Positions 1 to 64,000 of a DNA stretch of 64,000 bases are shown in pieces (the stretch's first letter is position 1; every line of letters begins with the position of its first letter). The position numbers were made by a program, and so were the translations under genes. This DNA comes from a virus. The stretch covers positions 1 to 64,000 of the IMG/VR virus record IMGVR_UViG_3300023172_000022; one strand, 5' to 3'. The notes beneath the pieces are model-generated. The model had not been told where the DNA came from and searched no databases. It was given only the letters and a program-made list of their open reading frames with translations.

Positions 1-478
1 TAAAAGTTCCAATATTGGCATCATTAGTACTAGGTGTAATGGTAAATACATTGTCTGCCTGTGATACTGTAGCAATACTTCCAAGTCCACTTGTAGAATA
101 ACTCCATGTCAGAGGGAATCCTTCAGGGTCTGTAGAAACCGCTGTGATTACAGTAGGAGTTCCGTCAGTTTCCAGTGAATAAGATCCAGAAACGCCAGTG
201 ATTGCTGTTGGTGAGTCATTCTGTACTGTAGCAATCTTATACCAACCAGTACCAGAATAGATATAAAGATTATTGTTTCCTGTTACAAATGCCTGATCCC
301 CATTAGACATTCCTGTTTTTGCAATTAACGCAGTCAGATCTGCAAGAACATCTATGGATGCACCAGAAGAAACTTCAGAACTTTCCCAATATCCTTTTGT
401 GGCATTGTAAACATAAGTTACATTACCTTCAGTTATTTCCTGTGCATTTGTCGGATTACTTGGAAAATTGATTGCCAT
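1..478 (-). CDS. Tail fibre-type protein, N-terminal part (3' end beyond window)
   Basis: The reading frame is open from an ATG at 478 to the window edge without a stop, so only about 159 N-terminal residues are visible. A GAGGAA Shine-Dalgarno sits 6 nt upstream. Residues 1-35 (MAINFPSNPTN, then YVYNATKGYW) match the N-terminus of the 577-aa protein at 4083-5816. Residues ~45-159 match the N-terminal part of the 814-aa protein at 5823-8267 almost residue for residue: the DLTALIA, GMSNGDQA, SGTGWYKIAT and TDPEGFPLTW motifs, then a cadherin/Ig-like strand pattern. It is therefore a chimera of two neighbouring fibre N-termini. Its role is probably as a fibre or adhesin subunit, inferred from paralogy. 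It lies 3 nt after the 119-aa gene and is likely in the same transcript. The C-terminal receptor-binding part is not visible. Confidence 0.8.
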   Translation of the reverse strand, partial: MAINFPSNPTNAQEITEGNVTYVYNATKGYWESSEVSSGASIDVLADLTALIAKTGMSNGDQAFVTGNNNLYIYSGTGWYKIATVQNDSPTAITGVSGSYSLETDGTPTVITAVSTDPEGFPLTWSYSTSGLGSIATVSQADNVFTITPSTNDANIGTF

Positions 479-481
479 TTG

Positions 482-841
482 TTATTCCTCTAATATCCAT
501 GAAAGAGTTTCTTCGTTCCATATATATTGTTTTCCGTCCGTAGGATATTCTGTTGGCGCTTCCCATATACACAAATCTTCATTTAGTGTCCAACTATCAA
601 AGGGTTGTGGTGGAATGAAAGCATCTCTGTCAGAATCGTATACAAATCCTTCGCCTGCATAATTTTTTCTAAAATTTCCATTATATGATGTTTGAAGCCA
701 AGTGCCACCTAACAAATTATTACAAAAATTAATTCCTAAACTTTCTTGCTCAATTCCGTTTTCATCTAAGAGTTCATTGTTATGAACAACGATAACTCTT
801 AGTACTACATTATTAAGACCTATTTCAGCAAAATGTGCCAT
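482..841 (-). CDS. Conserved marine myovirus 119-aa protein, fibre-associated, function unknown
   Basis: The 119-aa product begins MAHFAEIGLNNVVLRVIVVHNNE and has a central aromatic segment (GGTWLQTSYNG, RKNYAGEGF) and the motif DAFIPPQPFDSWTLNEDLC near the C-terminus. I recognise this pattern as a small protein repeatedly encoded next to tail-fibre genes in T4-like marine phages. It has no signal peptide or membrane segment. Its ATG overlaps the stop of the glycine-rich adhesin gene (TAATG at 839-843), so translation is probably coupled to it. A role as a fibre-associated structural or assembly protein is inferred from context only. Confidence 0.8.
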   Translation of the reverse strand: MAHFAEIGLNNVVLRVIVVHNNELLDENGIEQESLGINFCNNLLGGTWLQTSYNGNFRKNYAGEGFVYDSDRDAFIPPQPFDSWTLNEDLCIWEAPTEYPTDGKQYIWNEETLSWILEE

Positions 842-1740
842 TAGAATGTTATACTCCCAGAACCAGTATATGTGTATATATAAAAGTTACCGGCAGTTGT
901 AATCGTGGGGGAGCCAGTTGTTGATGTGTGCGGTTCGATTGTTCTAATAATAACTATACCAGATCCCCCACTTTTACCAGATCCATAACCACCACCGCCA
1001 CCACCACCGCCGGTATTTACTGTGCCTGCTGTGCCATTATTTGCTGCACTTACTGTGTTTGTGCTTCCATTGCCACCACCACCAGTTCCCCCAGTACCGC
1101 CTGCGTTGTATGTTGCGGCGCCTCCTCCACCACCAGCATAATAAGTGGGAGTTCCGTTTATGGCGTATTCTAAACCATCCCCTCCATTGCGGTCAGTAGC
1201 TGCAGAACCCGCACCACCTCCGCCTCCGCCTGGCCTGTCGCCTGCGCTTGACCCCGCAGCGCCATCGTTTCCTTGTCCAGCAATACCAGAACCACCAGCG
1301 CCACCTGCTAAACCATGACCGCCACCGCCGGAGCCTCCATTATTACCAGCTCCGTTGTTCCTCACTCCGCCACCACCCCCGCCGGTAACGGATACTCCAT
1401 CAAATGAACTAGTTCCTCCACTAAAACCTTTTGCATTATCACTAGAATTGCCGGTGCCTCCAGCACCAACAACAATATTATATGTAGTTCCGAGCACAAT
1501 AGACTGATCAGTTAGATAATTTAATCCGCCAGCTCCACCACCGCCGCAACCATTTGCATTCGGTCCCCCACCTCCAGCTGCTCCTCCAGCAACTATAAGA
1601 ACGTCCATTTTAGAGAGTATAGTTGGCCAACTTCCAGACTGTTTTTCCAAATGTTGTTGGGAAAGAGATACCATTCCAGAAAATCCGTCATTTTCTGCAC
1701 TTATCTTTTTTCCTGAGACTCCGAAATTACCACGAGGCAT
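841..1740 (-). CDS. Glycine-rich adhesin-like protein
   Basis: This 299-aa protein has a ~45-residue N-terminal segment, then a DVLIVAGGAAGGG motif starting near residue 46 and about 190 residues of Gly-rich sequence with many runs of four to eight glycines. It ends in a short beta segment (GIVIIRT, then FYIYTYTGSGSITF). The VLIVAGGG start and poly-Gly pattern are those of the Gly_rich_2-type domain found in phage and bacterial surface proteins. Poly-Gly runs of this kind in T4-type gp38 adhesins form a sandwich of polyglycine II helices that carries receptor-binding loops. A similar fold here is an inference. The ATG overlaps the preceding stop (TAATG at 1738-1742). It is probably a fibre-tip adhesin or virion surface protein. 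Confidence 0.75.
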   Translation of the reverse strand: MPRGNFGVSGKKISAENDGFSGMVSLSQQHLEKQSGSWPTILSKMDVLIVAGGAAGGGGPNANGCGGGGAGGLNYLTDQSIVLGTTYNIVVGAGGTGNSSDNAKGFSGGTSSFDGVSVTGGGGGGVRNNGAGNNGGSGGGGHGLAGGAGGSGIAGQGNDGAAGSSAGDRPGGGGGGAGSAATDRNGGDGLEYAINGTPTYYAGGGGGAATYNAGGTGGTGGGGNGSTNTVSAANNGTAGTVNTGGGGGGGGYGSGKSGGSGIVIIRTIEPHTSTTGSPTITTAGNFYIYTYTGSGSITF

Positions 1741-2093
1741 TAACTTATTTCCTCATAACTACAAACTGCTTCAAGATCATTTACAACATTTGCAGTAAGT
1801 CTCAATGAATCTCCCTCTTCTAAGTATATTGATTTTGCAATTACATCTAAAGTTGCATCAGCAGGAACAACTACAGTTTTTGCAATATGATATGCGACAC
1901 TAGAACGATAAATATCTACACTTATTTCTGCATTGTCTATTCCATCTACATTACTGACGTAAAGTGCATTTACTTTATATACTTTATTAGAACCAGCTGG
2001 ATTTTCAACAATAGTGGTTGCGGTTGTTCCTACTAATTGAACAGCAGTTTTTCCTGTAATTGTTGTTACATTAACAATGTTTGGTGCTGCCAT
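1740..2093 (-). CDS. Conserved marine phage 117-aa structural protein, function unknown
   Basis: This 117-aa beta-rich protein begins MAAPNIVNVTTITGKTAVQ and ends DLEAVCSYEEIS, with the core motifs KVYKVNALYVSNVDG and YLEEGDSLRLTA. I recognise it as a very common small protein of marine T4-like phages, usually encoded among fibre genes. Its alternating hydrophobic pattern suggests a compact beta-sandwich. It has no cysteine-based metal site and no membrane segment. A strong CGGAGGA ribosome binding site lies 7 nt before the ATG. Its stop overlaps the start of the Gly-rich adhesin, so the two are probably translationally coupled. A virion decoration or fibre-capping role is a guess from context. 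Confidence 0.8.
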   Translation of the reverse strand: MAAPNIVNVTTITGKTAVQLVGTTATTIVENPAGSNKVYKVNALYVSNVDGIDNAEISVDIYRSSVAYHIAKTVVVPADATLDVIAKSIYLEEGDSLRLTANVVNDLEAVCSYEEIS

Positions 2094-2094
2094 T

Positions 2095-2463
2095 TTATGT
2101 TCCTCCGAAAATTATTGACATGGCTATTGATTTACCTGTTCCGGCGTCTTGTCCATCTGCTCCATCTGCTCCATCTGCTCCCGCTGGACCTGACTGAGTA
2201 TTTGGACTCATTTGAACCCATTGTGTAGATGTTCCATCATCATACCAGATAAATGTTTTTCCTACAGAACTATCAAACCACATGTCTCCGTTATTAGGAT
2301 TTGTTGGCGCAGTATCTGAAGTTGTTACAGTCGCTGGAGTAAGAGTTGGACCCGCGGCACTATTAGAGTTCCACACGCCTGCTGATGCATCGTATGTATA
2401 GATGATTGTTCCAATTTGAACTGTCTGTCCGTCAGTAGGACTGTCTGGTAATGAAATAGGCAT
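2095..2463 (-). CDS. Collagen-like short fibre protein
   Basis: This 122-aa protein has three parts. Residues 1-32 are the fibre start also found in other proteins here (SLPDSPTDG, then YTYDASAGVW). Residues ~45-88 are one copy of the SDTAPTxPxxGDxWFDS ... DGTSxQWV module that occurs three times in the 1100-aa fibre. A collagen-like stretch (GPAGADGADGADGQDAG) near residues 92-108 precedes the C-terminus. Gly-X-Y stretches in phage fibres form short trimeric stalks, so this is probably a small trimeric fibre or connector. One base separates it from the next gene. Confidence 0.75.
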   Translation of the reverse strand: MPISLPDSPTDGQTVQIGTIIYTYDASAGVWNSNSAAGPTLTPATVTTSDTAPTNPNNGDMWFDSSVGKTFIWYDDGTSTQWVQMSPNTQSGPAGADGADGADGQDAGTGKSIAMSIIFGGT

Positions 2464-2670
2464 TTAACTATCCGTCCATGATTGTGGGTCAGTTGGTCCA
2501 GAAGAACCACCTCCACCATAAAGGTTTTGAATAACGACTGGATCAAATGAAATATTCACAGCGCTATTTGGTTTATCTACAGTTTTAATTTGGAAACTAT
2601 GAACAACTGCTGTTCTCACAATATTCGCAACTTTTGTAGAATGAACACCAACTAAAACTGCATCTGACAT
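2464..2670 (-). CDS. Small hypothetical protein (68 aa)
   Basis: This 68-aa protein starts MSDAVLVGVHSTKVANIVRT. The N-terminal 45 residues are predicted beta-rich, followed by a flexible GGGGSSGPTDPQSW tail. It directly abuts the collagen-like gene (stop and start adjacent) and lies 3 nt after the 378-aa gene, which supports a real gene in the operon. I do not recognise a family. Likely a small virion or fibre-associated protein by position. Confidence 0.6.
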   Translation of the reverse strand: MSDAVLVGVHSTKVANIVRTAVVHSFQIKTVDKPNSAVNISFDPVVIQNLYGGGGSSGPTDPQSWTDS

Positions 2671-2673
2671 TTA

Positions 2674-3810
2674 TCACCCTCCGAATGGAACATTTTCTTC
2701 TGGAAACGCATAACAAGCATTCCAAGTACTAGATGTCAGTACCTCATCACCAGATTTATGAACTCTGAAAATTCTATATTGAGTTGCGCCTTCGGTAAGA
2801 ATATCGCCACTCCATCCGATACCATCTGATGTTCGATACCAGTTCATCAATCTTCCTCTTCTTGGATCTCCATAATTATCAATATCATCCGTATGTCCTT
2901 TATATGTCATTGGGACTAATTGATGAACGAAATTGCCATTTGCTTGCGGAATTTGATAAATTCTATTTCTACATTGTGGTTCCAACATTGGCTTGTTTTC
3001 GTGAGTTGCTGCATGATACCCATAGTGTTCATTTCCTTGATCTGATATTTCAGAATTTCTATAAGCACCATACTGGTCTATAAATTGTGGATTTGCAATT
3101 GCATGGTGAGCACCATTGGCGCCCGCGGCCGCAAGTCCATTCGCCTTTTCCATACAATTCGACCACATCCACCATCCCATAATAGTTGGACAATATCTAG
3201 AATTTCCAGAATATGCGTAATTATCAATAGTTGCACTATATTCAAGGTCACAAAAAACATATGTTCCGTAGTCAACTTCAGTATCTAATCCAGTAGTAAT
3301 CAATTGAAACGCAAGGGTTGTATCATTCATTATGATGTGCATTTCTTTCCAATATGCAGGGGCTTGTTGACTTTGGTTGACGGGAACCCGTCCATAATTA
3401 TATGTTGTATTACTATGGTCGCCCCAATAATGGTTGCCATTCGCCCCAGGCACACCATTACCTGCTGCAGAATCGAACATGTTCATTCTCCAACAATATA
3501 GATAATCAACATAAAAGTAAATTCTCCTAAAAGGCGTATAACCTGCTGTTTGACCTTTCGCGTAATGATATTTATCAAGATAAAAACTACCACTACCTTC
3601 GTTTCCTGTCGCGGTGGATGTAGTATTGACTGTATAGATTCCAGTTGTTGGCATCGTTCCGCCAATATAACTTAATCCTTGATTATGTCCACTCGCATTT
3701 AATTGAGATGTAGATGTAATCGTTCCAGCCAAAACCCCCCTAAGATTGTTTATTGCGGCAATTGTTGCTGGGTAACCAGCTGAACCACTAGATACTAGTT
3801 TTGCGTACAT
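2674..3810 (-). CDS. Putative fibre tip/receptor-binding protein (378 aa), unrecognised
   Basis: I place the start at the ATG at 3810 (MYAKLVSSGSAG), which overlaps the preceding stop as TAATG. A longer reading of ten residues is possible but lies inside the upstream gene. The 378-aa product is rich in Gly, Asn, Tyr, Trp and His, with the middle region GWWMWSNCMEKANG near residue 215 and a His-rich stretch (HHAIANP, EHYGYHAATHENKP) after it. No named domain is recognised. The composition and operon position suit a globular fibre tip or surface protein. Aromatic and His enrichment is typical of carbohydrate- or metal-stabilised tips, but this is inference. Confidence 0.7.
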   Translation of the reverse strand: MYAKLVSSGSAGYPATIAAINNLRGVLAGTITSTSQLNASGHNQGLSYIGGTMPTTGIYTVNTTSTATGNEGSGSFYLDKYHYAKGQTAGYTPFRRIYFYVDYLYCWRMNMFDSAAGNGVPGANGNHYWGDHSNTTYNYGRVPVNQSQQAPAYWKEMHIIMNDTTLAFQLITTGLDTEVDYGTYVFCDLEYSATIDNYAYSGNSRYCPTIMGWWMWSNCMEKANGLAAAGANGAHHAIANPQFIDQYGAYRNSEISDQGNEHYGYHAATHENKPMLEPQCRNRIYQIPQANGNFVHQLVPMTYKGHTDDIDNYGDPRRGRLMNWYRTSDGIGWSGDILTEGATQYRIFRVHKSGDEVLTSSTWNACYAFPEENVPFGG

Positions 3811-4070
3811 TACTCTTCCTCTCCTGTATATTCTGACCAAACACCATCAACATCTTTGAGTGTATGGGTTTCTCCAATTACAATTTCTTCAATTCCACCA
3901 CCCAAAGAAGTTCCCCAAAGTAAAACATCTTCATCATTACTAATATAATCTTTTTGTATTTGTTCTGTTGATGGGCCGGAAGCTCTATATACTGTAAGAG
4001 TAACAACATCAGAACTAATCGCATACTTTTTTCTATATGATGCAATTAAATTTTCGTCCGTTAGTGCCAT
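3810..4070 (-). CDS. Small hypothetical protein (86 aa)
   Basis: The start is placed at the ATG at 4070 (MALTDENLIASYRKKYAISSD) because a GGAG sits 6 nt upstream (4077-4080). The in-frame TTG four codons earlier lies inside that ribosome site. The 86-aa acidic product has a helical N-terminal third (residues 4-18) followed by beta strands (VVTLTVYRA, then VLLWGTSLGGGIEEIVIGETHTL). No family is recognised. Its stop overlaps the start of the 378-aa protein, so the two may act together, for example as a chaperone and fibre-tip pair. That is speculation from coupling. Confidence 0.65.
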   Translation of the reverse strand: MALTDENLIASYRKKYAISSDVVTLTVYRASGPSTEQIQKDYISNDEDVLLWGTSLGGGIEEIVIGETHTLKDVDGVWSEYTGEEE

Positions 4071-4082
4071 TTTTTTCTCCAA

Positions 4083-5816
4083 TTATGAATATGTAAATGT
4101 TAATCTTAAATTTTCTCCAGCGTCACCAGAACCAATTTGAGTGATATCCACAGTTAAGTAATCATCTGCAATCAAAGATAAACTTGGAGATGTATCTTCT
4201 GACTTTACTGCTCCTGCTGTGATGCTCATTGTTTTAGTTGTGGTTGTTCCACTAGAAACTTTGTTTATTGTTATATTTATATCCGCGCCAGATGATGCTG
4301 TATCTACTCTTGCAATAATTTTATTTACTACTATATTTCTGGGGGCATACCATCTTTTTGTGCCAGTTGTAACTGTAAGAGTTCCTTCTTGTAATAAACT
4401 AACAACTCCAAGTCCAACACCACCACCAGTCAATAACCCAGAACCATCTGAAAGTTCATTAATATCAGTTGGAATTGTTGGTGAGTCTGAAAGATCATTA
4501 TACGAACCACTTGAAGCCACAGTTGACAATGATGGTTGATTTGTCAAATCATTATAATTTCCAGAAAACCCAGTGACATTTTCTTGTGCAATTGTTGCAA
4601 TCTTGTTTATTACTTCAGCGGCACCATCAATGTAATCGTTCATGTGTGTTGGTACAAATTTTGTACCGTTATACATCAAACATGCAGTAGTTGGTATTGC
4701 TGGTTTGTCTTTAATTAAAAATGATGTCTTATGTCCAAACTGTGTATGTTGAAAATAAACTCTAATAGAATTGTCTGCATCATTCAACACATCAACTTCT
4801 AAATCTTTAATAGTAATTACACCTTTCATTGCACTGTGATTTGCACATTGGTAATAGAGCGTATCGGGCGCATCTGCTGGGACTGTAAATGTAAGAGTTC
4901 CAACTTCTGTTCTAGAACCAGTGACTCCATTTGTATATTCTCCAACATAACCACCCTGCGTCCAGTTTATTCCATCATCTGTGGTCAGATAAAATGGATG
5001 GCCCGTAACATTTAAATTGAATGTATATGTGCCTCCACGATATAGAGGTTCTATATCAACCCCATGTACCAAATCGATCTCATATGCGCCATTATCGATT
5101 GTAACATTCATGCTAATTGATGGTGCAACAAGTGTAATGTCTGATGCAGAAAAATCTTTTGGAATTGTCCAAACATGCTTTTGAACTTCAGTATTAGTAT
5201 TAGTTACGGAATTAAATCTACTTTCTGTTGTCGTTGTTATGCCAGGAATTAAATTATCAGTTCCTGCCCCTAAAATTGATTTAAGATATCCAGAGTGTGC
5301 CTGTGTCATATCTCCGTATTGAGTATATGCGAAGTTTACAAAAGTGTATGTCCCTTCTCTATATAAAGGAATTTCTGTTTCTGTGCTTGAATTTGAAATC
5401 GCACCTCTTCCATAAAGAAGTGACTCACCCCAACTCCAAAACCAGTTCATTCCATGTCCAGCTTCGTTTGAGTTTACTATAAGTTCCATTGCTTCTGGCA
5501 ATAGAGTTACATCAAAGTCTGGCGATGCAATTGATGCAGTACTTGTTAATTGTCCATCAGTGATTGATATACTTTCATTTCCAAGATATAGTGTTCCTGT
5601 AGAAAGATATAAATCTCTGAATTTCTTTTCTGCCGACCCTAAGTCATATGTAATATTTGTGTCTGGAATTATATGACCATTTATTGCCCCAATTTCTGTT
5701 GGAATTGCAGATATAGATGCAATCCAAACACCCTTGGTTGCGTTGTAAGTCCAAACCTTTGAACCAACTGTATGTGTATCTCCATCTGTTGGACTATCTG
5801 GAAAATTGATTGCCAT
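4083..5816 (-). CDS. Tail fibre protein with cupredoxin-like domain
   Basis: This 577-aa mosaic fibre contains, in order: an N-terminal start module (residues 1-32); a DTNITYDLGSAEKKFRDLYLS module (52-72) also found in the 1100-aa fibre; and an unrecognised central part. A cupredoxin-like domain follows (about 255-337), with His273 and a C324-x2-H327-x2-M330 cluster in QCANHSAMKG. NYNDL/SYNDLSDSP fibre repeats lie near 440-480. A C-terminal beta domain (about 490-577, from WYAPRNIVVNKI) is of a type common in marine phage fibres. The His, Cys, His and Met positions match the type 1 copper pattern, so metal binding is plausible but unproven. It is probably a structural fibre with receptor or surface-binding ability. 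Confidence 0.8.
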   Translation of the reverse strand: MAINFPDSPTDGDTHTVGSKVWTYNATKGVWIASISAIPTEIGAINGHIIPDTNITYDLGSAEKKFRDLYLSTGTLYLGNESISITDGQLTSTASIASPDFDVTLLPEAMELIVNSNEAGHGMNWFWSWGESLLYGRGAISNSSTETEIPLYREGTYTFVNFAYTQYGDMTQAHSGYLKSILGAGTDNLIPGITTTTESRFNSVTNTNTEVQKHVWTIPKDFSASDITLVAPSISMNVTIDNGAYEIDLVHGVDIEPLYRGGTYTFNLNVTGHPFYLTTDDGINWTQGGYVGEYTNGVTGSRTEVGTLTFTVPADAPDTLYYQCANHSAMKGVITIKDLEVDVLNDADNSIRVYFQHTQFGHKTSFLIKDKPAIPTTACLMYNGTKFVPTHMNDYIDGAAEVINKIATIAQENVTGFSGNYNDLTNQPSLSTVASSGSYNDLSDSPTIPTDINELSDGSGLLTGGGVGLGVVSLLQEGTLTVTTGTKRWYAPRNIVVNKIIARVDTASSGADINITINKVSSGTTTTKTMSITAGAVKSEDTSPSLSLIADDYLTVDITQIGSGDAGENLRLTFTYS

Positions 5817-5822
5817 TTTCTA

Positions 5823-8267
5823 TTATCCTTTTAGTGGTTCTGTTGGTGGTGTAAAGTTTGCGGTGTATCTTGCGAGACCTTTAGTAATTCTTACATCTTG
5901 AATATAACCAGCAAAATAATTAGTACCTGTCGCTTGTTGATATCCAATTGCTACTGGAATTCCATGTGTTAAGTCTCTAGTAAGGGTAGTACTGTTAACC
6001 TGTGTGCCATCTACAAACATTCTAATCGTATTACCAGACCTAGATACAGCGACATGGTGCCAAGTATTGACTTGGATATTTGAGCCACTAGGATCCTGTA
6101 ATAATACACCATCTGCTTGAGTATAAAAGGCCAAACTACCACCAGTACTTCTCCAATACAATTGATAACTACCCGCTTGAGATGCGCTGTAGGTATCTAC
6201 TATCAGATGATTGCTGGATAATGCTGTAGGATATATCCAAGCTTCAATAGTAAAGTCTGTCGGTAAATCATAATCTGTACTGGCAGAAGTTTTTATATAA
6301 TCTCCACTGCCATCAAAATACATTGACTTAGTATCCGTAAACTTAACCTGAGTCGTTGAACCAGTAGTATTACCAATCAACTTTAGGTTAGCGTTTTGAG
6401 ACTTATCTATGATCGAAGCGTCTGTGCCTTGTATGTGTAACACTGATCCAGTTGAAGATAGAGGAGCAGTTGGTGGAGTGAAATTTGCAGTATAAACTAT
6501 ACTATCTGTAATTCTATGATCTGCAATCCATCCTTGACTATAAGAAGTCGTGCCAGCATTCATAGTATCACCACACCCAATGTTAAAAACAGTATTTAAA
6601 CTGCCCGGATGATATGCAGAAGTTCCATTGAAAACATTAACACCATCAACATATATTTTGTATCGTTTTTCGCTCGCATCGTGAGTTAAAGCAAGGTGAT
6701 GCCATTGATATCTTAAATCAACGCTGCCAGTATAAGTCAAATCCCATGTATTGACATCATCCCTACCAATACCCAAGAATACTTTGTAACTACCACCGAT
6801 AGAGAAAACTGCACCATCAGCGGCTTGTCTGTTTCTTGACAATGCAATGGTCATGCCTCCGATTGCATATGCCCAACATTCAACTGTGTAGTCGGCATCT
6901 CTATCCCAAGCAGCTGCTGGAATAATCAATCCATCGTCAGTCCCATCAAAATATACAGACCCGCCATGAACGGCTGTTTCGTATTTGAAATTGTCATATC
7001 TACTAAATGGTTTTATTGATGTATTACCATTTGATGTAATTGTATATGCATTTGGTGAATTATCAACAAGATACGGAAACTGATTTTGATTTGTTAATAG
7101 TGTAGTGTTAGTTACTGCTGTTATATTTTCAGTTGAAGGTGTAAAATCACCATCATATACATATGAACCAGTGACTAATCTTAGGTCTGAAACATAAGCT
7201 TTAGCTCCATTAAAAAGTGTTCTTGTAGTTAGATTGCTTGTTAAATTTACACTATCACTAAAAGTTCCATTTTCATTATATGTACTCAATGTTTGACTGA
7301 CACCATTTACATAAATTTCTATAGTTCCGTTTCTTCTTTGAGCGACTAGATGAGTCCATTCACCCTGTGGAACCCAATAATTATCAACATATTTTCCTAC
7401 AGTATAAGAACCATATACACCATAACCAAAAGTTAAACCATTATACCCATTATAATTAGATACATGAAAAGTCCAAGTGGTGCCACTGCCACTAGATTCA
7501 GTGTTCATAAAAATTTTACCGGCAGTATTAGTCCAATCTTCATCTGGCCAAATCCAAAATTCAAATGTAAAATCACCAGTGCCAAGATGAAGGCCACTAG
7601 GCACAGTGTAATTGTCACCAGTTCCATCGAAATATGTACTATATCCGCCATGACGATAAGGACTAAACGTGCCGGCGTTAGCGTCACCTAATACTGTGAT
7701 CGTATGATTATTTGTTGAAGAATCCGTAATGTTACTGTTACTTGATGTATCAACCGCTGTTGCTAATAAAGTTGTATAATTACTATTTGTAATAATAAAT
7801 TCCAGTTCTATCGATGTATTTGCACTCACTGCACCATTAACACCATCAGTTGCATTAATTGTAAGAGTAAAAGTTCCTCCATTATCATCATTAGTACTGG
7901 GTGTAATTGTGAATACATTATCCGCTTGCGATACTGTAGCAATACTTCCTAAACCAGAAGTAGAATATGTCCACGTAAGAGGAAACCCTTCAGGGTCTGT
8001 AGAAACTGCTGTGATTACAGTAGGTGTACCGTCAGTTGCAAGTTCGTAGGTTCCATTCACTCCAGTGATTGCTGTTGGAGAATCGTTTTGAATTGTCGCA
8101 ATCTTATACCAACCAGTACCAGAATACATAAACAAGTTATTACTTGATAGTACTAAAGCCTGATCTCCATTAGACATCCCTGTGACAGCGATCAACGCAG
8201 TCATATCCGCAACAGTTGTAGTTGTTGCTGCCGCTGGTTGATATCTTATAGTTGCGTAATTCGTCAT
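5823..8267 (-). CDS. Tail fibre protein with Ig-like domain and three LamG domains
   Basis: The 814-aa protein opens with a DMTALIAVTGMSNGDQA ... SGTGWYKIAT module. A cadherin/Ig-like segment follows (about residues 65-160, ending FTLTINATDG), then three LamG/concanavalin A-like domains at about 200-370, 430-600 and 640-805. Each LamG domain shows the signature YFDGxGD, an FTxExWxYP strand, a W-x-H-xx-x block (EWTHLVAQ, QWHHLALT, TWHHVAVS) and the I.VDG hairpin. LamG domains in phage fibres usually bind glycans or glycoproteins, so this looks like a multivalent receptor-binding fibre. The N-terminal region is nearly duplicated at 1-478. It starts 3 nt after the 1100-aa gene. Confidence 0.85.
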   Translation of the reverse strand: MTNYATIRYQPAAATTTTVADMTALIAVTGMSNGDQALVLSSNNLFMYSGTGWYKIATIQNDSPTAITGVNGTYELATDGTPTVITAVSTDPEGFPLTWTYSTSGLGSIATVSQADNVFTITPSTNDDNGGTFTLTINATDGVNGAVSANTSIELEFIITNSNYTTLLATAVDTSSNSNITDSSTNNHTITVLGDANAGTFSPYRHGGYSTYFDGTGDNYTVPSGLHLGTGDFTFEFWIWPDEDWTNTAGKIFMNTESSGSGTTWTFHVSNYNGYNGLTFGYGVYGSYTVGKYVDNYWVPQGEWTHLVAQRRNGTIEIYVNGVSQTLSTYNENGTFSDSVNLTSNLTTRTLFNGAKAYVSDLRLVTGSYVYDGDFTPSTENITAVTNTTLLTNQNQFPYLVDNSPNAYTITSNGNTSIKPFSRYDNFKYETAVHGGSVYFDGTDDGLIIPAAAWDRDADYTVECWAYAIGGMTIALSRNRQAADGAVFSIGGSYKVFLGIGRDDVNTWDLTYTGSVDLRYQWHHLALTHDASEKRYKIYVDGVNVFNGTSAYHPGSLNTVFNIGCGDTMNAGTTSYSQGWIADHRITDSIVYTANFTPPTAPLSSTGSVLHIQGTDASIIDKSQNANLKLIGNTTGSTTQVKFTDTKSMYFDGSGDYIKTSASTDYDLPTDFTIEAWIYPTALSSNHLIVDTYSASQAGSYQLYWRSTGGSLAFYTQADGVLLQDPSGSNIQVNTWHHVAVSRSGNTIRMFVDGTQVNSTTLTRDLTHGIPVAIGYQQATGTNYFAGYIQDVRITKGLARYTANFTPPTEPLKG
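7868..8212 (-). repeat. Intragenic duplication, matching 1-345
   Basis: This segment aligns without gaps to positions 1-345 with high nucleotide identity by eye. Examples are the shared runs around the cattagacat motif at 301 and 8168 and the ccttcagggtctgtagaaac run. Both encode the N-terminal module plus Ig-like segment of a fibre. It marks a duplication or gene conversion between the 814-aa fibre and the partial fibre at the left edge. Confidence 0.85.
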
Positions 8268-8270
8268 TTA

Positions 8271-11200
8271 TTATCTCTCCGTTAACAACCAACCTTGAGT
8301 TGAGTTGTAATAAACCAACCCAAAGGCAGCCCTATCCGTATCTATAATTAAGTTGTCTGCAACCCCTTGAATATTACTTCCATTTCTTGCAATAGTAATA
8401 TTATTTGTAGACGCATTTCCTGTAGCATCAATTATTCTAATTTCATCTCCCATAGATGGTGACACTGGAAGAGTCACAGTCACGGCACCACCACTACAAT
8501 CAACAAAGAGTTTATCTCCAACACTTGCTGTGTGGTTTGTTGTTTCCTGCCAAGATGGTGTTGTAGATGAACCAGATTCGCCTGATACATTTACCCATTG
8601 TGTTCCATAATAGACGAGTAAAACCGCATATCTACTATCAAACCACATATCACCTTCTGTTGGTGTGGTTGGTGCAGTATCAGATACAGTTACTGAAGAT
8701 CCGCCGCCTCCACCACCGCCATTTGATGTAGCTCCAATAAGATTTACCCATTGCTCAGATGTTCCGTCATTATATCTAAAATATAGTGTTCCGTCTGTAG
8801 AATCAAACCACATACTGTTTTCAACTGGATTGGTTGGTGCAGTATCAGATGCGGTGATTGGAGATGTTGCTCCAGAAGGATTGGATTGAATCCACTGAGA
8901 AGATGTCCCATCATTAAAATACACATACATTTTTGTGTTTGATGAATTAAACCATAAGTCGCCTTCAGATGGAGAAGTTGGTGCCGTATCTGAAACTGAA
9001 ACTGAGGCTCCACCTCCGCCGCCGGATTGTGCAACCCACGCATAATCAGTGCCATTCCATGAAAGTACCTGATTAGATGTTGCGGTTGATGTATTGAGGT
9101 GAGTATCTACATCTGCGTCTACAAAACCATCTGTAATTCCATATCCTGCTAATGTTGTTGGGGTTCCAGTTATCGAACTCCAAGAAAAATCTTGAGCAAC
9201 AATTTGACTATCATTTGCAAGTTCTATCCAACTACCGCTATGGGCATAATATGCTTTGCCTGTACCATGCACATGTGCAAACATACCATGATATGAAGTA
9301 GCAGAAGGAAGATCTCCAGTTGTAGCATACATGTTAGAGAATAAAACTTTATTAGTTCCTAAATCTAAATCTTGTCCTTCTACATGAGCTCTAACTCTTG
9401 CATCTGTATAGTAAAGATTGGTAGTGCCTTCTGTTAAATTGTCTGTATCTTTTGTTGCAAATCGTATGTCGAAATATGAATTAATTTCATTACCAAGATT
9501 AATAAATCCAAAATTACTATTTCCAGCATCATATAATAAAACATCTCCATTTGCTGGTGTATCAACTGCATCTACATCTGATAAGTCTTGTATACTTGCA
9601 AGATTAATACGAGAGTCTGCATATGTGGTTACTTCAGTTGCAAAATCGACTGGTAGAAATTCACTACCATCATACAGAAGGAAATCTCCAGTCGCAATTC
9701 CAGTTGTATTTACATCATTCAATACTCCAATATTTGCAGCAGCAACTCTAGCGTCCGCCCTAGCGTCCGTATAGTAAAGATTGGTGCCTTCTGAAAGATT
9801 AGTAGTAGATTTTGTTGTCAACCAAGAATCGGCAGTTGTATTAAAATCAGCAGTTGCAAGTTTAGTTCCAATCAAATTGGTAATTGTAGTCGCAAAATTT
9901 GGATCGTCACCAAGTGCTGCGGCAAGTTCATTGAGAGTATCTAATGTTGTTGGTGCTGTATCTACTAGATTTGAAATTGCAGTATCTACATAACTTTCCG
10001 TTGCGAAAGTGTTGTTTGCTCCACCAGCAGTTGGTGTTACTAAAAGAGAACCAGAAGATTCTGTGAGAGTAATTCCACCAAGAATAATACTATTTCCACT
10101 TAGATACAAATCTCTAAATTTATGAGTTGAACTACCCAAGTCATAAGTTACATCTGTATCTGGAATGATACTACCAGAAACATTTGATAGATAATTTTGT
10201 ACAGAGGTATTTAATGATGCAGTAGTTGCTTGATTGTTTGAATCACCAATAAAGATGTTACCGTCATTTAGATTGGGTACAGCGTTTATACGTCCTGCAC
10301 CCATAATAACGCCGCCGCCGTTGGATGCATGAACTTTTGTGATACGGCCCAAGTTTTGTAATAGATTACTTTCACCAACTGGAGGAGTATTTGTGTAACC
10401 ACCACCGACTGCAACATAAATTATGTCTCCTTCGTTGAACGCACTTGTATCAACTCCAGAAATTTTACCCATATGGATAACAAATCCAGTAGCACCTGAT
10501 ACTAAATCTTGTTCTAAAACACCAACCGCTGGCATTGTAGCTGAACTACTTGCATCAGCTGGTGCAATTGTCATTGCATTGCCACTTGTTCCTGTTTGAT
10601 AAACAGGTGTGCCTTTAAGAATAGTTGACCCAGTTTGGTTTGTTACTTCAGTATGAATTGTGTCTAAATTTTCAAACGATAACGTACCGCTACCATCTGT
10701 CATAATAACTTGGCGATTTGTACCATCTGCAACTGGCAGACTATAACCATCTGCACTAATATTAGTAATATTAAATCCACCAGAATTTAAGTTGCCGCCT
10801 AATGTGGGGGTTGTATCTTCTACAACTTCATTTATACTAACAGCCTGAACCCTAGCATCTGTATAGTAATAATTGAATATTCCTTCGTCAATGTCATCCG
10901 TATTTAGTGTTACTTGCCCAGAATAACCATTGACATAAGTTACAAAAACTGTACCGCCAACAACCGCACTATCGACATATGCTTTACTCGCCGCGTCAGT
11001 CCCTGCTGTAGGCAGACTGAGGCCTTTGACAGAAGATGTATGTATCTCTACAAATTTTGCTGTGGCACTACCTATATCGTATGTATCAGTAGTTGTAGGT
11101 AAAATATCAGAAGAAAATATACTAGACCCAGACGCATTATCTACATAATCTTTATTTACAATGTCGGTTGGATTTGTCGGTGTTCCTGTAATAGTACCAG

Positions 11201-11573
11201 TATTAACTATTATATTATTTGCATATATGTCATCAATATTTTTTGATGCAGAACCAATATTAATTCCATTATTGTTTGCTGGAATAATATCTTGTGTGAG
11301 AGAGGACATATCTACACTTGTAGATTGTACTATTGGTTCTTTCATTGATGCAATTGATCTTGCAAGTTGCGACAATTCATCTACGGATGCATTTGAGACC
11401 AATGCATTAACTCTGGTATTCAGAGCTATTTCCATAGATGTATTTTCTGTATGATCGAGAACTTCGGCAGATCTAGCAAGTTTTACTAGTTCATCAGCGT
11501 TTGCAGATGCGGTTTCAGTGATTAATTTAGATATCAACGCCGCTATAGACGTATTTAAATTTGAATCTGCCAA
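8271..11573 (-). CDS. Large modular tail fibre (1100 aa) with shared N-terminal attachment module
   Basis: The start is a TTG at 11573, supported by a GAGGA site 7 nt upstream, an in-frame stop 39 nt before it and alignment with the paralogues (MADSNLNTS here; MTDANLSTS and MPDSNFNTG in the neighbours). Residues 1-75 are the N-terminal module shared by four tandem fibres. The shaft carries SATxKFVEIHTS, LYYTDARVRA, YDLGSSTHKFRDLYLS and DTLNELAAALGD fibre motifs. Three SDTAPTxPxEGDxWFDS modules lie at about 861-990. The last ~85 residues (DKLFVDCSGGAVTVTLPVSP to QGWLLTER) form a C-terminal module resembling the fibre-type domain at the N-terminus of T4 gp10. It is probably a long trimeric fibre. 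Confidence 0.85.
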   Translation of the reverse strand: MADSNLNTSIAALISKLITETASANADELVKLARSAEVLDHTENTSMEIALNTRVNALVSNASVDELSQLARSIASMKEPIVQSTSVDMSSLTQDIIPANNNGINIGSASKNIDDIYANNIIVNTGTITGTPTNPTDIVNKDYVDNASGSSIFSSDILPTTTDTYDIGSATAKFVEIHTSSVKGLSLPTAGTDAASKAYVDSAVVGGTVFVTYVNGYSGQVTLNTDDIDEGIFNYYYTDARVQAVSINEVVEDTTPTLGGNLNSGGFNITNISADGYSLPVADGTNRQVIMTDGSGTLSFENLDTIHTEVTNQTGSTILKGTPVYQTGTSGNAMTIAPADASSSATMPAVGVLEQDLVSGATGFVIHMGKISGVDTSAFNEGDIIYVAVGGGYTNTPPVGESNLLQNLGRITKVHASNGGGVIMGAGRINAVPNLNDGNIFIGDSNNQATTASLNTSVQNYLSNVSGSIIPDTDVTYDLGSSTHKFRDLYLSGNSIILGGITLTESSGSLLVTPTAGGANNTFATESYVDTAISNLVDTAPTTLDTLNELAAALGDDPNFATTITNLIGTKLATADFNTTADSWLTTKSTTNLSEGTNLYYTDARADARVAAANIGVLNDVNTTGIATGDFLLYDGSEFLPVDFATEVTTYADSRINLASIQDLSDVDAVDTPANGDVLLYDAGNSNFGFINLGNEINSYFDIRFATKDTDNLTEGTTNLYYTDARVRAHVEGQDLDLGTNKVLFSNMYATTGDLPSATSYHGMFAHVHGTGKAYYAHSGSWIELANDSQIVAQDFSWSSITGTPTTLAGYGITDGFVDADVDTHLNTSTATSNQVLSWNGTDYAWVAQSGGGGGASVSVSDTAPTSPSEGDLWFNSSNTKMYVYFNDGTSSQWIQSNPSGATSPITASDTAPTNPVENSMWFDSTDGTLYFRYNDGTSEQWVNLIGATSNGGGGGGGSSVTVSDTAPTTPTEGDMWFDSRYAVLLVYYGTQWVNVSGESGSSTTPSWQETTNHTASVGDKLFVDCSGGAVTVTLPVSPSMGDEIRIIDATGNASTNNITIARNGSNIQGVADNLIIDTDRAAFGLVYYNSTQGWLLTER

Positions 11574-11580
11574 GTCATTA

Positions 11581-11585
11581 TCCTC
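11581..11585 (-). promoter_or_regulatory. Ribosome binding site deciding a TTG start
   Basis: GAGGA on the minus strand ends 7 nt before the TTG at 11573. An ATG at 11577 between them is out of frame and opens only a seven-codon ORF, so the site supports TTG as the true start of the 1100-aa fibre. Confidence 0.65.
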
Positions 11586-11597
11586 AAATCTTTTGAC

Positions 11598-11605
11598 TAT
11601 TTATC
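11598..11605 (-). promoter_or_regulatory. T4-like late promoter box (GATAAATA)
   Basis: GATAAATA on the minus strand lies 24 nt before the TTG start of the 1100-aa fibre, in the short gap after the 324-aa gene. It differs from the T4 late -10 consensus TATAAATA at one position and has the same placement as the other boxes in the window. Confidence 0.6.
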
Positions 11606-11608
11606 TTT

Positions 11609-12583
11609 TTAATTATATAAGGAATTTACAACTTCTATATTTTTGAGTTTGTGCAAATTACTTGTGGCAACCACATACTCATAATTCAAATCATAATTTT
11701 TGTATTGGACAATATCTATAAGAGTTCTAGAAAAAACATAGTCTTTAAAAATAAATTTACTTCCGATAGTTTTAGGAACAACTAATTTGTCTGTTTCGTC
11801 AATAAAGATTATTGAATTTTCTATTTTTGAAATGGCACTTGGAAGCTTTTTATTTGCTTTATAAACTTTTCTTTCTGTATTGGATACAATATTATATTCA
11901 TTATTGTCTATCCAATAAAGAATATTATCTTCATCTATAGTAGACTCGTAACTTACATTATAAAATTGTTTCTTTGACAAATTCAACAATAAACTAAAAG
12001 AAAATATTCCCGTTCTAATACTGTCTACTACCATAATTGAAAATTCATCTGAGGATACCTTTCCAATTTCTAATCTTTTCAATTTATTTCCAGTACTAAG
12101 TTTTAATACTTTATCAAAACCATTTCTTACAATATAAAAAAATTTATCAAACAAATAAAAATAAAATTCATTATCATTTATTTTTATAGATTTTGTAGAA
12201 ATTAAAATATCATCATCAATTTTATATGATTTGATTCTTTCATTTTTATAATCTAAAAGGCCCAAGTTTCCATTGTATATCATGGGAATATAACTTTGAT
12301 AATGATTTGATATATCATTGTTCTTATTTGATTTCATTATAAAATTATCAGATATATTGTCATATAAAGTAAAACTTTTATTCTTATAGTAACAAAATTT
12401 CATACCATCATTACTATAAGAATAGATATAACCGTTATCATATTTAATAGGAAATGTTGTTACATTTTTTTCTAGAAATACTTCATTCTTTAAAAAATAT
12501 TTTTTATAATTTTGGCCAGACTTTGGATCTCGCTCAAAACTAGAATAAACAATATTTCCTGTATCTACATTTAACTCCAACAT
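11609..12583 (-). CDS. AT-rich orphan protein (324 aa), function unknown
   Basis: The start is placed at the ATG at 12583 (MLELNVDTGN), forming a TAATG overlap with the preceding fibre gene. A longer start at 12607 would lie inside that gene. The product is rich in Lys, Asn, Ile, Tyr and Phe and lacks the Gly/Thr/Ser/Ala-rich fibre repeats of its neighbours. It shows recurring strands of the type NGYIYSYSNDGM, GNLGLLDYKN, EFYFYLFDKFFYIV and NILYWIDNNEYNIV, which suggests a beta-propeller or other repeated-blade fold. No catalytic motif is recognised. Composition unlike its neighbours hints at separate acquisition. A structural or fibre-associated role is inferred only from position. Confidence 0.7.
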   Translation of the reverse strand: MLELNVDTGNIVYSSFERDPKSGQNYKKYFLKNEVFLEKNVTTFPIKYDNGYIYSYSNDGMKFCYYKNKSFTLYDNISDNFIMKSNKNNDISNHYQSYIPMIYNGNLGLLDYKNERIKSYKIDDDILISTKSIKINDNEFYFYLFDKFFYIVRNGFDKVLKLSTGNKLKRLEIGKVSSDEFSIMVVDSIRTGIFSFSLLLNLSKKQFYNVSYESTIDEDNILYWIDNNEYNIVSNTERKVYKANKKLPSAISKIENSIIFIDETDKLVVPKTIGSKFIFKDYVFSRTLIDIVQYKNYDLNYEYVVATSNLHKLKNIEVVNSLYN

Positions 12584-13170
12584 TAGAAAGTTCCAAACTC
12601 TTTCCAATCACTACCATTATAATAATATATTGTATTTGTATCGGTGGTTGTTGCAAAATCACCAAACGAACCAGTTGGTAAATTTGATTGAGTAGAAACG
12701 ACTGTTGTTGTAACATTCGAAGGTATTGTAATTTCCCCCTTGTATTTGTTGTCTGTAGAATCGTATACAAGAAAATCATTCGTTGATAAGGTGGCATGAT
12801 CTATGTCTCTAAAATCGGAAAATTCTAATGTATCCCAAGACATATTAGTTCCGTTCGTAGTTAAAAATTTATCAGTTTGACCATCCTGTTCTGGTAATTC
12901 TTTTCCAGTCGTGGTATCTGGTGTTACAATATCCAACATTTTTGCTACTGCGTTAGATAGGTCGGAAACCTCATCAACAGTTGATGCGCTTGCCAATAAT
13001 GTACTGACTCTAGAATTTAGTAAGCTTTCTAGGTTGATATTTTCTGTCTGTTTTATACTTTTAATCATTCTAGCAAATACTAAAAGATCGGCAGTAGTAG
13101 CCGATGGAATATCAGATGTTAATTGATTTATTATGGTTTGTATATTACCATCAAACAAACTATCTGCCAT
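12583..13170 (-). CDS. Short fibre protein with shared N-terminal module (195 aa)
   Basis: Residues 1-78 are the most divergent copy of the module shared with the fibres at 8271, 13172 and 13746 (MADSLFDGN, then TENINLESLLNSRVSTLL, then DLSNAVAKML). The remainder contains a GKELPEQDGQTDKFLTTNG linker and a C-terminal segment (NTIYYYNGSDWKEFGTF) equivalent to YWDGSAW in the paralogues. It has no receptor-binding C-terminal domain, so it may be a truncated fibre or a short adaptor that seats others. Start and stop are linked to both neighbours by tight junctions (GGAG site upstream, TAATG downstream). Confidence 0.75.
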   Translation of the reverse strand: MADSLFDGNIQTIINQLTSDIPSATTADLLVFARMIKSIKQTENINLESLLNSRVSTLLASASTVDEVSDLSNAVAKMLDIVTPDTTTGKELPEQDGQTDKFLTTNGTNMSWDTLEFSDFRDIDHATLSTNDFLVYDSTDNKYKGEITIPSNVTTTVVSTQSNLPTGSFGDFATTTDTNTIYYYNGSDWKEFGTF

Positions 13171-13171
13171 T

Positions 13172-13735
13172 TTATGCTCCTATACCCTGCCAGGCACTGC
13201 CATCCCAATAATGTATTTTTGAAGATTCGTTACTATAATATAAGTCTCCAGTTGTATTACCCGTAGTTGGCAAGTCTGCATCAAGAGTTACAGTTTTTAT
13301 TGCCAAATCACTTGGTTTAAATTTTGTTCCGTCATGTAATAAAATTTGATCATTTTGTGGAGACGTATCGTCTATTTCTAATACATTTTTAGTAATCAAA
13401 CCATTCCAATCATCATTAGAACCGTCAGTTGACAAAAATGTTCCATCGGAACCATTTTGTGATGGAATGATTTCCCCTTGCGTAATCGTTATCGATTTAC
13501 TCATCATCAAAGAAACAGTGCGTCCTAATTTAGATAAATCGGATGTGGTGGCATTGACCGCAAGAGTCCCAACCCTAGTGTTAATTGCCTGCTCTAAGGT
13601 TGTATTTTCTTCTTCACCAATATATGTTCCCGTTCTGGAAATTTTATATAATTCATCTACAGATGCATTGGTGACTAAAGACAAAATTCTTGTGAGAATT
13701 GCACTTTGAGATGTTGATAAATTTGCGTCTGTCAT
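13172..13735 (-). CDS. Short fibre protein with shared N-terminal module (187 aa)
   Basis: Residues 1-80 carry the clearest copy of the shared module: MTDANLSTSQSAILTRIL, DELYKISRTG, EENTTLEQAINTRVGTL and SDLSKLGRTVSLMM. A linker with QNGSDGTFLSTDGSNDDW and LLHDGTKFKPSD follows. The protein ends in the TTGDLYYSNESS ... YWDGSAWQGIGA segment. Like the 195-aa paralogue it stops right after the YWDGSxW motif, whereas the 395-aa paralogue continues into a LamG domain. It is probably a short trimeric fibre or base for attachment. Function is inferred from architecture. Confidence 0.75.
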   Translation of the reverse strand: MTDANLSTSQSAILTRILSLVTNASVDELYKISRTGTYIGEEENTTLEQAINTRVGTLAVNATTSDLSKLGRTVSLMMSKSITITQGEIIPSQNGSDGTFLSTDGSNDDWNGLITKNVLEIDDTSPQNDQILLHDGTKFKPSDLAIKTVTLDADLPTTGNTTGDLYYSNESSKIHYWDGSAWQGIGA

Positions 13736-13745
13736 TTATTATTTC

Positions 13746-14933
13746 CTATTCTATGGGCGGCGATGTAAAGCTTGTGGTATATCTTGCAACATTACTAATT
13801 CTAAAATGTTTTATGTATGCAGAATCGATACCATTATTTTGGGTTTCATGTCCATATAATTTTACTCTACTAATATTGGGTGTTCCTGCATTTGTACTGA
13901 AAGAGGCAACCTGATTGCCATTGTGATATACTTTAGCGTTCATTGAAGATTGATACACAATTGCGTGATGAACCCACTGACCAGTTGCATTTGCTGTCGA
14001 AGCAGTTATATTTGTATTTGTTGTTCCCCCTGCACCAGAAAATTTAATGTTGTCCGTCCTATATTCGACCATACCCGTATCAAACCAATATGCTGGAGTA
14101 CTACCAAGAGTATCAATATATCCCCAGAATTCTACTGTAAAATTTGACCCCATTGAAAATGATGAGAAGTTGTATTCGACACCACCCGAATTGATATTTT
14201 TTAATGCATTCCCTGATATACCAGTACTAGTTGCACTGACTACAGCAGTGTTTCCATTTACTTGATTAGTACCACCATTGCCATAATTTGCAATCTGTTC
14301 GTTTCTATTTGTGTCATATGACGCATACCAGATAGTATTTGCATCTATCCAATTGAAAGGAATTGATGTGGTTATTTCATTCCATGAACTTCCATCCCAA
14401 TAGTGAAAACTATCTTCTGCAATTGCATATGCAATCTTACCTGTAGTGTCTGAGACTGGCAATCCAGCAACATTTGCATAAGTTTCAAATGACTTTGTAG
14501 GAGAAACAACATTAACCAAATCACTATTTACGTCTATCGATAAAGTATCTCCAGCTGTTGGGGATGTTACGTTTACATTATTAATATCATTTAAATTTGC
14601 CTTCACCCAACTTAAAGATAAACCATTTGTTTGTAAAAGTTTATTGATATTACTTGTTTGACTTGGTAAGTCTACTCCATCAACAAAATCTGCCTCTAGC
14701 ATATTTCCTATTGCTCTTGCAATATAATTTTTTTGTGTTGTAGAAAGAGATGCTTGTAATAGTGTATTAAATCTATTTACAAATGCAGTTTCAGCTGTTG
14801 TATCTTCGGTTTTCCCAATCGCTTTAAGACATACACTAATTTCGTATAATTCTTTTGTTCCTGCCGTTGGAATTAATGTAATTGCTCTCGCTAATAGTTG
14901 ATCTATACCTGTATTAAAATTTGAATCTGGCAT
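13746..14933 (-). CDS. Fibre protein with shared N-terminal module and LamG domain (395 aa)
   Basis: Residues 1-80 form the shared module (MPDSNFNTGIDQLLARAI, then ELYEISVCLKAIGKTEDTTAE). The linker resembles that of the 187-aa protein, with FHYWDGSSWNEI near residue 185. A LamG/concanavalin A-like domain occupies about 225-390 (SNFTVEFWGYID, WVHHAIVYQ, AKVYHNGNQVAS, IKHFRISNVARYTTSF). The C-terminal lectin-like domain suggests glycan or surface-protein binding. It is the only member of the four-fibre cluster that joins this module to a LamG domain. Confidence 0.8.
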   Translation of the reverse strand: MPDSNFNTGIDQLLARAITLIPTAGTKELYEISVCLKAIGKTEDTTAETAFVNRFNTLLQASLSTTQKNYIARAIGNMLEADFVDGVDLPSQTSNINKLLQTNGLSLSWVKANLNDINNVNVTSPTAGDTLSIDVNSDLVNVVSPTKSFETYANVAGLPVSDTTGKIAYAIAEDSFHYWDGSSWNEITTSIPFNWIDANTIWYASYDTNRNEQIANYGNGGTNQVNGNTAVVSATSTGISGNALKNINSGGVEYNFSSFSMGSNFTVEFWGYIDTLGSTPAYWFDTGMVEYRTDNIKFSGAGGTTNTNITASTANATGQWVHHAIVYQSSMNAKVYHNGNQVASFSTNAGTPNISRVKLYGHETQNNGIDSAYIKHFRISNVARYTTSFTSPPIE

Positions 14934-14937
14934 TCTA

Positions 14938-15918
14938 TTATCCTATCGTAACCAACAATAATTCAGCTCCCAATTCTTGGCCATTATTGAATTTAATCTG
15001 CGAATCCGTATATATTTCATATTTTGATGGAGAAACCAACATACCATTGCAATAAAGTTGTACCCACTCTCTATTTATAAAGATTTGTACTCCTGCTCTT
15101 GTTTGAAAATCATATATGAGTTTTCCCTGATTATCTACTGTAATATCTTTTGAATAAACGAGTTTTGGTCTATTTTTAAGTGTACTGTAATCATTAGTAT
15201 TTAAGTCTGGTTTATTTTGTATTTGTTTCCATTCTACTGGTAAATTATTTAAATTTGGTTTATTTAAAAGTGTATTGTAATCTATCAAACTAAACTTATC
15301 GTCAATCTTTTTTAAAATACTATCTACAAGAGCAGTTTCGCTTTTTGTTGTTGTAATTTTTATCCATTCATTTCCTGTAGAGTAATAAAGATTTCCTGTG
15401 TCTCTTGCGATTGTTACCATCCCACTATGATTGCCTGGTTCTGGAAACTTTGCAAGATTTGCATATCCAGATCTCCACTTAAAATGATCTTTAACTGTGG
15501 ATGTTTCTGTAGTAACATCAAAAGTATTAATTTCTGGAAATTTAAATACTGTCACCGTGCCATTACAAACTTTATCAAAAGTTAACTCTATTGTAGTTGT
15601 ATCTTGATATGTGACTTTATAATCAGATGATAAATCTTTATCTATATAAACAAAAAAAGTACAAGAACTTGTTTTGAAATTGTGATTGATAATCCATTTT
15701 CTTTTATTTTCGCTTTGAATATGAAAATAGGTATCTCTTTTTTCTGTAAGTTGATACCACGTTTTAATACCATCTAACTCCGTATAAACATATAATGCAC
15801 CCAATACAAGAGCCGTTTCTCCAACCTCTGGATACATAGGAAATTCTTTATAATTTGTTGCAAAAGTTAAGGTGCCCTTAATGCTTACATTAGTTAAGTT
15901 TAAAGTTCTATTTTTCAT
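14938..15918 (-). CDS. Fibre-like structural protein (326 aa)
   Basis: This 326-aa protein contains a beta module around residues 75-125 (KWIINHNFKTSSCTFFVYID, then TIELTFDKVCNGTVTVFKF). The module also appears in the 139-aa protein at 19527 and at the C-terminus of the 990-aa fibre. It also has an NLYYSTGNEWIKI motif near 185, fibre repeats of the form DYNTLLNKPNL, QIQNKPDLN and DYSTLKNRPKL (about 210-255), and a C-terminal beta domain. The N-terminus has no match to the module of the next four fibres. It overlaps the 77-aa gene by 11 nt. Probably a fibre shaft or connector. Confidence 0.7.
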   Translation of the reverse strand: MKNRTLNLTNVSIKGTLTFATNYKEFPMYPEVGETALVLGALYVYTELDGIKTWYQLTEKRDTYFHIQSENKRKWIINHNFKTSSCTFFVYIDKDLSSDYKVTYQDTTTIELTFDKVCNGTVTVFKFPEINTFDVTTETSTVKDHFKWRSGYANLAKFPEPGNHSGMVTIARDTGNLYYSTGNEWIKITTTKSETALVDSILKKIDDKFSLIDYNTLLNKPNLNNLPVEWKQIQNKPDLNTNDYSTLKNRPKLVYSKDITVDNQGKLIYDFQTRAGVQIFINREWVQLYCNGMLVSPSKYEIYTDSQIKFNNGQELGAELLLVTIG

Positions 15919-16141
15919 TTTCCTCGTCCATGTATCTTATATCTTGTGCTGTTCCTACAAAAAATACTTTACCTTCTAAAGCTTGATTAATTATATCAAA
16001 CAATTTAAACTGATATCTCAAAAATCCAAGTTTTTCAACATTGGGAGCTTCATCATACAAATCAAAATTTTCAATATTTTTTTCTAATTTTTGTAACCAA
16101 GCGATTAATTGTGTTGCATGAATTGTTCTTCTATTTCCCAT
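15908..16141 (-). CDS. Small helical protein (77 aa), function unknown
   Basis: This 77-aa, mostly alpha-helical protein (MGNRRTIHATQLIAWLQKLEKN at the start; FQ-rich middle; DIRYMDEENEK end) overlaps the genes on both sides by 11 nt, which indicates translational coupling. There is no membrane segment and no recognised family. Its place at the head of a fibre operon would suit a small assembly factor or chaperone, but nothing in the sequence proves this. Confidence 0.65.
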   Translation of the reverse strand: MGNRRTIHATQLIAWLQKLEKNIENFDLYDEAPNVEKLGFLRYQFKLFDIINQALEGKVFFVGTAQDIRYMDEENEK

Positions 16142-16337
16142 CTAGCATCAACTCCAATGCAGTATAATATTTTTGAACATTTTTAACTTGTTCAGAGTAT
16201 TTTTTCCTTGCATTCACATCATGAAAATTTGTCAATAAAGCATTTTGTTTTAATATTGCTATTGATTCTATCAAAACACTTTTTATTTCTTTACTACTAT
16301 TTAAAGTAGTTATATCATAATACTTCATCTCAATCAT
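16131..16337 (-). CDS. Small helical protein (68 aa), function unknown
   Basis: This 68-aa lysine-rich helical protein begins MIEMKYYDITTLNSSKEIKSV, with a heptad-like pattern through residues 18-62. The start could also be the second ATG at 16328, but the first overlaps the stop of the upstream 33-aa ORF and is kept. It overlaps the next gene by 11 nt. No family is recognised. Confidence 0.6.
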   Translation of the reverse strand: MIEMKYYDITTLNSSKEIKSVLIESIAILKQNALLTNFHDVNARKKYSEQVKNVQKYYTALELMLDGK

Positions 16338-16431
16338 TTAATTCCAAAACCTTTGCCATTGATATTTCTGGCAGTTTACAAATGTAATAATAAATAGTCC
16401 AGAAAATTAAATTATAAATAAGTATTTCCAT
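16330..16431 (-). CDS. Membrane-peptide ORF, 33 aa
   Basis: This short ORF reads MEILIYNLIFWTIYYYICKL, then PEISMAKVLELND. A textbook AAAGGAG ribosome site (16439-16445) lies 7 nt before the ATG, and a perfect TATAAATA late box lies 19 nt before the ATG. Residues 3-18 are strongly hydrophobic and aromatic, enough for one membrane-spanning helix, followed by a charged tail. The TGA overlaps the start of the 68-aa gene. It is the first gene of the left operon. Function is unknown; a small membrane protein or a leader peptide coupling translation are both possible. Confidence 0.6.
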   Translation of the reverse strand: MEILIYNLIFWTIYYYICKLPEISMAKVLELND

Positions 16432-16449
16432 AATAAAACTCCTTTCAAC

Positions 16450-16457
16450 TATTTATA
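16450..16457 (-). promoter_or_regulatory. T4-like late promoter box (TATAAATA)
   Basis: An exact match to the T4 late -10 consensus on the minus strand, immediately after the terminator at 16460-16484 and 19 nt before the 33-aa ORF. It would drive the operon from the 33-aa ORF through the 324-aa gene. Confidence 0.7.
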
Positions 16458-16459
16458 CT

Positions 16460-16484
16460 AAAAAAAAGAGGGCCGTGGCCCTCT
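16460..16484 (-). terminator. Intrinsic terminator after the 990-aa fibre
   Basis: On the minus strand AGAGGGC pairs with GCCCTCT around a CACG loop (16467-16484), followed by eight T residues. It lies 26 nt after the stop of the 990-aa fibre and just before the next late promoter, so it separates two transcription units. Confidence 0.85.
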
Positions 16485-16509
16485 CCAAAATTTAAAATTT
16501 CATTAAAAA

Positions 16510-19482
16510 TTAAATATTTGTCATAGACATAACTGAAACTCTGATATGTCTAGATTCTGTAAGATATATTGTCAATGTGTTTGCATTTGTTTCTTCGACA
16601 GGAACAACATCATTTGCATAAACACCTTGATCGTCTAAAACCATCACTTGGAAAAGTAAATGGTTTGAATTCAAATTGTGATTAATGGTATGTGTTGTTG
16701 CAGTTGCAGTTGATTGATATGTAAATCTTAAATTATTTACAGATGTTCTAATAGAACTATCTCCAGAAGTTCTTTGTGCAATTTCTGTTGATAGGTCTGA
16801 TTCAACATCAAGTACCAGAGATTCTAAACTATCAAAGTTATCTTTAATTGCAGTGTCTAACAAAATATCCGCATTGGCCAGACTTGTTGCAGTATCAATA
16901 TAATTACTACCAGATGGTTGATTGTATGCGCCAGTGGATAATAATCCAGCCCCCGCTTGTGTGTTGTCCAACTCACCTTGAATACCGCCCGCACCTACGC
17001 TATTGTTTAGTGTTGCAATGTCATCTGCATTTTGTTTTATTTGAATGTCGAGTAAATTATCAGCGTCTTTTAGTGATGTCGCATTACTAATATAATTTGC
17101 TGTTGGAATTGCACTGTACGATCCGGCTGGTGAAAGTCCGGCCCCAACTTCTATTGCATCAACTTCAGTTTGAAGATTAGTAATATCAGTAGTATTTGTT
17201 GAAATATCTGATATAACTGATGCATCAACACGCAAACCAGATGAAGATTTACTGAGTGTGTTTCCATCAATTTTAACAGAAAGTTGTGCAGCTGTATCTG
17301 TAGAATCTGCTGCGCCGTCTAATGTAAGGAACAAACCACTGTCTGATCTTAAATCCAGTCCAACTTCGTCACTTGGTAATTCAACAACACCAGCACCAAA
17401 ATTTAAGAATATCTCATTACCATTTTTCTGAATACCTGCACCAGCAATAATTTGCCCTGCACCTGAGAATTGTTCCCAAACCATTGCTGATGAACCAACG
17501 GTAATACTACCATCTGTTACAAGCACATATCCATTGTCTGCGTTTGCTGTACCTTCTTCAACAAATACAAACACACCAGATGTCATCTCTGCGTTATCGT
17601 CTGCATCACTTGCGCGACTCAGAGAACCATTTCCGGCAGCAGAATATTCATAAATACCATTTTGTGACGCAGTAGTTTGATCTTTCAGAAGTACTCTGTC
17701 ACCATCTGCAAGTGCAATTCCATCAATTGTTGTTACACTAGTCAGGTTTGCAACATTTGCGGTTGATGCAACTCTGACTGATGCCTTAACATCCAAACCA
17801 GTTGCAACGGAATCAACATATTCTTTGTTAGCTGCATCTGTAGGATCAACTGGCGTAGCAACACTAATAATTCTATTTGTGCCCATATCCAGATTGCCAG
17901 ACATGGTGTCGCCAGTTTTAGAAACTTTTCCAGTAATGGCAGTTTCATTTGCATATATTGCAACCGATAATTTATTATCTGCATCTTTCAATGATGTTGC
18001 AGTATTAATATACTGCGCTGTGTTATTTGCACTATAACTGCCGTTCGCGTTTAGGCCAGCCCCAGTCTGTGACGCATCCAATTCACTCTGTACATTACCA
18101 ACTGCTGTATCTAGATCACCTATAGAATCTGCGATTGATGTTGATAAATTTATATAATTCGTGCCATTAAAGGCAACAAATCCACCAGAAGCAGTCAATC
18201 CAACAGAATTTTCAATAACATCAACTTCAAATTGTAAATTAGGAATGGTTGTTCCTGTGATTGTTACAATATCATCAGCATTTGTTTTTACTTGTGTGTC
18301 TAAAAGATCATCTGCATTTTGCAAATCTGTTGCTGAGGAAATATAATTAGCACTACCATTCGCAGTGTAACTACCATCGGCGTTAAGACCAGCCCCAGTT
18401 TGAGTTGTATTAACTTCTGTTTGCAGTGTTGCAATTGTTGTATTAATAGTTGTATCAGCAGAAATTCTATCCGTAATTTCTTGAGCAATATCATCGGCGT
18501 TTGTTTTTGCCTGCGTATCTAACTTATCGTCTGCATCCTTCAGAGATGTAGCGGTGTTGATATAGTTAGCACTACCATTTGCAGTATAAACACCTGTAGA
18601 ACCAAGTCCAGCGCCGTTTTGAGTTGCGTCTAGTTCGCCTTGAACACCATCAATAGCTGCGTCTAAAAGTTCGTCTGCATTTTTGAGAGATGTTGCCCCA
18701 GTAAGATAAGTTGTCGTGCCATTTGCAAGATAACTTCCATCCGACTGCAATCCGGCGCCGGTTTCGATTGCGTCCAACTCCGCCTGTGCTTCAGCTGGGA
18801 AGTCGGATGTGCTCAGAACACCTTTCATCGTTGATGGATGATTTTCACATACATAATATAGTGTGTCTGGTGCATCATGTGGGACTTTAAATATTAATGT
18901 GCCACTTGTTTGTCCTTGTGCATTTGCACCTGTAACTACATTTCCAGCGCCATCGTCGTGACTCAATCCTTCATTATAATAGTTTGCACTAAAATTACTT
19001 GTTACTGCCGCATCTAACAATAAGAAAGGATGTGTAGAAACATTCAATTCAAACTTATATGTAATGCCAGGATGAATATCTATAGATTGATTTGCACTAC
19101 CATCTAAAAGATACGAATTAGAAGCGTCATTAGTTACTGTGATAGTAATTTGTGCATCGTGTGCATCAAGATTGCCAGTTACTGTATCTATTTGATTTTG
19201 TAAATTTGTGTCGGCGGCTTGTCTTGCAGTAGACTCTGCCGTGATAGAAGCGTTTAGTGTGGCTACTTCTGCTTGTAATTCTGCAAGTGAAACAGCTTGT
19301 TGAATCTGGACTGCGCCTTGAGCGTCAAGGGAGGAAAATTTAAATACTTTGTCAGTAGTATTATACCATAATCTGCCAGGTTCTGTGGGTGTTGGATCGG
19401 CTGACAATTGCTCGATACGCATATTTTCAATGTACGAATTATCAGCAAGTTTTAACCCATGAAACTTTACATAGTTCGGCAT
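16510..19482 (-). CDS. Long tail fibre with cupredoxin-like domain (990 aa)
   Basis: The N-terminal 50 residues (MPNYVKFHGLKLADNSYIEN ... GRLWYNTTDKVFKF) resemble fibre attachment segments. A cupredoxin-like domain spans about 110-225, with His151, Cys212, His215 and Met219 (VCENHPSTMKG). Next come about six repeats of roughly 50-60 residues, each with GAGLxxxGxYxANGxANYIxxATSLKDADxLLD. A widely distributed fibre module interrupts them at about 560-680 (LDVKASVRVAST, DGDRVLLKDQTT, NGIYEYSAAG). The C-terminus has the INHNLNS beta module. It is a long trimeric shaft-type fibre with its own promoter and terminator. Copper binding is inferred from residue spacing only. Confidence 0.85.
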   Translation of the reverse strand: MPNYVKFHGLKLADNSYIENMRIEQLSADPTPTEPGRLWYNTTDKVFKFSSLDAQGAVQIQQAVSLAELQAEVATLNASITAESTARQAADTNLQNQIDTVTGNLDAHDAQITITVTNDASNSYLLDGSANQSIDIHPGITYKFELNVSTHPFLLLDAAVTSNFSANYYNEGLSHDDGAGNVVTGANAQGQTSGTLIFKVPHDAPDTLYYVCENHPSTMKGVLSTSDFPAEAQAELDAIETGAGLQSDGSYLANGTTTYLTGATSLKNADELLDAAIDGVQGELDATQNGAGLGSTGVYTANGSANYINTATSLKDADDKLDTQAKTNADDIAQEITDRISADTTINTTIATLQTEVNTTQTGAGLNADGSYTANGSANYISSATDLQNADDLLDTQVKTNADDIVTITGTTIPNLQFEVDVIENSVGLTASGGFVAFNGTNYINLSTSIADSIGDLDTAVGNVQSELDASQTGAGLNANGSYSANNTAQYINTATSLKDADNKLSVAIYANETAITGKVSKTGDTMSGNLDMGTNRIISVATPVDPTDAANKEYVDSVATGLDVKASVRVASTANVANLTSVTTIDGIALADGDRVLLKDQTTASQNGIYEYSAAGNGSLSRASDADDNAEMTSGVFVFVEEGTANADNGYVLVTDGSITVGSSAMVWEQFSGAGQIIAGAGIQKNGNEIFLNFGAGVVELPSDEVGLDLRSDSGLFLTLDGAADSTDTAAQLSVKIDGNTLSKSSSGLRVDASVISDISTNTTDITNLQTEVDAIEVGAGLSPAGSYSAIPTANYISNATSLKDADNLLDIQIKQNADDIATLNNSVGAGGIQGELDNTQAGAGLLSTGAYNQPSGSNYIDTATSLANADILLDTAIKDNFDSLESLVLDVESDLSTEIAQRTSGDSSIRTSVNNLRFTYQSTATATTHTINHNLNSNHLLFQVMVLDDQGVYANDVVPVEETNANTLTIYLTESRHIRVSVMSMTNI

Positions 19483-19507
19483 TTGTTTACTCCAAATCTT
19501 TTAGTTC

Positions 19508-19521
19508 TATTTATATTTATC
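19508..19521 (-). promoter_or_regulatory. Two overlapping late promoter boxes
   Basis: TATAAATA (19508-19515) overlaps a second box, GATAAATA (19514-19521), on the minus strand, 26 nt before the ATG of the 990-aa fibre. The first is an exact match to the T4 late consensus. Confidence 0.7.
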
Positions 19522-19526
19522 TTCAT

Positions 19527-19946
19527 CTACGCTGATAATAGCACATCATTATTAAAGAAAACTTCTACATGACCAGTGATACTTTCTGATAAATGCACTC
19601 TAAAAGAATCTGCATCAATTGTTTCGACAAACGCATAAAATCTGTCTCCATTTGCATCATACAATTTTTCTGAGTATGATGTTGTGTTTTTATCGTGTTG
19701 TATAATCCATGTTGTGGCTGCTGTATTTATTTCATATCTATATATTCTAACAATAGGCTTGTCAGTCAAATCTGTAAAACTACCAGAGGCGGCAACCGTA
19801 GAAAGTCCTAAATTATTTCTAGCATCATTCGCATTTGTCGCACCAGTTCCACCGTGAACCAAATCAATGGACTCTCCAGTTTGAAACTCTGAAAGTCCAG
19901 TTGTATTATCGTTTTCATCCTTTAATACTCTAATAGGTATAGTCAT
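19527..19946 (-). CDS. Small fibre protein (139 aa)
   Basis: This 139-aa protein begins MTIPIRVLKDENDN. It carries the phage fibre repeat HGGTGATNANDARNNLGLS (about 31-50), then VAASGSFTDLTDKP, and ends with a beta module (WIIQHDKNTTSYSEKLYD, then VHLSESITGHVEVFF). That module is shared with the 326-aa protein and the tip of the 990-aa fibre. The AxGGTGA repeat is typical of shafts of T4-like and P2-like fibres. It is probably a short fibre or tip cap, cotranscribed with the 1513-aa protein 16 nt upstream. Confidence 0.75.
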   Translation of the reverse strand: MTIPIRVLKDENDNTTGLSEFQTGESIDLVHGGTGATNANDARNNLGLSTVAASGSFTDLTDKPIVRIYRYEINTAATTWIIQHDKNTTSYSEKLYDANGDRFYAFVETIDADSFRVHLSESITGHVEVFFNNDVLLSA

Positions 19947-19962
19947 TTTATATCACCAAAAA

Positions 19963-22900
19963 TTAACTATTAAGTAGTGCAGTAGAAATAAATGTGGTAT
20001 TAACACCAAAACCACCTTGCAAAAATAAAATTCTCATTCCATTTCCGTAAGCATTTGTACTACCCAATCCTCTATAAAGTCTTCTTCTATCATTAGTTCC
20101 TGTTGTAGAAAATCTGTCACTAGAAAGAATAGTATCTTCACCAACTGCTCCAGCATCTACAAATCCAATAAGATCTATTTCCTTACCAGTATAAAGGTAT
20201 CTGTATGAACCTATTCTGGTTGGGAATTGAATTACAAGTTGTCCATCGTCATTTAATGATAATTGCTCCAATGGATTAATAACCGCATGGGAGTCTCTTT
20301 CATTAATACCGGCAAACACATGTCTACCCCAAGGTTTCAATATGTCTTTTTCTCTGACGACAAATCTTCTAAATCGTCCTTGTTCATTTAAATCGAAGGC
20401 CTTAATATCTTCTTCAACAACTTCATCTACAACAAATTCCGAAACATAATTTCCGTCAATATCATAAATTCCATCATATGCAAGAGAATTTGATCTACCA
20501 GTAGTTTCAGTTTTAAAGAACGGTGTCAAATCAGAGTATAATACTGGTGGTTCGCTGGATGCATATATACAATGAACAGGTTGTGTTGGTGATGTAAAAT
20601 CAGGTTCACCAGTGGTTGAATCTACATGCCTTTGAATGCAGAAAAATGCATTTCTACCTTCTTGTGTGTGCGATTCGTGGTCCTTGATATGGAATACCAT
20701 TCCATGATTTGCAATCGTTAATGTATATGTCATTGGATATGAAGCTGCCAGATTTCCAGTTCTACCAGTTCTTCTATAAAATCCTTTTTGTACTCTAACA
20801 TTTGATGTATTATATGGCGTATCATTCAAAAGTTCTGTTGAACTACCCAGTAGATATGAATCTTCATACCTGTATTCACCATCATCTAAAATGCCATTGG
20901 TTACAGTTCCAGTACCAACTGTATAAGTTACACTATATGAATTGCTACTAGTCCAAACGTCTGGGACGCTATTGAAACCATCAACCGTCGAATGATAAAG
21001 TCCAACTCGTCCAGCGTCTGTGTTCATTTTATTTGCCAAGACACCTTTTAACAAATCTCTTTGTGAATATGGATTATTTTTATGAACAGTTGCGCCAAGA
21101 TATCCTTGATACTGCGGTCTCATACCACCCATGAATCCAGGCTCTCTTTTTGTAATTTTTTGAGTTATATCACTATTGGCTGCAACTTCAGTAACATCAC
21201 CATTTGATAATAATTGATATTCTGTTGCGGCATGAACTGTTAAATACTCAAACTGAGAGCCTTTACCAGTCTGCCCCGAACCAACCTGCAAAAAGCCTTC
21301 ATTAATATATGGAGATGTTTCTGTAAGTTCTTCTCCTCTACTAACATCAAGTCTAAGTCGCCAAGGTTGCGAATTATCAACTCCACCCAAGTTGGTTCTT
21401 TCGTCTGTTTCAAATACAAGTGGGCCCATACTTCTATCGGTAATATATTCAAAAGTATCTATTTCTAAATCCGAAGTATGTGTTTCAAATTGTTTATATG
21501 ATGTATTTCCTAGATTGATTCCGTTATGAGTAGAATTTGGATGTAATTGTCTAAGATTAAAATCAAAAGAAACTTCTGGACCAACAGGTCGTGTTAATCT
21601 AGTACTACTATTGTCATCATCCAATACCAAACTATGATAACTCACTGGATAATTACATGAAGTTGCCCTATCCGCACCAACAGATACGCCCATAGATCCC
21701 TTGCGAACTGGATTGGCCAATGTTCCAAGATCTCTTGCAAGTGGGAAAGACATTCTAATTCTTCCAACATTAGAAAGAGCTGCGGCCCGTGTCTCGGTTA
21801 AAGTAAAATTTATAGGTCCATTATTGCCTGTGTCATCAAAGTCTGTTTCTTCTTCAACTTCTAAAGTTACAGAAAATCTAGCTGCGTCTGGAATGTCCCA
21901 AGTATACATTGAATTCATCCATTCGTCGTCGCGGTTTTTACTTTGAGTATACCAAGCAAGAGGACTTACCATTTTTATTGGTGGCGGCGAATTAGGATCT
22001 TGAGAATATTCAAAAGTAGGATCAAATTTAAGTCTTAAAACATTTGCCATTGCCAAAGCGTCCTTTTGATAACTGAGGCGAATTTCCCCGTCCACCCTAT
22101 TTGAGATTGCATCAATTTCCGTATCCGCGCTGGCTGCCCCATTGTATGCAATTTTTGGAGTATTTGCCAAATTAACATAGTTAGGGTCTGTTGTTCCATC
22201 AAGGAACGTTGTTGCTGTATGATTTGTAATTGGCGTGATTGTGTTCAAGGAACCGTTTGCCGCCATAAGATCTTGATTACCATTATAATAATCTATAAGT
22301 TTATTACCAAAAATTGTTCCATCATTGTAAATCCAATAATTTTCTCCGTCTTGATCAGCAGTTCTTGTAGTAATATTTGACGGAGCATTAAACAATCCCC
22401 ATGCTCTGTCATCTCCGTTTGATGATAGATACTTCTGATATTTTGTGTTCCTGATCATATATGCCGATGAATCTTCATTATATTCTATTCTCAATTCAGT
22501 ACCAACAATATCTATATTCATGTATTTTTGAGTATAAGGACAGTCAGATGATTCTAAAAACGCTTCTAGATCTACCAAAAGAGTACTCGCAGTGCTATAT
22601 GGTTTTTTCGCTTCAAAAGAATAAGAAATGTCAATTGTATTTTCCCAAGGAGTGTCAGAATCTTCATCAACAAGCCCTGTTAAATTTATAGTAAATATGT
22701 CACCTTTATTTGCTCCAGTGAATCCACTAACATTGACACTATGAACATAGCCAGGGATAGAATCTGTATAGTGATAATTGTAGAAGTTTAAGTCAGCATT
22801 CGTTACTTGCCAATTATAATAGCCATAGTAATAGCTATAACTTTGTATTGCTCCAATCTGATAATGACAATTTCTTACTGAAACGTCCCTGTTCAGAAAG

Positions 22901-24504
22901 AACATATCAGCGGCTTTATCTTTTGTTATATCATTATCCAAGTTTGGCCATCCATTTCCAGATGGGAATTTATCCCAAGGGCCAAAAGTAACCGAGTACC
23001 CATGAGTTCTGAAGGGATCATAGTGGAACGTTGTGTTACTCGCCCCCATCGTCTGTGTGACAAATCCTGTCGGGTGATTAGTTGCTATCGCATTGGTTGT
23101 TCCATCTTCTGGACTTTCTTTGTACCCCCTTGATGAGTTTTGGACGGCTTCCCTGCGCGAGGCGTGATATTTTAAAGATATTGCAGTATCCAAAGCAGCT
23201 GCAGTCGCTGCCGCTAAATCAGTATAAGTATACGCTCGATTCAAAGAGGGACTGCTGCCGCCGAATAAACTTCCCCTTCTTGCCGTTGATGAAGATTGTC
23301 CCCTACCGTGTTCTATAATAGTATTTACAAAGGAATATGTTAGTCCAGATAAAAGAGTTCTTGCGGTTCTTGTGAAAGTCAGCCCCCAATCAATAGATTG
23401 CGTTGAAGCTTCAAAATTTGTTACTGTTCCTTCTGGTATCCCACCATCTGGACTGAGAGATCTGAAAACACCACTAACTTTACTCAAAACATTACTTTTA
23501 AGTAGATGATTGTGAACCTCTTGAGCAAAATCTTCTATATCTTCAGCGACAGCTATAAAAGAAACACTTTCGCTTAATGTAGTGTTATCTGACAATTTTG
23601 TTCCAGTAAATGTTAGAGTATATTGATCGTCAGGCTGTACTCTGTCTGCCCCAGCTGCAAATTCAATATTGAAAACGCCTTGAAATGTTTCATTCTCTGT
23701 TACATCAGCAGGGAAAAACTGTTCACCTTTATATGTCGTTATCCAAAAATGATGAATAATCGCCCCAGAAGGTTTTCTTTCTTCTTTGTAGTGCCTTAAA
23801 TTACCTTCTGTATCAATACCAGAAGCTCGATCTGGAAATGCAACTACATTTCTTGCTGGGTTTGTTAGTAATCTTTTAATTTTATTAAATTCATTTTCAT
23901 AAACAAGTTGTGACAGTCTAGGCAACCCAATATAACCTTGTTGACTAGTCGCTGTTGTTTGGATTGCAACATTTGGAGGAATTCTCTTTAACCAATTTCC
24001 ATCTGCATCTCTATTATCGGGATGTGGATTCAAATATGAAAATAATTCGGCGTTTGGACCAAGAAATTTTGTCTTTTCCATCGGTGACGCCCATGCGGTG
24101 GAGTTCGACGATTGAGGTAACTGCATAGCTATAAAATCATTCCAAGTAGGACTTGCATAGGTATTGTCTTCTATAACTTTTGGTTTTAACTGGTTTCCGT
24201 CATAGAAATAGTCTGTAATATATGTAACAGGATCACCGGAAGTCCAATCTCCGACGCCAAATGCGCCCTCGTTTGGAGCCGTCGTCGTTGAATCGTAGTA
24301 ATATACAATGAAACTGTCAATATATCTGGTAAGAGCATCATCTGATATAGTAATTTTGACCATATCTGGGCCAACATCTTTAAATCCATTAGAAAGTAAA
24401 TCTGTCGCCAACCTAGATAATAGGGGGGTTTCTTCCTGTCTTTCGGGATCCCAATCATATGCATCTAAATGTAGAATATCTTGTTGTTCTATTGCAACGC
24501 TCAT
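19963..24504 (-). CDS. Giant virion protein, GNGMR paralogue family (1513 aa)
   Basis: The most divergent of four paralogues in this window. The N-terminal ~1200 residues are mostly unique, with an early segment DPERQEETPLLSRLATDLL. At about 1225-1320 comes the family block (YRRTGRTGN, YPMTYTLTIANHGM, FFCIQRHVDSTTGEPDF, PVHCIYAS). At about 1380-1513 comes the C-terminal module (RRFVVREKDILKPWGRHV, DSHAVINPLEQLSL, FPTRIGSYRYLY, YGNGMRILFLQGG). It has no signal peptide or enzyme motif. I do not know a name for this family. Size, location and beta-rich sequence indicate a virion component, perhaps a large side fibre or baseplate-attached adhesin. It has its own late promoter. Confidence 0.8.
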   Translation of the reverse strand: MSVAIEQQDILHLDAYDWDPERQEETPLLSRLATDLLSNGFKDVGPDMVKITISDDALTRYIDSFIVYYYDSTTTAPNEGAFGVGDWTSGDPVTYITDYFYDGNQLKPKVIEDNTYASPTWNDFIAMQLPQSSNSTAWASPMEKTKFLGPNAELFSYLNPHPDNRDADGNWLKRIPPNVAIQTTATSQQGYIGLPRLSQLVYENEFNKIKRLLTNPARNVVAFPDRASGIDTEGNLRHYKEERKPSGAIIHHFWITTYKGEQFFPADVTENETFQGVFNIEFAAGADRVQPDDQYTLTFTGTKLSDNTTLSESVSFIAVAEDIEDFAQEVHNHLLKSNVLSKVSGVFRSLSPDGGIPEGTVTNFEASTQSIDWGLTFTRTARTLLSGLTYSFVNTIIEHGRGQSSSTARRGSLFGGSSPSLNRAYTYTDLAAATAAALDTAISLKYHASRREAVQNSSRGYKESPEDGTTNAIATNHPTGFVTQTMGASNTTFHYDPFRTHGYSVTFGPWDKFPSGNGWPNLDNDITKDKAADMFFLNRDVSVRNCHYQIGAIQSYSYYYGYYNWQVTNADLNFYNYHYTDSIPGYVHSVNVSGFTGANKGDIFTINLTGLVDEDSDTPWENTIDISYSFEAKKPYSTASTLLVDLEAFLESSDCPYTQKYMNIDIVGTELRIEYNEDSSAYMIRNTKYQKYLSSNGDDRAWGLFNAPSNITTRTADQDGENYWIYNDGTIFGNKLIDYYNGNQDLMAANGSLNTITPITNHTATTFLDGTTDPNYVNLANTPKIAYNGAASADTEIDAISNRVDGEIRLSYQKDALAMANVLRLKFDPTFEYSQDPNSPPPIKMVSPLAWYTQSKNRDDEWMNSMYTWDIPDAARFSVTLEVEEETDFDDTGNNGPINFTLTETRAAALSNVGRIRMSFPLARDLGTLANPVRKGSMGVSVGADRATSCNYPVSYHSLVLDDDNSSTRLTRPVGPEVSFDFNLRQLHPNSTHNGINLGNTSYKQFETHTSDLEIDTFEYITDRSMGPLVFETDERTNLGGVDNSQPWRLRLDVSRGEELTETSPYINEGFLQVGSGQTGKGSQFEYLTVHAATEYQLLSNGDVTEVAANSDITQKITKREPGFMGGMRPQYQGYLGATVHKNNPYSQRDLLKGVLANKMNTDAGRVGLYHSTVDGFNSVPDVWTSSNSYSVTYTVGTGTVTNGILDDGEYRYEDSYLLGSSTELLNDTPYNTSNVRVQKGFYRRTGRTGNLAASYPMTYTLTIANHGMVFHIKDHESHTQEGRNAFFCIQRHVDSTTGEPDFTSPTQPVHCIYASSEPPVLYSDLTPFFKTETTGRSNSLAYDGIYDIDGNYVSEFVVDEVVEEDIKAFDLNEQGRFRRFVVREKDILKPWGRHVFAGINERDSHAVINPLEQLSLNDDGQLVIQFPTRIGSYRYLYTGKEIDLIGFVDAGAVGEDTILSSDRFSTTGTNDRRRLYRGLGSTNAYGNGMRILFLQGGFGVNTTFISTALLNS

Positions 24505-24538
24505 GGCGCAAACTCCTATTTGTTCTATAGTTTCTTAC

Positions 24539-24546
24539 TATTTATA
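24539..24546 (-). promoter_or_regulatory. T4-like late promoter box (TATAAATA)
   Basis: An exact consensus match on the minus strand, 35 nt before the ATG of the 1513-aa gene, in a 64-nt intergenic gap. Confidence 0.7.
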
Positions 24547-24568
24547 AAAAACAAAAATGTAAAATTAT

Positions 24569-26236
24569 TTAATTTATTTCTAAATTGATATTATCTATTG
24601 TTCCATCTGACATTGTAAAATTTAAATAAGATTCTTGTAAGGTATTTCCTAAAAACAGAGAAACTAATGGTATGTCATCACGTACTCCAGTGTGATTAAC
24701 AAATGGAATAAAATTGTTAAAATCGTCTGCTCCACCAACCGACTGAACAGTTGAAAATGTATATTTATTTGTATTGGTGTCATATACCAAAAATGTTGTA
24801 CCCGAAGTAGGAATATCTGATATATTATGCCCAGTGTAACTAAAATTCTGAAGATTGGTATTTATAGTATTAATTGCTGATTGGTTTGTTAGAATTGTAT
24901 TTCTATTTTCGAGAAGGGTAATGTCTAAATCATATTGTGCAACTTCCAAATCATTTAATATTTCAAAGACATCAGCCAATTGAGAACCAATATTTGTATT
25001 TCCAGCAAGAGCATCTTGTATTTCTTTTAGCGTATCAAAATCTAGACTTACATTATCTAAAAGTATATCGAACCTGTCTTTAATTGCCTTTCTAAAACTT
25101 CCTGTAGTTTGATCATCACCATCTACAATTGCCATCTGAGATTGTAATGTATTAATATCAGATTCCATTGTAGTTATATTGGTATTCAATCCAGACAGAG
25201 CTCCACCAACCAAAGCGTCAAATTCACTTTCTAGAGCATTAAAATCTGCAACATGTGAATTAAAATCATTTACATGATTTGTAAAATCTGTAGATACAAA
25301 GTCACCAAGGGCATCCGCAATTTCTTTAAGGGTATCTCTGTCAGAACTGACACCATCTAATAGAATATCAAATCTGTCTTTTATCGCCTTTCTAAAACTT
25401 CCTGTAGTTTGATCATCACCATCTATAGTATCAATGCGACTAGTTTGTGTGGTTAAATCAGTTTCAACTCTTGCAATTTCAGAGGTTAAATCGGTTTCAA
25501 CTCTTGTAATTTCGGTGTCTAAAATAATATCTGCGTCAAATAAAGAAGTTGCAGAACCAATATAATTAGAGTTGGTATCTGGAGAATAATTTCCATTGAT
25601 TGGTTGAAGTCCAGAACCTAAAACTATAGTATTTCGAAAAGTTTCAAAATCTGTTCTAAAATTTAAGGTGTCTCCTAAAGAATCTGCGATTTCTTTTAAA
25701 GTATCTAACTCTGGTATAACACCATCCAATAATTCATCAAATCTTTGTTTTATTAAATATCTTATCGAATCTGGAGTATTTTCGTCTGCCTCTATTATAT
25801 CTAATCTTGCTTCAATATCTGCTACATCAATAGTAATTGTACCAGCTTTTGTGGAAGGATCATAAGAAAAGTTGACTCTACCTTCAAATATAAATTTTTC
25901 CACACCAACTTCGTTTACTATAACACCGTCTACTGAAGTGCCAGTAGTGATCGAAGAACCAATTTGTTGCCACACATTATTGTGAGAATAGTATAAAAGT
26001 CCCGTCTGAGAATCTTTTGCCAATCTTTTGTCTAAAGGACTAGTATCAAAATCAGAAAGAGTGTCAAACTCAGTATACCTGATTAATTGTAAACTATCTC
26101 TGGCTCCTTGTGCGGTAGAGGCCCCAGTGCCACCTTGTGCAATAGCTACAAAATCTCCGTCAGTAAATTCTGCCAGAATTACTTCGCCGTCACCTTGTAA
26201 TATCGCCTTGATAGGTCTTACTGTATCAAATGCCAC
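24569..26236 (-). CDS. Repeat-rich tail fibre (555 aa)
   Basis: The start is a GTG at 26236, with a strong GAGAGGA site 6 nt upstream; no ATG fits. Near the N-terminus is the AQGGTGASTAQGARDSL fibre repeat. Three roughly 100-residue units follow with GSFRKAIKDRFDILLDGV and DRDTLKEIADALGD-type helices; two of them are nearly identical at DNA level. A QPINGNYSPDTNSNYIGSATSL copy of the 990-aa fibre repeat lies near residue 205. Coiled-coil segments precede a C-terminal beta cap (FIPFVNHTGVRDDIPLVSLF). This is a fibre shaft, probably trimeric. Confidence 0.8.
   Translation of the reverse strand: MAFDTVRPIKAILQGDGEVILAEFTDGDFVAIAQGGTGASTAQGARDSLQLIRYTEFDTLSDFDTSPLDKRLAKDSQTGLLYYSHNNVWQQIGSSITTGTSVDGVIVNEVGVEKFIFEGRVNFSYDPSTKAGTITIDVADIEARLDIIEADENTPDSIRYLIKQRFDELLDGVIPELDTLKEIADSLGDTLNFRTDFETFRNTIVLGSGLQPINGNYSPDTNSNYIGSATSLFDADIILDTEITRVETDLTSEIARVETDLTTQTSRIDTIDGDDQTTGSFRKAIKDRFDILLDGVSSDRDTLKEIADALGDFVSTDFTNHVNDFNSHVADFNALESEFDALVGGALSGLNTNITTMESDINTLQSQMAIVDGDDQTTGSFRKAIKDRFDILLDNVSLDFDTLKEIQDALAGNTNIGSQLADVFEILNDLEVAQYDLDITLLENRNTILTNQSAINTINTNLQNFSYTGHNISDIPTSGTTFLVYDTNTNKYTFSTVQSVGGADDFNNFIPFVNHTGVRDDIPLVSLFLGNTLQESYLNFTMSDGTIDNINLEIN
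25021..25424 (-). repeat. 300-bp tandem repeat in the 555-aa fibre
   Basis: Segments 25021-25124 and 25321-25424 align exactly 300 bp apart and include a 38-nt identical core at 25087-25124 and 25387-25424. They encode 100-residue fibre units. A third, degenerate unit lies near 25690-25800. Confidence 0.85.
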
Positions 26237-26258
26237 CGATTATCCTCTCTTTTATTTG

Positions 26259-26266
26259 TATTTATG
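26259..26266 (-). promoter_or_regulatory. T4-like late promoter box (CATAAATA)
   Basis: On the minus strand, 23 nt before the GTG start of the 555-aa fibre and overlapping the stop of the PAAR-CHAP gene. One mismatch to TATAAATA. Confidence 0.55.
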
Positions 26267-27347
26267 AAACGGCGCCTTCCGAACCTTCACCAATTTGAAC
26301 TACACTACCTCCACTGGATTCTAAATTGATATTAGAAATAAGTGAGTTGTTATTGCTTTGTACGCACGGAACAGGCCGTCTTGCAGCGGACCAACCAGCC
26401 TTTCCGTCTGATGAAGGTCCTCTACTATAATTTCTTATTGTTAAATTATCACTTTGATTCCCGCCGATAATTTCTATTGTGGTATCAGTCTTGTTTCCTG
26501 TCGCAATTCCAACATGTCCCTTTCCAGAATTTTTATAACTTCTCCAAAAAACAATAATGTCACCCCTTTGAATATCATCCCAACCTACTGGAGTGCCATA
26601 TCCTTCATAATTTCTTGCCGTGGCGCTTGCCAGATGTTTATGTCCAGATCTTTTTAGTGTTGCACCAACAAAAACTGCACACCAATGATTATAACCACCA
26701 CTTGGTAAAAATGCATATTGTCCTAAACCAACCTCTTTCCATAACGAAATAATATTTTGATTATTACCCTGTTCTGTCCATCTTCTTGTAGTCATTGCCT
26801 CGTAAGCAACATCAAACGGATTTCTTAATGGCACATCTTCGCAATTTCTAGAAGATAGTTCTTCTACATTCTCATCTTGAATTTCAGCCGTATCCGGCAA
26901 TCCTAAACCACCCTCACTGGGCGGTAATTGTGATATATTACCCCCACCAGAACTTTCTGTATTACTAGGTTGTGAATCTGTAAAGTCTGGATGTGGGATT
27001 GGACTAAATTTAATTTCTGGAAACTTTGGTGGTGTATATTTTTCTGTACTATCTCCGGCGTTTACATTTCCACTTCCAGTTCTTATAAAGGAACCACAAC
27101 TAATTGGGTCCATCTCTCGCGCCACACCTTTTTTATTTACAAAAACTGATCCAGACCCTTTGGAAATATTGCCTGCGTGTGGTGGAACATTGGGACATGC
27201 ATGTGGTTTAAAAATGTCAACCTTTTCTCTTAAAGTTGGTTTTCCATTCGTAATTACATTATTACTACCAGCTGGACAAGTTCTTGGGGGAAAACAACCA
27301 TGTCCTGTGCATGGATCTGTATTTTGTCCTCTACTTACATTTGGCAT
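26262..27347 (-). CDS. PAAR spike-tip protein fused to CHAP-type peptidoglycan hydrolase
   Basis: The start is the ATG at 27347 (MPNVSRGQNTD). AGAGGA lies 10 nt upstream, and a GTG six bases earlier would leave only 4 nt. Residues 1-97 form a PAAR domain with two GSxxVxxN hairpins (27-34, 65-71) and candidate zinc ligands His16, His49, His57 and Cys84. It is the counterpart of T4 gp5.4, which caps the gp5 spike. A Pro/Ser/Gly-rich linker (about 100-160) leads to a CHAP-like domain (about 175-345) with Cys223 (NHWCAVFVG), His278 (GKGHVGIATG) and EIIGGNQ as likely active-site elements. It probably delivers a cell-wall-cutting amidase or endopeptidase at the tail tip. It overlaps the 1082-aa gene by 17 nt. 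Confidence 0.85.
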   Translation of the reverse strand: MPNVSRGQNTDPCTGHGCFPPRTCPAGSNNVITNGKPTLREKVDIFKPHACPNVPPHAGNISKGSGSVFVNKKGVAREMDPISCGSFIRTGSGNVNAGDSTEKYTPPKFPEIKFSPIPHPDFTDSQPSNTESSGGGNISQLPPSEGGLGLPDTAEIQDENVEELSSRNCEDVPLRNPFDVAYEAMTTRRWTEQGNNQNIISLWKEVGLGQYAFLPSGGYNHWCAVFVGATLKRSGHKHLASATARNYEGYGTPVGWDDIQRGDIIVFWRSYKNSGKGHVGIATGNKTDTTIEIIGGNQSDNLTIRNYSRGPSSDGKAGWSAARRPVPCVQSNNNSLISNINLESSGGSVVQIGEGSEGAVS

Positions 27348-30300
27348 AAGCACTATATCCTCTTGTCGTCACCAGTATATCAGTTACTTGTTGATAATAG
27401 GCACTTTCACTATCGGGTCTTATTGCACAATTAAGTAACAATGGTTCTATATTTTCCAACCTTTCCGCTTCTATGGATGATACTGCAACATTACCCAAAC
27501 TCATTTCTAACAATAAAATATCAAATTCTTCTTTAGTCATATTTAGTTGTCCTAAATCATAAAGTTCTTGTAGTTCAACTTTAGAATTTTCCATTTCTGT
27601 TTTGTTTAAATCGTTGTTAAATCTACCATATCCAGCTTCCCTTAATTTTTTAATTTTTTCTGTTCTAGTTAATATCTCGCCTTCCCAATATCCAAGTTGT
27701 GTATCCGGCAAGGTTTGTTCTTCTGGTTTAACTTTATTCGTATGCAACCATAGATCTCTGTCAAAAGAATAATTATTATGAACTTTTAATTCAAAGTTAA
27801 TTTCTTTTTTAAGTCCACCAGTCCCATCTTGTTCAAAATTAAATAATAAGTATTGTCTATCATCTTCTATATTTGTTATATATTTTTGTTCTACAACGAA
27901 ATTTGTATCAGTTATGACCAAATATGAATATGCAGCCAATTGATTGATTTGTTCATTTAGACTGTCTATCTGTTCCTGTAATATTTCTATTAAAACTTGA
28001 TCGGTAGTATTATTCAATTCTTGTTGAATTTCATCTCTTTTATTTGTTGCAACAATTTCTGCCTGAATTGCAGTGAGGTCGTATTCCGATGTTTCAGTAT
28101 ATTGCTCAAAATCAAAGTCAAAATTTCTGTCCACTTCTACCTCAAAAGTCCATACATTTTTTATTACTGGTGATTGATTAGAATTAAAAATAACGGGAAA
28201 TAATTCTGGGCCTGTTGGAGAAGAAGAGATTCTCGCCCTAGAAGTGACTCCTGTTGTGCTGTTATGTTGTTCTACTGTGTCGCCAAAAGAAGGTAAAACT
28301 GCGTCATCTGGTTCTACGATTTGTATTATTCCTCTAGATATAGCACTCGCTAATATTTTATATTTAAATGTTCTAGGAGTTTTCATATCAAAATCTGTCC
28401 AATCCAAATCTATTGGTGGATGATGTCCTTCGTCAGTCACCCAATTTTCTGTCGCATACTTATTTAAAAATATATCCATATCACTGATTTGTCCCGTCAA
28501 TCTACCATCTGTCGTTAATGTCAAACACTCAAGAAGTCTGTTATCACTTAAAAATTCGTAAGACCAAATATATCTACCAGCCTCTATTCCTTTACCATTT
28601 TTTGAACCAGTATTCATATTAAAATTAACAAATTCAAATTCATATAGTGGGTCATCTTCTCCTAAAGTAAGAGTTATTTCATATTTTATTTCTGATGTAC
28701 TCATAGTAGAAGTTTTAATGTATTCCATTGGCACGAAATGATGCCCATAATAAAGTTTTGGTAAATTTACTGCTTCGTGACCATAAGCTTCAGAACCACC
28801 AGACTTTATTCTGCCTATTGATGATTGAATTTTCATTGGTTCAAAATTTGGCAAACTTTTTACATTGTGATAATAGGTTTGTCCTACAAACAAATCAAAA
28901 ACAAAAAATGGAGTTGACTCATATACAACTTGATTACCACTATATTTGCCGGAAGATTTTCCAAAAACTACAAAATCTGAAATTTGTGCAGTTGAAAATC
29001 TCTGTCCAAATTTTGGATATTGCGATTGAACACTTTCGTATTTTGCTTTTTGTATTGGGTATTGAGATTGTATGCCTTCATATGTTGGTTTCTGAACTGG
29101 ATATTGAGATTGTATGCCTTCATATGTTGGTTTCTGAACTGGATATTGAGATTGTATGCCTTCATATGTTGGTTTCTGAACTGGATAATGAGATTCAATA
29201 CCTTTCAAAGATGCTCTGAAAACCTCTTCTACCATTTTAAACTTAAATATATTAATGTCAGTGTATTGTGTTGGTAAATTTACATAACTTTCATCATTAA
29301 CAAAATAAGAGTATGGTTGTGTATAAACGGCAGGAACCATATTTTCATTTTGAGTCATATTATCCAAATCTAAGAAGAAAAGTTTGTGTAAGAATGTTTT
29401 TTCTTCTTCCTCTTTTAGATATGGACTATAATCTACTTCATATTCATTTAGTTTAGAAAATTGTAAATTTTCTTCAAAGGTTTTATCTGTAGGCCCGACA
29501 ATATAATCCATTTTTACATGCAGCGGATTAAATCTATGAATTCCACTTATAGGTACAAAAGTTTTGTCTGGTGGGCCAATAACCATTGGTTGTATGTAAG
29601 TTGTCTTGGTGGATTCTCTTATTTGAATTAAACCACTATCACCTTGTATTATGAGATCTTTCCCAGAATCAAATCCTGAGTCAATTATTTCGTGCAAGTC
29701 TGTTTTTCTCAAATAATCATTATCTGAAGAAATAATTAATAAATCATCTCTTTGTAAGAAACTATCTATTTCTTTTATCAGTGTAGAAGATTCTAATACA
29801 GTATCTAATGTTCCTTGGAATAATGGTTCACTAGATTTTAAATAATCACTAAATTTGTTTCCAATAGAAAAGAGTTGAGATTCTAAAGTATATTCTCCAC
29901 TTTTTTCTATTAAAGACTTTGCTCTTTTTAAAAAATCTTTAGGACTGGTGCTCAATAATACAGATGGAACAATTACATCTTCTATTAATTTTGAATTTAA
30001 TTTTTCATTTATTGTGAATATTGATAAATTTTCTTCAATATAATTGGATGCAGCAACAACAACATCGATAAGGCCATCGGCACCTATAGTTCTTAATTTA
30101 TTTAAGGAATTTATTAATACTTCGGAATCGTTACCATACTTAGTAAGACTTTCGATTATTTGTCTATAATATTGTTTAGCGTCATTATAAGATAATGTAC
30201 CTACATTACTGAAAAACCCCTTGTCTTTTCTGAAAATTTGTTTTTCCAACATAGGCAGGAAAACTTCAAAGAAACTATTATCATCAGAAACTGAATTCAA

Positions 30301-30579
30301 AGAATTTAATAGTTCAGTTGCTAAATACTCTGTTTGGAATGATTTTCCGATTGATAGTATTTCGTAATCATTACTAACTGTTCCGACAAATGTTGAATCT
30401 TCGGGCGTAGATTGGATAGAATAAATTGACTCAATATAAGTTGAATTAGAAACATTATTTTCAAAAAATTGACTATATATTTGCACATCAACTTCAGATT
30501 TTGATGTATATATTATGTTGTCAAAGAAAATGGTCTTAGCTTTTACTCTAATTCCATTACTGCCTATAATCTGAGTCAT
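27331..30579 (-). CDS. Large tail-associated protein with 14-residue repeats (1082 aa)
   Basis: The N-terminal ~330 residues are helical with Ser/Leu-rich segments (for example DVQIYSQFFENNVS and FSNVGTLSYNDAKQYYRQII). A beta region follows, then about 4.5 copies of a 14-residue repeat (YPVQKPTYEGIQSQ type) at residues ~459-522. Another beta region contains an Ig-like strand set (about 640-700, with LECLTLTTDGRLTGQI). A coiled coil lies near 880-910 (RDEIQQELNNTTDQVLIEILQ in two parts), and the tail is charged. No named family is recognised. It lies between the acidic repeat protein and the PAAR-CHAP tip protein in one operon. It may be a tail-tip or hub accessory that holds the spike, but this is inference. 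Confidence 0.7.
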   Translation of the reverse strand: MTQIIGSNGIRVKAKTIFFDNIIYTSKSEVDVQIYSQFFENNVSNSTYIESIYSIQSTPEDSTFVGTVSNDYEILSIGKSFQTEYLATELLNSLNSVSDDNSFFEVFLPMLEKQIFRKDKGFFSNVGTLSYNDAKQYYRQIIESLTKYGNDSEVLINSLNKLRTIGADGLIDVVVAASNYIEENLSIFTINEKLNSKLIEDVIVPSVLLSTSPKDFLKRAKSLIEKSGEYTLESQLFSIGNKFSDYLKSSEPLFQGTLDTVLESSTLIKEIDSFLQRDDLLIISSDNDYLRKTDLHEIIDSGFDSGKDLIIQGDSGLIQIRESTKTTYIQPMVIGPPDKTFVPISGIHRFNPLHVKMDYIVGPTDKTFEENLQFSKLNEYEVDYSPYLKEEEEKTFLHKLFFLDLDNMTQNENMVPAVYTQPYSYFVNDESYVNLPTQYTDINIFKFKMVEEVFRASLKGIESHYPVQKPTYEGIQSQYPVQKPTYEGIQSQYPVQKPTYEGIQSQYPIQKAKYESVQSQYPKFGQRFSTAQISDFVVFGKSSGKYSGNQVVYESTPFFVFDLFVGQTYYHNVKSLPNFEPMKIQSSIGRIKSGGSEAYGHEAVNLPKLYYGHHFVPMEYIKTSTMSTSEIKYEITLTLGEDDPLYEFEFVNFNMNTGSKNGKGIEAGRYIWSYEFLSDNRLLECLTLTTDGRLTGQISDMDIFLNKYATENWVTDEGHHPPIDLDWTDFDMKTPRTFKYKILASAISRGIIQIVEPDDAVLPSFGDTVEQHNSTTGVTSRARISSSPTGPELFPVIFNSNQSPVIKNVWTFEVEVDRNFDFDFEQYTETSEYDLTAIQAEIVATNKRDEIQQELNNTTDQVLIEILQEQIDSLNEQINQLAAYSYLVITDTNFVVEQKYITNIEDDRQYLLFNFEQDGTGGLKKEINFELKVHNNYSFDRDLWLHTNKVKPEEQTLPDTQLGYWEGEILTRTEKIKKLREAGYGRFNNDLNKTEMENSKVELQELYDLGQLNMTKEEFDILLLEMSLGNVAVSSIEAERLENIEPLLLNCAIRPDSESAYYQQVTDILVTTRGYSAYAKCK
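29014..29202 (-). repeat. 42-bp coding tandem repeat
   Basis: Four 42-bp units plus a half unit, the middle ones nearly identical, encode a 14-residue Tyr/Pro/Gln/Lys-rich motif in the 1082-aa protein. The period is a whole number of codons, so copy number can change without frameshift. Confidence 0.9.
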
Positions 30580-30581
30580 TT

Positions 30582-32633
30582 TTACAACTTCATACTTCTG
30601 TTGATGCCATTTCTATCGATAAATGGGCCTATAACGCTATTTAGTCCTGTAATTTCACCCAATATTGTTACTGGTCTTAAATGATAATAAGTTAAAGTTC
30701 CTCCATGTAATCTTATAACCCCCTTAGATATTCCACCACCAACTAAACTATCGTCAGAACCTATTCCTTGTTCACCAAGATTATCCTCTCCAACATTTCC
30801 TATAATAGACTCTTCTTCTCTGTCATCTTGACCGACATTGGGTGTTACTGTGTCATCTGTGGTGTCGTCTTGTCCCACATTAGGAGTTACAGTGTCATCT
30901 GTAGTATCATCTTGGCCTAAGTTTGTTGTAATGGCATCATCTGTGGTGTCGTCTTGTCCCACATTAGGAGTTACAGTGTCATCTGTAGTATCATCTTGGC
31001 CTAAGTTTGTTGTAATGGCATCATCTGTGGTGTCGTCTTGTCCCACATTAGGAGTTACAGTGTCATCTGTAGTATCATCTTGGCCTACTGATGGTGTCGC
31101 CACTTCGTCAGTTGCATCTTCTTCATTAATTGTAGTAGAGATTGTAGAATCTATTAAGTCACTAGAGTCTAAATTTGGTGTTAAGACAACATCTTCTAGT
31201 TCGTCAGTACTAATATTTGGTAATGTAGTTGCAAACTCTCTAACTAGTCTTTCTAAAACTTCGATTGACTCGTCTGTCGTAAGTCTATTTAATTCTTCTA
31301 TAATATCAGGTGTTATAAGATCAAGTTGTTTTAATTCATTTATTAAATCTTCTTCAGTAAGATTTTTTTCTCTCAATTCTTCTACTAAAACTTCAGCAAC
31401 AATTGTTTTTTCTAACAACTCTTCGTCTTGTTTTAAAAACTCTAAAACCTGTTTTTGTAGTTCTTCTCTTAGAGAATCTTCTGTTTTTATTAGTTCTTGA
31501 CCGACAAGTTCCTCTACAAATTCTCCTATATTTGTATCTAATAAAAATTCTCTAACTGTAAGTTCGTTTAAATTTATTTCATTAATATTAGATTTTTCTA
31601 ATTCTTCAAAGAAGAATTGTCCAAAAGTCTGTTCAACTAATGTTAATTCTTCTTTTTCTAAATTGCCCAACTCTACAATGTCGGTTTCTTCTGTGACAAG
31701 TTTTTCTATGATAGAAAGAACTTCCCTATCAATAAATGAATCTAAAACATTTACTGCTGCCTTTTCTAATTCTTCTATAAAAATACTTTGTTTAGTTTCT
31801 ATTATATCTGCTATTTCGTTTATTGCAGTTTCTTTGAATTCAGATACAATATTATCTATAATTTGTTCTGGTAAATCTTTTACAAAATCTCTTAAAACAT
31901 CATCCGATAAGATTGCAGTTTTTATTTCTTCTTCTACTAAAGAAGTTTCTATTATCTCAGCGAGAGCCTCTGTGCTTATAAGTTCTGTAAGTTCTGTGAC
32001 TCTTGTTTGATTATCAAATAAATCTGAAATATCTCTAGTGCTTATAAGATCAGACTCAGATTCTGCAACAACGGCCTTTACCGACTGTGTTATAGACTCT
32101 ATCAAACTTGTTTTTATTTTTGCAGCGACATCAGCTATTGTTTCTGTGCTGGGTAATGTATCTGCAACTTCAGTTTCTGGTGCGGGTTCTTGTGATAATT
32201 GAGAATCTGCGACTTGATCTTCTGGCACTTCAACCTGAACTATGACAACGGGCAAAGTTTCTCTTACCTGTTCGTAACTTTCTGAATCGGATGATAATGT
32301 AGAAGATACTTCTGTGGGCAAACTTGCAGTATTAAATAAAGAAACGTGCCATTCCATTGCAATTGCGCCGGCGACAGTATAGTTATAAACTGAAGTTTGA
32401 TCGATTGTTGGATTTGTTACTTTTAGTTGAATAGTGTCACCATTATTAAATGATGCAGAATTTCCAACATCAATCCCATTTTTAATAATGGTTCCAGTGT
32501 TAAAAGTAACATTAACTGGTTGTGAACTTAAATCTGTAACAGTTACTATTTCTGAAAAGAGCTCACTTGGACTCGTGAGTCCAGAGCTCATTTCAACATA
32601 GTCTGGTATAAAGAAACTGTCTATGAGTGCCAT
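30582..32633 (-). CDS. Acidic coiled-coil and repeat protein (683 aa), function unknown
   Basis: A 115-residue beta-rich head (MALIDSFFIPDYVEMSSGL ... AGAIAMEWHVSLFN) is followed by about 370 very Glu-rich, helical residues with many Leu/Ile-Glu heptads. Seven 14-residue Asp/Thr-rich repeats (TVTPNVGQDDTTDD type) lie at about 510-608. A basic C-terminal cap ends the protein (GVIRLHGGTLTYYHLRPVTILGEITG). The protein is extremely acidic overall. No family is recognised. The head could attach to the virion and the acidic rod extend outward. It has a GAGGGGG ribosome site, its own late promoter, and a terminator just upstream that isolates it from the 1195-aa gene. Confidence 0.7.
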   Translation of the reverse strand: MALIDSFFIPDYVEMSSGLTSPSELFSEIVTVTDLSSQPVNVTFNTGTIIKNGIDVGNSASFNNGDTIQLKVTNPTIDQTSVYNYTVAGAIAMEWHVSLFNTASLPTEVSSTLSSDSESYEQVRETLPVVIVQVEVPEDQVADSQLSQEPAPETEVADTLPSTETIADVAAKIKTSLIESITQSVKAVVAESESDLISTRDISDLFDNQTRVTELTELISTEALAEIIETSLVEEEIKTAILSDDVLRDFVKDLPEQIIDNIVSEFKETAINEIADIIETKQSIFIEELEKAAVNVLDSFIDREVLSIIEKLVTEETDIVELGNLEKEELTLVEQTFGQFFFEELEKSNINEINLNELTVREFLLDTNIGEFVEELVGQELIKTEDSLREELQKQVLEFLKQDEELLEKTIVAEVLVEELREKNLTEEDLINELKQLDLITPDIIEELNRLTTDESIEVLERLVREFATTLPNISTDELEDVVLTPNLDSSDLIDSTISTTINEEDATDEVATPSVGQDDTTDDTVTPNVGQDDTTDDAITTNLGQDDTTDDTVTPNVGQDDTTDDAITTNLGQDDTTDDTVTPNVGQDDTTDDTVTPNVGQDDREEESIIGNVGEDNLGEQGIGSDDSLVGGGISKGVIRLHGGTLTYYHLRPVTILGEITGLNSVIGPFIDRNGINRSMKL
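30810..31103 (-). repeat. Seven 42-bp coding repeats with 84-bp higher-order pattern
   Basis: Seven 14-codon units in which TVTPNVGQDDTTDD and AITTNLGQDDTTDD types alternate in the middle, giving nearly perfect 84-bp repeats. The terminal units are diverged (VATPSVG at the start, REEE at the end), as expected for a repeat expanding from its centre. Confidence 0.9.
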
Positions 32634-32649
32634 GCAAACCCCCTCATAT

Positions 32650-32657
32650 TATTTATT
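32650..32657 (-). promoter_or_regulatory. T4-like late promoter box (AATAAATA)
   Basis: On the minus strand, 17 nt before the ATG of the 683-aa protein and just after the terminator at 32661-32688. It would drive the 683-aa, 1082-aa and PAAR-CHAP genes. Confidence 0.55.
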
Positions 32658-32660
32658 ATT

Positions 32661-32688
32661 AAAAAAGGGAACCGAAGTTCCCTTTTTT
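32661..32688 (-). terminator. Intrinsic terminator with UUCG tetraloop
   Basis: GGGAAC-TTCG-GTTCCC followed by six T residues on the minus strand, which forms a very stable C(UUCG)G tetraloop hairpin. It lies 15 nt after the stop of the 1195-aa gene. The A-run on the other side would let it also act on the plus strand. Confidence 0.9.
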
Positions 32689-32702
32689 ATTTTACGCCTC
32701 TA

Positions 32703-35700
32703 TTAAGAAACGTCTGGGGGAATGAAATCACTGTATTCTGGTCTGATAGAACCACCTCTTACTAAAAGCATAATTCTCATCCCATTACCATATGGTAGCG
32801 TTGAATGCATACCAAGATAGGTTCTTTCAGAAGAAGTTGTTGCAGAATTTGTTCCGGTGTGCCAAGTATATGGAAAACGGAAATTCAATTCTTCAGAACT
32901 ATTGGTTCCTGTGCCGGCTGTGTCTCCAGTTACCGAAGAGCTCTGCACACTATCCAAATCATACTTTGCGTTGTTGGCACCAACATTAACAAAACCTCCC
33001 ATAGTACTTGCATCTGCTGATGTATAACAAATCAAATCCATTTCATCTTCTGGGTAGATATATCTCTGACTTGTCATTGGGGTTGGAAAGAAAGTAACCA
33101 AAGTTTTTCTATCTGTTAGTGCAAGTTGTTCGTATGGATTAATAATAGCAGGACTATCCACTTGTGGAATAATAGCCGACACATGTTTGTCCCAAGGTTT
33201 TAATACATCTTGTTCCCTGATACAGAATCTATAAATCGCTTTAGACTCGTTGTGTGGATTCATCCAAGATGCCGGAATATCTGGGTCCGATGGCAATTCA
33301 ATCAGATATTGAGATGTTGCATTAGGATCAATGGCATAATTCTCATATGCAATAGTTACTACTTGAGAATTTGCAATTTCATCTCTAACGTATAGATGAT
33401 CCGTTTGCAACATATATGCATAAACATTTTGTTCGTTTCCAAAAACGGGTATTTGAGTAAACTGTGGAACACCATCAGAATCTACAATATATTCTTCAGG
33501 AGCAACCGCAGCGTTTATTTCAACATTACTGACATATACACTCAACAAACTCGTATTTTCAAGAGGACCCGTCCCATCACCACTTCTGCCAACTGGATTG
33601 ATATATCTATTTTGATATCCCGCACCTTTCCATCTATAATTAACTAAAACTTTTGGTTTTTGTCTGGCGATGGTGCCGCCAGACGTGTTGAGCGGATCAT
33701 AAGACCAATCTGTATCTGTGTCATTAATTTCGTGAATAACTAATTGTCTTAACGAATTATTAACTGGATTTTCTACAGGATGCAAAAACTTAATGCCAAA
33801 TCTTTTTACTGGATAGGTTTCACCCCTAAATGTATTTGTAAAATTATCAATTGCTTGTACTTCTAATTCCCAATGCACACCCCTTTCCAATTCAACATAG
33901 TCTTGGAATTTATATTCGGAGTGCCATCTTGCCAAATAAATAGATTCAATTTCCAACCCTTGGCCCGCTGGTCCCAATCCCCATTGATATGCAGTATTAA
34001 AATTAACTAGTTCTGTATAATCTACCCCAAGATATGCAATATCGGGTGCTTGGGAGGAGATCGTCGGATCCTTGGTAGTAGCAATAGTAGGAAAATCTGA
34101 CACATGAGCTGCCGTAATATAATCTGTGCCAACGGTAAATCCGGGCGAAGTAAGAGAACCAACCTCCGATAAATTGGTATTTGCAACCAAATAATTGTTA
34201 AAGTTTCCAAAAGTTGTGCCAGTTGTAGTTGCAAATATTCTATCTTTATCTGTTATAATACTTGAAACTACTCTATCGGTAGATTTTAACTGTCTACCAT
34301 CAATATCATAAATATCACCTAATTGATCATATTGTAGGTTAACTTGACCGGTAATTGAATTTACAGTTTTACTCCAATTTTGATACAATGCAATATTGGT
34401 ATTAGAGGCCTCGACAGCTCTTTTACTTGGCGAATAAACGCAGTGTATAGGAGATTTTCCTTCTTCCAATTCTATTTTACCAGATGTATTATTTACATGT
34501 CTTTGTATTACAAACCATGCATAGTCATCATCTTGATCTACAGATGCATGATCCCACATAAACAAACCAAGACCGTGGTCTGTGACAGTAAGTCTATATT
34601 TTACAGGATATGTTGGAGTAATTAGAGGGTCATCTTTGCCTGCACGTCTGAACCAACCAGAGCGAGACTTTCTAAAGCCATCACTACTATCATAAAAAAT
34701 ATCACATAACTCGCCAGGCCGTCTAAAAGTTGGTCCTTTGATACCATCACGACCTTGTGTACTACTTAAAGTTCCATTATCTGAAATTTGATATTTTGTG
34801 CCAGCAAAAACATTAATTTCATCTTTTTGTTCATTATATTCAAACATCAATCTCCATTTTTGTGGAGCTCTACCCTCCAACCAAGCAGAAGATGCAACCA
34901 GATCTGTTGGAACTGTAATTCCTGAAGGTATAATATCTTTTTTTGAAGAAAGAATATCAACACCTTTTTCGGATTCTACAATAAATCTCGATCCAATTCT
35001 ACGAATACAATTCATTACATCAGACTGATTTTGTTGACCATTTTCATCAATTACTGGATAAGAATTTGCGTCTGGACTTGAATATGGATAAATGATATTG
35101 AACGATTGTTGTTCTATTTCTTCTTCTGGAATAGACATTCTCCAACTATTTGCGGCATAACGAACTCCAGAAATCATATCTGGTTCTAAATTATTTTCAT
35201 CTTGTGTAAATGGTGTTAAAATTGTCCCGAATGCAATTGTACCATCGTTAGAAATAGATTCAATACGAACTTCACCTCTGCCATATTCTTGGATGATTCT
35301 TTTCTGCAAATCATCAGACGAGAAAACTGCATCAGTACCTGTTATTTTAACATTCACTGATGAGTTGGTTTGATTTGACGCATACGAAACTACGATTGTT
35401 CCGTTTTTCATTTTTGAATCAGACCAATCATATGTGTAATGATTTGCATAAGGATGTAAAGTTAAATCCATTGCTAATTGTTTTAAAACGCCATCTTCAT
35501 AATTACTATAATACTGTGTTTTGGTAAAATAATCTAATATAAGTCGATCATTTGGATTTGGAATCGAAGCATTATTCAATGTAATTGAACCATATGGCGC
35601 TACTGACGGAACAATTATAATAATGTTATCAGTTCCTGTAGATGGAGTATTATAAAATGTTATGTTTTGGCCATTTACCAAATAGTCATTATTGATTTGT

Positions 35701-36290
35701 AATAAACTACCATCTACATAAATTTCTAAATCTCTAGGATCAGATATAGTCGAAACTACAGTAAATATAGTTGTTCCGAGTTTTCTAACATTTATTGTTG
35801 AACCTACTGATGGAGCTGTATTAAATGTAATTTCATTATTACTAACACCACCAATTGTATAATCTGTGCCATGAGTTTGCAAAGAACCATCAATAGAAAC
35901 TTGGTCGGTTGTTGATGGAGTAAAATTCGTCACCGTAAAATTAGTTATGGTTCCATCACCAGAAAAAGCTTGCGTCAGATCACCAACACCATCAAAAGAC
36001 TCTCTGACAGCAGGAGATGGAGGCGTGTAATAAAACTGCCCTCCATTACTAAAACTATTGTCTCCTTCTAAATTATCTAGTAACAATATCTGACCTGTCT
36101 GATCGATCTTTGCTCGAATTACCAAAGTATTTGTTAATTCCGTATCTACATGTCTAGAAAGTGAATATGATGTTGTAGAACCATCACTTACAAAGTATTC
36201 TCTAAACATGGGTTGTTGCATAGAAATGAGTTCTATTCTAGATATGGAAAACCCACTGCTTTTGTATTTTGAGTCTAAACTATTAGCCAT
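32703..36290 (-). CDS. Giant virion protein, GNGMR paralogue family (1195 aa)
   Basis: The N-terminus (SSGFSISRIELISM) resembles that of the 1551-aa paralogue (SSGYSIQRTEIIDI). About residues 100-240 hold three beta repeats of the form VSIDGSLQ..DYTI..NEITFNTAPSVG, a type also seen in T4 gp10 and other fibres. Then QLAMDLTLHPY follows. The family block spans about 490-640 (PQKWRLMFEYNE, GELCDIFYD, GWFRRAGKDD, DHGLGLFMWDHASVDQDDD, PIHCVYSPSK). The C-terminal module (about 1020-1195) has CIREQDVLKPWDKHV, INPYEQLAL, TSQRYIYPEDEMDLI and YGNGMRIMLLV. It is probably a large side-fibre or baseplate adhesin. No enzymatic motif is seen. Confidence 0.8.
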   Translation of the reverse strand: MANSLDSKYKSSGFSISRIELISMQQPMFREYFVSDGSTTSYSLSRHVDTELTNTLVIRAKIDQTGQILLLDNLEGDNSFSNGGQFYYTPPSPAVRESFDGVGDLTQAFSGDGTITNFTVTNFTPSTTDQVSIDGSLQTHGTDYTIGGVSNNEITFNTAPSVGSTINVRKLGTTIFTVVSTISDPRDLEIYVDGSLLQINNDYLVNGQNITFYNTPSTGTDNIIIIVPSVAPYGSITLNNASIPNPNDRLILDYFTKTQYYSNYEDGVLKQLAMDLTLHPYANHYTYDWSDSKMKNGTIVVSYASNQTNSSVNVKITGTDAVFSSDDLQKRIIQEYGRGEVRIESISNDGTIAFGTILTPFTQDENNLEPDMISGVRYAANSWRMSIPEEEIEQQSFNIIYPYSSPDANSYPVIDENGQQNQSDVMNCIRRIGSRFIVESEKGVDILSSKKDIIPSGITVPTDLVASSAWLEGRAPQKWRLMFEYNEQKDEINVFAGTKYQISDNGTLSSTQGRDGIKGPTFRRPGELCDIFYDSSDGFRKSRSGWFRRAGKDDPLITPTYPVKYRLTVTDHGLGLFMWDHASVDQDDDYAWFVIQRHVNNTSGKIELEEGKSPIHCVYSPSKRAVEASNTNIALYQNWSKTVNSITGQVNLQYDQLGDIYDIDGRQLKSTDRVVSSIITDKDRIFATTTGTTFGNFNNYLVANTNLSEVGSLTSPGFTVGTDYITAAHVSDFPTIATTKDPTISSQAPDIAYLGVDYTELVNFNTAYQWGLGPAGQGLEIESIYLARWHSEYKFQDYVELERGVHWELEVQAIDNFTNTFRGETYPVKRFGIKFLHPVENPVNNSLRQLVIHEINDTDTDWSYDPLNTSGGTIARQKPKVLVNYRWKGAGYQNRYINPVGRSGDGTGPLENTSLLSVYVSNVEINAAVAPEEYIVDSDGVPQFTQIPVFGNEQNVYAYMLQTDHLYVRDEIANSQVVTIAYENYAIDPNATSQYLIELPSDPDIPASWMNPHNESKAIYRFCIREQDVLKPWDKHVSAIIPQVDSPAIINPYEQLALTDRKTLVTFFPTPMTSQRYIYPEDEMDLICYTSADASTMGGFVNVGANNAKYDLDSVQSSSVTGDTAGTGTNSSEELNFRFPYTWHTGTNSATTSSERTYLGMHSTLPYGNGMRIMLLVRGGSIRPEYSDFIPPDVS

Positions 36291-36318
36291 TTAATTTTGC
36301 CTTTATTCGTTTTAGTAT

Positions 36319-36326
36319 TATTTATT
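36319..36326 (-). promoter_or_regulatory. T4-like late promoter box (AATAAATA)
   Basis: On the minus strand, 29 nt before the ATG of the 1195-aa gene and overlapping the stop of the 1551-aa gene by two bases. Confidence 0.55.
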
Positions 36327-39300
36327 ACGCAGGCGATGCACCTTCTACAACATCTGTCCATTTAATACTACTTCCAGAAACTTGTAAGAATACTCTCATA
36401 CCATTTCCATTTGGCATAGTACTCATCATACCCTCATATTTTCTCTTGTTTCTTTTCCAGAAATAAGTATCACCAGTTGGTCCAACATGGCCACCCCATT
36501 CAAAGTCATCTCCGGCATCATTTGGACTTGGGTCAATATCAATACCATCAATATTTAAGACATTTCCACTCAAACCATTAGAATCTTGATACTTGTCAAT
36601 CTCAATAGAACCAGACTGAGTTGAGAAATCAGCAGAAGAAATACAAATCAAATCTAATTCACTTCTTGGATAATAGAATCTTTGTGATGTAAGTTGTGTT
36701 GGGAATGAGAATACAAAATCTCTATCCTGTGTAATTGACAACTGTTCTTGCGGATTAATAACCGCATGAGAATCAACTTCGTGCATTGTAGCGGAAACAT
36801 GGTAATCCCAAGGTTTCAACACATCCTGTTCTCTTACAACAAATCTATTAATAGTTTTTTCCTTGTTTTGATTTCTTTCTGGGAAATCTCTATCAGCAGG
36901 ACTAGTAATATAATATGAGTTTCTAGCTGGATCACTATAAACATAGTTAATTAATTTTATAATTAATTCAGAACTATGTCTTGGAGCAGTTCTAAAGAAT
37001 AATGTTTGATTGAAGAAATCGTAAATATATCTTTGTCTGTCATCCCCACTTGAAAAGACTGGGTCTCCAGGCAGTTTACCTGTCAATACACTTGTTGCAG
37101 TAATAGTAGACTTTATTAAATGATTTCTTGCATCATGGTCAGCACTATCTGCCTCAAGAATTGTTCCCTCGTTGCCGTAATATTTTACAGCCAACCATCC
37201 AAGAACTTGATTTGTCGATTGTTGCCTATATGTATTCTGTGGATCTATGTATTTGAAAAACCTATCATACAATTCAACTGATAAATGCACACTATATGTG
37301 TCGTTTGTAGTATCATTTCTATATGTTTGTGTTGCACCAGAACCAGTACTAGGATCGAAATCAATACGATTTTCCAGACCAAGAATAATATTGACAATTT
37401 CTTGTGGAATAATAAGGTGTTCTACTTCTACAGGCGTATCTGGAGCTCCATCTACAGTTCTTAATTCAGTAACAGTTTCTGTAAATGCGGGAAGTCTAAA
37501 ATATCTACCAAGTTCATTAACTCCAGCAGCATCAAGAGACTGAATAAAGCGGCCGCAGGCCTGAGGATCGCCACTTCTTACCCACTCATCATATTGAAGT
37601 ATATATCCTTTAGTGTCTCTTTCAAGTTCCTCACCATCAACAGCAACAACCATTGATTCCATAACTTTTTCCATATTCTGAACATTTTCATTGTAAAGAA
37701 TATCAAGTAATGCATATGATGGGTCACTCCATTCACCAAGTGATGCACCAGTTACTGAGTCATTAATCGCAGTATTATTTGCAGCAGCCGCTTGGAAAGA
37801 TGAAACTCTTTCAATTCTATTTGTAGGGAATACAACATTACCAGAATAATGTGGTGCAAGAGTTGCGTCAACCAACCAAATAGAACCGTCAGCAACTGCG
37901 TTGGAGTTGTTTTGCGCGCTTCCGCCAGGAGGAGTAACTTGTTGTCCGTCCCTTGGCAAAGTCTCAAATCCAACAATTTGAAGATCATTAACCTTTGATC
38001 TATTTTCAACAAGTTGTCCAGAAGCAATCTTAACCGTTATAGTAGTAGTACTAGGGTCAATTGGTTGGCTTTGATTTATTCTTTGACTAATAGGATTTAA
38101 AGAACCTGTGCCGCCAAAAAATGTAATAAATTTTGCTTGTCTGTCTATAATATAATCTTCACCCGCAACCAATGTTAATGTGTTACCTGCGTTTGGGATG
38201 TCTTTATATGTGACCACAATTTCTCTATCACCTAAATCATAATTGTCTGTCCAAAAATCCCAAAGCGGAAATGAGCTAGGATCGGGAAATGCGGGATCAT
38301 GCTGTCCGCCAAAATCTCCAATCACTTCTGGATTGCCATTAACTGGAACTAATTGGGTCAACAATGCAACATTCTGTTTAGATCTTAGAGCGTCAACACT
38401 AGAACTACCTGGCGCTGTTTCCCACGTAGCTAACGACCAGTAATCAGTTGTGTTAGTAGTGGCACCACCAATAATCCCTCTATCCAACTCCTGTTTAACA
38501 CCCTGATTAAGATTTTGAACATTTGTTGCACTCAAAAGACCTGCCGTATAACCATATCCTGTAAAATCTAATGCATTTGTATATCCATTAAATACTGGTG
38601 TTGCACCAGTTGCACTTATATACATTGTTGGACCTTCTGTTTCTAGCATTTGTCCCAATGATGTGTAAATATTTGGAGATTTTGTCAAATCATTTACATC
38701 AGACGAAGAATAATACTGATTTAGGTCAGAAATGTCTACTGGACGTTTGGCAGGAGAATACACGCAATGTACTGGAGACTTTTGTGTAAACTCTGGTTGT
38801 CCTGTTGTTTGATCAACGTGTCTTTGAACAACAAACCATGAGTAATCATCGTCTTGATCTACAGAAGCCTGATCCCAAAGAAACAATCCCATTCCATGAT
38901 CGGTAACTGTTATTCTGTATGACATTGGATAAGTTCTAGAAATATTATCTTCAGTTTTTCCAGATCTTCTAAACCAGTGTGACTTTGCCTTTACCATTTC
39001 ATAACCAATTGTTCTACCAGTATTTGGTTCTAAGTATACATCACACAATTCTCCTGGCTCTCTATAAATTGGAGATTTAATACCATCTCTAGTTTGACCA
39101 GATGATACAGACATATCATCTAACAATTGATATTCAGTTGCCACATTAACTTTAATTGACTGTAGTTTACGATCCCACTCAAATCTAATTCTCCATTTTT
39201 GTGGTCGTCTTTGACTTTGCACCTGATAATATTCTGGAATCAGATTATCATCAGATAATAGATCGACTCCTTTTGTAGACTCCACCAAAAACGAATCCGT

Positions 39301-40980
39301 GATATCTCTAAGTGCTGCCTTAACAGCTGTTGGAGTATTTGAAACTGGTTTTGGATAAATTAAGTTAAATCCCGGCTGGAATTTTTCATTTTCTTCATAG
39401 AAGAGCATAAACGCATCACTATTTTTTACCTTAGTCAACTCCAAAAGTGCTGTATGAGATTCACTAGATGTAAATTGAAGGGTATAGTCTCCAGTAACCG
39501 TTGCAGCAACATCTAATTGTAATGTCGCAGTTGGCCAATAGCCAGGAACATTTGTGCCTGTTCCAGTATTTACATTACCACTAACAACGACTCCATCTGG
39601 GTCCAAAATAACAAATTGATCGTTGTGATTAATTGTGATTGCGCTACCAGTAACATTACTACTTACATCACCCTGCACAAAACCAAATTTAATAACCTCT
39701 CTTCTATCTCTTAAAGTTTCGGAGTAATATGTATTAATCTGATAATGGTTTGGATCGTTCAGATCAGTTGAACTTACATCAATTTCAATATACCCAGTAT
39801 TATCGGTTGTACCAAAGGGATTTGTCGTAGGATCGGATTTTGGTGGTTGATGGCGAATAACAGATACTGCTACGTCATCCAAAGTTGTTGCTTCAGATTT
39901 TAACGCATTTGTTAAATCATAATCTTCACTATCAAGAGCCTCTTGTATTGGTCCATATCCTAGTTTTCCGATCATAGCTCCATAAGGAACATCCAAAGAA
40001 TGTTTCCAAATATACGAAATTTCAACATCAACATCAGAACGATCTAACACCCATCCCCAAGTTTTGGCACTTTCTAAGAAAATTCTAAATCTACTTGTTC
40101 TATTAACTCTGTCAGAAGAAACAGACCACGCAGAATCTGGAATCACTTTACCATCAACAGCGATTCTAAATTCTCCGTCACCTAAGTCATTGAGGGTTAA
40201 TGGAAAATTACCAATATATAAATCTGTTTCGTCTACACCAGTAGCTGGCGTAAATGAATGATTTTTAAATGTAAAACTAAATTCTTTTACACTTCTAAAA
40301 ATTTTAGAACCAATTCTTGCACTTTCCAATTGATCCGTAAATGCATAATCTTGTTCTACACCAAATTTATTATCTAGTCCATATACTGTAGTGTATTGAT
40401 CAATTTCTGCTGGCAATATATTCGCTGCAGGAACAAACGCAGAATGATCTGTTTTAAGTACATAATTTGCCTTTTCGGGAATATTTCTAAAAACTTCTGG
40501 AGTTTCGAATGGATGCACTGTTAAGTCTTTTGCAAGTTGATATAAAAGTCCACCATCAGTTCCTGTCCAATTATCTTCTGATTCTTGATAACCAATAGTT
40601 ACTTTTTCACCAGAAACTGGCGCAGTTTGCGGTAAAAATTCCAAAGCTCCATGTTCGCCTATGTTAGTAATATATCGAACAACACCCAAACCAGCGTCCA
40701 AAGAGCCTTCGGTATAGGTATTTGCTTGCCAATTATTAAATTCTATCAATGGTGATTGTGTAGAATCTGCGAGCAAGTTGTTGCCGGTGTTTCTGTTCAG
40801 AGCGATTCTTATTTCTCCAATTTTAATTTCCCAAACCCAAGTTTTATCTTGAAAATCTGGTTTTGAGCGCAGAACATAAATCGTATTTGAACCAATAGCA
40901 GTATGTGTTTCCACATTCTGTCTATGAGGAATATCTATAATCTCTGTTCTTTGTATGCTATACCCACTTGAGAGCGCCAT
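36325..40980 (-). CDS. Giant virion protein, GNGMR paralogue family (1551 aa)
   Basis: The largest family member. The N-terminal region (SSGYSIQRTEIIDI; LLYQLAKDLTVHPFETPE near 165) aligns with the 1195-aa paralogue. The family block at about 600-750 has PQKWRIRFEWDR, GELCDVYLEP, HWFRRSGKTED, YPMSYRITVTDHGMGLFLWD, SWFVVQRHVDQTTGQPEF and PVHCVYSPAKRP. A unique insertion of over 600 residues follows. The C-terminal module at about 1380-1551 has RFVVREQDVLKPWDYHVSA, DSHAVINPQEQLSI, TSQRFYYPRSELDLI and NGNGMRVFLQVSGSS. Strongly beta-rich, with no signal peptide. It is likely a virion surface protein. The insertion is the most likely variable, host-contacting part (inference). Confidence 0.8.
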   Translation of the reverse strand: MALSSGYSIQRTEIIDIPHRQNVETHTAIGSNTIYVLRSKPDFQDKTWVWEIKIGEIRIALNRNTGNNLLADSTQSPLIEFNNWQANTYTEGSLDAGLGVVRYITNIGEHGALEFLPQTAPVSGEKVTIGYQESEDNWTGTDGGLLYQLAKDLTVHPFETPEVFRNIPEKANYVLKTDHSAFVPAANILPAEIDQYTTVYGLDNKFGVEQDYAFTDQLESARIGSKIFRSVKEFSFTFKNHSFTPATGVDETDLYIGNFPLTLNDLGDGEFRIAVDGKVIPDSAWSVSSDRVNRTSRFRIFLESAKTWGWVLDRSDVDVEISYIWKHSLDVPYGAMIGKLGYGPIQEALDSEDYDLTNALKSEATTLDDVAVSVIRHQPPKSDPTTNPFGTTDNTGYIEIDVSSTDLNDPNHYQINTYYSETLRDRREVIKFGFVQGDVSSNVTGSAITINHNDQFVILDPDGVVVSGNVNTGTGTNVPGYWPTATLQLDVAATVTGDYTLQFTSSESHTALLELTKVKNSDAFMLFYEENEKFQPGFNLIYPKPVSNTPTAVKAALRDITDSFLVESTKGVDLLSDDNLIPEYYQVQSQRRPQKWRIRFEWDRKLQSIKVNVATEYQLLDDMSVSSGQTRDGIKSPIYREPGELCDVYLEPNTGRTIGYEMVKAKSHWFRRSGKTEDNISRTYPMSYRITVTDHGMGLFLWDQASVDQDDDYSWFVVQRHVDQTTGQPEFTQKSPVHCVYSPAKRPVDISDLNQYYSSSDVNDLTKSPNIYTSLGQMLETEGPTMYISATGATPVFNGYTNALDFTGYGYTAGLLSATNVQNLNQGVKQELDRGIIGGATTNTTDYWSLATWETAPGSSSVDALRSKQNVALLTQLVPVNGNPEVIGDFGGQHDPAFPDPSSFPLWDFWTDNYDLGDREIVVTYKDIPNAGNTLTLVAGEDYIIDRQAKFITFFGGTGSLNPISQRINQSQPIDPSTTTITVKIASGQLVENRSKVNDLQIVGFETLPRDGQQVTPPGGSAQNNSNAVADGSIWLVDATLAPHYSGNVVFPTNRIERVSSFQAAAANNTAINDSVTGASLGEWSDPSYALLDILYNENVQNMEKVMESMVVAVDGEELERDTKGYILQYDEWVRSGDPQACGRFIQSLDAAGVNELGRYFRLPAFTETVTELRTVDGAPDTPVEVEHLIIPQEIVNIILGLENRIDFDPSTGSGATQTYRNDTTNDTYSVHLSVELYDRFFKYIDPQNTYRQQSTNQVLGWLAVKYYGNEGTILEADSADHDARNHLIKSTITATSVLTGKLPGDPVFSSGDDRQRYIYDFFNQTLFFRTAPRHSSELIIKLINYVYSDPARNSYYITSPADRDFPERNQNKEKTINRFVVREQDVLKPWDYHVSATMHEVDSHAVINPQEQLSITQDRDFVFSFPTQLTSQRFYYPRSELDLICISSADFSTQSGSIEIDKYQDSNGLSGNVLNIDGIDIDPSPNDAGDDFEWGGHVGPTGDTYFWKRNKRKYEGMMSTMPNGNGMRVFLQVSGSSIKWTDVVEGASPA

Positions 40981-41017
40981 TATTTTCTCCTCTAAGCCTT
41001 TTTTAGTTACTTAATTC

Positions 41018-41025
41018 TATTTATA
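41018..41025 (-). promoter_or_regulatory. T4-like late promoter box (TATAAATA)
   Basis: An exact consensus match on the minus strand, 38 nt before the ATG of the 1551-aa gene, in a 64-nt intergenic gap. Confidence 0.7.
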
Positions 41026-41044
41026 AAAAAACAATACACATTAT

Positions 41045-42985
41045 TTAAATATTAATATCACTATTATAGATATTTTGGGCCTGCACCAAGCACATAACTC
41101 TCATTCCATTTCCATTGGGTAGAGTTGACCTTATACCTTGATATCTTCTATAATCTATGTTTGTACCATCGTATTTGTATGTTTGCATTGGGACATTACT
41201 ACTTTCCGCGACAACTTCAGCAGACGAGAAACAAATCAAGTCCATTTCTTCTTTAGGATACATGTACCTTTGACTGGTAAGTCCTGTAGGAAATGTAATT
41301 ACAAATCTGTTATCGTCCGTAATTGCAAGTTGTTCTTGCGGATTTATAATTGCATTACTATCTGTCTGGTGTTTTGTAGCTCGTTTGTGTGCGTCCCAAG
41401 GTTTCAATATATCCATTTCTCTAATAACAAATCTCCATATTTTTTTCTCTAAAAATTCATCTGCGAGATAGTCTTCTCTATCATAAGGATTTAAAATGTA
41501 TAGTGAATCTGTTAACTCAGAAACATTATAACTATTTCCTTGTGGATCGTATATCGGCCCCAATTCGTTGTCTACTGTTTGTAAGTTTGCAGCAGATTCT
41601 GAAAAATAAACCCCAAAATCTCTAGGCGTTATTCCTTCTCTAGAACATGAATAAATGCAGTGTACAGGAAAACGACTGGCCTCATCAGTTCTTGGCAATC
41701 CAGTTTCGTTATTAACTGTTCTTTGACAACAAATCCATGCATAGTTATCATTTTCATCTACGCCAGCTTCATTGTATAATGCTAAGAAAAATCCTCTTTC
41801 TGTAAGGGTGACTCTGTATGTTATTGGATATGTGCCGGCAACATTTGGATTTGCATCAGACGCAAGTGGAAATCTTTTAAACCAACCGGGCCCTTTTCGT
41901 TTATTTCTAAATCTAACAGAACGGGAATCAGAAGCAGGTTTGGTAACAACAATAACTGCACCATCAGCTGGGGCCACAGTAAAAGTTATATTATTTCCAC
42001 TAACTGTATAATCTACTGCAAGAGTTTTAGTTGTTCCATCTACAACAACCGTATCTGTATTTGCAAATGATGGAATTTGTGTTATTGTAAATAGAGTTGT
42101 TTCCCCATCGCCCACAAATTGTTCTGATTGCGCCGTAGCAACCCAAGTAATATCTTCGTGATTGATATCTACAATTTCCCCAGGCAATCTAGAGACAGCT
42201 GTATTAATTGTTAATCCATTTTCGAGTGTAATTAATCCATCATTATAAGATAAATTATCTGACGTATTACCATCAATAAAAATTTGATTTTTAGTTCCAG
42301 TTTGAATTTTTAACCATGTGTAGGCTGGATTTGGAATACCAATACTATTTTCCCAACCTGTATTTAACAAAACATTAATTTGGTTATATCCTATATGTGC
42401 TGGAAATGCTTGCGCAAACTCTGTGTCATCTATTGTATTTCCAGTGACATATTCTACACCACCAATTTCTCTCAATTTAATATTTAATTGGTATAGTTCG
42501 TAGGCAAATTCTTTGTCTTCAGCATACAACCTTGGTCTTTCGTCGTATTCCATTCTCATTCTATATTTTTGATCTACACCTCTGGTTACTGTTCCTTGAT
42601 TTGGTGACATATAATCAGATGTTTCCAGAATCACCACATGCTGTAATTTTATTCCGGCTCTAGGAGAAGAAGGTGCGTCTACTCCAAAGTTTGCTGTACC
42701 AGAATAATCCAATCCAGCGCTTGGATCCCCAATTTCTGTAAAAAAGTTTCTGGTTATATCGTTACCAGTGACTGCATCTACAAGTTTATTCGATTGCTCA
42801 GGAACACCATCCCACATTTGCCAAGATCTTATCAAATCTTGTCTAAGAGTATCTAACAAGCCAGCATTATCAATTGGGGCCCCACTACTAGAAAACCCGC
42901 CTGGTCCCTCAATTTTAGTAAGACCTACTCTTATAGTTGATGCCCCATAATGTTTAAATGTATTTAAATCTATCGGTGTCGTCAT
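41045..42985 (-). CDS. Virion protein, GNGMR paralogue family, compact member (646 aa)
   Basis: The smallest paralogue. The N-terminus (MTTPIDLNTFKHYGASTIRV) is unlike the others. RGVDQKYRMRMEYDERPRLY near residue 125 matches the PQKWRxxFEY start of the family block. A beta repeat (DTVVVDGTTKTLAVDYTVSG) lies near 325. The block continues at about 370-450 (GWFKRFPLASD, YPITYRVTLTERGFFLALYNEAGVDE split by a turn, WICCQRTVNNETGLP, PVHCIYSCSRE). The C-terminal module at 515-646 has FVIREMDILKPWDAHKRA, INPQEQLAI, TSQRYMYPKEEMDLI and NGNGMRVMCLVQAQ. Because it lacks the large insertions, it approximates the minimal family fold. Confidence 0.8.
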   Translation of the reverse strand: MTTPIDLNTFKHYGASTIRVGLTKIEGPGGFSSSGAPIDNAGLLDTLRQDLIRSWQMWDGVPEQSNKLVDAVTGNDITRNFFTEIGDPSAGLDYSGTANFGVDAPSSPRAGIKLQHVVILETSDYMSPNQGTVTRGVDQKYRMRMEYDERPRLYAEDKEFAYELYQLNIKLREIGGVEYVTGNTIDDTEFAQAFPAHIGYNQINVLLNTGWENSIGIPNPAYTWLKIQTGTKNQIFIDGNTSDNLSYNDGLITLENGLTINTAVSRLPGEIVDINHEDITWVATAQSEQFVGDGETTLFTITQIPSFANTDTVVVDGTTKTLAVDYTVSGNNITFTVAPADGAVIVVTKPASDSRSVRFRNKRKGPGWFKRFPLASDANPNVAGTYPITYRVTLTERGFFLALYNEAGVDENDNYAWICCQRTVNNETGLPRTDEASRFPVHCIYSCSREGITPRDFGVYFSESAANLQTVDNELGPIYDPQGNSYNVSELTDSLYILNPYDREDYLADEFLEKKIWRFVIREMDILKPWDAHKRATKHQTDSNAIINPQEQLAITDDNRFVITFPTGLTSQRYMYPKEEMDLICFSSAEVVAESSNVPMQTYKYDGTNIDYRRYQGIRSTLPNGNGMRVMCLVQAQNIYNSDINI

Positions 42986-43016
42986 ATTTTTACTCTTTTT
43001 GATTTATAGATAATTA

Positions 43017-43024
43017 TATTTATC
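43017..43024 (-). promoter_or_regulatory. T4-like late promoter box (GATAAATA)
   Basis: On the minus strand, 32 nt before the ATG of the 646-aa gene, in the short gap after the 193-aa gene. Confidence 0.55.
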
Positions 43025-43030
43025 TCGTTT

Positions 43031-43612
43031 TCAGCCTTCTATTCCATAAAATCCAATTTTAACTGCAATATCATATAAACCAGAACCATTGGGTATAAAT
43101 TCTTCATCATCTGAAAATGCCAATACTGCTATTTGGTGGTCAGATAATTGTGGTATGAAAAAACTAGAAACTATTTCTCCCCCAACTGTCCCATCATCTT
43201 TTTCCAATGCCGCGCCAATCTCTTCGTTTACAAAAAGATTATTAGCCCAAGTTTGCGAATCTTCCATCAAAAAATAACCAATTGTGTAAAATCCATTTGT
43301 TTTAAATTTTAAATCTACATTAATTGTAGTTAAAGCGATTGGACATTCATTTGGATCTATGCCTAAATCTATTAGACTTTGATTTGTCACAAGTGGGCCA
43401 CGAAATGCAACATCTCTAATTGGCGTATAAAGCGCTGGTTGCAATGTTGAATGATAACTCTTTAACATTACATTTGCATTAATGTTTGTCCCATATATAG
43501 TGCCAGCTGATACTGATTGAGTGGCATTTTCAAGACCCTGCAACCTAACAGAATAAACAAAATTATCTTCTTGATTTGAACTTGTCCAAGGACTTGTCAC
43601 TATAGTATCCAT
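43031..43612 (-). CDS. Unrecognised structural protein (193 aa)
   Basis: The start is taken as the ATG at 43612 (MDTIVTSPWTSSNQ) because it forms the TAATG overlap with the preceding stop seen at five other junctions here. A GTG at 43621 with AGGAAG upstream is an alternative adding three residues. The 193-aa product is beta-rich with an acidic C-terminal third. Motifs are PALYTPIRDVAFRGPLV, PIALTTINVDLKFK and YDIAVKIGFYGIEG. No family is recognised. By position it is a small partner of the PA14-domain protein or a baseplate accessory. Confidence 0.65.
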   Translation of the reverse strand: MDTIVTSPWTSSNQEDNFVYSVRLQGLENATQSVSAGTIYGTNINANVMLKSYHSTLQPALYTPIRDVAFRGPLVTNQSLIDLGIDPNECPIALTTINVDLKFKTNGFYTIGYFLMEDSQTWANNLFVNEEIGAALEKDDGTVGGEIVSSFFIPQLSDHQIAVLAFSDDEEFIPNGSGLYDIAVKIGFYGIEG

Positions 43613-45657
43613 TATCTCCACCCACTTCCTCTATGTTTAATTGTATAATATGTCATATCATAAGAAGAATGCTGACGGGAAACACCGTCCGGTCCAGTGA
43701 CATAAAAATCAAACTTATTTTTGTCTCTCCACTCATAATATGCGATCCAAATCGGATAGTATTTATCTTTAGTGAGATAAACATTACCACTTGTGTTACA
43801 TTTGTAACGACGGTTTCCAAGATACCCCGTCACTTTATTACTATCAGTCGATTGTCCAAATCCTTTATCTTTACCACCATGAACTGCGTGTCTACCAAGC
43901 CAAATAGCAGAACCATCATCCGAACATACTGTAAATTTAAAATGTCCAGTTTGTTTCGGAACAAAAAATCCTCTCCATTCATAAGTGTCAAGCAGCAAAC
44001 GAGTGCCACCTCTGTCTATTTGTATTTTCCCAGTTCTGGTTGCCGTATAGGTTCCACCAACACCAAATCCAGAAGGGCCCCCATAGCTAAGTCTTAAATT
44101 TCCTGTGTCGTGATAATACTCCAAAAATCCATTTCCATATGTTGGTAAATCTTGAATATAGTTTCTCAATATATCACCAACTTTTGGTTTATCTCCATCA
44201 TAGTAAAGAGTTTTTCCATTGTCACCAGTTATTTTCCAATCTCTTGTGCCAACCGAGTCAACATCAACTTTTGCAACTCGACTTCTACCATCATATCGAT
44301 CAACTTCAACAATTGAATCGCCTATCATTTCTGGTTCACTAAAAGTTGTTAAATTTCTTGCAATTGAAGTGTCTGTAGTAAAGTGTGGATAAACCTTTTT
44401 CCAAGAACCATTTTCCTTTACCCAAATATCTTTAGGTTCTTTCCAAACATTACTGTCTTTTACAAATATTTCTTTGGGAACCCACCATTTTGCTGTGCCA
44501 TCATCTATTGACATTGGACTATCAATTGGTGACTTTATTGTTTGTGGCTTAATCAATGAAATTATATTTCTGTCGAACGTTGTACCCTTTACTGACAATC
44601 TGTACCATTTATAAGTAGAAGGAGTTTCGAGTTTTGCACTTACATATAAATTACTATCTATATCTAGTCCACCATCGCCATACAAATCATTAAATGTCCC
44701 ATCGGTATTAAAAGTGAAGTGAAATTTTCTTTTCTGTTTTATAGTTTTTTCTATTTCTTTGTAAGTCGTAACATTTGAAATTCCAAATCTATGTTTTTGT
44801 CTTTCTGGACCATTTGGTTTGTTATATCTAAACTGTAAAATATGTTGTCCTGTTAAATGTTTAACTTTAAATTTATAATTAGTCCATACAGTATCAGAAT
44901 CAGAATTTAAAGTAATTTTCAGCAGTTTTTGCGCACCTTCGGCCAATTCGACATTATCATCCAAACCACGAACATCTACTATCAATGTTTCGTCACTGAG
45001 GGGCGTTTTTCCTCCGTTTGAATTATTACCAACAATTGCCCAAAACTCAATATAATCACTATCTGTCAAATCTAATGGTAAAGGAAATATTCCACCACCA
45101 GCCGATGATGCAGACTCACCCCAATTATCTGGAGAAAATGATCTATATCCTGTTATTTTATCAAATTCCGAATTACTTGGTTTTGCAAAATCACCACCAT
45201 CTCCCGATCCATTTCCAAAATTGTGTCTGCGCACATCAAGTTTTTGATTGTATGTTTTTCTTGAATAACTCGAAGGTATCGAACCGGAACCAATTCTTCC
45301 AACCTCATACCAAGGTCCGTTAAAATCTACCGCACCTTCGAGTTTAACTATATCTTCTTTTGCGCCAAATGCCTCTGTCCAATCAACGTCCACTCTAATT
45401 GCTAGGTTATTATCAGAATCTTTGTATGAGTGGTTTGGACCAATAGAAAATGGTGGTGTGTAAACTCTCTGAGGAATATTGACTAAACTTTGTAAGAGAT
45501 TACCTTCTGGCGGATAAACTTCTCGCAGATCTTCATATAATCTAGATTCTTCTCTTGGCAAACCTATAGCCTTTTTTCTATCCCAACGCAAATTTATATT
45601 TGTCGAGATTTCAGTTGAAGTTTGAGAGATTGTATCGTCTTTGATTAGTAATGGCAT
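43612..45657 (-). CDS. Baseplate/fibre protein with C-terminal PA14-like domain (681 aa)
   Basis: The N-terminal region (NINLRWDRKKAIGLPREES, then PPFSIGPNHSYKD) is unrecognised. The middle has Ig-like strands. Residues ~395-425 hold two WVPKEIFVKDSNVWKEPKDI / WVKENGSWKKV motifs, a pattern common in phage tail proteins. The last ~175 residues (about 500-675) look like a PA14/GLEYA-type beta-barrel: GFFVPKQTGHFKFTVCSDDGS, AIWLG, KYYPIWIAYYEWRDKNKFDFY and VTGPDG. PA14 domains bind carbohydrates, often via the DD pair in SDDGS, which is present. It is likely a sugar-binding virion protein near the baseplate. The stop overlaps the next start. Confidence 0.75.
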   Translation of the reverse strand: MPLLIKDDTISQTSTEISTNINLRWDRKKAIGLPREESRLYEDLREVYPPEGNLLQSLVNIPQRVYTPPFSIGPNHSYKDSDNNLAIRVDVDWTEAFGAKEDIVKLEGAVDFNGPWYEVGRIGSGSIPSSYSRKTYNQKLDVRRHNFGNGSGDGGDFAKPSNSEFDKITGYRSFSPDNWGESASSAGGGIFPLPLDLTDSDYIEFWAIVGNNSNGGKTPLSDETLIVDVRGLDDNVELAEGAQKLLKITLNSDSDTVWTNYKFKVKHLTGQHILQFRYNKPNGPERQKHRFGISNVTTYKEIEKTIKQKRKFHFTFNTDGTFNDLYGDGGLDIDSNLYVSAKLETPSTYKWYRLSVKGTTFDRNIISLIKPQTIKSPIDSPMSIDDGTAKWWVPKEIFVKDSNVWKEPKDIWVKENGSWKKVYPHFTTDTSIARNLTTFSEPEMIGDSIVEVDRYDGRSRVAKVDVDSVGTRDWKITGDNGKTLYYDGDKPKVGDILRNYIQDLPTYGNGFLEYYHDTGNLRLSYGGPSGFGVGGTYTATRTGKIQIDRGGTRLLLDTYEWRGFFVPKQTGHFKFTVCSDDGSAIWLGRHAVHGGKDKGFGQSTDSNKVTGYLGNRRYKCNTSGNVYLTKDKYYPIWIAYYEWRDKNKFDFYVTGPDGVSRQHSSYDMTYYTIKHRGSGWR

Positions 45658-45667
45658 TTAAATATCC

Positions 45668-46555
45668 TTATATTCTATACCAAACATCACCATTATTTCC
45701 AACACTGTTGTTAGGATTTGCAGATGAAATATACTGATCGTGAACCGACTGATTACCTAAATTTCTATATGTAATAGATGTAATATGTCCAGCGGAATCT
45801 GTAGTAACTTTCCTAATGACTGTAGTACCCGTCATAGTATCCGAAGATGGATTAGTTCCTTGCAATGCGTGTGACAAAGTAACATCATTACCACTCACAC
45901 TTCTTGTAATTAAAGAATTATCTGATAATACATTAGACGCAGATATTTTACCATCAATTTCTGTTGCTGAACTAGCTATTGCAGAACCAACATATCCTAG
46001 TGCAGTCCTAATTGCAGAGACTTCTGCATCCAATGCTAGAACATCTAACTTAACATTATTGTTATTTGCAATTGTACCATCCGTATCTATATTACCATCT
46101 GCATCAAAACCCAAAGATGTTAGTAATGAACTAATAAGTGAATCTGTCGCATTAGCCTGTACTTGTACTACCGAAGTAGCACTAGTTAGTGTTGAATTTA
46201 CATTATTAAGAGATTGTGTTAGTGTCTGATTGAGAGAATTAACACTACTATCAATCTGACCCGACAAATCACCAGACAATTTAACGTGTAAGGACTCAAT
46301 AGTGTTACTAATACTAGTCCCTCTATAACTAGCATCAATATCAGTTAAATTTCCAACAAGCGTTTCGACATTATCTGTTTTTGTTTTAACTTCGTTCACA
46401 GCACCAACAACATTTTGGGCCGTAGTGTTTAATCCATCGTCGGCACCAATCAAGTTCTGTGTATATAAAAGACTTGCTCTGTTTTGATTTGTTTTAGTTG
46501 CCCATGAATCAAATGTATCAGTTCTTAATACTTCAGATGTTGTTGGATATGTCAT
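45668..46555 (-). CDS. Short tail fibre (295 aa)
   Basis: The N-terminus MTYPTTSEVLRTDTFDSWATKTNQN resembles the DTFxxWxxKTN start common to short fibres of marine T4-like phages. Residues 45-200 are Ser/Thr/Asn-rich with heptad spacing (GQIDSSVNSLNQTLTQSLNN; ALDAEVSAIRTALGYVGSA), consistent with a trimeric coiled-coil shaft. The end (SSANPNNSVGNNGDVWYRI) is a typical fibre C-terminal motif. It probably attaches to the baseplate. It lies 1 nt after the 71-aa gene and 10 nt before the PA14-domain gene. Confidence 0.75.
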   Translation of the reverse strand: MTYPTTSEVLRTDTFDSWATKTNQNRASLLYTQNLIGADDGLNTTAQNVVGAVNEVKTKTDNVETLVGNLTDIDASYRGTSISNTIESLHVKLSGDLSGQIDSSVNSLNQTLTQSLNNVNSTLTSATSVVQVQANATDSLISSLLTSLGFDADGNIDTDGTIANNNNVKLDVLALDAEVSAIRTALGYVGSAIASSATEIDGKISASNVLSDNSLITRSVSGNDVTLSHALQGTNPSSDTMTGTTVIRKVTTDSAGHITSITYRNLGNQSVHDQYISSANPNNSVGNNGDVWYRI

Positions 46556-46556
46556 T

Positions 46557-46772
46557 TTAATTTCTCTCTAAAAGTTTAGTTAACATTTGTTTTATTTCAC
46601 TTACATCAGACTTTAGTTTTTCAATTTCTTCTCTCTTGTCTTGTTCCCTTGAAACTCGTTTAAGGTATTTAAGATATGCAGTATCGTCATTATTAATAAT
46701 TGCTTTAGAAAATGAATCTCTTAATAAATTTTTATCTTCTTTTACAATTAATTTTTTATTTTCCATACTCAT
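46557..46772 (-). CDS. Small coiled-coil protein (71 aa), function unknown
   Basis: This 71-aa charged, helical protein contains NLLRDSFSKAIINNDDTAYLKYLKR and a C-terminal coiled coil (EEIEKLKSDVSEIKQMLTKLL). I recall similar small proteins in marine T4-like phages, but no function. The start at 46772 uses AAAGG at 46782-46786 (9 nt spacing) inside the end region of the giant gene. A second ATG at 46766 is possible. It is probably an assembly factor or small oligomeric virion part. Confidence 0.7.
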   Translation of the reverse strand: MSMENKKLIVKEDKNLLRDSFSKAIINNDDTAYLKYLKRVSREQDKREEIEKLKSDVSEIKQMLTKLLERN

Positions 46773-46779
46773 ATTTATA
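46772..46779 (-). promoter_or_regulatory. Late-promoter-like box overlapping a start codon (TATAAATA)
   Basis: An exact TATAAATA on the minus strand, but it overlaps the ATG at 46772. A transcript starting about 6 nt downstream would be leaderless at the second ATG (46766), so the box may instead serve the 295-aa fibre or be fortuitous. Confidence 0.35.
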
Positions 46780-46788
46780 AACCTTTAT

Positions 46789-49700
46789 TTACTTCGCCAA
46801 TGCAATAATTCTAAGATCTGTGACTTTTGGAACCACAGCTGTGTTATTTGACTTCAATACTATTTTGACACCCAAAGAAACAAATTCTTCTAAATTTTGA
46901 ACATCAAATTCATAATCTATAAAGCTACCATCGGGCGTGGGATTCGAAAATCCTTGTGGTTTAGTGAATTCTACATAAGGCATTTCTCTGTATATATCAC
47001 CTTCGGAAGTTTTTATTTTATAATAGAAATCTATATCTGTATCAACTGGTTTTGAAACCGCAACCCTCATATTAATAGATGTTGCTGGATTTGCAAGTTT
47101 AATTTCTCTTGTGATATATTTCGCAAGTCCCGCGCCGCCCTGTGCGCTAGTTTCAAGATCCTCTTCTGGAGTATTTGAAACTACAAGTGGATTATTAATT
47201 CTATTAGAAATAAGAGTTGCACTCACTCGTTGAAGATCTAACATTGGCGAAAGGTGAGATACATCACTGTTCAGTGTAATTTTATAAACAAGAGATTTCC
47301 TATCTACATTATTACTTTGTCCAGCGAACCAATCTTCGTTAATAGAGTTTGAAACGAGTCTTGGAGTTTTAAAGAATGTATTTTCATTTGGTTCAAAATC
47401 TCTGTACAACAAATCTTTAACGCCAGGAGTATAAATTGTCTGACCAAGTGAGCCACCAGATGTTGTTTTCATTTGATATCTTATACTTGTATTTGGATAA
47501 GTTGTAGTTGTCAGTTGAGGACAAATAATATCATATCTGTAATTTACTAAAACATATGCAGAATCGATATCAGTTCTATATGGGTCTACGACAGCATCAA
47601 ACCTACCACTACTAGAAGCTGTTTCTGACGAACCAGGCAGTGGCCACAAGGTCTTTACAAAATCAGATGGAGCTCTGGAATAAGTTTGAGTACTACCACC
47701 AAATTGTGTTGCCAATACGGCCGGATCAGTAGAAGTTAGATTATTTGTGTGATCTTGTATAGTAGATTGTTTTTGATTGTTTATATCAATTGTAAAAGAG
47801 TCTACATCAAACGCAACAACTTTATGGAAGCCGTTTATTTTACCACCACGAATTCCAGATGTGGCGCCAGTATCAGTTGTACCACCATAAATTGTCGTAG
47901 AAAGAAGTCCATCAATACCAACATAAAAGTTATTTGTATAATTTACTTCATCTACAATACCGTGATTTGGACAATGAATTTTGACTAATGTAGAATCTTT
48001 TGTTGTTTCAATTGACCTTTTACCAAGTTTTACCTTTTGTACAATTTTAGAATTATCATCTTTTGGAGAATTTACAAAATAAACTTCTGATGGTCTAGAA
48101 TTATCAAATTCCTGTCTGTAGAGTGTAAATTTAATATCTTCGTTTTGTTCTGCATTCCATGCTTGGTTATTTGAAGATTTAAACATAACTCCTGCATTTG
48201 GTTGTTTTGAGATAATACCAGAACCATCAAGTGCTTGTTCTCCCAACCGTGACACATGTAATCTATAATCAACCGAGTCGGTGATAACTACAAAACACAC
48301 TTGAGTTCCTTCTTCTACATATACTGGTGAAGGAAATTTAAAATTAGTAGCTACACTACCATCAGCTGATGTAAATATTTTTTGACCAACATATGAAGCT
48401 TCACCGGTCGTTTCATCAATTTCAACCCCCCAAGCTGGTTCTAATACTGCCGCTTCCCCAATAATCATTTGGCCAGGATATCCATTAACAACATTTCTCA
48501 ATTCTACTCTAATTGGAGTAAGATCCTTTGTTGGAATTCTTTGGAAAAACAAATCAATTGATGAAAGATAACATCCCCCAGCTGCTTCTGTCGAATCCAA
48601 CTCAAAAGTTTGTGCAATTGGGTCAAAGAAAAAGAAAAACGTGGCAGCTGCCGCGAGTGCACCTCTGCCATCAGAGCCTCTGCCATCAGAGCCGCTATCA
48701 GTTTCCTGAACTGGAGCCGGTAAAGTTCCATTTCCAGTAATAACTCTTCTGGTATCATTTTCAATAAGAGTTCTATTATCACTTAAAGCTGTATTGGTAA
48801 AATTAGGAACCCTCGTGTTTACAAAAGTTTCTTGTTTAGTGTCGATAAATCCAGAAGCAGCAAACATCGCAGATGCCTCAGTACCAACATCAGTAGAATT
48901 TGGAGTTGGCTGATCAGACAATCTGAATTCTTTTTCTCCGACTCTAAATCTAATGTTATCCGAGGATGGTAAATCGAAGAAACCACGAATAACTCCATTA
49001 CTATTAGTTCTTAATGTTGCACTATCAAATTCTGACAAAAATCTACCAACAGGCATGGAGAGATCGCCTTGGAGTACAGACCCTTCCCCACCTCTAATAG
49101 TTAGTTGCATAGGTTCCCCAGCATTTGGGTCAGTTCCTTGGAAATCAATCCCCTCCAATGGTTCATCAGTTCTAGTAGTAAAGAATCTTAAACTATTTGT
49201 AGAAACATATTCTACTCCATACACAATTCTTTCGGCGCCACTAGTTAATCCAACAAGTCTGGCCACCCCTAATTGTCTATTAATAAAATCAAAAAGCATT
49301 CCGTTTGGTCTAGAATCAGTTACACCCTGTCCTAATATTTCAAGAGCAGTTTGACCTAATGAGTCTACGACAACTTCATCAATTGGTGTGCAGAATTCAG
49401 ACACATCAATACCATCAAATGTTGCATAAAGTTTTGTAGTTTCCTTCATACCAGAGCCAGTAAAGAAAATTCTTTTTTCTCTCATAAAAGGTATAATCTC
49501 AGTACTGATCATTCTATCACCAAAACTATCAGTAACAATAGAAGAATTGAGGTCAACTCGTCTACCCGTTCTTTCCTGATCCGTTAAAATATTAAATGAT
49601 TCAGTAACACTATCTTCCCAAGTAAGTGTGTTCCAATTTTCATCTCTTTCATTTTCTACCCTACTTACTATTTCCTCGCCTACATTTGTTGTTTGCCAAG

Positions 49701-52700
49701 AATTCCAATGTGTGCCCAAAATCCCCATTTCGTTTGCAAGGAATTCAAAGTTATCAAACATATTATCTCTATTAATTTCCAAATCTGGTCTTCTATCAAC
49801 TTCTCTCCAATCATCTGAACTTGGAGATAAAATTAGATTGCCCTTATACATTGCCTCTGCAAATGGATTTGGATTTACATATTTTGACGAAACTGTATTT
49901 TGGGCGACTACACTTTGACCAGCGAAAGGTAGATAAATTTGTCCATTGTGCATTTCATAATTATTAGAAACAACATCTGTCAAAACCATATTGACATTTC
50001 TTTCATCACCCTTTGGTCTCATAAGACGTTTTTTACCATCAACTGCAATAGAGTAATTGGGATCGAAAACATCACCAATGCCATGACCTACAAACGGCTC
50101 AACAATAAATCCATTTTTAAATCTGTCTAAACCATTTTCATCCAAAATAACTAGATCTTTTGTTTCTTTTTCGAGCAAAGAAAGTGTAGTGTAGTATTCT
50201 AATGTGTTAATTCTTTTTTCAAGTTTTCCGATATCTCGCATCGTGTATCGTTTATTTTCAACTTTTTCTATGATAATATCTTTTGGACTTAAAGTGAATG
50301 GTCTGTTTGACAATTTAAATAAAACCATACCTTCACTTGGGTCTTTTGGATATTGCGGACTCATAGAAGAAGCACCATAAATAACTTCAAATTGACCGTT
50401 CTTGGTCAATATTACTTTATCTTTCCTTGGCAGATATTGACGATAATCAGTAATAACTGTCGTTTCATTTATAGGAAAATATACGTTATTTGCTGTTTCT
50501 CCAACTTTCAAAAAAACTTTATCAGGGTTAGTTGTGGCTGTAACAGCGGGTCTAAAATCAAGAACATCTGTTAAAAAATTACCTTCAAATTTTGGAATGC
50601 TTCTATAATCAACATTTCCATATGAGTTTACAGAAGCATAATCTCCTGAACTATGTGAAAAATAATCATAAACAACTACAGGTCTACCAGCACAAATAGT
50701 TTCTCTTGGTTTCAGTCTGGCCTGCCCAAGTTTAAGTACGCCTGGTCTCTGTCCATTATCAAAATCGTAACTATCGGTGATGTCTAAAATTTTTGCCGGT
50801 TGTGAAATGCCGTTTCCAAAATTATATCCATGCGCCTGCGCTGGTGTATTTGGGATAGGAGTTCCTGCCGCAATAGCTATATTGTATTCTTTTGCAAACG
50901 GCGCATCTGGATAAAGAGCAGGATCGAGGTTATACGGATTTGTAACACCAGTTGCCTCGTAGTAACTCCAAGCCTTATAGGCAAACTCAAAGTCTTCCTT
51001 AGTCATATCACTAATATATTTTACCGTTCCAAAAATATCTGTTTGAAAGACCACATTCCAAGGATGGCATGTATCATAAATTGCGTGTAATTTAGAAATA
51101 TCTGAATTTTTTAGTTGTAGATAATCTAAACTATAAGAAACTGAATTGGCATCACTAAACGTGCCGTTAAAAGAATTACCCAAGGTTCCTATGGCGTCAC
51201 CTTCCGCCCCAAACTTATCATCAGTTTCCATAATGGTGGGTGTTATTGTCTCTGGATTTGTCGGTTTAGTTAAATCTGCGCCCGAAGAAGAATCTAACAA
51301 ACTATACGGTAAGTCAACTTGTCCCAACACCAAAGTTTTAGTTTTTTCTTGTGGGACACTAATCACTGTTGGTGCTAGGAGAACAATTTGCGAAATGCCG
51401 AGCGGGATTTGCTCTATAGTTATCTCTCTATTTCCTACAGCACTATTAAAACTAACCTCAATATTTCCAGCAAACTCAGTATCACTTAATTTGGGTTGGT
51501 TGTCTATAATTTCACCATATGTGGGAGTTGCACCACCACTGGTTTTTGTGTAAATTTGGTATCCATCATTAGAATCACTCCAAATTGGGTAAAAAGATTC
51601 ATTCAAATTTGAAGTTACAATAGTTGCCGCCTGATTAGTAACTGAAGCTGTGTATTCTTTCAATAACGTATATGTTGTGTCATTTGTAATTGAACCAGTC
51701 TGTTCATCAACATTTCTCAAAGAACTCACAAATTTACTTCCAGTTTTTACTATGTTAGAACCACCAGTTTCAAATACATTTTGGTGACTATAAATTTGAG
51801 CGGTAAGTGATAATTCTGATCTTACTTCATCCTCAAACGCAATTCTTTCATTCGATGTCAGAATGCTATTAAAACCAGCATTTGTTCCGACTGTATTACC
51901 ATATCCTAGAGTCTTTACCAGAATATTGTTGTCTTCAGATGTATGATATACAATACCCAAAGAAGCTGGTAATGACGAACTTGGTGGACGATCTTTGCTC
52001 TTTATAATTTTTTTATCAATGCCACTAACGACTGCACTTGCATTATATAATTTATATTGACTTAGAACTGACCCAGTGAAATTAGGTTTTAAGTTAGAAG
52101 TATTGCCTGACGATTGTGAAATATACTCTGTGCCCGCGATACCACGAACATCTTCCCAAGAATATCTGTCCTTTTTAAGTCCAGTGTATGCATCTACATA
52201 TTCTGGAGTTCTGAATTCTACATCATACAAATAAACTTTGTAAATTAAATTTGTTCCCTGAGGAAGTGAACCGGGCGATGTGATCGTACCTGATGTAGCA
52301 AACAAAGATTTTTCATAATCATTTTCAAAATCGCCTGCATAATATTCAATAGATTTTATTTTTGCGGTCCCTACAACATCAATTTGATGTATATTCGCAG
52401 TTGTAATTGCATTAGTATCTGGCCATAGTTCTGATGTTGTATCTGAGGTTGTTACAAATCCGTTAGTTGTAGTATTATAGTAGTAAGTATTGCCTTGATA
52501 CCAAGTGGTGTTTACAAGAATTGCTCTATCATTTATTTTTGGCAAAGACATCAAATCACTAACATAAATGTAATTGCCTAAATTTACAGGCAGTCTCACA
52601 TTATTTTCTTGTTTTTCATCAAGTGCTCTTTTATAATTAATATGAGTTTTGCCAATTGTGTTAATTCTATATCCTTGCACATAAGCTTTACCACTGTCAA

Positions 52701-54003
52701 TACCTAAATCCATATTTGCCCTAAGCGCGTCCAAAAGGTTTTGATGTGTTCTGCCAGGATAATATTTAGTTCCAGTTGTATCTAATCCTTGATCTGGATA
52801 TGCAGTTAAATCTGTATTTGTGATTACATGTGCGTAACCTTCTTTTGTGACTGAATTAACCATTCCAGTGTAATCGGCAAAATTATTTCTTGCATATTCT
52901 TTGGCGTCAAGTTCAGTCGCAAATTCATATGATGCCATAGTTTTGACGCCACGATTGCCATTTTCATTAAAAAGATTTTTAACTTCTAATTGAAACGGTT
53001 TTACAGTATAATTTCCAGATTCCTCAAAAGTTCTTCTTGCCAAAGTATCTTCTATTACAGAATATTCAGTAGAGTTTGTAAAACTTTTTAAAACCCCATT
53101 TTTCAATTCAATTAACAAAACAAAATTAGAAGTATCTTTTGAATCGATAGCTCTTTTTACCAAATTCAAACGCATACGATATCTATCTGCGCCGGGCGCC
53201 TGAAAGTTTGTAGTACCTTGTGCATTATCAAGTAAAGAATTGTCCGTACTCGAAGTAATAATATCTTCGATAACTTCCAAACCTACTTTATATGTTGACA
53301 AATTAGTGTATTTATCAAGTGCAATTGTTTGTGCAGCAACTATAGTCATAAATCCTTGAACATAATATATACCATCTTCGATTAGTGCCAAACAACCAAG
53401 ACCAGTAGGTCTTTCTGAAAGTGGCCTTACTTGACATTCATAGGTACTCTTATTTGGTTCAATTACTGTTTTGATAACCTCACCAGGCAAAAATTTACTA
53501 TTGGAACCAATCTCTAAATTAAATGCTGCGAGTGCTTCTGCTTGAGTTGTGTATGTGGTTCCGCCATCTGAAATTGCAGTAAAATTTGTTGATGATACAT
53601 CACTAACTCCAGATTGATATTTCAAATAAAGCGTATCAGGATCATCACTTGATGTGGTGCCTGTTTTACTTTCGGCATGAACAACTAATGCGCGAATTCC
53701 TGTTGTTCCACCAACAACAGTTCTGCCCACAAAGTCCTGTGGGGTGTTGTAACTGTTTGCACTATTAAAATCTATTTTAATAAAATCTGCTGCCAAGTCC
53801 ACTGATGGTGCGCCAGGGACAACCATCGCACCTTCCTTGAAAAAATGATTTGCCATTTTACTGACTTGATTCTGCAAAATGGTCTGTGTCTGAGTCAATT
53901 CTCTTGCTTGCACAGAATGTCCAGGCCTAAACAGAATTCTTAAATAACTTTTTTCTATATCGTAATCGTCATAATATGGAGTTATGTTGAAATTGGTTGC
54001 CAT
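46789..54003 (-). CDS. Giant DUF4815-type virion structural protein (2404 aa)
   Basis: The N-terminus (FNITPYYDDYDIEKSYLRILF, then RPGHSVQARELTQTQTILQNQ) is the signature I associate with DUF4815 structural proteins of T4-like marine phages. A central region (about 1100-1300) has VVYDYFSHSSGDYASV and FLTDVLDFRP. Near residue 1780 a five-Phe run precedes DPIAQTFELDST, followed by SSIDLFFQRIPTKDLTPIRV, VNGYPGQM, FPSPVYVEEGTQVCFVVITDS and EDIKFTLYRQEFD, also typical of the family. It lies right after gp8 and likely forms a baseplate-attached fibre or whisker-like structure. No enzyme motif is seen. It is among the largest phage virion proteins I would expect in this group. Confidence 0.85.
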   Translation of the reverse strand: MATNFNITPYYDDYDIEKSYLRILFRPGHSVQARELTQTQTILQNQVSKMANHFFKEGAMVVPGAPSVDLAADFIKIDFNSANSYNTPQDFVGRTVVGGTTGIRALVVHAESKTGTTSSDDPDTLYLKYQSGVSDVSSTNFTAISDGGTTYTTQAEALAAFNLEIGSNSKFLPGEVIKTVIEPNKSTYECQVRPLSERPTGLGCLALIEDGIYYVQGFMTIVAAQTIALDKYTNLSTYKVGLEVIEDIITSSTDNSLLDNAQGTTNFQAPGADRYRMRLNLVKRAIDSKDTSNFVLLIELKNGVLKSFTNSTEYSVIEDTLARRTFEESGNYTVKPFQLEVKNLFNENGNRGVKTMASYEFATELDAKEYARNNFADYTGMVNSVTKEGYAHVITNTDLTAYPDQGLDTTGTKYYPGRTHQNLLDALRANMDLGIDSGKAYVQGYRINTIGKTHINYKRALDEKQENNVRLPVNLGNYIYVSDLMSLPKINDRAILVNTTWYQGNTYYYNTTTNGFVTTSDTTSELWPDTNAITTANIHQIDVVGTAKIKSIEYYAGDFENDYEKSLFATSGTITSPGSLPQGTNLIYKVYLYDVEFRTPEYVDAYTGLKKDRYSWEDVRGIAGTEYISQSSGNTSNLKPNFTGSVLSQYKLYNASAVVSGIDKKIIKSKDRPPSSSLPASLGIVYHTSEDNNILVKTLGYGNTVGTNAGFNSILTSNERIAFEDEVRSELSLTAQIYSHQNVFETGGSNIVKTGSKFVSSLRNVDEQTGSITNDTTYTLLKEYTASVTNQAATIVTSNLNESFYPIWSDSNDGYQIYTKTSGGATPTYGEIIDNQPKLSDTEFAGNIEVSFNSAVGNREITIEQIPLGISQIVLLAPTVISVPQEKTKTLVLGQVDLPYSLLDSSSGADLTKPTNPETITPTIMETDDKFGAEGDAIGTLGNSFNGTFSDANSVSYSLDYLQLKNSDISKLHAIYDTCHPWNVVFQTDIFGTVKYISDMTKEDFEFAYKAWSYYEATGVTNPYNLDPALYPDAPFAKEYNIAIAAGTPIPNTPAQAHGYNFGNGISQPAKILDITDSYDFDNGQRPGVLKLGQARLKPRETICAGRPVVVYDYFSHSSGDYASVNSYGNVDYRSIPKFEGNFLTDVLDFRPAVTATTNPDKVFLKVGETANNVYFPINETTVITDYRQYLPRKDKVILTKNGQFEVIYGASSMSPQYPKDPSEGMVLFKLSNRPFTLSPKDIIIEKVENKRYTMRDIGKLEKRINTLEYYTTLSLLEKETKDLVILDENGLDRFKNGFIVEPFVGHGIGDVFDPNYSIAVDGKKRLMRPKGDERNVNMVLTDVVSNNYEMHNGQIYLPFAGQSVVAQNTVSSKYVNPNPFAEAMYKGNLILSPSSDDWREVDRRPDLEINRDNMFDNFEFLANEMGILGTHWNSWQTTNVGEEIVSRVENERDENWNTLTWEDSVTESFNILTDQERTGRRVDLNSSIVTDSFGDRMISTEIIPFMREKRIFFTGSGMKETTKLYATFDGIDVSEFCTPIDEVVVDSLGQTALEILGQGVTDSRPNGMLFDFINRQLGVARLVGLTSGAERIVYGVEYVSTNSLRFFTTRTDEPLEGIDFQGTDPNAGEPMQLTIRGGEGSVLQGDLSMPVGRFLSEFDSATLRTNSNGVIRGFFDLPSSDNIRFRVGEKEFRLSDQPTPNSTDVGTEASAMFAASGFIDTKQETFVNTRVPNFTNTALSDNRTLIENDTRRVITGNGTLPAPVQETDSGSDGRGSDGRGALAAAATFFFFFDPIAQTFELDSTEAAGGCYLSSIDLFFQRIPTKDLTPIRVELRNVVNGYPGQMIIGEAAVLEPAWGVEIDETTGEASYVGQKIFTSADGSVATNFKFPSPVYVEEGTQVCFVVITDSVDYRLHVSRLGEQALDGSGIISKQPNAGVMFKSSNNQAWNAEQNEDIKFTLYRQEFDNSRPSEVYFVNSPKDDNSKIVQKVKLGKRSIETTKDSTLVKIHCPNHGIVDEVNYTNNFYVGIDGLLSTTIYGGTTDTGATSGIRGGKINGFHKVVAFDVDSFTIDINNQKQSTIQDHTNNLTSTDPAVLATQFGGSTQTYSRAPSDFVKTLWPLPGSSETASSSGRFDAVVDPYRTDIDSAYVLVNYRYDIICPQLTTTTYPNTSIRYQMKTTSGGSLGQTIYTPGVKDLLYRDFEPNENTFFKTPRLVSNSINEDWFAGQSNNVDRKSLVYKITLNSDVSHLSPMLDLQRVSATLISNRINNPLVVSNTPEEDLETSAQGGAGLAKYITREIKLANPATSINMRVAVSKPVDTDIDFYYKIKTSEGDIYREMPYVEFTKPQGFSNPTPDGSFIDYEFDVQNLEEFVSLGVKIVLKSNNTAVVPKVTDLRIIALAK

Positions 54004-54039
54004 GTTATTTCTTCTCTTTTAATATTTTTTTTATTCAAA

Positions 54040-55713
54040 TTAGAATTCAAATACAACTTTAATATCTTCGATTTGATCTACTGCCCGTGTGATTGGATGT
54101 CTATTTTCTACATATAAAACTTTTCCAGAACCACCTACAATATTAAATTGAGTATCACCATCGTTATATTCACTATTGGCAGGACCTCTGTATGTAGTTT
54201 GGGATGCAAGTTTGTTTGTATAAACATCCACTGGATCAGCAATAATACTTACCTGTCTAAATGCGGAAGTAGAACCAGTTACAGGGAAAACTGATTTTGT
54301 TACCGAATTTCTTGTGTCTGGTTCATCATATTCCAGTTTGACTGCGACCATTGCATAGTAACCATTCAATTCTTCTACTGGATTATGACCATGACCAACT
54401 TCTGGTGAAATTTGTGGTTCAACTTTCGCAGAAGATACACTAGTTGGGTCGACTGTACCACGAACTTCGGCAGTAGCGTATGTATATCCACTACCAATAT
54501 TAGTAATAATAATTTCAGAAACTTGATCTCCGGTCAAATGTGCATAAGCAGAAAATCCTGTTCCATCGCCGGTTGTAAGAACGACATTTGGCGCTATACT
54601 TACTACGCCAGTGCCATCGCCCTCTCCAGCTGCAAAGGCACTTTCGATAGTTACGGTAGCTGTGTTTGTGTTTGAATCAAAAGACCAACCTGTAATTTTT
54701 CTTTGATTTGCAGTAGCAGCACCATCTTTCAGATAAACTAATGCATAATCTGTGTAATCACTAGCTGCAGCTGCGATATTTGCACCACCAGTTATTCCCA
54801 ATGATATTGTAGTTGTGCCTTCGCCTGGAGTAGTAGAAGATTCTACAATCATTGCATTGTAACCACTACCACCGGCATGGCCGCTATTATCGTTGTCGTC
54901 GACAATATCAATCCACTCAATTGCGCCTGGAGATGCAGCTGCGTTTTGTTGGACTTGCCACTGTACATAGTCGGCAGAAGAAGTATCGGATGGAATTGAA
55001 GTGATATATTTTACTGGAAAATAATCTTTCGTTAGAAATTTTAATGCTTGATCTAATTTAATTGAATACATATATTTCCAAACATATCCATCGGTTGTGT
55101 GAATTAATGCGTTGCTTGTGCCTGTAGGTTTGACCGTAGATGCAGTTGGTTGCACACCTTGTGACGAATTAAGATATCTTTTGTTATTAATAACTTTATA
55201 GACATTATACTGATTGTTTGCTTCCGTCAAAACATATGAATTTGGTATCACTTCTTCACTACTTTTATAATTATACATTGTATATTGTGTATTAGTAGTC
55301 CAATTGATTCTTGGAACTGCTAGGGTAATTGTGTCAGCATTAACTTTTTTCACAGCTGTAAGTGCGTTCTTTGCGGAATTTCTTCCAGAGATAGAATCTT
55401 CTGGAGTTGGCGGCAAATTATCATCCTCCCAAGATGTGTGTTTACCAATTCCCAAGAACAAATTATTAAAAATAGATTTGTTGTAAAATGCCCAGTTAAC
55501 ACCACCATCACTGACAACACCAGTTACGTGAGTTGGTGCATTTGGTCCTGCTGTACCATCCGATACTGCAACATATAAATTTGATGCATTAAGAACTACT
55601 TGTCCTTCAGTATATGCTTCTCCAGTTGACCATAATGCAGTTTGTTCATTTACGGCCTCAATAAACTGTTGAGCATTAAAAATTCTAAGTTTATTGGTAA
55701 TTATTGCTGACAT
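54040..55713 (-). CDS. 8: Baseplate wedge protein gp8
   Basis: This 557-aa protein is a homologue of T4 gp8 (334 aa in T4). Matching segments are FNNLFLGIGKHTSWEDDN (T4 ITFGRSEPWSSNEN region), AVPRINWTTNTQYTMY (T4 VIPRRDW), TTDGYVWKYMYSIKLDQ (T4 GDGYVWEYLFEIPPD), FRQVSIIADPVDVYTNK (T4 FRQISIITNPLEA) and the last 20 residues (ENRHPITRAVDQIEDIKVVF; T4 ENRPPIIMAMDQTEEINILF). The extra ~220 residues lie between WKYMYS and FRQVSI and form a Gly-rich, beta-rich insertion. gp8 forms the outer part of the wedge with gp7 and gp6. Late promoter 41 nt upstream. Confidence 0.93.
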   Translation of the reverse strand: MSAIITNKLRIFNAQQFIEAVNEQTALWSTGEAYTEGQVVLNASNLYVAVSDGTAGPNAPTHVTGVVSDGGVNWAFYNKSIFNNLFLGIGKHTSWEDDNLPPTPEDSISGRNSAKNALTAVKKVNADTITLAVPRINWTTNTQYTMYNYKSSEEVIPNSYVLTEANNQYNVYKVINNKRYLNSSQGVQPTASTVKPTGTSNALIHTTDGYVWKYMYSIKLDQALKFLTKDYFPVKYITSIPSDTSSADYVQWQVQQNAAASPGAIEWIDIVDDNDNSGHAGGSGYNAMIVESSTTPGEGTTTISLGITGGANIAAAASDYTDYALVYLKDGAATANQRKITGWSFDSNTNTATVTIESAFAAGEGDGTGVVSIAPNVVLTTGDGTGFSAYAHLTGDQVSEIIITNIGSGYTYATAEVRGTVDPTSVSSAKVEPQISPEVGHGHNPVEELNGYYAMVAVKLEYDEPDTRNSVTKSVFPVTGSTSAFRQVSIIADPVDVYTNKLASQTTYRGPANSEYNDGDTQFNIVGGSGKVLYVENRHPITRAVDQIEDIKVVFEF

Positions 55714-55753
55714 GACGTTACCCTTTGTCGGTTGTGTATTAATTTGTTTCTTT

Positions 55754-55761
55754 TATTTATA
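55754..55761 (-). promoter_or_regulatory. T4-like late promoter box (TATAAATA)
   Basis: An exact consensus match on the minus strand in the 62-nt gap before gp8, 41 nt from its ATG. It separates gp8 and downstream genes from the gp5-25-6-7 unit. Confidence 0.7.
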
Positions 55762-55775
55762 ATATTTTTTATCGC

Positions 55776-58700
55776 CTAAATTTGTTCAAGAGAATTTAAC
55801 TCATTCCAAGTAGTAGGAGCACTGGAATATGCCGTTGTAATAGATTCGTGAGCTATGTTGGTTTTAATGTTTGATTTATTTTCAATATTTTCGATTGTTT
55901 CTAAATACAACTCATTATCGATGCTCTGTGGAGTTTGATTGAATTTCATTCTCTCCACAGAATTATAATTCATACCACTATTTAATCTATTGTTAGGGTC
56001 TTTTGGTGTAGTTACTCGCATAATTTTTGGATAAACATTAATCTCAGAATCTAAGTTTATATTTTGACCACGATCGTATGAATCTACAATCTGGCCCCAA
56101 ATCATTTCATAGAATTCGTGCGACTCTAGACTTGAATATGGATTTCTAGATGTTACATAACCATATTCTTCTTCACCATTTGGATTTTGTTGAACTCTCA
56201 CAATACCAGCAAGAGTTTTCTTTTGTGGGTGTAATTCTGCCTCATCTTCACTACTAAATCTATATCTGACTAATTTTTCGAAAGGAATTTCTCTGTCAAA
56301 TCTGAATTTAATTCTATCCAAACTTCTATACTGATTACTCAATGATGGAACTTCTTCACCAATAGAATCTATCATAATTACGAATTTTTCATCTCTTGGA
56401 TCCGCACCATCTCTAATCGCACCAACCCAATATCTATTGACTCTTTCAACATTTCCCCTAAAAACCTTGTCCCATCTAAATTCGACTTTATCGCCAGGGG
56501 TCGCACTCAGAGAACATACACCAAAACTTGTTAAATGTGTAACTTCAAATTCTACATATAAATCATTTTCGTAATGTGTGGTGTCAATCACTTTGAATTT
56601 TGCAAATGGTCTAGTTGTTTCATCTGTAATATCTATATCATAAATTGTGAAGTTTCTCTGTACAGTATTTTCTGTATAAAATTTAGTCAAGTCAAGTCCA
56701 TTTTCATCTCTTACATTTACAAGGACATATTTTATTTCACTCCAATTTGATGCTGTTGGAATTGGATCTCTATTAACATCTAAAAGTTTATATCTACCAT
56801 CTCCAGTATCAACTGTTTGTCCCACAGGCGTGTCGTCACCTACACCAGACATTGGGCCCCCTGTTTGATAATTATCGTATACAAAGGTATATCCATGAGA
56901 AAGAAGATCATTAACATTAATAGGCGTCGAGTCTGAGCCTGTCCATCTACCCAAACCATCCATGTTTTTAACACTAACGTCTGCATTTTTTACAATTTCA
57001 AACAAAAACTGCAAATACAGACTTTGTAGCTTTTTAGGTTCGGGGTTTGATATAAGATTCACCTCACCAAACATCATTAACCCTGATGGGTGCAACAATT
57101 TCTTTACGATATAACGCCACTGATCGATATTTCTGGAAGTTCTCAATACATAAGAATAATCCTGCCACAAGTAACCATCTTGAATTCTGTTTTCGTCAGA
57201 CAAAAATCCTTTGTCGTTAAAAAAGAATCCATCTCTTTTTAGCAAAGGTCCCAAAATTGGAGTAATTTGCGCGTTACCGTCGCCCAAGGTTGATAAATCT
57301 ATAGTGGGCGCAACGGTATATCCAACCCCAAAACCATCAGAAGCAGAATCTGGAGAATTTGTAATTTTAATTTCTGATATAGAACCAATATTACTACCTT
57401 TGGGTTGAAGTATTGCGTTCGTTCCAATAGAATTGTATCCAGATGTAGAATTTGATATCGATGCAAATGGAAATTTTTCATAACCATCACCACCACTATA
57501 GACATCAATCTTTACTATTGGCCCATGTGGATGATTGATAAAATCCATTTTTACAGTCCAATTATCAGGTACAATAAATGGTTCGGCTGCCAATCCATAC
57601 TGCGCGATCTGACTTGAAATTGTTGATGCAAAACTACTGTTGTCTGTCCAATTGTTTACATCAGGTTCTGATGTTAACTTAAATATTACTAATCTGTCAT
57701 TAACTACGTCAAAATAATACTGAGCTGGCCGATTAGTTTCTTTTGTAATATGATATGCACTATAAAAGTTTTGAATTGGATCTAATTCCCAAGATTTAAT
57801 ATATGTAGTACCAGAAGAAGTATATTCTGTATATCTTTCATCAGAAGTTACTCTAAAAGAACTATAATGGCCTAAATTATAATCGTAATAAGAACCAGAC
57901 GGACTTAAAGAACTACCAAGGGTAACTAGATAAGAGTCGAGAGATTCAAACATTGCAGTATATGCATCTTCGCCATTCAATCCATTAAACAAAATATTTG
58001 ACCAAGTGGATGCATCTTGACTATGACATGCGTATCCCCATTGTGATGAACCACTAAACAAACTGGCCCAAGAATAACCATCATCAACCAATTCCGAAAG
58101 ACTGAATGTAAATTCAGTATTTACATCTATGTTACTATTATCAGTTTCTACTGAAGTTGTAAATTGAGAAACCGAGGTAGTAAATGTGTCTCCATTTCTT
58201 ATTGCTCTTAGTCTACTATAAAGTCCTGCCCAACCTCCAGACTGCGCGGGCGCAAGAGAATTACCATTAAACACCACCACTTGATCCGCCTGCAAATAGT
58301 TATAGACAACTTGATATCCCCCCGTATTCAACATACCACCTTGAGCTCTTAGTAGAGATAATGTATGTTCTTTACCATCATCATCAATTACAAACGCAAT
58401 AACTAAACCAATAGTATCATCGTCCGTAGAGGTTGAAGAAATTGTAGCAGAAAAATCGTATTCAGAAAACTTTTCAGATTCTAATGAATAAAAACCAACA
58501 TATGTGCTTGTGTTTGCTGTACAAACAATTGTATCATTAGCGGAATTATAAACAAAAGCCGTTGTTTCGCCCGCATTTGCTGGATAAGTTCCACTAGAAT
58601 TGTGCGAAAATCTATTCCATGTATTAAAAACGGTTTGTCTGGTTGGTGCAGATTGGATAAACCCACCAGCAAGAATTTTTCTTTCACCGTTTATATGCAA

Positions 58701-60683
58701 TTTTATTTCTGTTTCGCTTACATATAATGAAATATGATTCCACTGTCCCTCCCAATCAACTGGCACCGGAGCCGTGTATTCTGTGCCAGAAATCTCTACA
58801 ATAAGATTTCCTGTTTTTGCTGTGCCGGAACCTTCTTCAATAATTCTAATACTATTAGCATTAAATGCAACATCGTTAAGTGCAAAAAGAGTTCCACCAG
58901 TATCTGTGCCGTTGATATCATCTGGATAAATCCAAAAATCTACACTAAAACTATCTAAAGAATCTTTCAAATGGTCTTTATACAAATCTGATAAAAGAAT
59001 ATATCCATTTTCTCCTTTTGCAGATTTAGAACCCCACTTTGGTCCACCAGCCGGATTAATTAAATTTACGCCGTATCTGAAGCTTTCTTGTTCAAATTTC
59101 GAATCCACAAACCCACTACCATTTTCATGTACATTTTCAAAATCTAAAAATATTAAAACGTCATCCCATTTGTGATCTGTGTTAGAAATCGTGACTTTTC
59201 TATCCCTAGAATACGAATCTGAATAATCAATACTAGGATAATCAGACAAACTATAATAAAAAGATGGATTGTCTTCGTCTTGAACCCAAGAAACAGTTTC
59301 TGTTGTAAATTCATTTGGTTCAACAGCACTTATGTAGGCAGATGCGGCAGAACCAGAGCCATATGAACCTATAGAAACCTGTTCTCCTGTGATATAGTTA
59401 CTACCACCAGAAATAATTTCAACAGCTTCGACTGGTCCTTTTGATGTGTTAGATATTTTCGCAGATAATCCAACTCCATCGCCGGGGTCTGAAATATATT
59501 GATTTAAATAGAAATTGTTTGGATAATTTGAACCACCATTATCAATATCAAAACCAACAATACAATCATACAAAGTTTCTGTAATTGTTACACCATTACT
59601 CATGAGTATTTCTATTTCTTCTCTTGATGTAAAAGTGCCAAAAACGTGAGTAACAAAATATTCCCTAACTGGCGAATCTGAAATACTAAATTCCAAAAAT
59701 CTTTCAACTGTTGCACTTGCACCACTAGTCTTTCCCACAATTCTAACTGGATTACTAACAGTTTTGTTACTAGGTATAGTACGAACACTTCTCTCTTCGA
59801 CCCAAGTATTGTCGCTTGGTTTCATAATATTGTCTTTTGGATAATAAAATTCTACATCTTCGTTGAATAAAGATCTAAACAAAAATTGATACGAACTTTC
59901 AGAACCTTTTGATTGATAAAATTCTTTCATCAATTTTAAAAAAAGCTTTTTGTTTGAGTATTTTGTTTTTTTATATTTTTTGTTTATAAATTCTTGAGTG
60001 ACACCAGATTTCTTGCGAAGATGATAGGCAATTTTGATAATTGTTTGTTCGGGCAATGGTTTTAAGGTGCCTGGGTCAACATCGGGACTGGGGTCTACAA
60101 ATTTTATTTCTTTATTGCTATCATCTAATACATAATCTGTACCTTCAGTCAATAAAGTGTAATCGGTCGGAAAGGTATATTCATCAAGCAAATCTGCTAA
60201 TCCAGAAGTGCCGGATTGTGAACTGGCATCGACACTATAAACTTTTATTTCAACCGCACTCGTATCAAAATCTCGAATTTCGTAATATACGGGACTATAA
60301 TATGACAATGGAAAGACCGAATTTACACCACCAGACAAATAATTATCATACTCTATATACTCTAACTTAGAATCCGAATCCCCAGAAAAATTCAAGGCCG
60401 CTCGTAAATCAGTCGTTAGTTCTTCCCTATCTTTGATTCGAGAAAACTGTGGAAAATCCTTTGCAAGAACATTCTGATATTCATCAACAAAAATATCTAA
60501 AGTTTCATCCAAATCACTAAAATTTTCTATTTGATTTCCAATTGCGGCAGGATTTCTGTCACTTTCTAACCATTTATAGTAAAGTTCGATAAAATGAACA
60601 AATTGTTGATAATCTTCGTCCGATTTCAAATAAAACGGAAGTTGATCGACAACACTAGCTGATATTTTTTTGTGTTCTCTCAT
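55776..60683 (-). CDS. 7: Baseplate wedge protein gp7-like, with LamG insertion (1635 aa)
   Basis: It occupies the gp7 position between genes 6 and 8. N-terminal QQFVHFIELYYKWLES resembles T4 gp7 EAFCEAYIQYLS. Residues 254-281 (KEFYQSKGSESSYQFLFRSL, then FNEDVEF) match T4 gp7 FYSTKGIEASYKFLFKVL/YNEEVEI. WRYIVKKLLHPSGLMMFGE near 1190 matches T4 RFVHPVGFGF. In T4 the last two are roughly 130 residues apart; here about 920 residues intervene, including a LamG-like domain at about 520-680 (SVDFWIYPDD, QWNHISLYVSETEIKLHINGE). It lacks the long N-terminal part of T4 gp7 (1032 aa). It is probably the wedge core plus a surface-exposed lectin-like insertion. Confidence 0.82.
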   Translation of the reverse strand: MREHKKISASVVDQLPFYLKSDEDYQQFVHFIELYYKWLESDRNPAAIGNQIENFSDLDETLDIFVDEYQNVLAKDFPQFSRIKDREELTTDLRAALNFSGDSDSKLEYIEYDNYLSGGVNSVFPLSYYSPVYYEIRDFDTSAVEIKVYSVDASSQSGTSGLADLLDEYTFPTDYTLLTEGTDYVLDDSNKEIKFVDPSPDVDPGTLKPLPEQTIIKIAYHLRKKSGVTQEFINKKYKKTKYSNKKLFLKLMKEFYQSKGSESSYQFLFRSLFNEDVEFYYPKDNIMKPSDNTWVEERSVRTIPSNKTVSNPVRIVGKTSGASATVERFLEFSISDSPVREYFVTHVFGTFTSREEIEILMSNGVTITETLYDCIVGFDIDNGGSNYPNNFYLNQYISDPGDGVGLSAKISNTSKGPVEAVEIISGGSNYITGEQVSIGSYGSGSAASAYISAVEPNEFTTETVSWVQDEDNPSFYYSLSDYPSIDYSDSYSRDRKVTISNTDHKWDDVLIFLDFENVHENGSGFVDSKFEQESFRYGVNLINPAGGPKWGSKSAKGENGYILLSDLYKDHLKDSLDSFSVDFWIYPDDINGTDTGGTLFALNDVAFNANSIRIIEEGSGTAKTGNLIVEISGTEYTAPVPVDWEGQWNHISLYVSETEIKLHINGERKILAGGFIQSAPTRQTVFNTWNRFSHNSSGTYPANAGETTAFVYNSANDTIVCTANTSTYVGFYSLESEKFSEYDFSATISSTSTDDDTIGLVIAFVIDDDGKEHTLSLLRAQGGMLNTGGYQVVYNYLQADQVVVFNGNSLAPAQSGGWAGLYSRLRAIRNGDTFTTSVSQFTTSVETDNSNIDVNTEFTFSLSELVDDGYSWASLFSGSSQWGYACHSQDASTWSNILFNGLNGEDAYTAMFESLDSYLVTLGSSLSPSGSYYDYNLGHYSSFRVTSDERYTEYTSSGTTYIKSWELDPIQNFYSAYHITKETNRPAQYYFDVVNDRLVIFKLTSEPDVNNWTDNSSFASTISSQIAQYGLAAEPFIVPDNWTVKMDFINHPHGPIVKIDVYSGGDGYEKFPFASISNSTSGYNSIGTNAILQPKGSNIGSISEIKITNSPDSASDGFGVGYTVAPTIDLSTLGDGNAQITPILGPLLKRDGFFFNDKGFLSDENRIQDGYLWQDYSYVLRTSRNIDQWRYIVKKLLHPSGLMMFGEVNLISNPEPKKLQSLYLQFLFEIVKNADVSVKNMDGLGRWTGSDSTPINVNDLLSHGYTFVYDNYQTGGPMSGVGDDTPVGQTVDTGDGRYKLLDVNRDPIPTASNWSEIKYVLVNVRDENGLDLTKFYTENTVQRNFTIYDIDITDETTRPFAKFKVIDTTHYENDLYVEFEVTHLTSFGVCSLSATPGDKVEFRWDKVFRGNVERVNRYWVGAIRDGADPRDEKFVIMIDSIGEEVPSLSNQYRSLDRIKFRFDREIPFEKLVRYRFSSEDEAELHPQKKTLAGIVRVQQNPNGEEEYGYVTSRNPYSSLESHEFYEMIWGQIVDSYDRGQNINLDSEINVYPKIMRVTTPKDPNNRLNSGMNYNSVERMKFNQTPQSIDNELYLETIENIENKSNIKTNIAHESITTAYSSAPTTWNELNSLEQI

Positions 60684-60691
60684 GACGAGTC

Positions 60692-62572
60692 CTAATTATT
60701 TCTTATGGTTTTTACATTTTGAGTTGTAATATCATAATTATTATTATAATCATCTGTATCTTCTTCAACCGTCACTGTCACATCTTCTTTTAAAATTACA
60801 AGGACTTGATTTCTTCTTGGAAATACATCAAGTCCGGCCGGTACGCATTCGAGTCTAAAAACTTCCAATGAACCCTCGACGGCCTCAATATTTACCGGAT
60901 CAATATTTATTGTGCCAGTTTCGTAATTTACACTACCAGTAATTTTAGTTGAATATATTTTTTTATCATTCACATCAAAGGTGTAAAATTTTAATTTTCC
61001 ATCATAATTTGAAGTTTCTTCTACATAGTAAATTCTAGTATCTCCTACAACTCTAACACCAACAGATTTTATACTACCTTTTTTAATTTTATTGTTGAAA
61101 TTAAAAACATAAAATGCAGATGTATTAAACAAAACTGTCTGTTCATTTATAAGTCCAACGTAAGTTTCATTATTCGTGATCGATTGATCCAGAGTATCTA
61201 TCCAATTTACAAAATTAGAGTATCTAAAATAATCATTGAAATCGTCTAGATATTTTTTACTGAAAGAAACAATACCATTAGAAACAATATTTTTAATATC
61301 CGATTGACTGAGAGATGTAGTTTCATTATCATACTGAACTGTAGTATTAATTTTCAACTTTGTATATTCTGCATCAACTATTTGTGGTTCGATTGAGAGA
61401 ACAGAATAATCTTTTCTAAGTTTTTTTCTAATTTCTTCTTTTGTATACTCAGAAAGAAAAAATCCAGTATCTGGACGAATTGAAATATACACTCTACCAT
61501 AAGTGGGTGGAATATTATCTTCTCCACCCCATATGTTTAATGATTGAGTTGAAGGATAAATTTGTGGGATAATAGTTTTATAGTCATTAACAGTGACGGC
61601 TCTACCTTGTCCGCCAAAAGTTTTTGGTGCGTGAAATTTTATAGATTCAATATCCTCTTCGTCGGCACCACCAGCACTTCTACTAACAACTTCGATACTA
61701 TCAAGTATTTCATAATTACTAATTTTGCCCTTTGCATCAATTTTTACTATTTCATTGCCAGCAGATCCGGAAGTTGTTAAATAATTTATTTCTATCATTT
61801 GTCCAGACTCTATTTGAGCCCCTAAGACACCATCCCCAAAATAAATTTCATAATTACCACCTCTACCTTCTTGAAGGAAAAACGCCTTCTCAAGTTCAGA
61901 TAATTTCATATTATCATTAGATCTTTTAAACTCTTGTTTTTCTGGAAAATCTGGATTATCGTATACAAAAACTGTAATTGTACTAGTATCTACATCACTA
62001 TTTGTCAATAAATACCTTTGATTTGGATCATTTGTATTTACAATATAATTTTCCGTTACATATGTACCTTGAATTAAAACAACATCTTTAACCGAAAAAA
62101 CATTTGTAAAAGTGCCATCAGATCTTGCCAAAGATGAAACTTTCGGCACTATTACATTGTTTTTTGGTCTGAATTTATAAGATATTCCATCTTTTGTTGC
62201 AGTAAATTCGAAATCTTTATTTAACATGAAAGTTTCATATACATTACTAGAAGATTTTGGTACTGTACCTTGAAATTCTAAATTTACAACCATCTCTGCG
62301 GCCTTTTTTGACCTTGGGGTATAATTTAGCATTTTTGCTTTAGATACAACATTATCTCTAATTCTAGCGGTATCCAAAAACATTTCGTTAGAAATGGCAT
62401 TCATATAATATGAATTAATATGAGTGTTAGTTGCAAGAATATCGATAAGAGTATTCAAACCAGACGCTTGAAAATCGTAATCTTTGAATTCTTTTTTGGA
62501 ACTCATATAATTTATAATACTAGTTTTTATTTCTTCAAAGTCTAATTCTGTAATTTCTATTGTCTTTGCCAT
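60692..62572 (-). CDS. 6: Baseplate wedge protein gp6
   Basis: 626 aa (T4 gp6 is 660). The N-terminal helical domain (DFEEIKTSIINYMSSKKEF, ASGLNTLIDILATNTHINSYY, NEMFLDTARIRDNVVSKAK) is diagnostic of gp6/gpJ baseplate proteins, as is the central YEIYFGDGVLGAQIESGQMI followed by INYLTTSG. gp6 forms the iris ring of the baseplate that links wedges and rearranges on contraction. Its ATG overlaps the gp25 stop (TAATG at 62570-62574), so the two partners are translationally coupled. The gp7-like gene follows after 8 nt, and gp8 after that, as in T4. Confidence 0.95.
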   Translation of the reverse strand: MAKTIEITELDFEEIKTSIINYMSSKKEFKDYDFQASGLNTLIDILATNTHINSYYMNAISNEMFLDTARIRDNVVSKAKMLNYTPRSKKAAEMVVNLEFQGTVPKSSSNVYETFMLNKDFEFTATKDGISYKFRPKNNVIVPKVSSLARSDGTFTNVFSVKDVVLIQGTYVTENYIVNTNDPNQRYLLTNSDVDTSTITVFVYDNPDFPEKQEFKRSNDNMKLSELEKAFFLQEGRGGNYEIYFGDGVLGAQIESGQMIEINYLTTSGSAGNEIVKIDAKGKISNYEILDSIEVVSRSAGGADEEDIESIKFHAPKTFGGQGRAVTVNDYKTIIPQIYPSTQSLNIWGGEDNIPPTYGRVYISIRPDTGFFLSEYTKEEIRKKLRKDYSVLSIEPQIVDAEYTKLKINTTVQYDNETTSLSQSDIKNIVSNGIVSFSKKYLDDFNDYFRYSNFVNWIDTLDQSITNNETYVGLINEQTVLFNTSAFYVFNFNNKIKKGSIKSVGVRVVGDTRIYYVEETSNYDGKLKFYTFDVNDKKIYSTKITGSVNYETGTINIDPVNIEAVEGSLEVFRLECVPAGLDVFPRRNQVLVILKEDVTVTVEEDTDDYNNNYDITTQNVKTIRNN

Positions 62573-63003
62573 TATCTTATTCTTTCTATACTAAATTGAG
62601 TAGAAAATACTTCTTCGGATGCTGGTACTTGATATGTTAATACTATAACTAGAGTATTTTCGTCTTTAAGTGGCTTGAAATTTATACTTAATTCTCTTAC
62701 TCTAGGCTCAAAATTTGAAATTGCGTTTTCCATTCTATTTTTTATATTTATTACAGACATATCATCCAATGGTTCAAATATATCTTCCCAAATATTTCCA
62801 CCAAAGCTTGGTTGAAATGGTCTTTCGAAAAAATTTGTTAGAATTAAATTTTTCAAAGATTGGTTCACTGCGGCCGCATCTCTTTTTTTTCTAACATCAT
62901 TTGTAATTGGATTTTTTTTAAATGATAAATCAAAATCAACAAATTGATTTTGTTTACTTTTTAATACTCCAAGTCTGTTTTCTAAATTTACTAATTCTGA
63001 CAT
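62572..63003 (-). CDS. 25: Baseplate wedge protein gp25
   Basis: This 143-aa protein of the GPW/gp25 family (T4 gp25 is 132 aa) shows ITNDVRKKRDAAAVNQSLKN, FERPFQPSFGGNIWEDIFEP (residues ~60-80) and the hallmark ISNFEPRVREL near 100. gp25 binds gp6 and gp53 at the wedge core and resembles T6SS TssE, nucleating sheath assembly. In T4-like phages gp25 adjoins gene 6, as it does here. The family signature is complete and there is no sign of truncation. Confidence 0.95.
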   Translation of the reverse strand: MSELVNLENRLGVLKSKQNQFVDFDLSFKKNPITNDVRKKRDAAAVNQSLKNLILTNFFERPFQPSFGGNIWEDIFEPLDDMSVINIKNRMENAISNFEPRVRELSINFKPLKDENTLVIVLTYQVPASEEVFSTQFSIERIR

Positions 63004-63012
63004 TTTTAAAAC

Positions 63013-64000
63013 CTATGGATTTAAATCTATTTTTGGTGCTTTGATTGTGTGGTTGCCACCGGAAGTTATATCTATTTTGCCACCGACACCTGTAGTTGAT
63101 TTTTTACCAACTACTAAATTAAAGTTTCCTTCGACCACTATAGTTAAATTACCACCAACATGTAAATTTTTATTACCCATAACTAAATCAAAACCATCTC
63201 CAACTGTTTTAGAAACCTTTTTCCCGTCTGGATGATATTCTTCAAAAGAACCAGATCTGTGATAAGTATGAATTCTTTCTGCGCCTGGAGTATCGTCAAT
63301 TTCTAATACATGGCCTGTAGGAGTCCTTATCGCTTGATTATATGGATAAACGGCGGCATAAGGAGATTCTGGCTCAGTAAATTTAGAATTACTGACAAGT
63401 TCATTTTTTGTTTCTGAACATTCGGATTGTGGTTCATCCGGCAAACCACATCTTGTGGGCAAATCAGAATCTGCTGTTTGCGTAGGAGTTTGTGAACTAT
63501 TAGTACTATTAACAGTACGATTGCCAGATTGATTATTAGTATTTACACTTTGACTTATTTCATTAGAAATACTATTCATTGATCTTTGATTTCTTTGATC
63601 AATAACATCATCTGGTGATAACGCTGCAGCTGGGGTTCCTGTTGGGTCAGACAAAAACATCGCCCTCTCTTCCTGTCTTCTAGTTGCCAATGCATCAATA
63701 GTTTGTCCACTTGCCTTATTGTATAGTAACATTTTGTTTGCAATGGTTTCATTGTCTCTTGTACCATTATTAGTCAATTGGTCAAGTCCGCCGGGCCCAA
63801 GATTATACGCAAAGGAAGTTAGAGCATCTCTTTGTCTTTCGTTCCAAGTGTAACCGTATTGTTTTTCTTTTTCCAAAACATATCCTCTATATTTTGCTAT
63901 ATTTTGTGATAATCTAGCTTCGGCCTCTTGCTCATCAATCACTTCGCCCGGATAATTTGCCTTTGTACCATAACCAATTGAGTGTTGTTTATGATCCCAA
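63013..64000 (-). CDS. 5: Baseplate hub gp5: tail lysozyme and spike (5' end beyond window)
   Basis: The frame stays open from the stop at 63013 to the window edge, so a GTG at 63942 is not the start. Residues encoded upstream of it read WDHKQHSIGYGTKANYPGE, the T/S-IGYGT core of a GH24 lysozyme. It continues with RDALTSFAYNLGPGGLDQL and ATRRQEERAMFL. The catalytic Glu would lie outside the window. After a Ser/Asn/Thr-rich linker comes the gp5 C-terminal part: YPYNQAIRTPTGHVLEIDDT, PGAERI, then short Gly-punctuated beta-helix strands (NLHVGGNLTIVVEGNFNLVV). gp5 forms the membrane-piercing spike and degrades peptidoglycan. The PAAR-CHAP protein at 26262 probably caps it. Confidence 0.92.
   Translation of the reverse strand, partial: WDHKQHSIGYGTKANYPGEVIDEQEAEARLSQNIAKYRGYVLEKEKQYGYTWNERQRDALTSFAYNLGPGGLDQLTNNGTRDNETIANKMLLYNKASGQTIDALATRRQEERAMFLSDPTGTPAAALSPDDVIDQRNQRSMNSISNEISQSVNTNNQSGNRTVNSTNSSQTPTQTADSDLPTRCGLPDEPQSECSETKNELVSNSKFTEPESPYAAVYPYNQAIRTPTGHVLEIDDTPGAERIHTYHRSGSFEEYHPDGKKVSKTVGDGFDLVMGNKNLHVGGNLTIVVEGNFNLVVGKKSTTGVGGKIDITSGGNHTIKAPKIDLNP

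Follow-up and report, generated by a model that had tools for sequence, protein, structure and literature searches.

Does the open reading frame at positions 26265-27347 encode a phage spike tip that carries its own cell-wall enzyme? An original prediction had proposed that this gene joins an N-terminal PAAR domain to a C-terminal CHAP-like domain through a flexible linker. We addressed this question for the window, i.e., the whole analysed stretch of 64,000 nucleotides, which represents bases 1-64000 of an incomplete viral record of 76,301 bases. The gene starts with an ATG at 27347 and runs on the minus strand to a stop codon at 26262-26264, with the following layout:

26265..27347, minus strand: PAAR-CHAP fusion protein, 361 aa, single open frame, PF05488 and PF05257 both above their gathering scores
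27051..27347, minus strand: PAAR domain, residues 1-99 (PF05488 PAAR_motif at residues 26-86, E 1.2e-8; pLDDT ~95; metal ligands H16, H49, H57, C84)
26844..27050, minus strand: Pro/Ser/Gly-rich linker, residues 100-168 (pLDDT <50 at residues 104-154)
26364..26843, minus strand: CHAP/NlpC-type domain, residues ~169-328 (PF05257 CHAP at residues 218-297, E 1.8e-6; structure matches; C223, H278, N297)
26265..26363, minus strand: C-terminal tail, residues 329-361, of low prediction confidence, ending GEGSEGAVS, as delimited by the prediction and tail comparison

Profile searches, the predicted fold and conserved residues all bore out the two-domain architecture. AlphaFold2, run with an input alignment of 66 sequences, returned two confident domains that matched PAAR tips and NlpC/CHAP hydrolases, respectively, with a disordered linker (residues 104-154) between them. 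In the PAAR half, the Pfam match was accompanied by matches to PHROG 281 'PAAR' (8e-26) and to NCBIfam T6SS_PAAR_dom (5e-20, below its curated cut-off). Residues 2-98 of the predicted model matched c1882 (4jiw; Z 17.4, rmsd 1.0 over 93) and T4 gp5.4 (4ku0; Z 16.2), and the VCA0105 PAAR tip was also among the structure matches. The three-His plus one-Cys set of metal ligands of PAAR tips is present, with H16 found in 33/33 alignment rows and H49, H57 and C84 each in 32/33. Profile and fold are thus those of spike-tip proteins, and the window protein shares with T4 gp5.4 and the c1882 and VCA0105 tips the PAAR fold, the metal ligands and a presumed seat on a gp5 or VgrG beta-helix. In T4, gp5.4 binds the terminal beta-helix strand of gp5 as a cap (PMC4576200), and by analogy the window PAAR presumably sits on the blunt beta-helix end of its own gp5. 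T4 gp5.4 is a bare tip, whereas the window PAAR continues into a linker and a CHAP domain.

For this second half, the Pfam match was joined by matches to the PHROG 1259 family 'baseplate hub and tail lysozyme', over its CHAP part (2.6e-21), and to NCBIfam TIGR02594 (5e-14, below its curated cut-off). Given the Pfam, PHROG and NCBIfam scores of the PAAR and CHAP matches, chance is excluded as their origin. The CHAP domain was modeled with a pLDDT of ~92 (mostly >90 for residues 170-330), and residues ~173-327 of the predicted model resembled NlpC/P60 and CHAP hydrolases with Z about 10-12 (10.5-11.9), including the CHAP of LysK and a hydrolase-like region from a diffocin baseplate protein. In this model, helix 222-233 begins at C223 and strand 277-286 at H278, which is the usual NlpC/CHAP layout. 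The alignments showed that all six residues singled out by the original prediction (H16, H49, H57, C84, C223 and H278) had been correctly named; it had not listed N297, which is likely the third catalytic residue. The protein hence combines the fold with the Cys-His-polar catalytic set of CHAP/NlpC-P60 cysteine hydrolases, suggesting that the domain would cut peptidoglycan. As CHAP folds span amidases, endopeptidases and enzymes that do not act on the wall, we assign no specific bond to it. A catalytically dead fold that binds the wall or acts as a plug at the tip would be conceivable, because inactive NlpC-fold proteins exist and the non-catalytic NlpC/P60 protein RipD was among the structure matches, but C223, H278 and N297 are invariant in 36/36 rows of the CHAP alignment, and we regard such a role as the least probable of the readings that we weighed. 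Two further cysteines, C169 and C328 (window 26841-26843 and 26364-26366), flank the domain in 6/6 aligned clade members, are absent from other CHAP rows, and might form a disulfide.

The genes around the fusion point to a tail protein of a T4-like phage that is known from sequence data alone. Profile searches identified T4-type baseplate genes (gp5 and gp6-, gp8- and gp25-like) in the record, and the window also contains a long series of large tail-fibre-like genes:

63013..64000 (continuing to 64527 of the record), minus strand: gp5, 504 aa, with OB fold, T4-type lysozyme and C-terminal beta-helix ending IDLNP
62572..63003, minus strand: gp25-like baseplate wedge protein (PF04965 4.1e-15; tail context)
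60692..62572, minus strand: gp6-like baseplate wedge protein (phrog_219 5e-160; tail context)
54040..55713, minus strand: gp8-like baseplate wedge protein (phrog_438 3.6e-72; tail context)
27331..30579, minus strand: 1082-aa protein directly upstream of PAAR-CHAP (order same in a 141-kb relative)
24569..26236, minus strand: 555-aa tail-protein-like neighbour downstream of PAAR-CHAP (order same in the 141-kb relative)

The PAAR-CHAP gene sits among the tail-fibre-like genes at a distance of ~36 kb from gp5, and its start is overlapped by the 3' end (27331) of the upstream gene. This location bears on whether the protein could instead be an endolysin or lysis protein with an incidental PAAR-like piece, acting inside the cell when infection comes to an end. 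While TIGR02594-type CHAP domains are known in stand-alone endolysins too, the gene has tail genes around it, the metal ligands of its complete PAAR part are conserved, relatives have the module joined to gp5, a virion spike protein, and endolysin relatives show neither the clade-specific linker nor the clade-specific tail, all of which renders a lysis role very improbable. Regarding the surrounding genes themselves, the two genes upstream of PAAR-CHAP (27331-30579 and 30582-32633) contain in-frame short repeats (SQYPVQKPTYEGIQ; DDTTDDTVTPNVGQ), and four large fibre-like proteins (window 19963-24504, 32703-36290, 36325-40980 and 41045-42985) have a C-terminal region in common, for which the PHROG 12249 label 'tail sheath' is doubtful.

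A lysozyme domain in gp5, also claimed earlier, was confirmed by a match to the T4-type lysozyme family (PF00959, 2.8e-17), with the correction that gp5 lies only partly inside the window, its full frame being 63013-64527 of the 76,301-base record. As read from the sequence, the domain has Glu and Asp in T4 spacing, with Ser replacing the Thr of T4. With its gp5 bearing a lysozyme and its PAAR protein a CHAP, the phage therefore encodes one wall-enzyme domain on each, and both would be placed on one tail tip. The gp5 gene is adjacent to a paralogue without lysozyme, located beyond the window (64560-65372), and this pair is preserved in the 141-kb relative (G001 54770-57134); a mixed spike trimer of the two paralogues is possible.

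The fusion is not peculiar to this record. Alignment-based scans of IMG/VR viral contigs found PAAR-CHAP in 17 further contigs belonging to five lineages (L013 and near-copies; L098 and near-copies; L211-L215; L224/L232; L233/L348/L360/L373), while a single-protein scan of viral contigs found 0 fusions. The 141-kb L013 contig matches the window phage gene by gene, with PAAR-CHAP 48% and the lysozyme-bearing gp5 56% identical; a lysozyme-free second gp5 is present there too, and PAAR-CHAP has the same neighbours. The 17 other contigs and this conserved synteny rule out an assembly artefact or chance fusion. Since the fusion records of 76 (the record studied here), 141, 123 and 190 kb each contain one PAAR and one CHAP match, both of which lie in the fusion, the fusion is the sole candidate tip within each of these records, the 76-kb one being incomplete.

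What the original prediction lacked is that, judging from their genes, relatives shift one and the same CHAP module between the two proteins, PAAR and gp5. In more than 20 other contigs, an OB fold, a beta-helix, the linker and the CHAP are joined in one gp5-type protein, and a separate PAAR gene directly follows; linker, CHAP and C-terminal tail are homologous between the two designs. Because the module of gp5-CHAP directly follows the gp5 beta-helix and the PAAR gene adjoins, the enzyme would be located at the same end of the spike in both. The complementary arrangement is seen in L098, where a bare 259-aa gp5 is directly followed by PAAR-CHAP. In both designs, the CHAP proteins of the spike terminate in a conserved C-terminal tail, e.g., SGxGGxVT or GGxxVKVV (window 26265-26300; L013, L097-L099, L190-L216, L233-L235 and L360), of which the GEGSEGAVS of the window protein is a divergent form. 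A pattern that was composed after the tails had been seen occurred in 28/189 CHAP ORFs versus 8/3125 other ORFs. Other CHAP proteins (L216-L230, L234, L235, L238 and L389) begin with a short N-terminal piece that resembles one PAAR hairpin (xNVFxNxVPVALW), which, from its sequence, is possibly a reduced tip.

Among isolates, no phage record covered >=80% of the query in tblastn searches with five queries, in which fast-diverging fusions could escape, and the isolates Melnitz and HTVC008M have an unfused PAAR. At 989-2992, Melnitz EXVC044M (L245) encodes a beta-helix protein of gp5 type whose C-terminal region resembles VanY/M15 peptidases (weak profile match); a further OB protein of this phage has a VanY-like domain. 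In bacterial genomes, a first scan found no relative, and a second scan yielded 80 CHAP loci, 0 of which had a PAAR match in the same ORF or the examined flanking DNA.

The PAARs of L098 and L212 share 61-73% identity with the stand-alone PAARs encoded by Melnitz, HTVC008M and L097, and those of the window phage and L013 resemble a different subtype, with L013 62% identical to AcaML1. Because the PAAR halves belong to unlike subtypes, CHAP was joined to PAARs at least twice. The CHAP tree, in which the window sequence forms a long branch, weakly agrees with repeated joining. A single switch between gp5 and PAAR was weakly rejected, with AU p values of 0.029 for one PAAR clade and 0.008 for one gp5 clade, and a one-clade test of window and L013 gave p 0.31, with the window again being a long branch. 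In L233/L348/L360/L373, the sole lineage in which it was measured, dN/dS amounted to 0.05-0.15 for PAAR and 0.07-0.13 for CHAP; both domains of this lineage, whose PAAR is reduced, are under purifying selection. More tentatively, linker, CHAP and tail may constitute a movable cassette that is passed between gp5 and unlike PAAR tips, following the evolved-shaft/evolved-tip logic of type VI effectors, with the tail as the signal by which the enzyme is loaded onto, or docked to, the spike; we consider this possible but less than an even prospect.

Taken together, the data make it likely that PAAR-CHAP is the metal-stabilised tip of a contractile-tail spike fused to a virion-borne peptidoglycan hydrolase that complements the gp5 lysozyme. 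Weighing against this reading are the distance of the gene from gp5, the lack of an isolate with the fusion in the tblastn searches, the variety of reactions among CHAP folds, and the CHAP of the window phage itself, with its long branch and a score under the NCBIfam cut-off. We infer docking on gp5, presence in the virion, enzyme activity, the bond cut and the order of events. The PAAR half would seat on the C-terminal end of the gp5 beta-helix, like T4 gp5.4, and the flexible linker would tether one CHAP domain beside or past the tip. Upon tail contraction, the tip would pass through the outer membrane and carry the CHAP into the periplasm, where it would cleave the peptide part of the wall beside the puncture, while the gp5 lysozyme, staying with the tube side, would cleave glycan strands. 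In T4, the gp5 lysozymes stay blocked for as long as the beta-helix is in place (PMC3004832); if gp5 behaves likewise here, its lysozymes would be active only once the beta-helix is off, and the two enzymes would thus act at slightly different places or times. By analogy with T4, the CHAP would meet the wall first because it is tethered past the tip.

Evolved PAARs with enzymes, including amidases (PAAR-linked Tae4), have been described for type VI secretion and eCIS (PMC8651086), and the window protein resembles them in carrying a C-terminal enzyme on a PAAR in one chain, peptidoglycan amidases being among their cargoes. Type VI evolved PAARs kill rivals, whereas the window fusion is phage-encoded and would presumably breach the wall of the infected cell. 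It does not have the setting of a type VI effector, i.e., type VI genes in a bacterium plus an immunity gene: the viral record in which it occurs has T4-like tail genes, and none of its direct neighbours (tail-type or unassigned proteins of >500 aa) is an immunity-gene candidate. The fact that type VI evolved PAARs deliver effectors (PMC8651086), together with the entry of the tip into the cell, would also fit a CHAP that is delivered with the tip into the host envelope or cytoplasm, e.g., for excluding rival phages or processing a host protein. However, the families nearest to it comprise peptidoglycan hydrolases from phage hubs and endolysins, and wall enzymes occupy the same place in related phages (the gp5 lysozyme, and the weakly matched VanY/M15-like region of Melnitz gp5), so that we deem an effector role improbable and retain the spike-borne hydrolase.

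Related CHAP domains on the spike occur in the gp5 of Ackermannviridae (PHROG 1259) and in the gp5-CHAP of uncultivated T4-like phages (L097, L099, L100 and others), the L097-type sharing linker and tail with the window protein as well. The window phage does not follow the Ackermannviridae arrangement of a CHAP inside gp5, as its CHAP is on the PAAR chain and its gp5 bears a lysozyme. As gp5 is a trimer in T4, gp5-CHAP would presumably be present in three copies, and a CHAP on PAAR presumably in one. The T4 gp5 tail lysozyme is itself a wall enzyme on the spike, and is also present in the window phage; it is glycan-cutting, located within gp5 and restrained by the beta-helix, whereas the window CHAP is papain-like and lies outside gp5. 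HydH5 and phi11 Gp49 (PMC5380687) likewise provide two kinds of wall enzyme per virion, as would be the case for the window phage, but they belong to phages of Gram-positive hosts, while in the window phage the enzymes belong to two separate proteins of a T4-type spike. According to a 2017 review, PRD1 and phi11 were the only virions known to contain two different lysins, and two-domain lysins were confined to phages infecting Gram-positive hosts (PMC5380687).

A 2021 survey of jumbo phages described phage PAARs as unfused, unlike type VI PAARs (PMC7824862), and our literature search, which covered few subscription papers, found no published description of a phage PAAR-CHAP. While the evolved-PAAR principle is already known, the phage PAAR-CHAP appears to be new, and the conserved fusion contradicts the printed view of phage PAARs as bare tips and of fusions as a cellular type VI invention (PMC7824862). 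The phage machine uses both mounts for cargo, with a PAAR-enzyme fusion in some phages and the same enzyme on gp5 in their relatives. A T4-type spike would thereby gain two wall chemistries on two separate parts, and the natural PAAR fusion offers a test case for the cargo that can be mounted on a spike tip.
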